Origin: Deltaproteobacteria bacterium
GTDB taxonomy: Bacteria; Desulfobacterota; Desulfarculia; JACQYL01
Assembly (NCBI GenBank): GCA_016208165.1
Contig: JACQYL010000056.1
Coordinates: 1-37,041 of the forward strand
Reading direction: 5' to 3'
DNA: 37,041 bases
The notes beneath the pieces are model-generated. The model did no database searches and was not told where the DNA came from. It saw only the letters and a program-made list of their open reading frames with translations. Both the position numbers and the translations under genes were made by a program. Shown piece after piece: positions 1-37,041 of the stretch. Within the stretch, counting starts at the first letter, position 1. The number at the start of each line of letters is the position of its first letter.

Positions 1-1
1 C

Positions 2-193
2 TTCTTCGTCTTCACCAAAGGCGTCCTCTGTCTAGACGTAACTCCGGAAAGCGCCTGCACCAACGTATGCCGGCCTCGGGAAAGAACCGGAAATCCGGCG
101 CCGGTGCGCCGAGTTCTTCACTGGTATTCGATTAAGCGGCGCTTGTCGAACCCTCAAACCGACACCGGCCCGAAAGAGTTCAAAAGGGGGTAG
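2..193 (+). other. Open frame at left edge, possible gene 3' end
   Basis: One plus-strand frame is open from the window edge to a TAG at 191-193 (about 63 codons). It contains a protein-like stretch with two closely spaced cysteines (ACTNVCRP). No family was recognised and no start is visible, so it could be the tail of a gene that begins outside the window, or chance. Apart from this and the hairpin at 317-345, nothing was seen in the roughly 350 bases downstream of etfA. Confidence 0.2.
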
Positions 194-316
194 GGGAGGA
201 AACGGTTTCAGATCCGCTTCCCTGCGAATAACGATCTTCTTCTCTGTCTGGAGATGGCGCCGGCGCGTGTCCGGGCTCGCCGTGCGAAACGGGGGGAAGC
301 CCATACGGGAAGGCCG

Positions 317-345
317 GGAGAATCCCGCCACAGCGGGATTTCTCC
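317..345 (-). terminator. Hairpin 3' of etfA
   Basis: An 8-bp perfect stem (AATCCCGC / GCGGGATT, loop CACA at 329-332) is extended by GGAG/CTCC with one bulged base. It lies about 12-40 nt past the etfA stop in the direction of transcription. No U-tract follows, so it may be a factor-dependent terminator or a 3' stability hairpin instead of a classical intrinsic terminator. Confidence 0.4.
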
Positions 346-356
346 GGTCATGTAAG

Positions 357-1352
357 TTACTCTGACTTGATTTTCTTGAACTCTTCCGTGAGCACGGGAA
401 CGTAGTCAAACAGGTCCCCTACGATACCGTAATCCGCTTTCTGGAAGATGGGGGCGTCCGGGTCCTTGTTGATGGCGACAATCACTTTGGACGACGCCAT
501 GCCGGCCAGGTGCTGAATCGATCCCGAAATACCGCATGCAATATACAGATTCGGCGTGACCACTTTTCCGGTCTGCCCGACCTGATCGCGATGAGGCCGC
601 CAGCCCGCGTCCACGGCCGATCGCGAAGCGCCTACCGTGGCGCCCAGCACATCCGCCAGCTCTTCGAGAATGCGGAAGTTTTCGCCGTCCTTCATACCGC
701 GCCCGCCCGAAACAATGATCTCCGCTTCGGTCAGATCCGCTTTTCCGCTTGTATCCGCCATTACATCGAGGAGTTCCGTTTTCAGACTTCCGGCATCCAA
801 ACTTACAGGGGTTTTCTCCACCGCGGCGGAACGCGATTGGTCCGGCTCGGCCACGGAAATGACATTGGGACGAGTTGTCGCCATCTGGAGGCAGCCGTCG
901 GCGAATTTCGTTTCTGCAAACACCTTGCCCGCATACATGGGGCGTGTGGCCACGAGATTCTGATTGTCGTCCAGATCGAGCGCCGTGCAGTCCATGGCCA
1001 GGCCGGCATCCAGGGCCGCCGCCAATCTCGAGGAAAGATCCTTGCCCTCGGAAGAAGCGCCCATGATCAGAATCGAGGGGCTTTTCTCTTTCACCAGCGC
1101 GGCGATTACCTGGCAATACGCGTCGGTGGTGTATTTCGAGAGCGCCTCGTCTTCAGCCACGATCACCGCATCGGCGCCATACGCGCCGAGGCCGGCGGCT
1201 TTCGAACCGATGCCGGGCCCGCCCAGCAAAATCGTCGTTACGCTTCCACCCGTCCTGTCGGCCAGCCTCCGGGCTTCACTTACGGTTTCGTATGTGATTT
1301 TACGCAATTCCCCGTTCCGTTGCTCCGCTATGGTACATATATTCTTAGCCAT
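357..1352 (-). CDS. etfA: Electron transfer flavoprotein alpha subunit
   Basis: 331-aa EtfA, the FAD-binding subunit of the cytoplasmic ETF heterodimer that passes electrons between acyl-CoA dehydrogenases and a membrane or soluble acceptor. The N-terminal Rossmann-like half begins MAKNICTIAEQRNGEL. The C-terminal FAD domain has the family signatures VGASRSAVDAGW, the QVGQTGK stretch, and CGISGSIQHLAGM followed by VAINKDPDAPIF and a D-x-VG-D tail. The frame is open a further 20 codons upstream, but the start at 1352 is chosen because AAGGAG sits about 9 nt before that ATG and the protein then starts like its family. It lies about 108 bp downstream of etfB on the same strand, so the two are probably co-transcribed. 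The order tetR-etfB-etfA, with a FadR-like operator, suggests a role in fatty-acid or aromatic acyl-CoA oxidation. Confidence 0.95.
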   Translation of the reverse strand: MAKNICTIAEQRNGELRKITYETVSEARRLADRTGGSVTTILLGGPGIGSKAAGLGAYGADAVIVAEDEALSKYTTDAYCQVIAALVKEKSPSILIMGASSEGKDLSSRLAAALDAGLAMDCTALDLDDNQNLVATRPMYAGKVFAETKFADGCLQMATTRPNVISVAEPDQSRSAAVEKTPVSLDAGSLKTELLDVMADTSGKADLTEAEIIVSGGRGMKDGENFRILEELADVLGATVGASRSAVDAGWRPHRDQVGQTGKVVTPNLYIACGISGSIQHLAGMASSKVIVAINKDPDAPIFQKADYGIVGDLFDYVPVLTEEFKKIKSE

Positions 1353-1460
1353 GTTGGTCGTTCTCCTTATCTTCTTATCCGTTCCTGGTCTTTTGATGCG
1401 ATCCGCATCCAATGGGCCCGCTCGTTCGGGCCGTCAACGCCGGGCGCCTGCTCCGACGCT

Positions 1461-2255
1461 CTAGACCACTTTTGCCTCGTCATGAAGGAGCTTGACCAGC
1501 TTGGCGGATTTCTCCTCCACGGTTTCGCCTTGCACAATTTGTCCGGCTTTTCGCGTCGGGGGCGGCGTCAGCTTTCGAATGCGCGTTTTGCTGCCGGCGG
1601 CGCCGACGGTGGAAGGATCCAGTCCAAGGTCGCCCGCTGATTTTTCCTCGAGAGGTTTTTTCTTGGCCTTCATGATCCCAGGGAGAGAAGCGTATCGAGG
1701 CTCGTTCAACCCTTTTTGGGTCGTCAGCACACAAGGAAGCTGGGCTCGAATCAACAGATTGCCACCTTCGACGGGCCGGGTAGCGGTAAGCGACGCCCCA
1801 TCCGAGGCCACCTCGACTTTGGTCACCACGCAAACCTGAGGAATGCCCAGGTAATGCGCCAGAGCCGCGCCAGCCGTGGCGTTATCATCGTCTATGGCGC
1901 GTTGACCGCAAAAAATCACGCTGTGGGGAAGGGTTTTGATAGCCGCGGCCAGGGCCTTCGCCGCACTGAAAGAATCCCCGTTTTCAAACGCCTGGTCATT
2001 CAGAAGCATTCCCTTGTCGGCTCCCATGGCCAACGCCGTGCGGATGGCTTCCGTGGCCCGTTTAGGTCCCACGCTGACCACGGTGACGGAGCCGCCGTGC
2101 TTTTCTTTCAGCCGCAATGCTTCCTCGACGCCGAATTCGTCGTAAGGATTCATGATCCACTTTATATCGTCTTTCACGACGTCCGTGCCTGCGGAATCGA
2201 TCTTAATCTGTGTCTCCGTGTCGGGTACCTGTTTGATGCATACTATAATGTCCAC
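1461..2255 (-). CDS. etfB: Electron transfer flavoprotein beta subunit
   Basis: 264-aa EtfB, the AMP-binding partner of EtfA. It opens with the family pattern DIIVCIKQVPDTET, followed by NPYDEFGVEEALRLKE and the beta-subunit signature region around VEGGNLLIRAQLPCVLTT, then PGIMKAKKKPLE. Length is normal for the family. The start codon is GTG (complement of 2253-2255), with a strong AAGGAGG 5 nt upstream. It is separated from tetR by about 200 bp of apparently non-coding DNA, where no operator copy was found, so it may be transcribed either from its own promoter or by read-through from tetR. No acyl-CoA dehydrogenase or ETF:quinone oxidoreductase gene lies in the window, so the electron donor and acceptor cannot be named. 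Confidence 0.95.
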   Translation of the reverse strand: MDIIVCIKQVPDTETQIKIDSAGTDVVKDDIKWIMNPYDEFGVEEALRLKEKHGGSVTVVSVGPKRATEAIRTALAMGADKGMLLNDQAFENGDSFSAAKALAAAIKTLPHSVIFCGQRAIDDDNATAGAALAHYLGIPQVCVVTKVEVASDGASLTATRPVEGGNLLIRAQLPCVLTTQKGLNEPRYASLPGIMKAKKKPLEEKSAGDLGLDPSTVGAAGSKTRIRKLTPPPTRKAGQIVQGETVEEKSAKLVKLLHDEAKVV

Positions 2256-2456
2256 CTGCTCCTCCTTTCCCTGAACGGGTTTTTCATTTCCTTGGCCTAC
2301 AATCGAATATGCGCCTCAAACGCAAAGAGATTCGTGTCCCATGCGATGTTCACCCGCGCTCGACGCTCCTCTCGGGCCCTGATCCTTTCCGCTTCGCGGC
2401 GGCTTCGCCTCTCGTCACGGTGCGGCAGTTCCACTTCCTTCCCTCTGTTCGTCCCA

Positions 2457-3068
2457 TCACTCGCCCTGGGACGGATGATTGGGATGCGGAATCAGTCCGC
2501 TGACAAAAATGCGGCTGATTTGCTCGGCCGCAACCTGCGGGGAATAGCTCCGCCTGGTGGACAGGACCCAGTACCTGGACATTTCGTCCAACGCTCCGAA
2601 AAAGGCTCTTTTAGCGATTCCGGGCACGATGTCCTTACGAAACACGCCCTTGGCTTGTCCTTCCCGGACAATATCCGCGATCAGGTTCAAATAATCAATG
2701 AATTTATCGTTCCTGTACTCCTTCATGAATTTGCTGCTCTGACGTATTTCCACCTGGATCACCTCGGCCAACTCCTTGGAATTCTCGACGAGTTCCAGGT
2801 GCACGGCGGCAAAAAGTTCGATTTTCTCGATGGGATCCGAGATCTGACTCAACCGGCCTTTCATGTTCCTGAGAATCTTTTCCATCGCCACTTCGAAAAG
2901 ACTGATCAGGATATCGTCCTTATTCTGGAAGTAGAGGTAGATGGTGCCGTCGGCTACTTTGGCCTCCTTGGCGATTTCGGAGACTTTGGCATTGTAAAAG
3001 CCCTTTCGGGCGAATACCTTGACAGCGGCCTCAATAATTCGGTTATACTTATCACTATTACGTTTCAT
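2457..3068 (-). CDS. TetR/AcrR-family regulator, FadR-like
   Basis: 203-aa TetR-family repressor. The N-terminal helix-turn-helix domain (about residues 8-55) shows the family pattern: IIEAAVKVFARKGFYNAKV, then SEIAKEAKVADGTIYLYFQNKDD. The C-terminal ligand domain (EKIELFAAVHLELVENSKELAEV, then RQSSKFMKEYR) resembles the acyl-CoA-responsive FadR regulators that control beta-oxidation genes in Bacillus and relatives. A perfect inverted repeat lies 25-50 bp upstream of the start, which suggests autoregulation, and etfBA follow on the same strand. Inference: a regulator of acyl-CoA degradation and its ETF, released by long-chain or aromatic acyl-CoA. The ATG at 3068 has no good Shine-Dalgarno sequence, so the start is less secure than the identity. 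Confidence 0.88.
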   Translation of the reverse strand: MKRNSDKYNRIIEAAVKVFARKGFYNAKVSEIAKEAKVADGTIYLYFQNKDDILISLFEVAMEKILRNMKGRLSQISDPIEKIELFAAVHLELVENSKELAEVIQVEIRQSSKFMKEYRNDKFIDYLNLIADIVREGQAKGVFRKDIVPGIAKRAFFGALDEMSRYWVLSTRRSYSPQVAAEQISRIFVSGLIPHPNHPSQGE

Positions 3069-3092
3069 AGTATATTCGGTCGGGTAGGGACG

Positions 3093-3118
3093 CCTCTGAA
3101 TGATGCTTCATTCAGAGG
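3093..3118. promoter_or_regulatory. FadR-like operator, perfect inverted repeat
   Basis: Two perfect 11-bp arms (CCTCTGAATGA / TCATTCAGAGG) flank a 4-bp centre, TGCT. The inner 18 bp have the form TGAATGA-N4-TCATTCA, which matches the operator pattern remembered for Bacillus FadR (YsiA). It sits between tetR (minus, start 3068) and prmA (plus, start 3205), closer to tetR. It could repress tetR alone or both divergent promoters. Confidence 0.75.
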
Positions 3119-3204
3119 AATGATACCGGCGCCTCCCGGCCCTGTCAAGCTTTTTCAGGATTAAACAACGTCCCGTATTTGTCGATTGAAAAAACGGTGC
3201 TTCA

Positions 3205-4089
3205 ATGAATCCATGGCGCGTGTTCTCCATACAGGCCCCAAAAGAACAGGAGGACGCCCTCGTCGCGCTTCTCTTTGAATACGGCCTCACAGGCGTCGAA
3301 GTGATCGACGAGCCCGGCGGCCGGGTCTTGCTCAAAGTGTACTCCAATGGAAACGCGCCCTCCACGTCCCCGGCGTCGGACATCCAACACATCCTGGACC
3401 GCGTGGCCCGGGCCTTTCCCGAATGCGGCAAAGCCGGGTTATCCCAGTCCACACTGAACGACGAGAACTGGGCCGAAAACTGGAAAGCCTATTTTCGTCC
3501 CTTCAAAGCCACGCAGCGTCTGACCATTCGACCCTCTTGGGAGGAATACCACGAGGAACCCGGTGAACAGGTTCTGGTACTGGATCCCGGGCGCGCCTTC
3601 GGAACCGGGCAACACGACACGACCGCCCTGTGCCTCCAGTCCATCGAAGACGCCGCGCTTGTTCGGGACTCGTCCGCTTCGCCCATGTCCACCATGCTCG
3701 ATGTGGGCACGGGCACCGGCATTCTGGCCATGGCCGGCGCTCTGGCGGGTTTCACTCAGGTGCTCGCTATCGATATCGATCCCGACGCCGTAGCCATCGC
3801 ACGCAAAAACATATCCGTCAATCATTTAGAAGATCGCGTCAAGGTGCGGCGGGGAGGTACGGACCAAGTGCAAGGCATGTTCGACCTGGTGACGGCCAAC
3901 CTGGATTTCAAAACGCTGCAGAACACCGCTCCGGATCTGATCCGATGCACCGATCCCTCCGGTCGATTGATTCTCTCCGGCCTTTTGAGGGAACAGGGCG
4001 ATGAAATCGTGGCGTTTTTCAAACCCCTCGAGGTTCTGCGACGCCGTTATGGTGGGGAATGGGTTTGCCTCGAACTCGGCCGCCGTTAA
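3205..4089 (+). CDS. prmA: Ribosomal protein L11 methyltransferase
   Basis: 294-aa PrmA, which uses S-adenosylmethionine to trimethylate ribosomal protein L11. It has the N-terminal L11-recognition domain (from MNPWRVFSIQAPKEQED; VEVIDEPGG), the linker pattern NWAENWKAYFRP, and the class I SAM-binding motif DVGTGTGILAMAGALAG, preceded by PGRAFGTGQHDTTALCL, which is diagnostic of PrmA. The catalytic-site NI/NL motif appears as VTANLDFKTL. Length is normal. The 3' end overlaps rsmE by 31 nt, so the two rRNA/ribosome-modifying genes are translationally coupled. The Shine-Dalgarno before ATG 3205 is weak, but the protein begins where the family does. Confidence 0.93.
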   Translation: MNPWRVFSIQAPKEQEDALVALLFEYGLTGVEVIDEPGGRVLLKVYSNGNAPSTSPASDIQHILDRVARAFPECGKAGLSQSTLNDENWAENWKAYFRPFKATQRLTIRPSWEEYHEEPGEQVLVLDPGRAFGTGQHDTTALCLQSIEDAALVRDSSASPMSTMLDVGTGTGILAMAGALAGFTQVLAIDIDPDAVAIARKNISVNHLEDRVKVRRGGTDQVQGMFDLVTANLDFKTLQNTAPDLIRCTDPSGRLILSGLLREQGDEIVAFFKPLEVLRRRYGGEWVCLELGRR

Positions 4090-4883
4090 GACGCTTTTTC
4101 GCCCCTCCGGATCGGATTCAGAGTGGATGGGCGACGCTGGAGGGATCCGAAGCGCATCATCTGCGAGTGACGTTGCGCATTAAATCCGGAACGGAAATCC
4201 TGATTTTGGACGGGGAGGGCGGGGCGTACGAAGGACTGGTCGAGGAAACGGGGAAGGATCGAATCCGGGTCCGTCTCATCGGTCGCCGGCGCGTGGATAC
4301 GGAATCGCAACTGGACCTTGGCCTTGCCTTGGCCATGATCCGAAACGAAAAGATGAAATGGATTCTTCAAAAGGCCACGGAACTGGGCGTTTCCGAGATA
4401 AAGCCCTTCTACACGCCCCGATCCGTTGTCTTATCGGGAAAGGACGGCAGCCATTGGCTGGAGCGAAGTCAGCGCATTCTCATCGAAGCCCTCAAACAAT
4501 GCGGCCGAGTGAGGCTTCCCCGCCTGTCGCCTCCCGTGGATTTCAATACCTTCCTGTCGGAGGTTTCGGCCACGCACCATGGCATCCTTCTCTGGGAAAA
4601 ACCTTGCACACCTTTCAAGGAGGTCCTCGAGGCCGTGTCGCCCGAATCCCGGATCATGCTCGTCGTCGGCCCTGAGGGGGGGTTCGACACGGAAGAAGTT
4701 GCCGCGGCCGCTCGAATGGGTTTCGCCACGGCCCACCTGGGTTCGAGGGTGCTCAGAGCGGAAACGGCCGCCCTTTCCGCCATGGCGATTGTTCAGTATC
4801 GGTTCGGAGACCTTGGCAACCCGCTTCGCGGCCCTGGAAGCGCTTCATCCAATCTGAGGAGGGACCATTATGAAGTGTCCTAA
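4059..4883 (+). CDS. rsmE: 16S rRNA m3U1498 methyltransferase
   Basis: 274-aa RsmE, a SPOUT-class (trefoil knot) methyltransferase that methylates N3 of U1498 in 16S rRNA. Visible family landmarks are RRFFAPPD near the N-terminus, EAHHLRVTLRIKSG in the PUA-like domain, the MKWILQKATELGVSEIKP segment, VVGPEGGF in the knot, and LGSRVLRAETAALSAM at the SAM site. It overlaps prmA by 31 nt and the following zinc-ribbon gene by 14 nt, giving a tight three-gene unit. The start at 4059 includes about 10 residues before the conserved RRFF, slightly longer than typical; no nearer ATG exists. Confidence 0.93.
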   Translation: MGLPRTRPPLRRFFAPPDRIQSGWATLEGSEAHHLRVTLRIKSGTEILILDGEGGAYEGLVEETGKDRIRVRLIGRRRVDTESQLDLGLALAMIRNEKMKWILQKATELGVSEIKPFYTPRSVVLSGKDGSHWLERSQRILIEALKQCGRVRLPRLSPPVDFNTFLSEVSATHHGILLWEKPCTPFKEVLEAVSPESRIMLVVGPEGGFDTEEVAAAARMGFATAHLGSRVLRAETAALSAMAIVQYRFGDLGNPLRGPGSASSNLRRDHYEVS

Positions 4884-5748
4884 GTGCGGCTTCATTTCGT
4901 TCGACTACCTGGACTCTTGTCGGCAATGCAGCACCGACCTGAGGGAGACTAGAAGGAAGCTCGGTCTGGGGCTGATGCCTTCTTCCAAATCGGAAACCCT
5001 GCTGGGGCCGGCCGTTGCGGAGTCCACCGCCCGCTCGGATAAGTCGGATTTCACGTTCCAGGAGCCTGAAGCGGAATCGAACGAAGAACTCGTTTTTTCG
5101 GACAGCGACTTGTTCGAGGAATCCGATCTTGGTTTTTCGACCGAGCAACTCGAGCTGGGTCTCGGAGACGCTCGCGCTCCCCTCGAGGGAGGACAGAGCG
5201 GATCGGGCGATCTGGGTCCTATCGAATTCGATTTTGACGACTCCGGAGGCGCCAAGCGCTTCGCAGCGGAGCCCTCCGCGCGAGGACCCGCGCCTTCCGT
5301 AACCCCTGAACCGATCCGGCAACAGGGCCCTTCGGACTTGGATCTCGACGAGTTCGAGCTTTCCGAAGGCGATCCGGCCTTCCTCTCCGACACGCCCGAA
5401 ACTCCATCACCGGAATCCAAGCTTCCCCCTCCGGGTGAAGGCGCCGCGTTTTCCATCGATATGCAGGACCTTCTTCAGGACACGTCGGGCTTGCATGAAA
5501 ACGATCTCGAGCTGACCTCGATTGACGAAGAAGACCTCAGTTTGGACGATCTGGACGAATTCGAGCTTCTCGATGAAAGCGCCGCAGGACGACCCACTGC
5601 GAACGCGGAGCAACCCAAACAGACCACCGCACGCGCGGAGGATCTGGCCAACGATCTCAACGAGTGGAAACTCGAAGACGCGTTGGACCTTTCCGACGAC
5701 GAACTCCTGGACGCGATTCCGGACCTGGAAAGTGAAGATAAGAAGTAG
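4870..5748 (+). CDS. Zinc-ribbon protein with long acidic disordered tail
   Basis: 292-aa protein of unknown function. The N-terminus has a zinc-ribbon pair, CPKCGF and CRQCSTDL (Cys 3, 6, 17 and 20), of the zinc_ribbon type found in many delta-proteobacterial proteins. The remaining roughly 265 residues are extremely acidic and low in complexity, rich in D, E, S, L and P, with repeated short motifs such as DLDEFEL (two copies) and related ELTSIDEEDLSLDDLDEFELL. No membrane segment is visible. The start overlaps rsmE by 14 nt and has an excellent GAGGAGGG Shine-Dalgarno. Acidic repeated short linear motifs suggest a scaffold or partner-binding protein, but no function can be assigned. A strong hairpin immediately follows the stop. 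Confidence 0.8.
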   Translation: MKCPKCGFISFDYLDSCRQCSTDLRETRRKLGLGLMPSSKSETLLGPAVAESTARSDKSDFTFQEPEAESNEELVFSDSDLFEESDLGFSTEQLELGLGDARAPLEGGQSGSGDLGPIEFDFDDSGGAKRFAAEPSARGPAPSVTPEPIRQQGPSDLDLDEFELSEGDPAFLSDTPETPSPESKLPPPGEGAAFSIDMQDLLQDTSGLHENDLELTSIDEEDLSLDDLDEFELLDESAAGRPTANAEQPKQTTARAEDLANDLNEWKLEDALDLSDDELLDAIPDLESEDKK

Positions 5749-5752
5749 CATG

Positions 5753-5782
5753 CCGAGGGAAACTTTGAGAAGTTTCCCTCGG
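5753..5782 (+). terminator. Strong hairpin after prmA-rsmE unit
   Basis: A perfect 12-bp stem, CCGAGGGAAACT / AGTTTCCCTCGG, with a 6-nt loop, begins 5 nt after the zinc-ribbon gene stop. It is followed by a C/T-rich stretch without a run of T, so it is a probable terminator with a weak U-tract. Confidence 0.65.
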
Positions 5783-5910
5783 ACTCCCTTCAAACTTATT
5801 AAGCATTGCCGCACCGCCGTTGGCGGAGCGGGTCATTGGAAGAGCCGAAGAAGTCCGGCGGCGCATAACCCACAGCGCGCCCCCGCGCCCTAAAATTCCC
5901 TCGAAAAAGC

Positions 5911-5938
5911 TTGACAATTTCCCCCGCGTTCCTATAAA
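5911..5938 (+). promoter_or_regulatory. Sigma70-type promoter for tRNA-Phe
   Basis: TTGACA at 5911-5916 and TATAAA at 5933-5938 are separated by 16 bp. The expected start site falls just before the tRNA at 5951. It is a near-consensus housekeeping promoter. Confidence 0.75.
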
Positions 5939-5950
5939 TGGGAACCTTGC

Positions 5951-6026
5951 GCCGAGGTAGCTCAGTCGGTAGAGCAGGGGACTGAAAATCCCCGTGTCGG
6001 CGGTTCAATTCCGTCCCTCGGCACCA
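5951..6026 (+). tRNA. tRNA-Phe (GAA)
   Basis: 76-nt cloverleaf with acceptor stem GCCGAGG/CCTCGGC, D-arm GCTCAGTCGGTAGAGC, anticodon stem GGGGA/TCCCC enclosing CT-GAA-AA (anticodon 5984-5986), T-arm with TTCAATT, discriminator A at 6023 and genomically encoded CCA. Its own promoter lies upstream and an intrinsic terminator downstream, so it is a single-gene transcription unit. The REP/RAYT debris starts about 80 bp downstream. Confidence 0.97.
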
Positions 6027-6037
6027 GCAAAGAATGA

Positions 6038-6072
6038 AAGGGTTACAGGTAATCTGTAGCCCTTTTGTTTTT
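6038..6072 (+). terminator. Intrinsic terminator of tRNA-Phe
   Basis: An 11-bp stem AAGGGTTACAG / CTGTAGCCCTT (one T-G wobble) with loop GTAAT is followed directly by TTGTTTTT. This is a textbook rho-independent terminator 12 nt after the CCA end. Confidence 0.88.
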
Positions 6073-6103
6073 GGTGGCGGGGCGTGACGCGTACCTCGCG
6101 TCT

Positions 6104-6545
6104 GCTATGCCATCCCATGGGCGCCTTCCCAGTCCCGCCCCTGGGCGCGCCAAGCCCCAGCTTGGCTTCTTCTTCCACCGATGGGCCGAGCCGGGGCTCG
6201 GCGTTCCCGGAGTGCTCTTTCATACCAGCCGAATCCTCCCCCTCAGGAGCTGCTGCATCATGCCTTGTTTGATCGCCCGCCTCCATGTCGGAGAGGAGGA
6301 TGCAAACGCGATCCAATGCATCACCCCAAAGGAATCGAAATGCGGCACATAGCCACGGCTATGCCATCCCATGGGCGCGTTCTCGGACTTCCTCCTGGGC
6401 GCGCCAAGCCCCAGCTTGGCTTCCGGTTCCACTGATGGGCCGAGCCGGGGCTCGGCGTTCCCGGAGTGCTCTTTCATACCAGCCGAATCCTTCCTGTTAG
6501 AAGCTGCTGCATCATGCCTTCTTTGATGGCGATTCACCGGACGCC
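6104..6545 (-). repeat. REP palindrome array with collapsed RAYT fragments
   Basis: Two roughly 150-bp repeat units lie in tandem. Each has palindrome P1 (GCCAAGC-N4-GCTTGGC; 6149-6166 and 6403-6420) and palindrome P2 (GCCGAGC-N4-GCTCGGC; 6185-6202 and 6439-6456), and each is bordered by the same sequences that border the intact transposase gene at 11.6-12.4 kb. Between the units, the minus strand reads the first 25 or so codons of a RAYT (MGWHSRGYVPHFDSFGVM), then jumps to sequence matching the RAYT 3' end (AAACAAGGCATGATGCAGCA). The middle of the gene is therefore deleted. Partial RAYT 3'-end and 5'-end pieces also lie at 6515-6545 and 6104-6125. This is a decayed or miniature, non-coding derivative of the element. 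Confidence 0.8.
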
Positions 6546-6843
6546 GTCGCTTCCTTCGGGATCATACTCATGGTTTCGGCCGCACGGGAAATCGCCGGGT
6601 TGAAACTACATATTGTACGATCTTGCCTGTTTTGCTTTCGTGTCTCGGCGAATCATATTTGTCACAATGAAATATATGCATGCAAAAAATGATATTTCCG
6701 CCGCTCTGATGGTTTTTTCAGATCGTGATTTCCTTTCTGGAGGAAGCCTTTCTCGATTTTGCAGATAGTAAAACATGCCGACGATCGTCTGTCACGACGA
6801 CAACTCAATTCCTTGAAAAATTGGATCTGTTGAAAACGTCAAC
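6546..6843. other. Non-coding stretch, nothing recognised
   Basis: About 300 bases between the REP array and the promoter of the next gene. It is AT-richer than the flanks, with no open frame of interest and no convincing repeat or hairpin. Confidence 0.5.
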
Positions 6844-6872
6844 TTGACATAATCCGCTTTTTGTATTACAAA
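6844..6872 (+). promoter_or_regulatory. Candidate promoter for UDG-like gene
   Basis: TTGACA at 6844-6849 and TACAAA at 6867-6872 are separated by 17 bp, leaving about an 80-nt leader before the start at 6953. The -35 is consensus and the -10 is only a partial match. Confidence 0.45.
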
Positions 6873-6952
6873 ATCGAGGTATGAGGCTTGGTAGTGCAAG
6901 ATAGAAAGAGAGGGCAAAGCAATCAGGACGAGTTGGAAAAGGAGCCTGACAT

Positions 6953-7573
6953 ATGGACATCGCCAAGGAGTTTGCACGGATTGTCTCTTGCGAAGCATGC
7001 ACGACTAGAACGAGTTCCAATCTTCTTCGCGATTCGGGGGAAAACGTGCCACAACCAGGATTCATCGGCCGGAACTATCGCCCAAAGGGGCTTGTACTTG
7101 TCGGCCGAAACCCTGCGGTTTGCAAACCGGAACATAGGGAACAAGACGCCGCTTACACGGATGTGCTTCGAAGGCTGAAACGCAAACCAACCCCGGAACT
7201 CAAGGAGGAACTCACGGTATTACTAGAAGATTACATGCCGAAGTGGTGGATCATCAAAAAATTTCCATTCGATGAATGTGAAGTTGGTTTGGATGATATT
7301 GCGTTTTTTAATGTCGTGCGTTGCAGAATGACGAAGGACAAGCATCACCCGGCCCAAGGCGTCATCAACAATTGTCGTCCTCATTTCGAACGCTGGCTTG
7401 ATTTGCTAGAACCAGGTCTTCTGATTTTCCTTGGAAAATGGGGCTATGATCGAGCTGACGATTTCGTCAACCCGAAGAAAACCCAAACAAGCTTCATTAA
7501 TTGTTCATCGAAGGAGCTAATCAAAGACCAGGAAAAAGTGGTCAAATTGGTCCACCAAATTCTCAACAAATAG
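6953..7573 (+). CDS. Uracil-DNA glycosylase-like protein, possible Fe-S type
   Basis: 206-aa protein resembling the uracil-DNA glycosylase superfamily. Cys13 and Cys16 (SCEACTTRTS) at the N-terminus, plus the cysteines in VVRCRM and INNCRPHFERWLDLLEPGLL, match the four-cysteine [4Fe-4S] spacing of family 4 enzymes. The segment LVLVGRNPAV fits the motif-A position (compare GxNPG of the TDG/MUG group), and IFLGKWGYDRA fits the strand before the DNA-intercalation motif. The usual C-terminal HPS-type motif is not seen, so catalysis on uracil is uncertain. AAGGAG lies 8 nt before the ATG. Base composition is lower in GC than the flanking housekeeping genes, and the gene follows repeat debris, which suggests recent acquisition together with the next gene. 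Confidence 0.5.
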   Translation: MDIAKEFARIVSCEACTTRTSSNLLRDSGENVPQPGFIGRNYRPKGLVLVGRNPAVCKPEHREQDAAYTDVLRRLKRKPTPELKEELTVLLEDYMPKWWIIKKFPFDECEVGLDDIAFFNVVRCRMTKDKHHPAQGVINNCRPHFERWLDLLEPGLLIFLGKWGYDRADDFVNPKKTQTSFINCSSKELIKDQEKVVKLVHQILNK

Positions 7574-7629
7574 TCGAGCTATTTGACCATTCCATGGATC
7601 GAGAAGGGATCTAAGTAGGAGCTGACAGA

Positions 7630-8229
7630 ATGGCAGAGTATCGCGATACTTCGAAAGTCGTAAATGAAGCTCTCGGCGTAACTTTGGCATTAAAGCTTCG
7701 TCTTGATACGGACTACCACACGGTGGTTTGGCGTCAAAAACGGCCAAGTAACACCAACAGGAGGTTCTATTTTGAGCAGGGTCATTTCTGGTCGATGCCC
7801 GCTGACGCTGCTCTCAAAATGATGGTAGAGGCACAGGCGAACGGCCTCTTCGCGGACGAATATTGGCGATGGCCCGGAAAGTCAATAGATCCTCGGGATA
7901 GCGCTAAGATGAGCCCGGAGAGGGCACAGGAGCTATTTCGAGAGACGCTCTCGCGTGGCTCGGAAGACGCAGAGTGGTGGGACTGTCGGGACCTCCGGAT
8001 TGTGGCTTGCCGGGAACCTTGGGAAAAACGATGGCTCAAAGCAATGATCGTTTGCCCTTCCGGGAATCGGCTCACATTCCGCTCTTTCACGCGCGAAAAC
8101 GATTACGAGAACAAGTATACGACATTTCGGTTTTCCAAGGGCTGGATGTTGGATCGCTCGATGATGGATGCGGACGGAAGGATTTGCCAGATCATGATGG
8201 AACGGTTGAAAGAGGCATTCAGAGGATAG
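7630..8229 (+). CDS. Hypothetical protein
   Basis: 199-aa protein not recognised. It is soluble-looking, with no signal peptide or membrane segment, and rich in Trp and Arg (YWRWPGKS, DAEWWDCRDLR, CREPWEKRWLKAM). The start is supported by TAGGAG 9 nt upstream, and it follows the UDG-like gene by 56 bp on the same strand, so co-transcription is likely. The tail (FSKGWMLDRSMMDADGR) looks like a compact domain. No function is proposed; the neighbour suggests, weakly, a nucleic-acid context. It converges with the caspase-FGE gene about 100 bp downstream. Confidence 0.6.
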   Translation: MAEYRDTSKVVNEALGVTLALKLRLDTDYHTVVWRQKRPSNTNRRFYFEQGHFWSMPADAALKMMVEAQANGLFADEYWRWPGKSIDPRDSAKMSPERAQELFRETLSRGSEDAEWWDCRDLRIVACREPWEKRWLKAMIVCPSGNRLTFRSFTRENDYENKYTTFRFSKGWMLDRSMMDADGRICQIMMERLKEAFRG

Positions 8230-8329
8230 CTCTGCTACCCTGTCCGATGAGGTCTCGATACGCTCGTTCGACTTGTGCTGCTGGACGAGGTACCCCCCGT
8301 TTAATCCATTTCATGGAAAAGTCTGGCAT

Positions 8330-10948
8330 CTAAGGCTCGCGCACAAGGCGGAACCCGAGGTAGCGGTACCTGATGCCCGGCGTGTAGAAGTCCCGATCGG
8401 CGCACCGAATGCTCCCCGGGATATTGTCCCAACTGCCGCCGTGGATCACGCGGCTGGAGCCGCCTGTCGTAAATATAGGATTGTCGCGCCGATGTTTAGA
8501 ATACGCATGCTGCGAATACCAGTCTTCGCACCATTCCCACACGTTGCCGCTCATGTCGTGGATCCCGAGACCGTTGGAAGCCTTTGTACCCACAGGGTGG
8601 GTTGAATTACCGCTGTTCGATGTGTACCACGCCACGCGTTCCACGTCGCTCCCGCCGGAGTATTTGTCCGCCTTACCGCCGCTCCGGCACGCATATTCCC
8701 ACTCGGCTTCCGTGGGCAGGCGGTATTGACCGCCCGAAGACCGGGCATTCAGCTTTTCGATGAACTCCTCGGCGTCGTTCCAGGAGACTTGGTCAACCGG
8801 ATAGTGGTCGTCTTTCTTGAAATACGAAGGGTTGCTTCCCATGATCTTTTTCCATTGGCCTTGCGTCACCTCGTACCTTCCCATCCAGAACCCGTCTAAA
8901 CACACCTCGTGCACTGGCTGCTCATCACCGTCACAATCGCTTGTCCAGCTCCCGCAACCCATTTCGTAGCATCCGCCGGGGACCCACGCGAACTTCATGG
9001 CCGTGACGGGCTCGATCCACCCGACGTCCATGCCCGCCGTTTCGTACTGTTCTTTTTCCGGTCCCAGAAAAACAAGGCGGTCCAAAACGATATGACCCGC
9101 CTCCGAAACGCGCAGGGTCACGGAGGCAACCAGGAGGTCCGGATGCCGGTAAAATTGTCTGGCGCGACTCCGGTCCGCAACGGGGAGCGTACCGGATAAC
9201 GTCAACCATTCCTTTCCGTCCGGCGAGGAAATCCCGGTGTCTTTCAAATTCACCTGGAGCTCAAAATGGCCTTGCTCGGGCACGTACGCAAGCAGTTGGA
9301 ACTCCACCCGGGAAGGGGACACGTCGAAGCGACGTTCCGTGAGTTTCCGGACCTGCTCACGCAGAGGCTCTTTCTGGGCTTCCAGGTCTTTTTCCAACCG
9401 ATCGTTCACTTCGAGTTCCTTGGAAGCCCGTTCCTGTGTCAGTCCCTTCTCCCTGTTTTGATGCGCTTCCAAACGCTTCCTGTACTCCGCCTCGGTCTCG
9501 AACATCTTGTCCCAAGGGTCCACCTGTTGACCCGCGATGCGTTCGGTCTTCGCACGATACTCCTCCTGAATTCGTTCCTGCTGTTCCCTCCGCTCTTGCG
9601 CGAAGTCCTTTTCAAGCAGCACGATGGTCTCGTTGATCCCGTGGATTTCCTTTACGCATTCGGCCAATCCGATAACCTGGTGGGGCTTCTCGACTTCCCG
9701 CCGGAGTTGTTCCGCCTTGGCCTCGAGGTAGGCGAGGCGTTCCAGGCGTTCCTTCTCCCGGACTTCCAGTTCGGCCGCGCTTCGCCGGGCTTCTTCCTCC
9801 ATGCTCGCCCGGCGCTCCGCCTCCCTGCCGGCCGCCTCCTGCCGCAGCCGGGCCAACTTGACGGCCGCCTCTTTTTCGAGTGTCTCCCGTTCCAATTCCC
9901 GGAGCCGGGCCTCTTCCTCCTGCTCCTCCGCCGATTTCCTGAGTCGCTCCAATTCGGCCAGCTCGGCTTCCAGCCGTTCCACAACGCCCTTTTCCCTCGC
10001 ATCCCGTTTGGCCGAGTCCGGCACGAACACGAAATCTCCGGTCCCGTAAATCTCTCCAACCAGGGGCTTCTGCGCGTGGCCCCTTGCCGCGGCGTCGCCA
10101 TAGACCTCCATCTGCAGTTTGAATCCCAGCTCGCGAGCGGAAATGAAGTCCTGCACACCCTCCAGGGCGGCGATAAGCCGACCCGTGAAAACGGAATGGC
10201 CTCCAATTCCCCCGTCAAGGACCTGCTGATCTTTTCCACCCGCGGTAAGGATCTGACGAACGGGTTCGCGCGTGATTTCCCGCAGGTAGGCCGTCCGGTG
10301 CTCCGGCTCCAAACCTGAAAAACGGGTGGCGAGCAGCAGGCCTCCAAAACAGGTGTCCGCTATAAACAGGACGTGCTTGGCCGGAATCAGCGGAGATATG
10401 TCCGACTTCATCTGCTGCATGGAGATGTTCTTGTACATTTCATCCATTTTCACGGAACCGTCAAAGGGCACCAGGTATCCCAAGTCCCCCTGGGCAGTCG
10501 ACCGGGTAATCCCATGACAGGCGAAATAGATGAGCACGGCATCATCCGAACCGCTGGAGGATAGGTCTCCCTGCAGGATCTTCAAAATATTGGCTCGGGT
10601 GGCCTGCCCGTTGTAAAGCTCGATGATTTCTTCGAAGGGATAGTACTTGCGCAGGGTTTCCGCCACCCCTTTTGCGTCCCTGACCGCGTACTTGAGGTGG
10701 TATTCACGCCCCAAGTTCCCATACTCATCGATCCCGATAATCACGGCGGTCATTCGGTCATAAAGGGGAATGCTCTCCACCTTGGCTTCCGCTCCGGAAC
10801 CGGTCTTAAGCACCACTCCGATTCCCCTGGCGTTTTGTGAGCCAAGACCTTGCCCGCCGCACAACAGAAACAACACAATGACCGAGACGAAGCCGAGAAC
10901 CCATTTATCGAGCATGCTTTTGCCGTCAGGACTCATCCTTCCCTCCAA
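8330..10948 (-). CDS. Secreted caspase-like / coiled-coil / FGE-fold fusion protein
   Basis: 872-aa protein in three parts. After a hydrophobic signal-type segment (about residues 15-30) comes a caspase-family (peptidase C14, orthocaspase) domain at about 64-215, with the expected dyad His145 (YFACHG) and Cys200 (ADTCFGG). A long, highly charged E/R/K-rich coiled coil covers about 325-530. The C-terminal about 225 residues form an FGE-sulfatase/SUMF1 (C-type-lectin-like) domain: FAWVPGGCYEMG, GRYEVTQGQWKKIMGSNPSYF, YRLPTEAEWEYACR, DMSGNVWEWCEDWY, GGSW and LGFRLV. The cysteine pair needed for true formylglycine generation near the C-terminus is absent, so this domain is probably ligand-binding. 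The signal has no good lipobox, which argues for export or anchoring of the fold outside the cytoplasm. A truncated caspase paralogue lies 47 bp upstream. Substrate and trigger are unknown. Confidence 0.85.
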   Translation of the reverse strand: MEGRMSPDGKSMLDKWVLGFVSVIVLFLLCGGQGLGSQNARGIGVVLKTGSGAEAKVESIPLYDRMTAVIIGIDEYGNLGREYHLKYAVRDAKGVAETLRKYYPFEEIIELYNGQATRANILKILQGDLSSSGSDDAVLIYFACHGITRSTAQGDLGYLVPFDGSVKMDEMYKNISMQQMKSDISPLIPAKHVLFIADTCFGGLLLATRFSGLEPEHRTAYLREITREPVRQILTAGGKDQQVLDGGIGGHSVFTGRLIAALEGVQDFISARELGFKLQMEVYGDAAARGHAQKPLVGEIYGTGDFVFVPDSAKRDAREKGVVERLEAELAELERLRKSAEEQEEEARLRELERETLEKEAAVKLARLRQEAAGREAERRASMEEEARRSAAELEVREKERLERLAYLEAKAEQLRREVEKPHQVIGLAECVKEIHGINETIVLLEKDFAQERREQQERIQEEYRAKTERIAGQQVDPWDKMFETEAEYRKRLEAHQNREKGLTQERASKELEVNDRLEKDLEAQKEPLREQVRKLTERRFDVSPSRVEFQLLAYVPEQGHFELQVNLKDTGISSPDGKEWLTLSGTLPVADRSRARQFYRHPDLLVASVTLRVSEAGHIVLDRLVFLGPEKEQYETAGMDVGWIEPVTAMKFAWVPGGCYEMGCGSWTSDCDGDEQPVHEVCLDGFWMGRYEVTQGQWKKIMGSNPSYFKKDDHYPVDQVSWNDAEEFIEKLNARSSGGQYRLPTEAEWEYACRSGGKADKYSGGSDVERVAWYTSNSGNSTHPVGTKASNGLGIHDMSGNVWEWCEDWYSQHAYSKHRRDNPIFTTGGSSRVIHGGSWDNIPGSIRCADRDFYTPGIRYRYLGFRLVREP

Positions 10949-10995
10949 GCTCCAAAGTTTCCATCCAAGCGCCTTCCGGCATCGAAACCTCCTGC

Positions 10996-11295
10996 CTATA
11001 GACTTGGGAACTGATCGAGCCTTGGATCAACTCCGCTATGTCGGATGTCCTCAAGCCCGTTGCCATTGAATACCTCGGCCTGGTGTTCCACGGACTTCAG
11101 CCCTCCGGGCAGCGGATCCCACCCGTTCGTATAATTCCCGTTTCCCACTACCAGGGCATGGGAACCCTCATACAATGCAATAGAAGCGCCGGCTTGGGTT
11201 TTGACGGAAACTCTTATGCCGCGTTCAACGGCGATGGAAAGCGAAGGGAGGGTTACGGGGAACGCCAACAGAAGCCAGGGGATCCTTTTCCGCAT
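10996..11295 (-). pseudogene. Truncated caspase-domain gene
   Basis: A 99-aa frame starts with a good signal peptide (MRKRIPWLLLAFPVTLPSLS), then enters a caspase domain N-terminus (SHALVVGNGNYTNGWDPLPG, first strand and helix). It loses similarity at about residue 70 and stops at 10996, before any catalytic His or Cys. It lies just upstream of, and on the same strand as, the full caspase-FGE gene. It is most likely the remnant of a tandem paralogue that lost its body by deletion. A short secreted peptide cannot be excluded. Confidence 0.65.
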
Positions 11296-11447
11296 GACGG
11301 CCTCCAGGTTACGGTTACTGGTGATTCGTCATTCGTGGCTGATTCTTCTATGTTTATCAGACGGAAAGCGGATTGAGAAGCAGAAAGAGCCGCGCGAGCC
11401 GGCAAGCGTGGGGCCGGGGGGTCGTTCAGCATGACCGCGTGCTGTTC

Positions 11448-11590
11448 TTAAGCGGCTTCTTGGGTGGCATACCCTACCTTTTCACCTATCGTGCGGTACG
11501 CAAACACTACCCGTTGGATCCGGTCGCCCAGCCGGGCCGCCTTCCACTCGATGTGTCGGTCTTCAGTCAGGCCGCGTTTCCCGGTCTCGC
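11448..11590 (-). pseudogene. 3' fragment of an unidentified gene, cut by REP repeat
   Basis: The minus strand holds a protein-like frame of about 46 codons ending in TAA (11448-11450), with the segment DRHIEWKAARLGDRIQRVVF. Its upstream side runs straight into REP unit C, and no start codon is present. It reads like the C-terminus of a real protein truncated by the repeat. The family was not recognised. Between this and the truncated caspase gene (11296-11447) nothing else was seen. Confidence 0.3.
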
Positions 11591-11735
11591 CTCCTGGGCG
11601 CGCCAAGCCCAAGCTTGGCTTCTTCTTCCACTGGGGGGCCGAGCTGGGGCTCGGCGTTCCCGGAGCGCCGCTTCATACCAGCCCGATCCTCCCCATCGGG
11701 ATTTGCTGCATCATGCCTTGTTTGGCGGCGATTCA
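11591..11735 (-). repeat. REP unit downstream of RAYT gene (copy C)
   Basis: Contains P1 at 11602-11619 and P2 at 11638-11655, then the shared tail running to the RAYT stop (TGCTGCATCATGCCTTGTTTG). It is near-identical in layout to the units at 6.1-6.5 kb. It forms the 3' border of the intact transposase gene. Confidence 0.85.
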
Positions 11736-12307
11736 CCAAACCCCGCGCTGGACCACGGCCACTCCTCCGCAGACCGGCAAAGCCGAGCCGCCACCGGATT
11801 GCTATGGATGTAGGCCGCCACGGCGTTCATGTGCTGCTCGTCGCGGATGTACCGATCCCAGTAATCCCGCATCCACAGCCCTTTCCCGGGAACGCCGAGC
11901 CCCAGCTCGGCATTGTGCGCCAGGGCCCAGCGACCCGTAAACGACTTCCATGACTGAACAACTTTCGACAAGCGCGCTGAGGGCTCGATCAGCACATGCA
12001 CGTGATTGGGCATCACACACCATGCCAGGAGCCGGTAACGATCCCCGTCGAACTTCAACAGAGTCTCCTGCATCAACGCAGCCAGCTGCGGACGCCCCAA
12101 CGCGCAACACCCCATACCCGCGTCAAGCCATGCTTCTATGGTGCGTCGCCTTACTGCATCGCGCTCCGTCTCCGGCCTGTCTGCAAGCTCCTTTTCCAAC
12201 CGGCGCAGTTTTTCCTGCGGCAGCGAGTCGGCCAAACGAAACGTGATCGATTGCATCACTCCAAAGCAATCGAAATGCGGCACATACCCACGGCTATGCC
12301 ATCCCAT
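11711..12307 (-). CDS. REP-associated tyrosine transposase (RAYT, Y1/HUH family)
   Basis: About 198-aa single-strand DNA transposase of the TnpA_REP group, thought to mobilise REP palindromes. The HUH motif is in MPNHVHVLIEPSA, and the catalytic-Tyr helix is AAYIHSNPVAARL; WMRDYWDRYIRDEQH and EEWPWSSAGF are further family hallmarks. The frame is open to an ATG at 12358, but translation from there would include REP sequence. The ATG at 12307 (MGWHSRGYVPHFD) is preferred because this start is preserved in the degraded copies near 6.1 and 6.4 kb. REP palindromes border both ends, and a third lies in frame inside the gene, adding roughly residues AELGLGVPG. All core motifs are intact, so it may be active. 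Confidence 0.88.
   Translation of the reverse strand: MGWHSRGYVPHFDCFGVMQSITFRLADSLPQEKLRRLEKELADRPETERDAVRRRTIEAWLDAGMGCCALGRPQLAALMQETLLKFDGDRYRLLAWCVMPNHVHVLIEPSARLSKVVQSWKSFTGRWALAHNAELGLGVPGKGLWMRDYWDRYIRDEQHMNAVAAYIHSNPVAARLCRSAEEWPWSSAGFGESPPNKA
11894..11911. repeat. REP palindrome inside the RAYT reading frame
   Basis: GCCGAGC-CCCA-GCTCGGC, the P2 palindrome in opposite orientation to the flanking copies. It carries the same adjacent GTTCCCGG sequence (as complement). It sits in frame between the GRWALAH and GLWMRDYWDRYIRDE parts of the transposase without breaking it. Confidence 0.85.
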
Positions 12308-12375
12308 GGGCGCGTTCCCGGCCTTCTTCCACTGGGGGGCCGAGCCCAGGCTCGGCATTCCCGGAAGGCCGCTTC
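12287..12375 (-). repeat. REP unit upstream of RAYT gene (copy D)
   Basis: P2-type palindrome GCCGAGC-N4-GCTCGGC at 12339-12356, with the shared sequence CTATGCCATCCCATGGGCGC that covers the RAYT start. Palindrome P1 is missing from this copy. The unit ends about 15 bp from the hicB stop. Confidence 0.8.
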
Positions 12376-12390
12376 ATATTCCGGCGGATT

Positions 12391-12813
12391 TCATTTTCCT
12401 TCTGACTTCTCCTCCATGGCTTTTTCGGCGGCGCTCACCAGAAAAGCCGATCGAGACATATCCCGGCGTTTGGCGTAAGCGTCTATCTTGTCCAGAATGT
12501 CCTGTGGAACCGAAATACAGACACGGGCCGTTTTCTTTTTCGGCTTTTCCACGGACAGCGACACCCTTACAACGAAGAAGGCCAACGCGTCCGAGAATTC
12601 CGGAACGTCGAGGACCTCTTCAAGACGCGAGGGCCGAGGGATGGCCTCTCCTCGTTGAAGCATGCCCTGGATCCGCAGGGCTAAAGCTTCATAGGCGAAC
12701 TTCCTGGCCTCGTCCATCGTGGTTCCTGCCGTGGAACAACCGGGAAAGTCCGGAAACGACACCCCGAAATCGCTATCCTCGTCTTTGTGGATCAGGGCAA
12801 TGTAGTTCTGCAT
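12391..12813 (-). CDS. hicB: HicB-family antitoxin, no HicA visible
   Basis: 140-aa HicB-like protein. The N-terminal partial RNase-H-like fold shows the family pattern YIALIHKDEDSDFGVSFPDFPGC and TTMDEARKFAYEALALR. The C-terminal segment (about 95-135, ARVCISVPQDILDKIDAYA, then RRDMSRSAFLVSAAEKAM) is a ribbon-helix-helix DNA-binding domain. HicB normally neutralises the HicA mRNA interferase encoded next to it and represses the pair. Neither side codes for a HicA here: downstream is the RAYT/REP element and upstream the dehydratase gene. It may be an orphan left after loss of hicA, possibly through the REP element that abuts its 3' end. Confidence 0.8.
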   Translation of the reverse strand: MQNYIALIHKDEDSDFGVSFPDFPGCSTAGTTMDEARKFAYEALALRIQGMLQRGEAIPRPSRLEEVLDVPEFSDALAFFVVRVSLSVEKPKKKTARVCISVPQDILDKIDAYAKRRDMSRSAFLVSAAEKAMEEKSEGK

Positions 12814-12854
12814 TCTTTAGACACAATACCCAAGATTCCGCGAACAGATCCCGC

Positions 12855-14231
12855 CTAGGCCGCGCTTTTCAGGAGTTGTTCCGCGAAGGCGTCGAAACGC
12901 GCCAATGTCTGGGCTTCCGAGTAGGTGCGTTCGTCGATCAGGTCGCACTCGATGGGCACGGAAGGGATGCCCAGGTCTTCCTGCAGCACGCGGGCGATCT
13001 CGGTCGTGGGGAACACCACGGGACGGCAGGTGATCAGATAGAACAGGACCGCGCCGGTGCACCGATATTCGTGGGCCGCGTTGACCAGGGTGGACACCGC
13101 CTGGCCGACCATGCCCGGCCCGATGCCGCCTCCCACGTGCTGCAGCGTGCGAACGGCCAGCTCCCGGAAGGGCTTTTCAGGCGTACGGGGCGGGAAGGGG
13201 GTCGAGTTGTAGATAGGCTCGTATACAAACACGCCGCCGTACTTCTCGAAATAGTTGAAAAGGGACATGTTGAACCAGGGCGCCAGTCCGAACCACAACA
13301 GCCGGAACTTCTCGTCCGGAATAATACCAAGCCCCTTGGCCACGCGCTCTTTCAGTTCGTCCCTGACGCGTACGTAGAAGTCGTAGGCGCGTTGCGTCCC
13401 CGACGTATACATGCCCGGATACATGGTGGCGAGACCGTCGGCCACGCCCATGGGCGCGGGTACGGCCTTGCGAAGCTCCAATATCTCCATGCGGACTTCA
13501 TTGGTTCGATACGAAAGATCGAGGGCCTCGTTGAGACGGTCCTGGTCGAATTTGTTCCCGGTCACGTCCTCGATGAACCGGGCCAAGGCCCTGAACTGGG
13601 CCTCGGTGTAGGCGGTTTCGTGATCCGCCGGCGGAGAAAAGAAGATATTCCGTTCCCCGCGTTTGATGCGATTGAAGAAGGGCAGAAGGGCGGATCGCAG
13701 CCCCGGGGTATCCAGAGGAATGTCGCTTCCCCGTTCCGGAACGTCCAGAAGGAAAAAGGGGACCTCGAGCTTTTGGGCCAGGTAACGCAACCATTTGCCT
13801 CTGAGGTCGCACACGAAACTGCTGGAAACGATGAGGTCCGGTTTGGGAAGGCCCCCCAACGGCGCGTCGGACAGGTCGCCAGACAGCACGTGCCCGATAC
13901 TCGCCCGCGCGTACCCGCAGAGGTAGTTGGCGAAGCCCGCGGATTCCGCCAGTCGGGAAAAGCGCACGGATTCCTTGTCCACGCTTTCGTCCCGCGATCC
14001 CCCCCGGCGCATCATGCCCGAAATCACACCAAAATGCTCGGGAAACACGGGGGTTACGCCCATGGCCCAGTACAACTCCTTAGGCACTACGGCGCAAGAC
14101 CACACAACGGGCTTTCCTTGCGCCTTGGCCTCGTGGGCCGCCGTATAATCTTCTTTTACATAAGGCCATACTTCCCGGGCCGTCTGAATCGACTTCTTAC
14201 TGGGAGCTGTCTTCGGTCCCTGTGCTGACAT
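12855..14231 (-). CDS. 2-hydroxyacyl-CoA dehydratase / BcrB-type subunit
   Basis: 458-aa member of the HgdB/BcrB/FldB family (2-hydroxyacyl-CoA dehydratase D-component), which holds a [4Fe-4S] cluster and the acyl-CoA site in 2-hydroxyacyl-CoA dehydratases and ATP-dependent benzoyl-CoA reductases. Cluster-ligand candidates are the cysteines in VVWSCAVVPKELYWAMG, YLCGYARASIG and FYLITCRP, all at family positions. Length fits BcrB/HgdB subunits. The start has AAGGAG upstream. No partner alpha-like subunit or ATP-dependent activator (HgdC/BcrD) is in the window, so the substrate is unknown; it could work with a partner encoded elsewhere. It is separated from the sulfotransferase-like gene by about 140 bp. 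Confidence 0.85.
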   Translation of the reverse strand: MSAQGPKTAPSKKSIQTAREVWPYVKEDYTAAHEAKAQGKPVVWSCAVVPKELYWAMGVTPVFPEHFGVISGMMRRGGSRDESVDKESVRFSRLAESAGFANYLCGYARASIGHVLSGDLSDAPLGGLPKPDLIVSSSFVCDLRGKWLRYLAQKLEVPFFLLDVPERGSDIPLDTPGLRSALLPFFNRIKRGERNIFFSPPADHETAYTEAQFRALARFIEDVTGNKFDQDRLNEALDLSYRTNEVRMEILELRKAVPAPMGVADGLATMYPGMYTSGTQRAYDFYVRVRDELKERVAKGLGIIPDEKFRLLWFGLAPWFNMSLFNYFEKYGGVFVYEPIYNSTPFPPRTPEKPFRELAVRTLQHVGGGIGPGMVGQAVSTLVNAAHEYRCTGAVLFYLITCRPVVFPTTEIARVLQEDLGIPSVPIECDLIDERTYSEAQTLARFDAFAEQLLKSAA

Positions 14232-14369
14232 GGTTGCGACTCCTTGCTGTTTGTTTCGTACGCGTCCCCATAGTACAGCAATTTACGCAGGGTGTCACTT
14301 TCCATACGCATCCAAAGAAATGCCTGATTTCCTCGCGTTTCTCGGTCTGTACGGGAAAGGTCTGAACGA

Positions 14370-15677
14370 TCAAAATCGGACCGTCCGGACTCCGTTAATG
14401 AGCAGTCGATCCGTGCCGGCAATTCTTGCTTTGATCGCATGGGATCGACCGTCCTTTAACGCCGGCGGAATGACATAATAAAAAGCATGCTTCCCGTCGC
14501 CGATTCCCGCCTCCAACAAATCCTCACGATAGAGATCGGCCTTTACTGTGTCCAGGAGTTCGCCGTCCATGACCAGTTCGACCGAGAGGCGCTCGTTTGG
14601 AAACCGGCAGTTCCGGGCCCAGCCCAAGACGATTTCCGAGTCACACTGATCCACACATCCGTTGTACGTGTCGTCACCGAAAATGACAATGAGCGCTTCT
14701 TTGAAGGTCAATGTCCTTTTGGCTCTTTTCATCTGTTCGGTGTCCGGGGGCGCCGGCATCGGTAGTGCTTTTGAACCCGATGCGGAAACGCCCCATCTGT
14801 CCACAAACCCCTGAATCTCGTCTCTGGTGTAGAAATGCCGGACGTACTGGGAATTGTACATCATTTCGAGGTACCACGGCGGTACGGTTACAGAGCTCAG
14901 AAACCGTTCATAGGCTTCGCTGTATTCTTTATCGTGCCCCACGTTCACGTCCGTAAGCGTAAAATCCGGAATCCCCAGAAACTGCCTGAAGGCCTCCCCG
15001 GCGCAGTCCCTGAGATTCTCGAGTCTGATCAACAAGACGTCGGCTGTTTCTCCGTGGTATGTGTCGAATCCTTTCGATTTGGGGAATTCCCTCGAATATA
15101 CATCAATGCCGAAGGCCCGTTTTAACTCGGTGTTGAACCATATCAGCGGGACGTCATGCTGATTGAAATCATTCCAAAACCGCTCCATTAATTCCTCTAC
15201 ATTATGACTTATCCCAACGTCGTTCCCATTGACCGGGTGCTGCAGCATGATCCTCCGTTCCAGATTGTTAAAGAAGGCGGAAATATTTCTTGCAATAGGG
15301 TCCCTTATCAGAGTCACAATTTTGTATTTCGTCTTACCCGACTTGTTCTTTATTCTTTTCGACAGATATTGACCGATCAAAATATATTCGTCGATTGTTT
15401 TGAGAAAATCAAAGTTATCCACGAAAAATGATTCTTCGTCTTTTAGAACCCTTTTTCTAAGCGTGTGAATTTGACATATACGATAGTCCTTCCGATATTT
15501 AAGTAACGATTTCGCTATAGTGCTGGAACCAACCTTACCCATTTGATATACCAGCAAGTAGGGCTTGTTTCCATTAAGTAAATCTCTGATGTGATAATTG
15601 AAGTGAAAATACCATTTCAGCAAGTAGTATTTCTTATTTCCTAATCGCCTCAAGGCATCGATTGGCGGAGTCTTCAT
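14370..15677 (-). CDS. Sulfotransferase-like protein with C-terminal beta-rich domain
   Basis: 435-aa protein. The N-terminal about 290 residues resemble P-loop sulfotransferases of the putative capsular-polysaccharide type: YQMGKVGSSTIAKSL is the PAPS 5'-phosphosulfate loop, and VTLIRDPIARNISAFFNNLE is the RDP/S 3'-phosphate motif. After a linker, residues from about 340 (NGCVDQCDSEIVLGWARN, then RFPNERLSVELVMDGELLD) look like the small beta domain often fused to glycosyl- and sulfotransferases. The 5' half of the gene is clearly AT-richer than the 3' half and the neighbours, suggesting transfer or mosaic origin. It is probably involved in surface glycan sulfation. The Shine-Dalgarno is weak. 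Confidence 0.7.
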   Translation of the reverse strand: MKTPPIDALRRLGNKKYYLLKWYFHFNYHIRDLLNGNKPYLLVYQMGKVGSSTIAKSLLKYRKDYRICQIHTLRKRVLKDEESFFVDNFDFLKTIDEYILIGQYLSKRIKNKSGKTKYKIVTLIRDPIARNISAFFNNLERRIMLQHPVNGNDVGISHNVEELMERFWNDFNQHDVPLIWFNTELKRAFGIDVYSREFPKSKGFDTYHGETADVLLIRLENLRDCAGEAFRQFLGIPDFTLTDVNVGHDKEYSEAYERFLSSVTVPPWYLEMMYNSQYVRHFYTRDEIQGFVDRWGVSASGSKALPMPAPPDTEQMKRAKRTLTFKEALIVIFGDDTYNGCVDQCDSEIVLGWARNCRFPNERLSVELVMDGELLDTVKADLYREDLLEAGIGDGKHAFYYVIPPALKDGRSHAIKARIAGTDRLLINGVRTVRF

Positions 15678-16260
15678 ATACGATCTCTTGGCTTTATTGA
15701 ACGCTCGTGATCGCTAAGATATTCTCCAAACGCGATCAGGAATTAACATAGGCGGAGGGTCCAGACTCGGAAAAACCTACCGAAAATGGCATCCTCGGTC
15801 CGGGTGTGGCACGTATCGCGGCCGATGACGTTGACTCTGTTGTTGACTTCTCTGAGATCCCGGCGATGGAGCTAGTGGTCGGCTTGGGCCTCGACCCGTA
15901 TGAACTGCCGGCGAGCAAAAGCCGCCTTGGCAGGGCCGAAGCGTTCGCTTGATGAATTCTTCGTTACGATATTCTTCCGCTACTGTAGCACACCAAATAT
16001 AAAGATCAATGTTGCATATGTGCAGATGATGGAATAGGATGATATAATTCGAAAAGTCCCGAGTTACGCATCTTATGGGCCTGCCGACCCAATTCACGGT
16101 AATGCCCGATCCTCTTTTGCTGAAGAGAGGACGTCGATCATACTATTGAATTGGGGGTGTTCCGCCGATGTCGAGGGTGTCCGGTTTTCACCTCGAAGGT
16201 CCGAATTTGACCGATAACGCTTGAGCGCCGAGCCATACCGCGGCGAACGAAGAGGTCATC
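15678..16260. other. Intergenic region with a possible gene remnant
   Basis: About 580 bases between divergent genes. The plus strand carries a protein-like frame of about 66 codons directly after a TAG, ending in TGA near 15952 (segments ARIAADDVDSVVDF and GLGLDPYELPASKSRLG), with no proper start. It could be the 3' remnant of a lost gene; the family was not recognised. Further on, a TATAAT (16043-16048) precedes the TPR gene, but no -35 sits at normal distance. Confidence 0.3.
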
Positions 16261-17058
16261 ATGTCCGATGCCAGCGACTACTCGGTTGCCAACCTGGTTC
16301 TAAAAAACCTGAAAGAATCCAGACAGCTTCACCAACAAGATCGTCTTATTCCATCCCTGTACGCCTTGACCCAGGGATTGAAACTGCGACTTGGCCACGA
16401 GTTTCGTCCCGAAACCAAAGAGACGCTGGATCAACAGGTGCACAAAGCCGCATTGGAGATCACCAAGTCGGACAAGTTCCATCAACGGTTCGGCCCCGTA
16501 TCCGTAAAACTAGGTGAAAACCAGGTCTTGTACGATTTCCTGAACTCGATACTATCCGTCGAGATGGAGGAATACGGGGCGCAGCGCGAAGACTGTCTGG
16601 CGAAGGCTCAAAAGCTGCTGAATCAGAGGAAGTTCGATGAGGCCAGGGACATCATGAACGCCCTGCTGATGGCGCTTCCCGACGACGTTGGTCTTCGCCT
16701 GGACGTAGGCAACAGATATTTGAACAAAGAGCTTTATGAAGACGCGGAAATGGTGTTTCGGGAAGCTCAGGCCATGGATCCCAAGTCGATTATCATCATC
16801 AACCGTCTCGGCATCGCCTTTCGGAAGATGGGCAGATACGACGAAGCCATTACCGAGTACAGGAAAGCGCTCAAGATCTCACCCAGAGATCCGAATCTGT
16901 ATTACAATCTGGCGCTGGTGTTCTATGTAAAGAAAGATTACGCCAACACCCTCCAGGGCGTGGAACGTTCCCTAAAGCTCAAGCCCGATTTCGAGGAGGC
17001 GATCGCATTGAAGAGCAATGTGCAAAACAAACTGGGATCCGCATCCTATAAAACGTGA
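16261..17058 (+). CDS. TPR-repeat protein
   Basis: 265-aa protein, probably cytoplasmic. The N-terminal about 110 residues are helical and charged, without a recognised domain (MSDASDYSVANLVLKNLKES). The C-terminal half contains about four tetratricopeptide repeats, for example NKELYEDAEMVFREAQAMDP, RKMGRYDEAITEYRKAL and KKDYANTLQGVERSLKLKPD, with canonical G/Y-A-P positions. It is most likely a protein-interaction module. GAGGT lies 6 nt before the ATG. It converges with the DmsB-like gene 45 bp downstream, so it is an isolated unit; no partner is evident from context. Confidence 0.8.
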   Translation: MSDASDYSVANLVLKNLKESRQLHQQDRLIPSLYALTQGLKLRLGHEFRPETKETLDQQVHKAALEITKSDKFHQRFGPVSVKLGENQVLYDFLNSILSVEMEEYGAQREDCLAKAQKLLNQRKFDEARDIMNALLMALPDDVGLRLDVGNRYLNKELYEDAEMVFREAQAMDPKSIIIINRLGIAFRKMGRYDEAITEYRKALKISPRDPNLYYNLALVFYVKKDYANTLQGVERSLKLKPDFEEAIALKSNVQNKLGSASYKT

Positions 17059-17102
17059 TCGCGAGTGGAAACGCGGAGGCGAAAACCGCTCCTTCCCGCC
17101 GG

Positions 17103-17672
17103 CTAGCGCAGCGGCTCGTACCGTTTCGCCTTGAAAACCACCGCCGGTTGCGTTCTCTTAGACCAGGTGAAGTCCACGGCATTTCGTACGTCGCCGTACT
17201 TGGCCATCAGCTCGTCCAGAGGACCGGCATCGAGGGCCCGGGTCGGACACGACTCGACGCACACGGGCAACTTGCCTTCCGCCCATCGGTCATCGCAGAA
17301 CGTGCACTTCCGCATTTTGGCGCCTTTTTCAGGCCCAAACTGAGGCGCATCGTAGGGGCAGGCTTTCAAGCATTTGACATCGCACTCGATATTCCCCAGA
17401 CACATTTCGGAGTCCACCAGCACGATCCCGTCCGCACCGTTTTTGGAGATCGCGCCCACCGGGCACGCATCGGCGCATACAGGGCTCTCGCAATGATAGC
17501 AGGGAGCCGCCAGATAACTGACAAACACGTTCGGAAATGTCCCTTTTTCCGTATACAAGACGCGCATCCAGTTTTCCGGACCCGCGGGAACGTCGTGCCA
17601 GTCTTTGCAGGCCACCCGGCAGGCGCTGCAGCCGGTGCATCGCGTCTGATCGAAATAAAACCCTTTCTGCAT
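17103..17672 (-). CDS. DmsB-like [4Fe-4S] electron-transfer subunit
   Basis: 189-aa ferredoxin-type subunit of a DMSO-reductase-family complex. Sixteen cysteines are arranged in four groups: CTGCSACRVAC near the N-terminus, CYHCESPVCADACPVGAI, CLGNIECDVKCLKACPY (irregular first spacing), and CTFCDDRWAEGKLPVCVESC. It would carry electrons between the catalytic molybdopterin subunit and a membrane anchor. GGAGGG precedes the ATG, and it follows the catalytic gene by 13 bp on the same strand. No anchor subunit or maturation chaperone is present in the window, and the catalytic gene is broken, so this subunit may be an inactive leftover or may serve another enzyme. Confidence 0.87.
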   Translation of the reverse strand: MQKGFYFDQTRCTGCSACRVACKDWHDVPAGPENWMRVLYTEKGTFPNVFVSYLAAPCYHCESPVCADACPVGAISKNGADGIVLVDSEMCLGNIECDVKCLKACPYDAPQFGPEKGAKMRKCTFCDDRWAEGKLPVCVESCPTRALDAGPLDELMAKYGDVRNAVDFTWSKRTQPAVVFKAKRYEPLR

Positions 17673-17685
17673 GGTCCGTCCCTCC

Positions 17686-19741
17686 TCAGGCCCTGGTCAC
17701 CTGCACCAACACCGTGTTCATGACGGACGCCCCGCCGCCGGAATATTCGTCGTTGGTCAGCACATTGGCGCATCCGCCCCGGTCGATACCTTCCTCGTCC
17801 GGATCGTACCACGCGCCTTCAAAAATAGAGATGACCCCGGGCACGATGCGCTCCGTCACCCAGGCGGTGATCGCCAGTTTTCCCCGATCGTTGAAAACAT
17901 GAACTTCATCGCCGTCGCGGATGCCCCTCGGCCGGGCATCGACCGGGTTGATCCACATCCGGTGAGGTTCCACTTCCCTCAGCCATTCGACCTTGTACAT
18001 CTCCGAATGCACCCTGTTTCTGGGATGCGGCGACAGAAGCTGAAGCGGATGCGTTTTCGTAAGCGGATCGTTTCGATCTTCCGGTGTTCCCATATACTTG
18101 GGAATCGGAGGACAGAGTGGGTGATCCATGTCCGCCACACGTTGGGAGTAGATCTCGATCTTTCCGGACGGTGTGTCAAAAGGGTGGTTTGCCGGATCCT
18201 CGATCTGCTCCTTGAAGGCCAGTATGGGCTCCGGGAGCTTTATCCGATGGATGCCGTCGCGTTTGAATTCCTCGTAGTCCTTGATGTGTTGGGCATTCTC
18301 GGGGTTCTGCTCGACGAACGCTCTGAGCCACTGGTCCTCCCCGTAAGGATTGAAGTCTTTCAAGCCCAGTTTTTCCGCCAGGTCCGTGGCGATTTCCAGG
18401 TCGGATTTGCACTCGCCGATGGGCTCGATGGCCTTGTTGCTGAAAATAAGATAGGGACCCGAAGGCCAGGGCCGGTTCAGATCGTTCCTTTCCGCGGCGC
18501 TCGTAACCGGAAGAAGGATATCGGCAAACCGGGCCGTGGGCGTCATGAACAGCTCGGACCCGGTTCAGACGAAGTCTCAGGTCGAGCGAGCCCCGCACCG
18601 AGGGTGCGCCCACTTCGACCGGGTTCTTTTGACCGGGAATCGACGGGCCCCGGAACAGATGGCCCACGGGTATGCCCATCAGTCCTCCCCCGGCGCTTCC
18701 CCCGGGTCTGCCCACGTTGCCGGTCATGGCGCATAGCGTCATGGCGCATCGATTGTACTGCTCCCCCATGGCGCTTCGGGCCGGGCCCTGACAATCCATG
18801 AGAGCGGCGGGCCGGGTCGTCGCATATTCCCGGGCCAGCGCCTCTATGGTCTAAGCCTCCACGCCCGTGATCGCCTCGGCCCATCTCGGCGTCTTTTCGA
18901 CCCCGTCTTCCACACCCGTCACGTAGTCCAGGAATCGGTCGAATCCAATGGTGTATCTATCGAGAAAGCCTTGATCGTGCCGGTTTTCTTTGATCATCAC
19001 GTACGCCATGCTCACCATCATGGCCGTATCGGTTCCGGGCCGGATGGGTATCCACCAATCCGCCAGCAGGGCCGCGGAATCGTGGTATCTGGGGTCCACG
19101 CAGATGATCCTTGCCCCGGATTCCCTGGCCTTGATCAGGTGGTACGTGGTGTTGGTGCCTGAAATCATCCGGGCCGGATCCCAACCCCACATAATGATGA
19201 GTTTCGAGTTGAGCAGGTCTTCCCGGCTGTTGCCCACCATGACCGATCCGTACTGAGTCAGGCTCGCCCAGACCGCGCCTTCCGATGACACGTTTCCATA
19301 GTGCGTCGTGTATCCGCCGAACATGGCAAGCAATCGGGCCGCCGCCGCGGGGCCGTTATGAAGGCTTCCCAAGTATCCGGCCCCGGCGGCTAGAAATATG
19401 GCGGCGTTTCCATAGGCCTCTTTTACCCGGGTCAGCTCGGACGCGAAGGTTCCCAGGGCTTCGTCCCACGAGATCCGTTCGAAAGCGCCTTTCCCCCGAG
19501 GCCCAACCCGTTTCATCGGGTACGTCAGTCGATCCGGATGGTGGATGTGTTTCCTGTACGCCCGACACCTCAGGCAGGCCCTGAGCTGATCGGGCTCGGA
19601 TACATCGTCCCCCTCGACTCGTTTGATCTCTCCGCCTTCAACATGCAGCCTGAGAGGACATCTGCCCCCGCAGTCGAAAGCGGATGTAGCCCGGACGATC
19701 CGCCTGTCCCGGACGGCGCGACTTTGTTCCGAAACCGCCAT
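17686..19741 (-). pseudogene. DmsA-like molybdopterin oxidoreductase, broken
   Basis: Remnant of a DMSO-reductase-family catalytic gene. From ATG 19741 (GGGGAG upstream) it reads a [4Fe-4S] binding N-terminus (AFDCGGRCPLRLHV, LRACLRCRAYRKHIHHPDRL), then YPMKRVG, RISWDEALG and GNVSSEGAVWASLTQYGS. An in-frame TAG (18851-18853) follows GVEA, after which the same frame resumes with typical sequence (ALMDCQGPARSAMGEQYNRC; GNVGRPGG). Around 18545-18600 the coding frame changes and a block expected in the family just before FMTPTARFADILLP is missing. The C-terminal part (17686-18546) reads normally to GTRA-like ends, with HPRNRVHSEMY and GDEVHVFNDRG. One stop plus one deletion/frameshift make a functional product unlikely, unless these are sequencing errors. 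Confidence 0.82.
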
Positions 19742-19804
19742 GGTTCTCCCCCTGGTTTCTATGCCGGTCCAAAAGGAACCGTGTGACCGATCTATGATCT
19801 TTGC

Positions 19805-19858
19805 GGAAACGCAGAGACGCTTCTCTCCTCGAGCAACGACGCCAAGCGTCTCGTTTCC
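19805..19858. other. Long imperfect hairpin in divergent intergenic region
   Basis: Outer arms GGAAAC/GTTTCC and inner arms GAGACGCTT/AAGCGTCTC are separated by a 3-nt bulge on one side, with a loop of about 21 nt. It lies between the broken dmsA-like gene (minus, start 19741) and the isomerase gene (plus, start 20167), about 64 bp from the former. It could be a leader structure or operator. Nothing else was recognised in the roughly 425-bp gap. Confidence 0.45.
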
Positions 19859-20166
19859 CTTGAAATGACCTGCATAAGGATGAAACAGCGCGTTTGGCAA
19901 GTCAAGGAGAATGCGGATGCGAAGAATCCGTACGAGACGGTATGGGAGGGTTGCATGGCCTCCGGTGGATTACAGTTCCAACATTTTAACAGACTTACCA
20001 AGGTTTCTTCTTTGCATACGGGCGTTCCCGCGGTATCCTTCTTCCGGTTTCCACCAAGCAGGATACCATGTCGGAGAACGACACGGCTTTCGAGAGTCCG
20101 TCTCAATTCGTCATCTTCCGCCGGACTCTCGGAACGCATTTCCGCTGTACCGAAGAGGTGAATTCA

Positions 20167-21240
20167 ATGAATGATCATCCACCCGAAAGGAAGCCGGCCG
20201 ACAGCGATCTCAGGAAGCTGGCCGAACTCCACGACCATTCCCACATGGCGGAAGTCATCTCGAGAATACCCGACCAGATCGACATCGGCCTTGCCGAGGA
20301 ATTCCCCCGCATTCAAAAGGGGCCCTTCCGGCAGGCGATCATCGCCGGCATGGGTGGTTCGGCCCTGCCCGTGGACGTGGTTCTAGATGCTTTCTGCGGC
20401 AAGATTCGAGTTCCGGTAAGGTCGTTGCGGCACTACAATCTTCCGGTCGAGGTGGACGACTCAACGCTTTTTATAGCGAGCTCCTTCTCGGGTACAACGG
20501 AAGAGACGCTTTCGGCCATTCAGGGGTTCCCGAAAAACGCCGGCAATGTCGTAGTCGTTACCGGGGGAGGCGAACTGTCCGCCATTGCCCGGGAAAGAGG
20601 TTATCCTCTGGTTCGCATACCCAAGGAACGGGAGCCCGAAGGCTTCCAGCCCCGGTCCGCTGTAGGCTATTTCGTGGTATCCTTCGCAAGGATCCTCTTC
20701 GAGGCCGGCGTGATGGACGATCCAAGGCCGGACCTTGCAGCCCTGCCTGCTTTCCTCCGTGAAGCGCCGATTCGGAAGGAAGCGGAAGAGACGGCCGCTT
20801 GGATCAAGAATCGTATTCCCATTGTTTACACGGACGAGATCCATCTTTCGTCCGTTGCTCGGGTAGCAAAGATCAAATTCAATGAAAATTCAAAACGGCC
20901 CGCTTTCTTCAATGCGCTCCCAGAAGCAAATCATAACGAGATGATCGGCTTCTCCAAGCCCTTGGCCGACTTTGCCCTGATCTATCTCCATGATCCGGAT
21001 AGCCACCCGAAGATCCGCCGTCGCTTTGACGTGATGAATAAGGTCTTCAGCAAGCGGCAACTGAATCACGTGGATTTCAGGATGTGGAATATGCCGGGCG
21101 CGACGAGAGTGCAACGGATCTTTGCCGCCCTCGTGTTCGTGGACTGGTGCTCCTATGCGCTCGCGCTTCTCGACGGGATCGATCCCACCCCCGTTGACCT
21201 GGTCGAAAGCTTTAAGCAGGAATTGGAAAAACCGCTGTGA
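20167..21240 (+). CDS. Bifunctional phosphoglucose/phosphomannose isomerase
   Basis: 357-aa SIS-domain isomerase of the archaeal/deep-branching PGI/PMI type, which interconverts glucose-6-P or mannose-6-P with fructose-6-P. The first SIS domain has AIIAGMGGSALPVDVV and the sugar-phosphate loop IASSFSGTTEETLSA. The second part has the active-site regions KIKFNENSKRPAFFNALPE and ANHNEMIGF (His/Glu). The end has LVFVDWCSYALALLDGIDPTPVDLV, typical of the family. The frame is open for 33 codons upstream, but the start at 20167 is chosen because AGAGGT sits 8-9 nt before it and the protein then has family length. Likely role: hexose-phosphate supply for gluconeogenesis and envelope sugars. Confidence 0.9.
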   Translation: MNDHPPERKPADSDLRKLAELHDHSHMAEVISRIPDQIDIGLAEEFPRIQKGPFRQAIIAGMGGSALPVDVVLDAFCGKIRVPVRSLRHYNLPVEVDDSTLFIASSFSGTTEETLSAIQGFPKNAGNVVVVTGGGELSAIARERGYPLVRIPKEREPEGFQPRSAVGYFVVSFARILFEAGVMDDPRPDLAALPAFLREAPIRKEAEETAAWIKNRIPIVYTDEIHLSSVARVAKIKFNENSKRPAFFNALPEANHNEMIGFSKPLADFALIYLHDPDSHPKIRRRFDVMNKVFSKRQLNHVDFRMWNMPGATRVQRIFAALVFVDWCSYALALLDGIDPTPVDLVESFKQELEKPL

Positions 21241-21273
21241 GCCATCCGGGACGACATGCCGGAGAGGGGATCC

Positions 21274-21936
21274 CTAAATGCCCCACTCCTGTTGTCTGTA
21301 CCCCATGTCCCAGAACAGATATTCCATTTTCGAGGTCAGGATGAAGTGTTCGCGCACTCGATCCTTCTCGTCATCGGTGAGCCCTTTGGCCACCGCGTTC
21401 ATCGCATCAAGCACGGCCCGGACGCTTTCCGCAAAGGCGTCGGAGGCATAGGTCCCGATCCATTTCTGAAACAACGGGTTGGGCGATCCCCGTTTTTCCA
21501 ATGCCCTCCCCACCTCCAGATAGATCCGGTAGCAGGGCAGGAACGCCCCCATGATCTCATGGAAAGGCCTTTCGTAGGCCGTCTTCAGCAGATAAGAAGT
21601 ATACATCAGATTCGTCGGAGCCATGGGGATCTTTTCCAGATCTTCCTTCGCCAGACCCCACCGAGCCATGAACGCTTCGTGCAGAACCCGCTCGACTTCG
21701 AAGACACCGGCCGCCCCCCGCACGAACATGAGAAACCAGTCGTCCACCGGCGCCTTGGCTCCGAGAACGGCCAAGCCTCGAGCGAAGCATTTCAGATACA
21801 AGGCGTCCTGGATCACGTAAAAGCGGAAGGTCTCTTCGTTCAAAGATCCTTCAGTAAGCCCCAGGATAAAGGGGTGAACCCGGATTTTACCGTAAATGCC
21901 TTCAATGGACCGCCACAGCCTGTCCGTGAACTCCAT
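21274..21936 (-). CDS. tenA: TenA-family aminopyrimidine aminohydrolase (thiaminase II)
   Basis: 220-aa TenA, which salvages the pyrimidine moiety of degraded thiamine. The family's key residues are visible: Asp and Tyr in YVIQDALYLKCFARGLAVL, the nucleophile Cys in GAFLPCYRIYLEVG, and the C-terminal Glu in SKMEYLFWDMGYRQQEW. An in-frame ATG lies 5 codons upstream, but its own sequence supplies the GGGAGGT Shine-Dalgarno for the ATG at 21936, so the later start is preferred. No other thiamine gene is adjacent. It converges with the isomerase gene 33 bp downstream. Confidence 0.88.
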   Translation of the reverse strand: MEFTDRLWRSIEGIYGKIRVHPFILGLTEGSLNEETFRFYVIQDALYLKCFARGLAVLGAKAPVDDWFLMFVRGAAGVFEVERVLHEAFMARWGLAKEDLEKIPMAPTNLMYTSYLLKTAYERPFHEIMGAFLPCYRIYLEVGRALEKRGSPNPLFQKWIGTYASDAFAESVRAVLDAMNAVAKGLTDDEKDRVREHFILTSKMEYLFWDMGYRQQEWGI

Positions 21937-22368
21937 CGGAACACCTCCCATCTCAACAAACAGAGCGCCGTGCTCGTTTTTCAGAGACCGCTGACATCCC
22001 CTCGAGGGTGTCGGCCCCCTCTCAGAAATGTGCTCTCGGTTGAATCCCGGTTGATCCTCTCAAGAATAGCCGATAAAATACCTTCGGTTACGCCCCTTAT
22101 TCTCTCTTCAGGCAGAGGCCTGTCAAGACGCGTCTTTTCCCCACTGTTTGGACCCACACTCGATTTGCACGATCGGAATCATTTCATGAACGGAGGTTGT
22201 ATGAAGCCGGCGGGGACTAGAACTGAACGAAATCTGCAGGACTAGGGGGCCCGTGTTGAAACGCCGCGGCGGGAGAAAAGAGTTGAATGGGGAACAGCCT
22301 GAGTTTACTATGCGAAGAAGCGATCAAGTGGTACGTTTTGACCTTATTTGAAGAAGCAGGAATCACTG
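21937..22368. other. Intergenic region between tenA and HEAT gene
   Basis: About 430 bases between divergent genes. Seen here are a short bulged hairpin at 21993-22012 (GACA-CCC / GGG-TGTC), a candidate tenA promoter at 22099-22126, and a 14-codon frame with a Shine-Dalgarno (22201-22245) that is too short to call a gene. An upstream frame (from 22287) overlaps the HEAT gene start and becomes arginine-rich noise, so it is not called. Confidence 0.4.
22099..22126 (-). promoter_or_regulatory. Candidate tenA promoter
   Basis: On the minus strand, TTGACA (complement of 22121-22126) and GAGAAT (complement of 22099-22104) are 16 bp apart. That would leave a leader of roughly 160 nt before tenA. 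The -10 matches consensus at 4 of 6 positions. Confidence 0.35.
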
Positions 22369-23349
22369 ATGACACAATCGATCCAGGATGCCGTGCTCAA
22401 AGCGCTTGGCGAGAAGGACCCGAACATCGCACGCTGCGGGATCAAACTTGCCGGCGTTCTGAATATCAAGGAGAGCGTGGACAAAATCATCCCAATGTTA
22501 AAGCACGAGGCTTGGCAGGTCCGCCTGACCGCGGTTCAAGCCCTCGGTCTGCTCGAAGCCGTGAAAGCCAAACCCTATCTGGTTAAGATCCTCGGCGGGG
22601 AGACGGATGGGTTGAGACAGCGAGTCATTTCGTACGCCGGCCTGGACGGCAAGCCTCCGAAGGGTCAGGTCCCCGGTAAGGCGGATCCGGCGGATGAGGG
22701 TGAAGAAGTGTGGCAGGTCAAGAAGGCGGCCGCCATTGCCCTGAGCCAAATCGATCCCGATTTGGCGGAAAAGCCGTTGCTGGACGCCATGAAGCTGCCA
22801 AACCCGCAAGTCGCCATGGCCGCCATGAGCGGGCTGACGCTTTTGGAGTCGCCAAAAGCCGGGGAGCGGATCCTACCGTTTTTGGACAGTAAGGATACTG
22901 AAACGAAAAAAGCGGCTGTCATCTGTCTGGGTAAACTCGGTTATGCCCAGGCGGCCGGCGCGCTGTTGCATGTATTGCAAGACAAGAATCCGATCATCCG
23001 GAGAGAAGCGGTCATCGCTCTGAATCACATCAAAGTAAACGAGGCCATTCCGGCGTTTGTGGAACGCATGAAAGATCCGCGACCCGAGGTGCGCTCGGTG
23101 GCGGCGGTTGCTCTTGGCAACACGGCCACCAAAGAAGAAGGTGTGATAACCGTGCTCCGGGAGGCTTTAGGCGATTCAAGCTGGGAAGTCCGGAAAGCGG
23201 CTGTGGACGCACTCTCGAATCTGGGAGCGGTGGACGCCATGGACGCTGTCATGCCCCTGATCGCCGATTCGGACGAGAAGGTCAAAAGATCGGCCGCCCT
23301 CGGCCTGTTGCGACTGGCTACCGTTAAGGAATATAGGCGGTACGAATAG
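22369..23349 (+). CDS. HEAT-repeat protein
   Basis: 326-aa protein made of about eight HEAT/PBS-lyase-type helical repeats, for example HEAWQVRLTAVQALGLLE, DKNPIIRREAVIALNHI, RPEVRSVAAVALGNTA, SSWEVRKAAVDALSNLG and DEKVKRSAALGLLRLA. A loop of about 30 residues near residues 85-120 (GKPPKGQVPGKADPADEGEE) interrupts the repeats. There is no signal peptide or membrane segment. The start at ATG 22369 has AGGA 7 nt upstream; an in-frame TTG 7 codons earlier is less likely. These proteins act as scaffolds or as accessory factors of redox and light-harvesting enzymes; no partner is indicated by the neighbours. Confidence 0.82.
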   Translation: MTQSIQDAVLKALGEKDPNIARCGIKLAGVLNIKESVDKIIPMLKHEAWQVRLTAVQALGLLEAVKAKPYLVKILGGETDGLRQRVISYAGLDGKPPKGQVPGKADPADEGEEVWQVKKAAAIALSQIDPDLAEKPLLDAMKLPNPQVAMAAMSGLTLLESPKAGERILPFLDSKDTETKKAAVICLGKLGYAQAAGALLHVLQDKNPIIRREAVIALNHIKVNEAIPAFVERMKDPRPEVRSVAAVALGNTATKEEGVITVLREALGDSSWEVRKAAVDALSNLGAVDAMDAVMPLIADSDEKVKRSAALGLLRLATVKEYRRYE

Positions 23350-23367
23350 AGAACTCGGATGAGCGAA

Positions 23368-23403
23368 CCAGAATCATCAGCCGGCCTATGAACCCGGTTC
23401 TGG
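23368..23403. terminator. Hairpin between convergent HEAT and brxL genes
   Basis: CCAGAA/TTCTGG outer arms with inner CCGG/CCGG, spaced asymmetrically. It lies between two convergent genes and could terminate both. No T-run is present on either side. Confidence 0.35.
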
Positions 23404-23460
23404 ACAGGATGTTGGATCAGCATCCAGGCATAAGGAGATTTCGAGGCATGGCGTTTGTCT

Positions 23461-25500
23461 TTACGGCTTGTTCATACTTAAAGAAACCTCAAGCACCTCA
23501 TCTATGCTACTTACCGGGGTCAGCTTGATACCGTCGAGCACATAGGAGGGTAACCCCTCCGCCTCTTTCAAATTATCAGCAGGCAAAAGAACCTCTTTGA
23601 CTCCTGCATCGTAAGCAGCCCGGACCTTCTGTTGAATGCCGCCAACCGGGAGCACCTTACCCATTATTGTAATCTCACCGGTCATGGCGAGGTCGTTTCG
23701 CACGGGGGCCTTTTTCAAAGCCGATACGATCCCGGCAACAATTGTGATGCCGGCAGACGGACCCTCCTTGGGTACGCCCATAAAGGTCGCCAGTACCGCT
23801 ACATCAAAACTCTTTCGCCATTCGGCGCTTATGCCGAGGTCCTCGTGCTTTGCCCGGATGTACTGAGCTGCTGCTTCGATGCTTTCCCGCATGACCCTTT
23901 GGATCGACCCGAGCGGTACGATGCGTCCGGACCCCTTGGTCGCTTGCATCTCAAAGTGAAGGATGCAACCATGGTCCCCTTCGACGGCCAAGCCTACAAC
24001 CTCACCGACTGAAGGCTTCTCGGGGAGCGCAACGCGCTGAACACGATTGCTATCCGGAAGCTCAGGCACAACTTGCTTACCCGACGGCTGCATCAGCGAT
24101 CCTAAAGAAATACGGTCATACTCGCCCGGTGCAATCAAATGGAGCTGGTCTCGCACCCGTTGCCGCAGTTCGCAGGACAGACTCAAAATGTCCTCAAGTT
24201 CCTCGTCGGCTACCCGACCATCAGGGTGAAGCAACTTCAGCAGGCCAGAGCTGGTTTTGATAATAGCGCGTTGATCGCGGCCAGAGATACCCTGCGTCCT
24301 CCTGGCATGGTCAACTATATCAAAACGAGAACGTACCGCTCCCAGGAGATCAATACGGCGAAGCTCGTGCATGATCTCGCAAAAGTAATCCGTAATGAAT
24401 CCATAGTCCTTCGAATAGCTGTTTGGGGCCAACTTCGGAATTTCCCACCCGGGCAGATAGCCATGGATGCGGTCTAAGAATGCGATGACCTGCATAAAAT
24501 CCGGCAGCGGCTCAAAAAGGTGGTAATATTTTTCATGTGGCAGATTACCTTGGACGTCCAGGTTGCCTACAAATACCAAACTGGCGAAAGCAAGGATTTC
24601 CTTCTTGCCCCTGCTGAATTTCGCATCCTGCATATATCCCTGCATGATGCTTACGAAGGACCTTGGATCGGTAAAATCAGTGTTCGCGATCTCGTCAAAA
24701 ACAACGGCGTCCCGAACGCCGACTTCGCCAATCTTCCCGGTATTGAGGTTGATGAAAAGCTGGGCAGGAGTCGCCTTGCCGCCGGACAGCACGTGAGCGT
24801 AATATGAGATATTGCGATAGAGATAGGTCTTGCCGGTTTCCCGAGGTGCAAGTTCCACCATGTTGACGTTCGTTTCGACCAGAGGAATGCAACGGCAAAG
24901 AAAAAGTAACTTCTGTCGCCGGGTCATTTTCGAAGGATCAAGCCCACAGGAGTTTACCAAGACATCAATCCATTCGTCGGTAGAGAACTCCTCGCGACGC
25001 TCTATGAACTCATCAAGATTGATGACGCTGACCTGAAAAGGCATGAACCCGGTGATCTTGAAGGGTCTGATTTTCTTGTTATGAATCTCGGTCTCGTCAT
25101 AGGTCAGGTCGATGGTTCCCCACATTCCGCCCGAAAGCAGCATGGGGTATTGACGGACGATGCTTTCCGGTATGTTCACAAAGTTCTCGTTGATGGCGGA
25201 AATCGTGCCCCAATACTTGTCCTCCGTCTCAACCAGCCGGGCTTCCAGGCTCGCGATTACCGAGTGGCTGCGGTTTTCACGAATGTAATGCCTGATTTTT
25301 TCGGCCTCCGCCCCATAGACGAAGGTCTCCTTGAGCCTTCTGACGACCTTTTCCATGTCCTCGTGGAAGGTTTCCTCGGAGCAGTAGTTGTCGATCAGGT
25401 ACTCCAGGACATAGCGCGGAAATTCGTCAACTCCCGTGTTAATCGTATGGGCCTTGTTGACAACCTTGCCTCTGAAGACCTCTTTCAATTTCAGGTTCAT
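23461..25500 (-). CDS. brxL: BrxL, Lon-like BREX protein
   Basis: 679-aa BrxL, the Lon-related component of BREX phage-defence systems. The N-terminal and central AAA+ part has a P-loop variant, [14 protein letters not shown] (about residues 217-229), and a Walker-B-like [12 protein letters not shown]. The C-terminal part is a Lon (S16) protease fold with catalytic Ser582 in EGPSAGITI and Lys625 in [10 protein letters not shown], 43 residues apart as in Lon. An upstream ATG in frame exists at 25563, but the start at 25500 ([17 protein letters not shown]) has GGAGG 7 nt upstream and matches the family N-terminus. It is the last gene of the BREX operon, 94 bp after pglZ. BrxL occurs in type 1 and type 4 BREX. 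Confidence 0.93.
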
Positions 25501-25594
25501 CCACAGTCCTCCACCCGCGACACAGGAACAACCACGAGCGATTCGGGGTTCCGACTCGCCCATGTTGATTGGGTTGTTGTCTTGGCATCCGGCA

Positions 25595-28504
25595 TCACTT
25601 CATGCTCCTTGGGGTCAAGCCCAATATCTTCCCGAGATGAGCTGGTACTCGGCGAACGATCTTTTCTGAATTCAGGCGCATGGAGAACCGAATAGTCCGC
25701 GCTTTTCTCACCATGCGTTGCGCCTCACGATAGGTGACGCTGATTCTCAGCAGCCGCTCCATGATGCCAGCCTTGCGCTCTTCATCCGAAGCATCGGCGG
25801 CATCTGGAACAAATCGAAAAACGACGTCTCCTCCCGCCGTAGAAATGTATTCGACTTGGGAGGGCAAGGCCGGTGTTTCCTCTTTGTTCTGATATACCGC
25901 TTGCGCCTCGAGCCGGAGCTCCCTATGTTTATGAGATTCCGTAAGTTCAACAGGCATCTTAAACTCGGCTTCTTCCCCTTCAATGAGTTCCGCGGGCCCG
26001 GTAATCGGGCCGAGGACAAGCAGACCCTCTTCCGGCGCTTTCACACGCATGGCAAGCATGGGCACAAGCATTTCCTGGATCGAAATCCCACCGTGTGAAT
26101 ATGCATCCGGATTGAAATTGGCTTTCGGCCGGGCCAGGGCGTAACCGGTTTTCGGAAAAATGATCGATTCGAATTTCTTTTGCCAACTCTGTTTGGTGGA
26201 CCGGTCAAGGGCTTCCCCGGCGTTGGGCATCCGCAGATCACCGACCGGAAACTCCAGGACGCTATCGCGAACCTTGCGCGGTGCGCCGACACCGTTCAGG
26301 GTCTGTCTAAGCCACGCGTTCTGATAGAAACAATCATTCGGCTCATTCAACCAAGGCAAATCAATACGGATACGCTCGCGACCGATAGCGCCAAATCCAT
26401 GGTCGGCTATTACAAAGACCTTGGTATCTGGTGTTAGTCCACGAATGATGGCCATGACCTCGGTGTCGATGATGTCCTTGATATGCTGCTGATAGATGAA
26501 TGCCAGCGGGCGTCCGGGAACGCATCGACCATCGGGCAGTGTTTTCACCGGAATCTTGTGGAGTTCCTTGTCACAGAGTTCAAAGATGAAGAACTCGATG
26601 CTGCCTGCTCGATACCGAACGGTCTCACCGGTTCCCATACCATCGGGAGCCACGACTTCGACATCCCCTGCATATCCGAACTCTCGGTGCATCGCTTCTT
26701 TAAGAAGAGCGTCTTCGCCGCGCCGGGTGTCGAAGGAATCGGGAAATGTTCCAGCAAAGATCGCTTTTCTGCTTATGTGGGTCTCTGAGGGCAAAAGGGA
26801 CGTGGCGGGGTAATCCGCAATGATCTCCATGCGATCCTCAAATATCGGCCTGACCAGCTCGTCCCATATGTCGTAACGCATGCCGTCGAACACAAACACC
26901 ACTGCCTTTTCGCCTTGGGGGTCCCAATGAGGCTTAAGGCACCGCCTCAAGAACTGGCTGGTCAATCTTACTTCCGATGAATCCGAAGCAACCCACGATT
27001 TGTACTTTGCGGCCACCAGTTCTTGGTAACGGGCGTTCACGCTCGCGAGCGCCTTTTGCGTGTCGTCGCGCAGCAAGCTCACGCGCTCTCGAATACGATC
27101 TTGTGCCGACAGAAAAGCGGGCGGCAGATCGATTGCGGAACGTGGGAGAAAATCGACGCTAAACACCAAACGCTCCAGAGCAGACAGAAAGTATTCCAGA
27201 CGGTTTGCCCGACGATCATTCCATAAGGCTCGGAACCACTCGAAAGTCAACTCTGAGGTTGGTTTCACACTCAGGTTCTTTACGGCGACATCCAAGGCGT
27301 CCCGGATGTCGCGGATTGATCGCACCAAACGATATGCCGCCTTCAGATTCTCCCAGGCCGGCGAAGGACGTTGTTCGATAAACAGGTCCTTCTTGCCATC
27401 TGTTTCTGTGAATAGCACCTGATCGAGTTTCTTATGTGAAGCAAGGGGCGGAGCGTCGGAGAGGAAACTGTCCAGGCCGACCAATAGGGCCAAGGATCGG
27501 ATAAGGACCGAATAATGTTCATTCTCGATAACCTCCGCAAAGCGACCGCTGGCCGTAACCTTCAGTTGATCGAGAAGGATGAGGTTGATTGCATCCTTGG
27601 ACAACGATGATTCGACATCCTGAAGGTCGCGATGAGCCCGATGGGGGTCAATAGACACAAGTTCAGGTGCGGCCTCGCCAATCAGTGCTTTGTCGATTTC
27701 ACTGAAAGTTGTGAGGTCCGGGTCAATACTGGCAAGCATGAGCTTCCAATGCTCAACGTGCTGGGATAGTATCGTTGACAGATAAAAAGCCCTGACTATC
27801 AGTTCCGGCGGCGAGTCAGCGAACCAGCAGAAGGGAGCCGGGGCGCTGCGCAGCTCGTCGCGGATGGAACGCGCTACTTCCGGGGCGAGCGAATCAAGTT
27901 CCTCAAGCGCCGGATACCCGATAAGGCCGATACGCCAGTAGCTTCTTGCCTCCGGGCGTTTGAAAGCGGCCTCGGGCACCCCCAATGCCGAATAGGCAAC
28001 AATCGTCTTGAAATCGTGGTCAGTAAACCGTGTCGGATGCGCCACGCGCAGGCTCGCGTGTGCTTTGAGAACAGCGTCTAAGCACCCCGTAATCAGCCTT
28101 GCGAACCTTGGATCATTGGACTCTTGAGGCCAGTTCGGGTCCCCGGTCTTTTCAATCAGAAACTGCCGTAGACTGATTTCGATCCGTGCCGTCTCAGCGG
28201 TTCTGGAAAGAAGATCAGGGTAAAAAGGGGGAGGCGCTTTTGTCAGAGACGCATGGGCCCTCCTTCGCGCCGGAGCACGGTCGATCAGGAGCAGCTTCTT
28301 CGTATCCTTTGAAACGGTTGCCCTTTCAAAGAGTTCCCTGAAGACGAGATTCGTAGATGCGATGATCACCGTAAATCCGCTCTCATTAGCGAACCGGTGG
28401 ACAGCACCGTCGGCCTCGGGGAGAAGTCGAAGCGAATCCTGGACAAGCAGAATCTGCTCATCCTTCAGCGCTTCCAACTTATCAATTACCCAGCTCGAAA
28501 GCAT
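25595..28504 (-). CDS. pglZ: PglZ, BREX alkaline-phosphatase-fold protein
   Basis: 969-aa PglZ (BrxZ), the hallmark protein of BREX and Pgl defence systems. The alkaline-phosphatase-superfamily domain covers about residues 530-800: [18 protein letters not shown] with metal-binding Asp540, [18 protein letters not shown], and [12 protein letters not shown] with Asp701/His702. The N-terminal about 500 residues are helical and of the PglZ type. Length is typical. GGAGGG precedes the ATG, and the gene starts 12 bp after the brxC-like stop, so the genes are co-transcribed. Its precise activity in BREX is not settled in what I know of the literature. Confidence 0.93.
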
Positions 28505-28516
28505 CGACTCGCCCTC

Positions 28517-31500
28517 CTATTCCAACTGGAGCATTGGAAGGGAGTCGTCGTCTCCCTCGTTTTCGGTGAACTGGGTTTCAAGGAACCGGCCGAATTCCTC
28601 TGCGACTGTCCCGACCTGGTCCTTCTGAATGGTGCCAACATTGGGCCTGAAGTCGGCGATTCTGACTCGCTTCACAACGATGCGCTTGAGGTATTTGTTA
28701 ATGATGTCCACGATCCCAGGCGGTTCCCGCACGACTTTGACGAAATAGGTGCGAAGCTCTTCAGTGGTCTTGCACGCCAGCAAACCGGAGATGGTCGGCT
28801 CCGTCTTTCCCTGCTCAAGCCGTTCCCGCACGGTAGGATTCAAGAAAACCTCCATCTTCCGGCGGAATACATCGTCGAGCAATTGACCGGCCTTCTTGGC
28901 TGCATCGCTTGCCGTCTGCGCATGGATTGACGCATTCACAAAAGACAAACCGCATTCATGCAACGGACCGTTGCGCAGGTGATCCTCGACGGAAGCGCGC
29001 GAAGGAGATGGGCACTCGAATATTTCAGAACGGAGATGGGTCAGACGGGAAATCAGTTTGTCCGTGCTTGGCGGTTGCAGTGCCGTGACACCATCCAGGA
29101 CGCCGAGTGCGTTAATGTCGGCTCCGGTTATTGCATCCTGAATCTGCTTGCGACTGGCGTCGATCCTGTTCACCACGGATTCGTGCATCGGTACGTATAC
29201 CGATGAGTACTCGCGGATCATTGCGGCAATCGTGTCTCTTTCCTCCTCGACCGGTGGGAAATGGCCCACGAGTTCGGTCTTCAGCTTTACGTCGGAATCG
29301 ATATAGTCTTTCAGGGTGCCAAGCTTGGCCCGGACGGCTTCTATAGCCTTTCGTGCCTGAGCCAGTTCTTTCTGGTCTCCCAGGGTGATGGCGCAGTAGG
29401 CATGAGCTGTCCGAAGCTCGGTCTCGTATTCAAGGAAAGCCCGAAGGTCCCTGCAGTTTTTGAGTCGATTGGCAAGATCGTCCACCTCGGCAGGGGTCGC
29501 CATGTTCGTATCAAAAGCCTGATACCCCATGGCCTCTTTAAGGGCGTAAAGAAAAAGGTAAATGTCGTCGCCGCCATCGATATTTGCGGAAAAAAGCTTC
29601 ACAACCTGCGCCAGTTCCGCTTCATAGGGATTGACGGACTTCAGTGCGTCGAACAGGCTCTGCGCCCGGCTCGCCACCCGTGACGAGGATTCTTTTTCCT
29701 GGGCGAACAGTTGCCGTAGCTTGGCCCGGTGTTCGGAGATCATGGCGTCATCGTGAGTGGTGGGGATTTCGGTTCCGAGCAATTTCTCCGCATACGGTCT
29801 CAAGACTTCCCAATTCTCGGGCTTGGCCACTTTTTGAATCTCGCCCAAGGCATCCAGCACTTTGGTCGAAAACTCCACATCGGCTATGTTCGAATAGTCG
29901 AGCAGGGGAAGGGCAAGCCCGGCCTTGGCCCCCAAGGTGATCCGCACACGCCCCTCCCGGACCAGACAGAGCATATAGAGCTGAACCATGCGTCGCGTGA
30001 GCCCGTAATCCTTCGGACCGCCGATGCCCATGAAGTTCTTGTAAAGGGTATCCACCTTTATGGTTTGGCCATCGTCCGTCAACTTGTCATCGATGAACGT
30101 CCACATCTCCTGCACATAGGCGTTGCCCGAAACATCCAGTTCTTTTTCGGCGCTCTTTTTCATGATGTTCAGGCCGAAGCCGAAGTTCTGTGCGGCGCTT
30201 ATGTTCTGATTGGGCTTTGCCCCCTTGCGAATCCGGCCTGTCCTGACGATGCCGTTGATGACCTTGACCCCCTCTTCCTTGCGGAATACGAAGGGCGGAT
30301 CAAACTTGATGTCCCTGGACACATAGGCCGCTGTAAGCACCCGATCCACCAACGGCGTCAGGATGGCCGCCAGTTCGCCGGCCACGCGGAACTCCATCTG
30401 GGTGTTGTTCAGCGCGTCGACACGGCCCCGGGCGTAGCTGTTGTCCACGATCTTTACGATCTTGGCAAGGTCGGACTGGAGCGCGTTGGAAACCCAGTTG
30501 ACCACCGCGACGGCATCCTCGGTTTCCTTGCCCTGCCCGTCGGAAATGAGCTTGCGGTAGGCGGCAAAATCCATGAGCCGGTCGCGTTCTTCCTGGGTCA
30601 GCTCTGCCGGGGTCCAGAGAAGGACGCGTGGGTCCTTGCGTCGCTCGACCAGCTTGAGAATGGAGGTGTCCGCGACGTGGCGGGCGCCGATATATACGGC
30701 GAAATCAAGATCTGTCTGATCGCTTTCAATGGGTGGTAGCGGCAGATTTTCGGAGAACATTCGCCCGAGATCGCGCATCCCCACCCGCCCGGAAATCTGC
30801 CGCCCTCGCCAGATCACATCCAGATTTTGATCCCCGGAACGTGCAGCGCCTCGGTCCTCCCATGGTGCAATGAACGGAGCGATGTCCCTGAATGTAGACC
30901 TGACGCCGCTGGACAAATCGATGGTCATCTGGCGCGTGCGCACCGGCCACTCGTCAAGCGCCAGGAGGTGGTCCCACGCTTCCTTCTGCATAGCCTCGTT
31001 GGATTCCGCTTCGTCTCTGGCCTTGCTAAACTCATCCCTCGGATCAACCCCGGTAAAGACGGGATCAAAGCGGTATCTCGGCCGCTTCTCCTCGTCGAAG
31101 GCCTGGACGATCTGTCGTAATTCCTTCTTGAGGTTGTCGGCGATAGTTTCGTAGTGCTGGTTGTTTTCGTCCGGATTGGCGTCGGCGTCCCGCTCGATGA
31201 GCACCGAATTGGCGATCTCCTCCGGCGTGATGCCCTGCTGGCGCGTGCGGGAAATATGATAGAGGAAGAGGGTCTGGATGACCTTGACGCCCTTGTCGCG
31301 GTGAACCTTCAAGTAGCCCTTGGTCAGGCCGTCAATCTGGCGCTTGCATGCCTCGTAAGCCCGATAGTCCGTCTCGCGTTTCGTTTTGATAGCCACCAGC
31401 CCGGCATGGACGCCGCTCGGGTCCTCTTCGTAACGCACAGCCTCATCGAACAGCTCCCACAGGCGTATGAGCTCGCGGCCCTTGTTCTTAATTTGGTGCT

Positions 31501-32854
31501 TCAGGGTCTGATGCATGAAGTGGATCGCGGAACGAGTCGTGGTCAGCTCATAGGTGATCGCCCGCAGGACCTCGATGGCAGGTTTATGGAAAGGGAAAAA
31601 GTGACGAAAGTCCGGCTCGCCGATGCTATTGGGCCAAGTGAATCCTCGCTTGTAATGGAGATAATAGTTGCTGATGGCCGCCGGTTCTTTGATCTCCCTC
31701 ACGCGCGCCAGGACGATGTCGTAATAATCCTTGTCCTCTTCGAGCAATTTCACCAGTTTCAACCGGTCGTCGGCGATGATGTTCTTGACGCCCATCTTGC
31801 TTTCGATGGCCTGTTGGGCCGCGCAGACCGTCCACACGGGCAGATTGTGGATTTTCGCCAGGCGGTTGGACAGTACGACCAGGGTCTTCTCGTCATCGGT
31901 CCGCTGATCCTCGTCCCGGTTCTTCATGAACAGCGACACTTCGTCCAACACCAAAAGAACCCCGCTATACCCCTCGGCCAGAATCGTTTCTATCATGTGC
32001 GTGAGGATGTCCTCGGTCTCCGCGGCAATCTGGGGCTGGACTTTCAGATATTCGGTGTAGAAGCGCCAGAGCTTATTGCCGCAGCTCCGTTTATATTCCG
32101 GTGTTTTGTTCTGCTGGATGGTGCGGAGGAAGTCGTCAACCTCTTCGAATTCATCCTCGTCGAAAAACTTCGGGGCACGCAGGAACTTGGCCAGGTCCCT
32201 CCGGTAGCGCTCCATGTCCTCGGTGATGAACCGGTCGGCCAACAGCTCCACAGGATAAAGCGAGATGTTCTTGCCGAGTTCGACCTGTATCTGCTCCTTG
32301 GCCGCATCCAGGATGTACTCGGAGAGACGCCGGCCTTTATCGGTCAGGCCCACCGTACCGCTGCCCGCTCCTACCAGTGTCTTGACAATGACGAAGATGC
32401 CCTTGGTTCCTTTGCTGCTTTTGGCCTCGATTCCCGCCTCCCAGAAACGAAACAGGGACTCGCGCTTGCCGCGGCCGGAGGCGTCTTCCTTCTTCTTGAC
32501 GATATCCCAGGCATCCTTGCGTCCCAGAGCCAGGGCGGAAAGACAGCAGAGCAGATGGGATTTACCGGAACCGAACTCAGCCTGAATCCAATACCCCTGG
32601 CCAACCGGATTCTCCTTGCGCTCCCGCTTCCAGGGGGCGGCCATGTTGCGCAGGATGTCCGTGAGGAACGGCCGGACCGGATCGATTTGAAATTCCTCAA
32701 TGGTCTGCAGCTCCGGCTTGCGGGCCTTACGGTTCGCCTCGGAGTTCGAATCAGCCCAGACATGCTTCTCCAGGGAATAGACGGAGATGATCTTGTCCGG
32801 AACCGTGCAGATCTCGCTCAGGTCTTTCCTGAAGGTAAACAGGTCATCGGCCAT
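28517..32854 (-). CDS. brxC: BrxC/PglY-like large P-loop ATPase
   Basis: 1445-aa ATPase at the position of BrxC/PglY in BREX operons. The Walker A is FGSGKS (94-99 in YWIQAEFGSGKSHLLCCL), and the Walker B is GVLLVLDEVSLFM (298-310). The N-terminal module FRKDLSEICTVPDKIISVYSL, then EEFQIDPVRPFLTDILRN is typical of this family (DUF6079-like). The rest is long and helical, with a conserved-looking RVRIADFRP near the end. It starts with AGGAGG, 2 bp after the HEPN gene, and ends 12 bp before pglZ, so it lies in the same transcript. Canonical BrxC is about 1200 aa; this one is longer. Confidence 0.85.
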   Translation of the reverse strand: MADDLFTFRKDLSEICTVPDKIISVYSLEKHVWADSNSEANRKARKPELQTIEEFQIDPVRPFLTDILRNMAAPWKRERKENPVGQGYWIQAEFGSGKSHLLCCLSALALGRKDAWDIVKKKEDASGRGKRESLFRFWEAGIEAKSSKGTKGIFVIVKTLVGAGSGTVGLTDKGRRLSEYILDAAKEQIQVELGKNISLYPVELLADRFITEDMERYRRDLAKFLRAPKFFDEDEFEEVDDFLRTIQQNKTPEYKRSCGNKLWRFYTEYLKVQPQIAAETEDILTHMIETILAEGYSGVLLVLDEVSLFMKNRDEDQRTDDEKTLVVLSNRLAKIHNLPVWTVCAAQQAIESKMGVKNIIADDRLKLVKLLEEDKDYYDIVLARVREIKEPAAISNYYLHYKRGFTWPNSIGEPDFRHFFPFHKPAIEVLRAITYELTTTRSAIHFMHQTLKHQIKNKGRELIRLWELFDEAVRYEEDPSGVHAGLVAIKTKRETDYRAYEACKRQIDGLTKGYLKVHRDKGVKVIQTLFLYHISRTRQQGITPEEIANSVLIERDADANPDENNQHYETIADNLKKELRQIVQAFDEEKRPRYRFDPVFTGVDPRDEFSKARDEAESNEAMQKEAWDHLLALDEWPVRTRQMTIDLSSGVRSTFRDIAPFIAPWEDRGAARSGDQNLDVIWRGRQISGRVGMRDLGRMFSENLPLPPIESDQTDLDFAVYIGARHVADTSILKLVERRKDPRVLLWTPAELTQEERDRLMDFAAYRKLISDGQGKETEDAVAVVNWVSNALQSDLAKIVKIVDNSYARGRVDALNNTQMEFRVAGELAAILTPLVDRVLTAAYVSRDIKFDPPFVFRKEEGVKVINGIVRTGRIRKGAKPNQNISAAQNFGFGLNIMKKSAEKELDVSGNAYVQEMWTFIDDKLTDDGQTIKVDTLYKNFMGIGGPKDYGLTRRMVQLYMLCLVREGRVRITLGAKAGLALPLLDYSNIADVEFSTKVLDALGEIQKVAKPENWEVLRPYAEKLLGTEIPTTHDDAMISEHRAKLRQLFAQEKESSSRVASRAQSLFDALKSVNPYEAELAQVVKLFSANIDGGDDIYLFLYALKEAMGYQAFDTNMATPAEVDDLANRLKNCRDLRAFLEYETELRTAHAYCAITLGDQKELAQARKAIEAVRAKLGTLKDYIDSDVKLKTELVGHFPPVEEERDTIAAMIREYSSVYVPMHESVVNRIDASRKQIQDAITGADINALGVLDGVTALQPPSTDKLISRLTHLRSEIFECPSPSRASVEDHLRNGPLHECGLSFVNASIHAQTASDAAKKAGQLLDDVFRRKMEVFLNPTVRERLEQGKTEPTISGLLACKTTEELRTYFVKVVREPPGIVDIINKYLKRIVVKRVRIADFRPNVGTIQKDQVGTVAEEFGRFLETQFTENEGDDDSLPMLQLE

Positions 32855-32855
32855 T

Positions 32856-33251
32856 TTATCGTCCTCCTAACTCCTTTGAGCCAATTTTTTTCCAGCACGC
32901 CTGGGCGGCTTCAATAGCATCCCGGGCATCTTCCTCACCCGGCAGCCCATCCGTCAATGAACCCGGCAAGGCATCGGGATAACGGGTCGGAATATAGAAA
33001 ATGTCGAGTTGGGCCAAATCATCCTGTAAATGCGAAAGATATCCCGTTGGCAGCAGGCCAAGCAGATCGACAATCGAATGGGTTCGAGGAGGTGTTTTCC
33101 CAATATTCGCTATCAAGCCTTTTATGCATTTTTCAACGCACTGCTGGCTGTGAAAACAGACCTGGTTATAAATACCTTCTTTCAATGCAAGTTCCGCCAT
33201 CTGTAAATCCTGGCGGGCGAATTCCAACCATCGATCACCTGGCGCGTTCAT
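32856..33251 (-). CDS. HEPN-domain protein paired with MNT
   Basis: 131-aa HEPN-domain protein of the PF05168 type: WLEFARQDLQMAELALKEG, then FHSQQCVEKCIKGLIANIGK and PPRTHSIVDLLGLLP. In MNT/HEPN pairs, the HEPN partner is usually the RNase-like toxin or the modified partner. It overlaps the preceding MNT gene by 17 nt (33235-33251) and stops 2 bp before brxC, so it is translationally coupled on one side and in the BREX transcript on the other. The start at 33251 is chosen over the longer frame because it matches the family N-terminus (MNAPGDRWLEFA) and gives the overlap typical of the pair. The RxxxxH RNase motif of HepT is not clear here. Confidence 0.8.
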   Translation of the reverse strand: MNAPGDRWLEFARQDLQMAELALKEGIYNQVCFHSQQCVEKCIKGLIANIGKTPPRTHSIVDLLGLLPTGYLSHLQDDLAQLDIFYIPTRYPDALPGSLTDGLPGEEDARDAIEAAQACWKKIGSKELGGR

Positions 33252-33609
33252 AGACGATTTCCCCCTTGCCGATGATTTCTTCTTTGAAAAACGGCCGATC
33301 CGCACATAGCCGGTCAAATTCCTCCGGCGTGTACACCATGATATCCATGCCGACTTTGGGTTGAAGGAGTTTGCGGACCTTTTTGATTCTCTGGAAAAAA
33401 GGCAGTTGGGTACGCTCCACGACCACCAGATCGATATCGGACCATTCGTGAACCGAACCAGTTGCCAGGGTTCCGAACAAAATCACCTTTTCAGGTGACC
33501 CGTGCTCCGTCAGCAAGCCAACGTAACGAGCCAACTCAAGATCCAGCAGCTTTTTCCGTTTCGCCGAATATTGCCGTTTATTCAATTGATCGTTCATTTG
33601 TGTCACCAT
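33235..33609 (-). CDS. MNT-type minimal nucleotidyltransferase
   Basis: 124-aa nucleotidyltransferase of the MNT family. The metal/nucleotide site is FGTLATGSVHEWSDIDLVV, the GS-x10-DxD pattern with Thr in place of Ser. The start at 33609 has AAGGAA about 6 nt upstream; the frame extends further upstream, but only as a shadow of the methyltransferase gene. It is followed with overlap by the HEPN gene. The pair is inserted between the methyltransferase 3' end and brxC. MNT proteins in such pairs act as antitoxins by nucleotidylating the HEPN partner. Confidence 0.8.
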   Translation of the reverse strand: MVTQMNDQLNKRQYSAKRKKLLDLELARYVGLLTEHGSPEKVILFGTLATGSVHEWSDIDLVVVERTQLPFFQRIKKVRKLLQPKVGMDIMVYTPEEFDRLCADRPFFKEEIIGKGEIVYERAR

Positions 33610-33619
33610 AGTGTATTCC

Positions 33620-34036
33620 TTATACCGATTTGCCCTTTCGCCTTTGCGCTTTACCCTCATCTCTCGCCAGCATGCGTGCGCAAACCTGGTAATCTTCCTC
33701 GACGTTAACCATGGCCTCCTCGGTGAGGTTGTCGGGGTTGAGTCCGCCTTTCTCGTACAAGAGCTTGCCCTGCTCGTAGAGCCCGGCCCGCTTGCAGTGG
33801 CGTATCCACTCGGCAATGGTAGCGTCGCTCGGCCGTTCCTGATCGGGGATGGCAGCGCCCAGTTCGAGCTGGGCGATATAGCGCTTCACCCTCCGGCCCA
33901 GTCCCTTGACCCGGGCTTCACGCTTGGCCTTTTCCTCTTCCTCGGAGGCGGGAAGCCGCCAGGTGCCTTGTTCGGTCTTGTAGAAATAATCGGGCAGGAA
34001 TTCGGCCAGTTGACGGCGTGGCTTGTCCTTCACCAT
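33620..34036 (-). CDS. C-terminal part of the BREX methyltransferase in the -1 frame
   Basis: 138-aa frame from the first ATG, but it is open further upstream to a TGA at 34166-34168. That upstream stretch reads as natural protein (EKIGAFIKGHLKKHPG; EGVHYSDLFEHYIYMVKD) across the 3' end of the methyltransferase gene. It continues KPRRQLAEFLPDYFYKTE, then a helical region ending ARMLARDEGKAQRRKGKSV. It is most simply the C-terminal domain of the methyltransferase, separated by a frameshift. Whether the two parts join by programmed frameshifting, are translated separately or represent decay is open (see the slippery site at 34090-34096). A separate small gene is the alternative. Confidence 0.6.
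   Translation of the reverse strand: MVKDKPRRQLAEFLPDYFYKTEQGTWRLPASEEEEKAKREARVKGLGRRVKRYIAQLELGAAIPDQERPSDATIAEWIRHCKRAGLYEQGKLLYEKGGLNPDNLTEEAMVNVEEDYQVCARMLARDEGKAQRRKGKSV
33629..33658. repeat. 30-bp direct repeat upstream of the MNT gene (copy 1)
   Basis: 26 of 30 bases match the segment at 36761-36790. The shared core is CCCTTTCGCCTTTG on the plus strand. It ends 20 bp before the MNT start at 33609, within the last codons of the methyltransferase C-terminal frame. Confidence 0.7.
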
Positions 34037-36111
34037 GTAAATGTAGTGCTCGAATAGGTCGCTATAGTGAACCCCTTCGTCGCCCGGGTGTTTTTTGAGA
34101 TGTCCCTTAATAAATGCACCAATCTTCTCACCTCGTGGGTACCGAATAAGTCCGGCTCTTTCTGTTCAAACAAGTTTTTGATTACAGGTGTTTTGACCTC
34201 ATCAGCCACCTGCCTTAATAGCTCGTCGAAGTCGTACGCTTCCATTTGACCGCTACGCACCATGCGGCTCACGACCTCGTCATAGATGCGGTCCTTGGTA
34301 CAGCCGGGGTTTGCGCCGATGTAATCACCGATAATTTGGCGGACCTTATCGTTAAAAGTAGTTTCGTCTTCCTCGCCGGTGATAGCAATGGTCGCCGCTA
34401 CCTCACCTGACTTTGGCTTGCGAAAGTTGATGACAAGATCACGTTTGTTGACTTTATCTGCAAAATATTGATTTGTAGTTTTAGTGGCCGAATCAATGTA
34501 GAGTGCTTGTTCAGTCCTCTCCACGACAAATCCAGCTTGGGCCATAATATCTTGCACCAAAGCCCAAGTGCCTTCTGAGGTATCGTGATAGCAGAAGGAA
34601 GTGCAACGTCCTGGTTTTAATACTCGATAGCATTCTGCCATTGCTTGGCGCATCATATTAGCCCAGTCTTCTTCTGTTGTTCCACGCACTTCATTAACTA
34701 TAATCTCATCTTCATGCCAATGCATATCTAAATTAAGCCAAGTTTCCCATATGAAATTTAATTCACCATATTGGACTTTTTCTGCATACGGGGGATCTGT
34801 AAAAATATAGTCTACAAATGAAGTTGGGATTCGCATAACACATGCATTGGATGTATCAATAAACAGTTTGGATTGCTGTAATGCTATATTGTTATAGCCG
34901 GATATCATGTCACCCAAAGATTCATGCATAAATCTTCCAACATGAACATCATGCAATAACTGCGGTATGTAATAGGTACCCTTTTGAATGCGACCAATTC
35001 CATCATTATTGTGCGCCATCATCCGCGACGACTTTAGAAGAATACTAGTGAACATAAATGAAAGCTGATCTTTGTGATCACCTGCATTTTTAATTTCTTC
35101 AAGGTACGCTGCCAAAGCCCATAAATTGCGTTTGGTAAAGAGTTCGGCAACAGTTCGAAAATTACGTCCCGGCCGCCATTCATTCCCCCAAGGCTCCGTG
35201 TCAGAGTCAACATGCATCATCCGATCCTTTGGGTACCAGTACGGAATATCCTTCGCCTCAATATCCCGAATCTTCTCCAGATTATATTTCACGAAATAAT
35301 CGCGTTTCTTTTTATCCGGGTCGTTGTGTCGCCTCTCGCCACGTGCCGGTTTACATCCGGCTTCGCAGATATAGCTCACCAGCACCGGCACTGCGCCAAA
35401 TTTTTTAGCTCGCGTGCTGATCTCTTCCACAATGCCTCTTTTGTGGCAGCGGGGGCAGGCGCTGATTTTCTTGGGTTTACCCTTGGCAGTAGTTCCTTCT
35501 ACCTCCACGCAATCGAACAGCGTCACCTTCTCCAGGCAGCGCGGGCACTGAAAGACTTGGGAATAAACCGTGTAGGCCGTAGTCGCCTTGCCGTTGCAAC
35601 GGTCGCATCGGGTCTCGTAAAGCCAGTCAATCTCCGGCTTGACCTTGCGCTTGAGATCCTCGAAAGCTTTCTGGAGTTCATCCACGTCAACCGGCGCGCA
35701 GTAATTCTTAGTGATGAAGGTCGCCGCCGGAGAGCGGTCGATGGCGATGGCCTTACGGCCCTCCATCAGCGCAGCTAGGGCTGTGCCGCCCGAGCCGCAG
35801 AAGGGATCGAGCACCAGATCGCCGGGTTTGGTATAGTGCCGGATGTACTGGCGGATGGCATCATGCGGCTTCTTCGACCAGTAGGTGTGCATGTTATAGA
35901 TGGCCGTGGCCTTGGTGGTTTCAATGGGCTTATCGAAAGCGGAAACATCATAATCGTCCGTCTTCGGATCGTATGGCCGCTCCTTGATATGCTGCTCCAC
36001 GAATGACCGCAGGTTCGGGTTCGGCTTATCGCCGGAATAGTAACCCTCCGGCATCTTGGGGACTTCTTTTTTCCAAAGGCTCATGTTCTTGTCAGGGTTG
36101 CGTTTGGGCAT
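34030..36111 (-). CDS. Amino-DNA methyltransferase of the BREX locus, main part
   Basis: 693-aa SAM-dependent DNA amino-methyltransferase, probably adenine-specific. The SAM motif is VLDPFCGSGGTALAAL (DPFCGSGG 102-109), and the catalytic motif DPPY is at 439-442 in DYIFTDPPYAEKVQYGEL. Between them, cysteines at about 169/172, 189/192, 219/222 and 249/253 form zinc-ribbon-like knuckles (CDRC, CPRC, CPRC, CEAGC), an unusual insertion that may read DNA. It plays the PglX role but lacks the canonical 1200-aa PglX layout and the N-terminal DUF1156 pattern. The final 20 or so codons of this frame look like read-through of a shifted frame. The region 34430-35240 is clearly AT-richer than the flanks. 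It starts directly after hepT. Confidence 0.87.
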   Translation of the reverse strand: MPKRNPDKNMSLWKKEVPKMPEGYYSGDKPNPNLRSFVEQHIKERPYDPKTDDYDVSAFDKPIETTKATAIYNMHTYWSKKPHDAIRQYIRHYTKPGDLVLDPFCGSGGTALAALMEGRKAIAIDRSPAATFITKNYCAPVDVDELQKAFEDLKRKVKPEIDWLYETRCDRCNGKATTAYTVYSQVFQCPRCLEKVTLFDCVEVEGTTAKGKPKKISACPRCHKRGIVEEISTRAKKFGAVPVLVSYICEAGCKPARGERRHNDPDKKKRDYFVKYNLEKIRDIEAKDIPYWYPKDRMMHVDSDTEPWGNEWRPGRNFRTVAELFTKRNLWALAAYLEEIKNAGDHKDQLSFMFTSILLKSSRMMAHNNDGIGRIQKGTYYIPQLLHDVHVGRFMHESLGDMISGYNNIALQQSKLFIDTSNACVMRIPTSFVDYIFTDPPYAEKVQYGELNFIWETWLNLDMHWHEDEIIVNEVRGTTEEDWANMMRQAMAECYRVLKPGRCTSFCYHDTSEGTWALVQDIMAQAGFVVERTEQALYIDSATKTTNQYFADKVNKRDLVINFRKPKSGEVAATIAITGEEDETTFNDKVRQIIGDYIGANPGCTKDRIYDEVVSRMVRSGQMEAYDFDELLRQVADEVKTPVIKNLFEQKEPDLFGTHEVRRLVHLLRDISKNTRATKGFTIATYSSTTFTW
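34090..34096 (-). other. A-AAA-AAC slippery heptamer, possible -1 frameshift site
   Basis: In the methyltransferase zero frame the codons are TCA AAA AAC, that is A-AAA-AAC, the classical X-XXY-YYZ pattern. A -1 slip leads exactly into the frame that continues as HPGDEGVHYSDLFEH and the C-terminal part. No clear downstream stem-loop is seen. Since the -1 frame also looks protein-like before the heptamer, a small upstream deletion is an equally good explanation. Confidence 0.35.
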
Positions 36112-36474
36112 CTATTCCTGCTCCTTCGATCCCGGCTTTTCATCCTTTAAAAGTCTTCTGCAGGCGGTTTCGAGCGCATCCAGTTTGTTTTGCACCACGT
36201 CCCAGACTACGGGAAGGCTGACGCCGAAATACTCATGGGCCAATATGTTTCGCAGCCCCACAATCTTTCGCCACTCAATATCACCGGCCCGTTCCTTTAC
36301 CGCCTCCGGCAGGCGTCCTGCCGCCTCGCCGACGATCTCGAGATTGCGCACCACTGCATCCTGGGTCTTCCGGTCCCGTGTGAAGACGTCATAACTCATC
36401 GAAACCGTGTATTCCCGGATCTGGCCGATGGCCTCCAGGATGTCGTCTATATACAGGCGGGGATCCCTACGCAT
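36112..36474 (-). CDS. hepT: HepT-like HEPN RNase toxin
   Basis: 120-aa HepT (DUF86) protein. The catalytic and AMPylation motif RxxxxHxY is intact: Arg75, His80 and Tyr82 in LRNILAHEYFG. The N-terminal pattern RDPRLYIDDILEAIGQI and AVVRNLEIVGEAAGRLP are typical. HepT is an RNA-cleaving toxin inactivated by its MntA partner through AMPylation of the motif tyrosine. It overlaps mntA by 8 nt and abuts the methyltransferase ATG, so it lies in the BREX transcript. Confidence 0.88.
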   Translation of the reverse strand: MRRDPRLYIDDILEAIGQIREYTVSMSYDVFTRDRKTQDAVVRNLEIVGEAAGRLPEAVKERAGDIEWRKIVGLRNILAHEYFGVSLPVVWDVVQNKLDALETACRRLLKDEKPGSKEQE

Positions 36475-36757
36475 AAACCACCTCCTGCTCTATGATCGGC
36501 CTGAGACGAGGTTTTACGGTATCCGCCAGAACCAGATCCACAGGCCGCTGAAGAACCTCTTCCAGCCTGAATTTAAGGTCCATGTAATTATCAAAGGTAG
36601 GCTCAGCCAGTTCCACGATGATATCCACATCGCTTTCGGAGCTTTCATCCCCTCTGGCGCACGAACCGAAAACGCCGATGCGCATCACTGAAAACCGCTC
36701 ATTTAACTCCCGGCGGACTGCGGCAATTTTTTTAACTGCATCTATACTCGTTGCCAT
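36467..36757 (-). CDS. mntA: MntA-type AMPylating antitoxin
   Basis: 96-aa nucleotidyltransferase with the MntA signature GS-x10-D-x-D: Gly31, Ser32, Asp43 and Asp45 in VFGSCARGDESSESDVDIIVEL. It is expected to AMPylate and neutralise the adjacent HepT. The start at 36757 (MATSIDAVKK) is chosen; the longer frame from 36793 would translate the purine-rich repeat in front of it. An AGGG-containing purine tract serves as Shine-Dalgarno. It begins 32 bp after the stop of the BrxF-like gene. Confidence 0.87.
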   Translation of the reverse strand: MATSIDAVKKIAAVRRELNERFSVMRIGVFGSCARGDESSESDVDIIVELAEPTFDNYMDLKFRLEEVLQRPVDLVLADTVKPRLRPIIEQEVVYA

Positions 36758-36760
36758 TTC

Positions 36761-36790
36761 TTTACCCTTTCGCCTTTGCCCTTTGCCCTT
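36761..36790. repeat. 30-bp direct repeat upstream of mntA (copy 2)
   Basis: Matches 33629-33658 at 26 of 30 positions (core CCCTTTCGCCTTTG). It ends 3 bp before the mntA start and touches the last base of the upstream gene's stop codon. Confidence 0.7.
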
Positions 36791-37041
36791 CACTCCCTAA
36801 TCTCCCATAAGTGGTTTTCGGCAATCAGGTTTGTGGGCAGCGTGTAGTCACCCTCGTCCATTTCATGAAACATGATGATCCGGCCACGCGACCTCCGGCC
36901 GGGCAGAAGGAGCAGCACCCGGTCCTCGTCCGCCGCCATGGTTCGTAGTAGGTTCAGCTCGATGTGATAGGCAAAAAGCATCTCCAGGTTGGACAGGACC
37001 AGGATGCCCTGGCCGGTGAGATTTGCGCGCAGGAACCGCTC
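36790..37041 (-). CDS. BrxF-like protein, 3' part only
   Basis: 83 codons of a gene running off the right edge, ending in TGA at 36790-36792. Visible are ILVLSNLEMLFAYHIELNLL (beginning like the Walker-B strand and following helix of BrxF), DRVLLLLPGRRSRGRIIMFHE and NLIAENHLWEIRE at the end. The layout, an LxNLExLF motif then a strand ending in PGR followed by a beta hairpin, resembles the small ATPase BrxF that opens type 3 BREX operons. This is by-eye resemblance only. It precedes mntA by 32 bp on the same strand. The N-terminal P-loop that would confirm it lies outside the window. Confidence 0.4.
   Translation of the reverse strand, partial: ERFLRANLTGQGILVLSNLEMLFAYHIELNLLRTMAADEDRVLLLLPGRRSRGRIIMFHEMDEGDYTLPTNLIAENHLWEIRE

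Follow-up and report, generated by a model that had tools for sequence, protein, structure and literature searches.

The window analyzed here, a stretch of 37,041 bases, is the whole of contig C56 in a 142-contig draft genome. It carries a BREX locus (Table 1) whose PglZ, BrxC/PglY-like ATPase, BrxL, methyltransferase and BrxF-like genes had been named in an earlier note; profile matches find all five where they had been placed, and all are on the minus strand. Read leftward from the right edge, the order is the C-terminus of the BrxF-like protein, an MNT/HepT pair, the PglXI-like methyltransferase, a second MNT/HEPN pair, the BrxC/PglY-like ATPase, PglZ, and BrxL. PglZ and BrxC/PglY encoded together are a trait of the BREX superfamily. 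Both are identified by trees (see below) and by Pfam matches above cut-off: 35 bits for PglZ (cut-off 25) and 44 bits for DUF6079 in BrxC (cut-off 23); the PADLOC BrxC model gives just 25 bits. BrxL is matched by the PADLOC BrxL model (554 bits) and by TIGR02688 (470 bits, cut-off 329). Its start was set by alignment to relatives, the ORF itself opening at 25563. To the left of BrxL are genes for a HEAT-repeat protein, a phosphoglucose-isomerase-like protein and others; no BREX traits were found among the eight genes scanned there.

Table 1. Features of the BREX locus in the window (positions in the 37,041-base stretch).
Feature	Position	Strand	Remarks
BrxL, 679 aa	23461..25500	-	BrxL N-terminal domain, AAA+ ATPase, Lon-type peptidase domain
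PglZ, 969 aa	25595..28504	-	motifs DGMR, DHG and HGG as in reference PglZ
BrxC/PglY-like ATPase, 1445 aa	28517..32854	-	Walker A and B intact; with type 3 in tree
HEPN-domain protein, accessory	32856..33251	-	start set by eye; homologue at the same place in L004
Minimal nucleotidyltransferase (MNT), partner of the HEPN gene	33235..33609	-	
Methyltransferase C-terminal remainder, out of frame	33620..34135	-	
PglXI-like (BrxXI) DNA methyltransferase, 693 aa as read	34030..36111	-	DPFCGSG, CxxC pairs, DPPY
HepT-like HEPN RNase, accessory toxin of pair	36112..36474	-	RNILAH motif
MntA-like nucleotidyltransferase, accessory antitoxin	36467..36793	-	GSxARG and SDxD
BrxF-like protein, residues 92-174	36790..37041	-	NF033453 19.9 bits; residues 1-91 on C50

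The right edge of the window is an assembly break, and contig C50 of the same genome carries on the BREX locus. The two contig ends share an exact overlap of 54 bases, and reading through the junction gives a complete BrxF-like protein of 174 aa. C50 supplies the first 91 residues of this protein and the gene that heads the operon (C50:17529 onward; 706 bits in a search of the host genome), which we refer to as HhH-BrxA. Beyond these, C50 carries gyrA and a gene for glycerol-3-phosphate dehydrogenase, meaning that the BREX locus lies near housekeeping genes. A truncated system without BrxA is ruled out, because the BrxA-like gene sits on C50. The rightward extension that the earlier note had proposed thus yields the start of BrxF and a gene that the note could not see.

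We read the first gene as encoding a BrxA-like DNA-binding subunit. Its front resembles UPF0758_N, a RadC-type helix-hairpin-helix (HhH); the protein from locus L005 passes the Pfam cut-off and that from L009 misses it by 0.1 bit. An alignment of the C-terminal part, the last 250 residues, to an annotated BrxA from a haloarchaeon gives 27% identity over 239 aa; the haloarchaeal protein itself passes Pfam BrxA. Comparison by hhalign matches the first gene with type 1 BrxA (E 6e-6, probability 85%) and gives no match with the type 3 BrxA set; tblastn with type 1 or type 3 BrxA queries did not find it in 16 stretches at E 0.01. The UPF0758_N part is missing from the first gene in two further loci (L006 and L125). 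For BrxF, the NF033453 match lies under the cut-off of 50, and hhalign gives E 6.5e-4 with a probability of 27%, so that the BrxF assignment, like that of the methyltransferase, is a weak one.

A scan with BrxC identified seven loci, with 72–92% identity, in MAGs assigned to several phyla, some of which may be binned wrongly. Within the phylum of the window, a full-length relative occurs in 3 of 395 genomes: the host itself, G329 (locus L004), and G331, a single-contig genome with two BREX copies. A weak BrxC match in G105 (28.6 bits, L021) has no BREX neighbors and was set aside. The second phylum sampled has matches in 3 of 400 genomes; the query is one of the three, and another (G778) has a broken BrxC. 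BrxL matches in a third phylum number 5 in 291 genomes, one of them close (the query itself) and four distant. In IMG/VR there is one complete locus (L022, which recurs as L127), and L128 and L129 are partial; L129 has BrxL and a shortened PglZ, and BrxC was not found in its 86-kb record. The phage collection gave no BrxC match, and the sole match in the plasmid collection is a Halorarius record, discussed below. Four other plasmid matches tried as references (L025, L027, L028 and L064) are not BREX of this kind. The lineage is therefore rare, at <1% of each genome sample, and its near copies across several phyla suggest either transfer between hosts or binning errors.

Nine loci share six components: HhH-BrxA, a BrxF-like protein, a PglXI-like methyltransferase, BrxC, PglZ and BrxL. 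These are the window with C50, L003, L004, L005, L009, the two copies in G331, L022, and a locus in G397. For L003, the first gene is represented by its C-terminal part only, with no match to it in the initial 138 bases of the contig; the G397 locus is split over two contigs with complementary parts of BrxC. Seven of the nine loci have the order HhH-BrxA, BrxF, methyltransferase, BrxC, PglZ, BrxL, and in the other two (L005 and G397) the methyltransferase gene follows PglZ and precedes BrxL. The BREX locus is real and conserved, since recurrence of the same genes in nine loci is beyond chance.

The trees that we used to place individual components cover BREX types 1, 3 and 4. Type 2, the type with PglW, PglX, PglY, PglZ, BrxD and BrxHI, was left out; a search of 385 genomes for a type 2 locus to serve as a reference gave none, with no control match either. 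Type 1 and type 1-like references came from two bacterial plasmids, one haloarchaeal plasmid and further genomes, type 3 references from four plasmid loci, one of which (L062) is itself without an annotated helicase, and type 4 references from genomes, with the PAPS reductase confirmed in four. Among the genome references, the type 1, type 1-like and type 4 labels were given by blast to named loci and by Pfam. Five “type 1-like” loci have no BrxA or BrxB by blast, and a Haloarcula row (L024) is counted as type 1 though it carries a BrxE gene, a type 6 trait according to a 2026 survey (PMC12839542).

BrxC and PglZ, whose catalytic motifs are intact, group with type 3. In the BrxC tree, the lineage joins a haloarchaeal relative (support 100) and then type 3 (89); AU tests reject a BrxC clade with type 4 (p 0.0055) or with type 1 (p 0.0009). 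In the PglZ tree, the lineage groups with type 3 at a support of 91. For both proteins the lineage is sister to the four type 3 references rather than nested inside them, with both supports below 95. The PglZ tree is also one of four in which treekit flagged long branches that meet, together with the full-length BrxL, Lon-free BrxL and peptidase-domain trees described below.

The best PADLOC match of the window methyltransferase is PglXI (355 bits), with Cys pairs before DPPY. About 25 codons present in L004 are missing from it, and the frame changes near position 34130, leaving the C-terminal region out of frame. This break may be real or a misassembly, and it may leave the BREX copy in the window silent. 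In the lineage, DPFCGSG lies near residue 100, followed by the Cys pairs and by DPPY near residue 440, whereas type 3 reference methyltransferases have DPPY/F near residue 60, Cys pairs, and DPPF near residue 500. A single group (support 99) unites the lineage enzymes with type 3 BrxXI, a haloarchaeal enzyme and L025, an RM-like enzyme from a plasmid; within it, type 3 BrxXI is nearer to L025 than to the lineage. When relatives are compared with L009, identity falls to 26–38% in one part of the methyltransferase insert; it is 67–91% in the C-terminal region (59% for the window copy with its broken frame) and 71–95% for full-length BrxC (for G397, 75% over 1153 residues and 44% over the last 274). 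A divergent insert beside a conserved C-terminal region and BrxC is as expected of an exchanged recognition domain.

BrxL is the most distinctive component of the lineage. Over its C-terminal 185 residues it shares ~42% identity with annotated Lon proteases (peptidase family S16), and the Lon_C match of the window protein reaches 174 bits. Ser582 and Lys625 align with Ser679 and Lys722 of E. coli Lon, with a spacing of 43 in both. This Ser-Lys dyad, which the earlier note had not described, is present in all eight lineage BrxLs aligned and in those of L122 and L129 (10 of 10 examined). Both dyad residues are found in none of the 16 type 1-like reference BrxLs (one has Ser alone and one has Lys alone). 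The same is true of all 24 other scorable loci from a set of 30 BrxL loci, three of which could not be scored; these 24, two of which have no Lon domain, overlap with the 16 type 1-like BrxLs. The four distant BrxLs from the third phylum also have no dyad, and the type 4 BrxLs examined are without the Lon domain of the lineage. Published descriptions of BrxL, as far as the available text of each goes, report a protein with no obvious Lon active-site motif and a C-terminal domain 14% identical to Lon (PMC10164562), or a C-terminus from which the catalytic residues are missing (PMC9009780). By contrast, the tail of the lineage BrxL looks like a working Lon protease.

The peptidase-domain tree places the lineage BrxL with true Lon, separate from the tails of type 1 BrxL (100/100, unrooted). 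It includes 11 of the 16 type 1-like BrxLs, represented by their last 195 residues; of the 25 loci considered as Lon references, 13 were tried, 7 of these gave no plus-strand ORF, and 6 were kept together with E. coli Lon. When the Lon domain is omitted, the lineage BrxL branches deeply on its own, separate from both type 1 and type 4 (type 1 clade 95/95; a fragment, T4_L079, and M_L028 were excluded from this tree). The full-length tree had placed the lineage beside the Haloarcula BrxL (support 92), as would a plain type 1 BrxL; we set that reading aside in favor of the Lon-free tree, in which a clade with the Haloarcula BrxL has p 0.06 and is not rejected. Structure models of HhH-BrxA and of the Lon domain had pLDDT values of 45.8 and 45.0 and were unusable.

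The genes that define other BREX types were sought in 16 stretches by tblastn at E 0.01. None of BrxHII, BrxP, BrxB or PglX was found, typed control loci being positive; four BrxP queries carry PAPS_reduct. The earlier note had listed BrxA, BrxB and any helicase as absent from the window. This holds for BrxB and BrxHII, while the BrxA-like gene lies beyond the edge. The note had also seen no BrxP, which is borne out.

Compared with known systems, the lineage is most like type 3. BrxC and PglZ are closest to type 3 in the trees, which strengthens the type 3 leaning that the earlier note had suggested; the BrxF-like protein (a match below cut-off) and the methyltransferase (a PglXI hit with Cys pairs in the insert, not nearest to type 3) give it weaker backing. 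Unlike type 3, all nine loci have BrxL, and no BrxHII was found; BrxHII is present in 77% of type 3 systems and is not universal (PMC12839542). Further differences from type 3 are the position of the BrxA-like gene, which comes first, is usually fused to HhH and is unmatched to type 3 BrxA, the N-terminal motif and tree position of the methyltransferase, and the gene order. The lineage shares with type 1 a BrxL with a Lon-type C-terminal domain and a BrxA-like protein that resembles type 1 BrxA by profile, but differs from it in having no PglX or BrxB that we could find, in the rejected BrxC clade, and in keeping the dyad, which the type 1-like BrxLs examined lack. With type 4 it has in common the run of BrxC, PglZ and BrxL, in that order, which had led the note to propose a partly type 4 system. 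That part does not stand. Three results rule out a type 4 origin: no BrxP/PAPS reductase was found, a methyltransferase being present instead; the AU test rejects a BrxC clade with type 4; and BrxL has a different domain layout. As for Lon itself (LonA), the likeness is confined to the peptidase domain, since the N-terminal and AAA+ parts are those of BrxL.

Another relative, outside the lineage, is a plasmid locus of Halorarius halobius (NZ_CP101162, 12605-23841; L023), where genes for a methyltransferase, BrxA, a small protein of BrxF size, BrxC and PglZ follow one another. In the BrxC tree, this locus provides the nearest outgroup of the lineage (support 100). The small gene is BrxF by position, the model match being just 12.9 bits. 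Unlike in the lineage, no BrxL or BREX helicase is annotated in this row, and a metallophosphoesterase gene, which could be its effector, follows PglZ.

According to the available text of the 2026 survey, BrxL is restricted to types 1 and 4 and wholly missing from types 2 and 3; a small unassigned share of hits was discarded (PMC12839542). The available parts of PMC9716671 and PMC12458937 describe nothing resembling this lineage, and no description of a BREX system combining BrxL, BrxF/PglXI and a RadC-type BrxA was found in what could be searched of open-license PMC full texts. The lineage is a new BREX variant, with a combination that published types are said to lack. The suggestion of an unclassified variant in the earlier note is thereby upheld: subtype models put the components in no single known type, and the gene order that it had proposed to look for in other genomes recurs.

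Several loci contain additional genes, with two HEPN/MNT-type pairs inserted in that of the window (36112-36793 and 32856-33609). No R-x4-6-H motif was found in the HEPN protein of the second pair, and the listed ORF of its MNT partner, which runs to 33816, continues out of frame across the methyltransferase remains. L004 also has HEPN/MNT insertions, L005 an MNT-like gene plus a HEPN gene, and L122 AbiE genes. In five of the nine loci (L003, L009, both G331 copies, and L022), no HEPN/MNT or AbiE pair is annotated between core genes, the small ORFs having been partly scanned with Pfam. HEPN/MNT pairs, DUF7662, AbiE and kinase genes vary between loci and look accessory. The BREX locus of L122 (7798-14982) includes a Ser/Thr kinase-HD fusion together with its AbiE toxin-antitoxin pair. 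Proteins of ~270 aa are encoded directly before BrxC in L016 (4829-5650), L022 (9190-9996) and L006 (7366-8175); those of L016 and L006 contain DUF7662, and ~75 aa of those of L016 and L022 resemble the methyltransferase C-terminal region. Downstream of the G331 BREX copies are defense-like genes, for a SIR2-nSTAND-TPR protein (L018 12011-15091) and for an AAA+ ATPase with a subtilase-type protease (L015 6832-10441). In L009 (15387-20357), BrxL is followed by genes for another methyltransferase, of 779 aa, and for a protein of 876 aa with no Pfam match.

We also observed a second chimeric BREX, in L083 (1995-17592, genome G072) and L084 (1528-15582, genome G373). Both loci encode an Eco57I-type methyltransferase of ~1310 aa and PglZ, with BrxC and BrxL that group with type 4; tblastn found no BrxP in either. 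L083 has a UPF0758_N-DUF4007 fusion. DUF4007 is termed BrxA-like in the survey (PMC12839542), meaning that a RadC-type HhH is found twice on BrxA-like proteins.

We propose that the lineage is probably a distinct form of BREX in which a type 3-like core is combined with BrxL in the effector slot, and which restricts phages on the basis of methylation, with BrxL acting as a protease loaded on DNA. The biochemical steps that follow, above all the protease role, we infer from gene content, gene order, phylogeny and intact motifs. The operon is headed by the BrxA-like DNA-binding protein, usually with its RadC-type HhH front. The methyltransferase would methylate an adenine within a host site that its variable insert domain recognizes, and HhH-BrxA, BrxF, BrxC and PglZ would form a complex that depends on this mark and senses unmarked DNA. 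PglZ may then nick the unmarked DNA; type 1 PglZ can nick DNA, according to the survey (PMC12839542). BrxL, in the place that the BrxHII helicase has in most type 3 systems, would load on DNA as an ATP-driven ring and degrade proteins met on, or pulled from, phage DNA. We propose degradation on the ground that the Ser-Lys dyad of the Lon peptidase tail is intact. A more specific version, in which this DNA-loaded AAA+ protease tracks along unmethylated phage DNA, breaks down the replication or packaging proteins bound there, and represents the ancestral state of BrxL, type 1 having lost the dyad and type 4 the whole domain, is possible but tentative.

BrxL could instead have replaced BrxHII purely as a DNA motor in a type 3-derived BREX, the Lon domain being structural or used for assembly, with no proteolysis in defense. 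In the survey, BrxL is proposed to take over the task that SF2 helicases perform in other types (PMC12839542), and characterized type 1 BrxL is a DNA-binding ring and a DNA-dependent ATPase without a protease site (PMC10164562); the failure to find BrxHII in lineage loci points the same way. We nevertheless consider a motor without proteolysis rather unlikely, given that the dyad is present in every lineage member examined with the spacing of E. coli Lon, and that the lineage domain, unlike the diverged type 1 domains, remains similar to true Lon. Conservation of the catalytic residues speaks for a peptidase that is used. Alternatively, the peptidase would be active but regulatory: BrxL would degrade BREX subunits or antitoxins (e.g., the MNT partners), switching between methylation and restriction or triggering cell death. 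Lon is known to degrade antitoxins, and the HEPN/MNT and AbiE genes listed above would offer substrates; the five loci with no such annotated pair between core genes make the pairs look optional, and this regulatory role seems improbable to us.

A different kind of explanation is that assembly or binning has merged two BREX systems. The host genome is a draft, the locus spans two contigs, and several relatives are MAGs with doubtful binning. The same arrangement, though, is found twice in the single-contig genome G331 and in other separate assemblies, so that we give an artifact hardly any credence.

The mode of anti-phage action of BREX is still debated, and BrxL has been held to be no protease. 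With a lineage that has both the Lon dyad and a type 3-like core, single-residue mutants offer a way to test what BrxL does. The existence of this lineage also goes against the rule that type 3-like systems have no BrxL, and suggests that BREX systems can exchange one effector for another.

Follow-up and report, generated by a model that had tools for sequence, protein, structure and literature searches.

We found that the DNA methyltransferase gene of a Type-3-like BREX phage-defence system, located on the reverse strand of the 37,041-nucleotide stretch of DNA analysed here (hereafter the window), has most likely been broken recently rather than being decoded by programmed frameshifting. This gene for a BrxXI/PglXI-type enzyme appears to have lost about 76 nt in its C-terminal HTH region, and the enzyme is probably inactive, a reading to which we assign a probability of about 0.8. 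The methyltransferase is the sole broken gene of a Type-3-like BREX locus that also carries BrxL and two MNT-HEPN pairs. All features described below lie on the reverse strand.

The 693-residue open reading frame (36111-34030) matches the DNA methyltransferase family N6_N4_Mtase of Pfam (1.5e-22), and its best PADLOC match is PglXI (PDLC02541, E 1.6e-106). The methyltransferase motifs, DPFCGSGGT near residue 103 and DPPY near residue 441, stand about 330 residues apart, and the homologue alignment shows six invariant insert cysteines in CxxC-type pairs (C169, C172, C189, C192, C219 and C222) and a hypervariable stretch at residues 360-420 within the insert. In the published description of Type-3 BrxXI, the methyltransferase core has a recognition domain inserted into it and is followed by three HTH-like domains (PMC12839542). 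The sequence match and the large variable insert in the Rossmann core, with its Zn-finger cysteines, agree with membership in BrxXI/PglXI; the C-terminal HTH triad in one chain is present in the homologues and missing from the window copy, where its absence is a loss and not the mark of a different family. Residues 1-661 (34129-36111) retain homology and comprise the methyltransferase core, the inserted target-recognition domain and most of HTH1. The rest of the 693-residue product (RRLVHLLRDISKNTRATKGFTIATYSSTTFTW, 34030-34128) is out of frame and has no counterpart among homologues, which bears out the preliminary description, where the end of this frame had been called low in quality. HTH2 and HTH3 are encoded in the displaced 3' part, in the -1 frame at 33620-34129, which is open to a TAA. 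This protein-like continuation to 33620, likewise noticed before, resumes homology at 34129 (EKIGAFIKGHLKKHPGDEGVHYSD...) and is 82-87% identical to the homologous loci L006 and L010.

Homologues were drawn from 25 loci in a scan of genome contigs, many of them 58-76% identical, and IMG/VR contributed one further, intact homologue (L031). Among 97 further genomes from the same class or phylum, a single one contained a relative, and a distant one (31%); plasmid homologues are about 30% identical and uninformative for the break stretch. Seventeen homologue copies cover the break region (L005 to L014, two in L015, and one each in L016, L017, L019, L022 and L031). All 17 have a single uninterrupted frame, and all 17 contain about 25 residues (RWYLKET...D.AE..KED.AA) that are absent from the window; W653, Y654, L655, D664, E667, E671 and A674 of this missing segment are invariant (14-sequence alignment, L010 numbering). 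Searches with both protein parts placed the zero-frame and tail homologies about 78 nt apart, in the same frame, in several loci. L011 shares the long LFGTHE linker with the window and reads ISRWYLKETQLAIHDEAETANEDKAA between LFGTHE and EKLGAF, whereas the window runs from LFGTHEV straight to EKIGAF with a frame change, so that it is short of L011 by 25 codons and 1 nt (76 nt, a -1 shift). The junction lies at 34131-34127, with the frame break at 34129, and thus falls within the interval 34115-34145 for which a small deletion had been proposed as one option. The sequence of the joint is GTGAG followed by AAG, and judging from the homologues a 3-nt GAG would have stood at both deletion ends before the event. 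Neither a second intact copy of the gene nor a second or silent copy of its 3' part was found in the genome, a 142-contig assembly.

An AlphaFold model of the L010 homologue, built with 14 sequences, has a mean pLDDT of 54.6; it is poor for the methyltransferase core and mostly at pLDDT 70-89 in the C-terminal part, and only the latter was therefore used. In this model, the missing segment comprises strand 651-655, which closes the first HTH wing, and the first half of a long helix (665-688), and the displaced tail forms the second and third HTH.

We propose that about 76 nt were lost between codons of the C-terminal HTH region, probably through a short-homology deletion at GAG or through imprecise recombination that joined two alleles. 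As 76 cannot be divided by three, the loss would have moved the final ~168 codons into the -1 frame, and translation would end at 34030, giving a product of 661 native and 32 random residues. This product would be without the strand that closes the wing of HTH1, without the linker helix and without HTH2-HTH3, and for that reason the enzyme would probably be inactive or unable to join the BREX complex. In Type-1 BREX, the methyltransferase is required both for methylation and for defence (PMC6326788); by analogy, BREX methylation and defence are probably off in the window's system. The sequences themselves show that conserved residues are absent, that the frame changes at the deletion, that homologues are intact and that the tail bears weak signs of relaxed selection; the deletion mechanism, the loss of activity and the reality of the lesion in the cell are what we infer here. 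As a counter-point to the deletion, no other gene of the system is damaged and the tail has kept its open frame, a state that would also be compatible with an event of very recent date or with a variant within the population.

The preliminary description had pointed to a slippery heptamer, A_AAA_AAC, and the sequence is indeed found at 34096-34090 in the zero-frame phase X_XXY_YYZ. A canonical heptamer in the correct phase, followed by an open tail frame, could suggest programmed -1 frameshifting that yields a short and a long enzyme, the first option named in that description. We reject this explanation with good confidence and regard it as extremely unlikely, on the joint evidence of homologues, heptamer codons, structure, stimulators and site strength. 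The frame change is seen in none of the 17 homologue copies; uninterrupted frames in homologues together with residues missing from the window had been named beforehand as the outcome that would speak against frameshifting, and the alignment over the break region returned both. The heptamer lies over 30 nt downstream of the frame break, and the intervening stretch still spells family sequence in the -1 frame (EKIGAFIKGHLK, compared with EKLGAFIKGFLK in L005), although frameshifting at the heptamer would never have it read in that frame; its conservation implies that it was translated in the -1 frame until recently. In this original frame the heptamer corresponds to the codons AAA AAA CAC of the conserved LKKHP/LKKNP, which homologues write as AAG AAG AAC, AAG AAA CAT and similar. 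Of 15 homologues, 14 also contain canonical zero-phase X_XXY_YYZ heptamers, scattered over various places, and none shifts frame at them; the window's heptamer does not exceed chance expectation. No stimulatory structure was detected downstream, as the 80 nt there fold no better than shuffles (z 0.01), and none of the SD-like stimulators listed in PMC4066793 (GAGG, GGAG, AGGA, GGNGG, AGGKG) is present in the upstream stretch. In E. coli, moreover, A_AAA_AAC is a far weaker site than A_AAA_AAG (PMC5009743). A frameshifted product would still be short of 25 residues, seven of them invariant, and would carry about 11 random ones, and on the structural model a normal C-terminal region would be present neither in this product nor in the 693-residue one.

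On/off switching by slippage at the A6 run, also put forward in the preliminary description, is highly improbable. In Streptomyces, pglX is known to be phase-variable (PMC9122589, PMC6326788), and the two frames would be reunited if the run changed in length; in the window, though, it is the deletion farther upstream that destroys the frame, and a change at the run cannot restore the missing conserved residues. Homologues, furthermore, have a mixture of AAG and AAA at this position and not a conserved tract. Six adenines are short for a phase-variable tract. Translation of the tail might instead begin anew at an ATG (34036) that overlaps the zero-frame TGA (ATGGTGA, 34030-34036), an arrangement typical of coupled translation. 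Coupled restart there could give a 138-residue C-terminal piece; the M position of the restart is A or S in the closest homologues. That this piece associates with the 693-residue part into a two-piece enzyme is hardly conceivable: the restart point lies inside the conserved HTH2 part (SDLFEHYIYMVKDKPRR), so that the second HTH would be cut, the split occurs in no homologue, and the linker and wing strand would still be missing. We likewise consider it very unlikely that the 693-residue enzyme, alone or with the restarted piece, is still active in a linkerless, two-chain form or is switched by rearrangement at the joint. An assembly or sequencing artefact, in which the living strain is intact and the contig lost 76 nt or misjoined two alleles, is unlikely but deserves consideration. 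The assembly is fragmented, and the closest relatives on one side of the junction are not those on the other, a pattern expected if two alleles had been fused into a chimera. However, k-mer assemblers make their joins at long exact overlaps, and the overlap at the joint is nearly nil (the presumed 3-nt GAG); in addition, the neighbouring genes are all intact, and the signs of relaxed constraint on the tail are not expected from an artefact.

Weak signs of relaxed selection are seen on the displaced tail. In branch N/S counts over three taxa (window, L010 and L006), the tail has an N/S of 0.77 on the window branch with its end excluded, and of 1.04 when the divergent last 15 codons are included. 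On the same branch, brxC and pglZ have lower values of 0.37 and 0.28 (Fisher p 0.044 and 0.007), and the tail on the L010 branch stands at 0.26 (p 0.054). As the tail value is below the neutral expectation of about 3.5, constraint would have been relaxed on only part of the branch, which makes the lesion recent on this scale; the signal is modest and partial and stems from about 160 codons. The two sides of the break also differ in ancestry. Residues 541-661, on the HTH1 side, are nearest to L011 (support 0.82), and the long LFGTHE linker is common to the window and L011 and absent from L005, L006 and L010, whereas the tail is nearest to L010 and L006 (support 0.82-0.90). This suggests a recombination joint at the deletion.

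The BREX-like operon around the gene consists of a brxF-like gene, the methyltransferase, brxC (DUF6079), pglZ and brxL. Only the 3' end of the brxF-like gene lies in the window (36790-37041; 97.6% amino-acid identity to L010). The BrxC-like P-loop ATPase (DUF6079; 28517-32854, 1445 residues) and PglZ (25595-28504, 969 residues) are intact and as long as in L010 and L006, and BrxL, an AAA+ protein with a Lon protease domain (23461-25563), is also intact. BrxC, BrxF, BrxXI and PglZ occur together, as in Type-3 BREX, with BrxF assigned by synteny and small ORF only; the downstream position, where Type-3 would have BrxHII, is taken by BrxL. Type-3-like loci with BrxL were observed in the window (23461-36111) and in L006, L008, L009, L010, L011 and L013, and may represent a widespread Type-3 variant.

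In L010 and L006, the methyltransferase stands immediately behind brxF and ahead of brxC. The window, by comparison, has an MNT-HepT pair (36112-36793) before the methyltransferase and an MNT-HEPN pair (32856-33609) after it, and both of these toxin-antitoxin-like pairs are absent from L010 and L006. The upstream pair consists of an antitoxin-like MNT nucleotidyltransferase (36467-36793), an insert relative to these two loci, and a HepT-like ribonuclease (36112-36474); the downstream pair consists of a second MNT nucleotidyltransferase (33235-33609, with a start site predicted from sequence) and a HEPN-domain protein (32856-33317). In L012, an MNT-HepT pair is located between the methyltransferase and brxC. 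An A+G-rich direct repeat of 29 nt, 90% identical between its copies at 33629-33657 and 36761-36789, lies ahead of each MNT gene; the downstream copy stands in place of the final ~15 codons of the methyltransferase tail. The 16-nt core of the repeat, searched genome-wide with at most one mismatch, matches both repeat sites and one other, weaker site.

Several homologous loci are themselves unusual. L005, from the Firmicutes MAG UBA993, has a single 1107-residue frame that extends from the contig start and passes from the methyltransferase directly into the C-terminal portion of BrxL (2080-3325); brxC, pglZ and the beginning of brxL are missing. This fusion is either a second deletion among these methyltransferases or an assembly joint. 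L015 carries two tandem genes of the window's methyltransferase family (5368-10544), whose identities to the window are about 49% and 60%. In L022 (7043-8170) and L031 (8342-9277), a separate gene lies between the methyltransferase and brxC, and its C-terminal part resembles the last HTH of the methyltransferase; it is possibly a BrxA-like component or a target for 3'-end exchange.

Broken BREX methyltransferase genes have already been reported to be frequent, and the window's gene fits this reported frequent loss of PglX. Our analysis also removes a tempting false positive, since a slippery heptamer, even one that is perfect and sits at a frame change, may be no more than conserved lysine codons beside a deletion. 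The allele could furthermore show which part of the poorly studied C-terminal HTH region of BrxXI is needed.

The window's gene resembles Type-3 BrxXI (PglXI; PMC12839542) in its core halves, which are split by a long, variable and cysteine-rich insert, in a C-terminal stretch of about 280 residues that is predicted to be helical/HTH, and in the company of a brxF-like gene, brxC and pglZ; unlike the described BrxXI, the window copy is frame-broken. The locus as a whole differs from Type-3 BREX, which is described with the helicase BrxHII and without BrxL, in that it carries brxL. With the programmed -1 frameshifting of dnaX and of IS3-family transposases, the window shares a canonical zero-phase heptamer followed by an open -1 frame, but here the arrangement is unconserved, a stimulator is lacking, residues are missing and the frame is already broken before the heptamer. 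The gene instead resembles the naturally disrupted pglX genes of BREX systems, in which the methyltransferase is inactivated while the remaining BREX genes are intact; in contrast to pglX of Streptomyces, where a homopolymer changes, the lesion in the window consists in the loss of about 76 nt from the gene of a Type-3-like enzyme.
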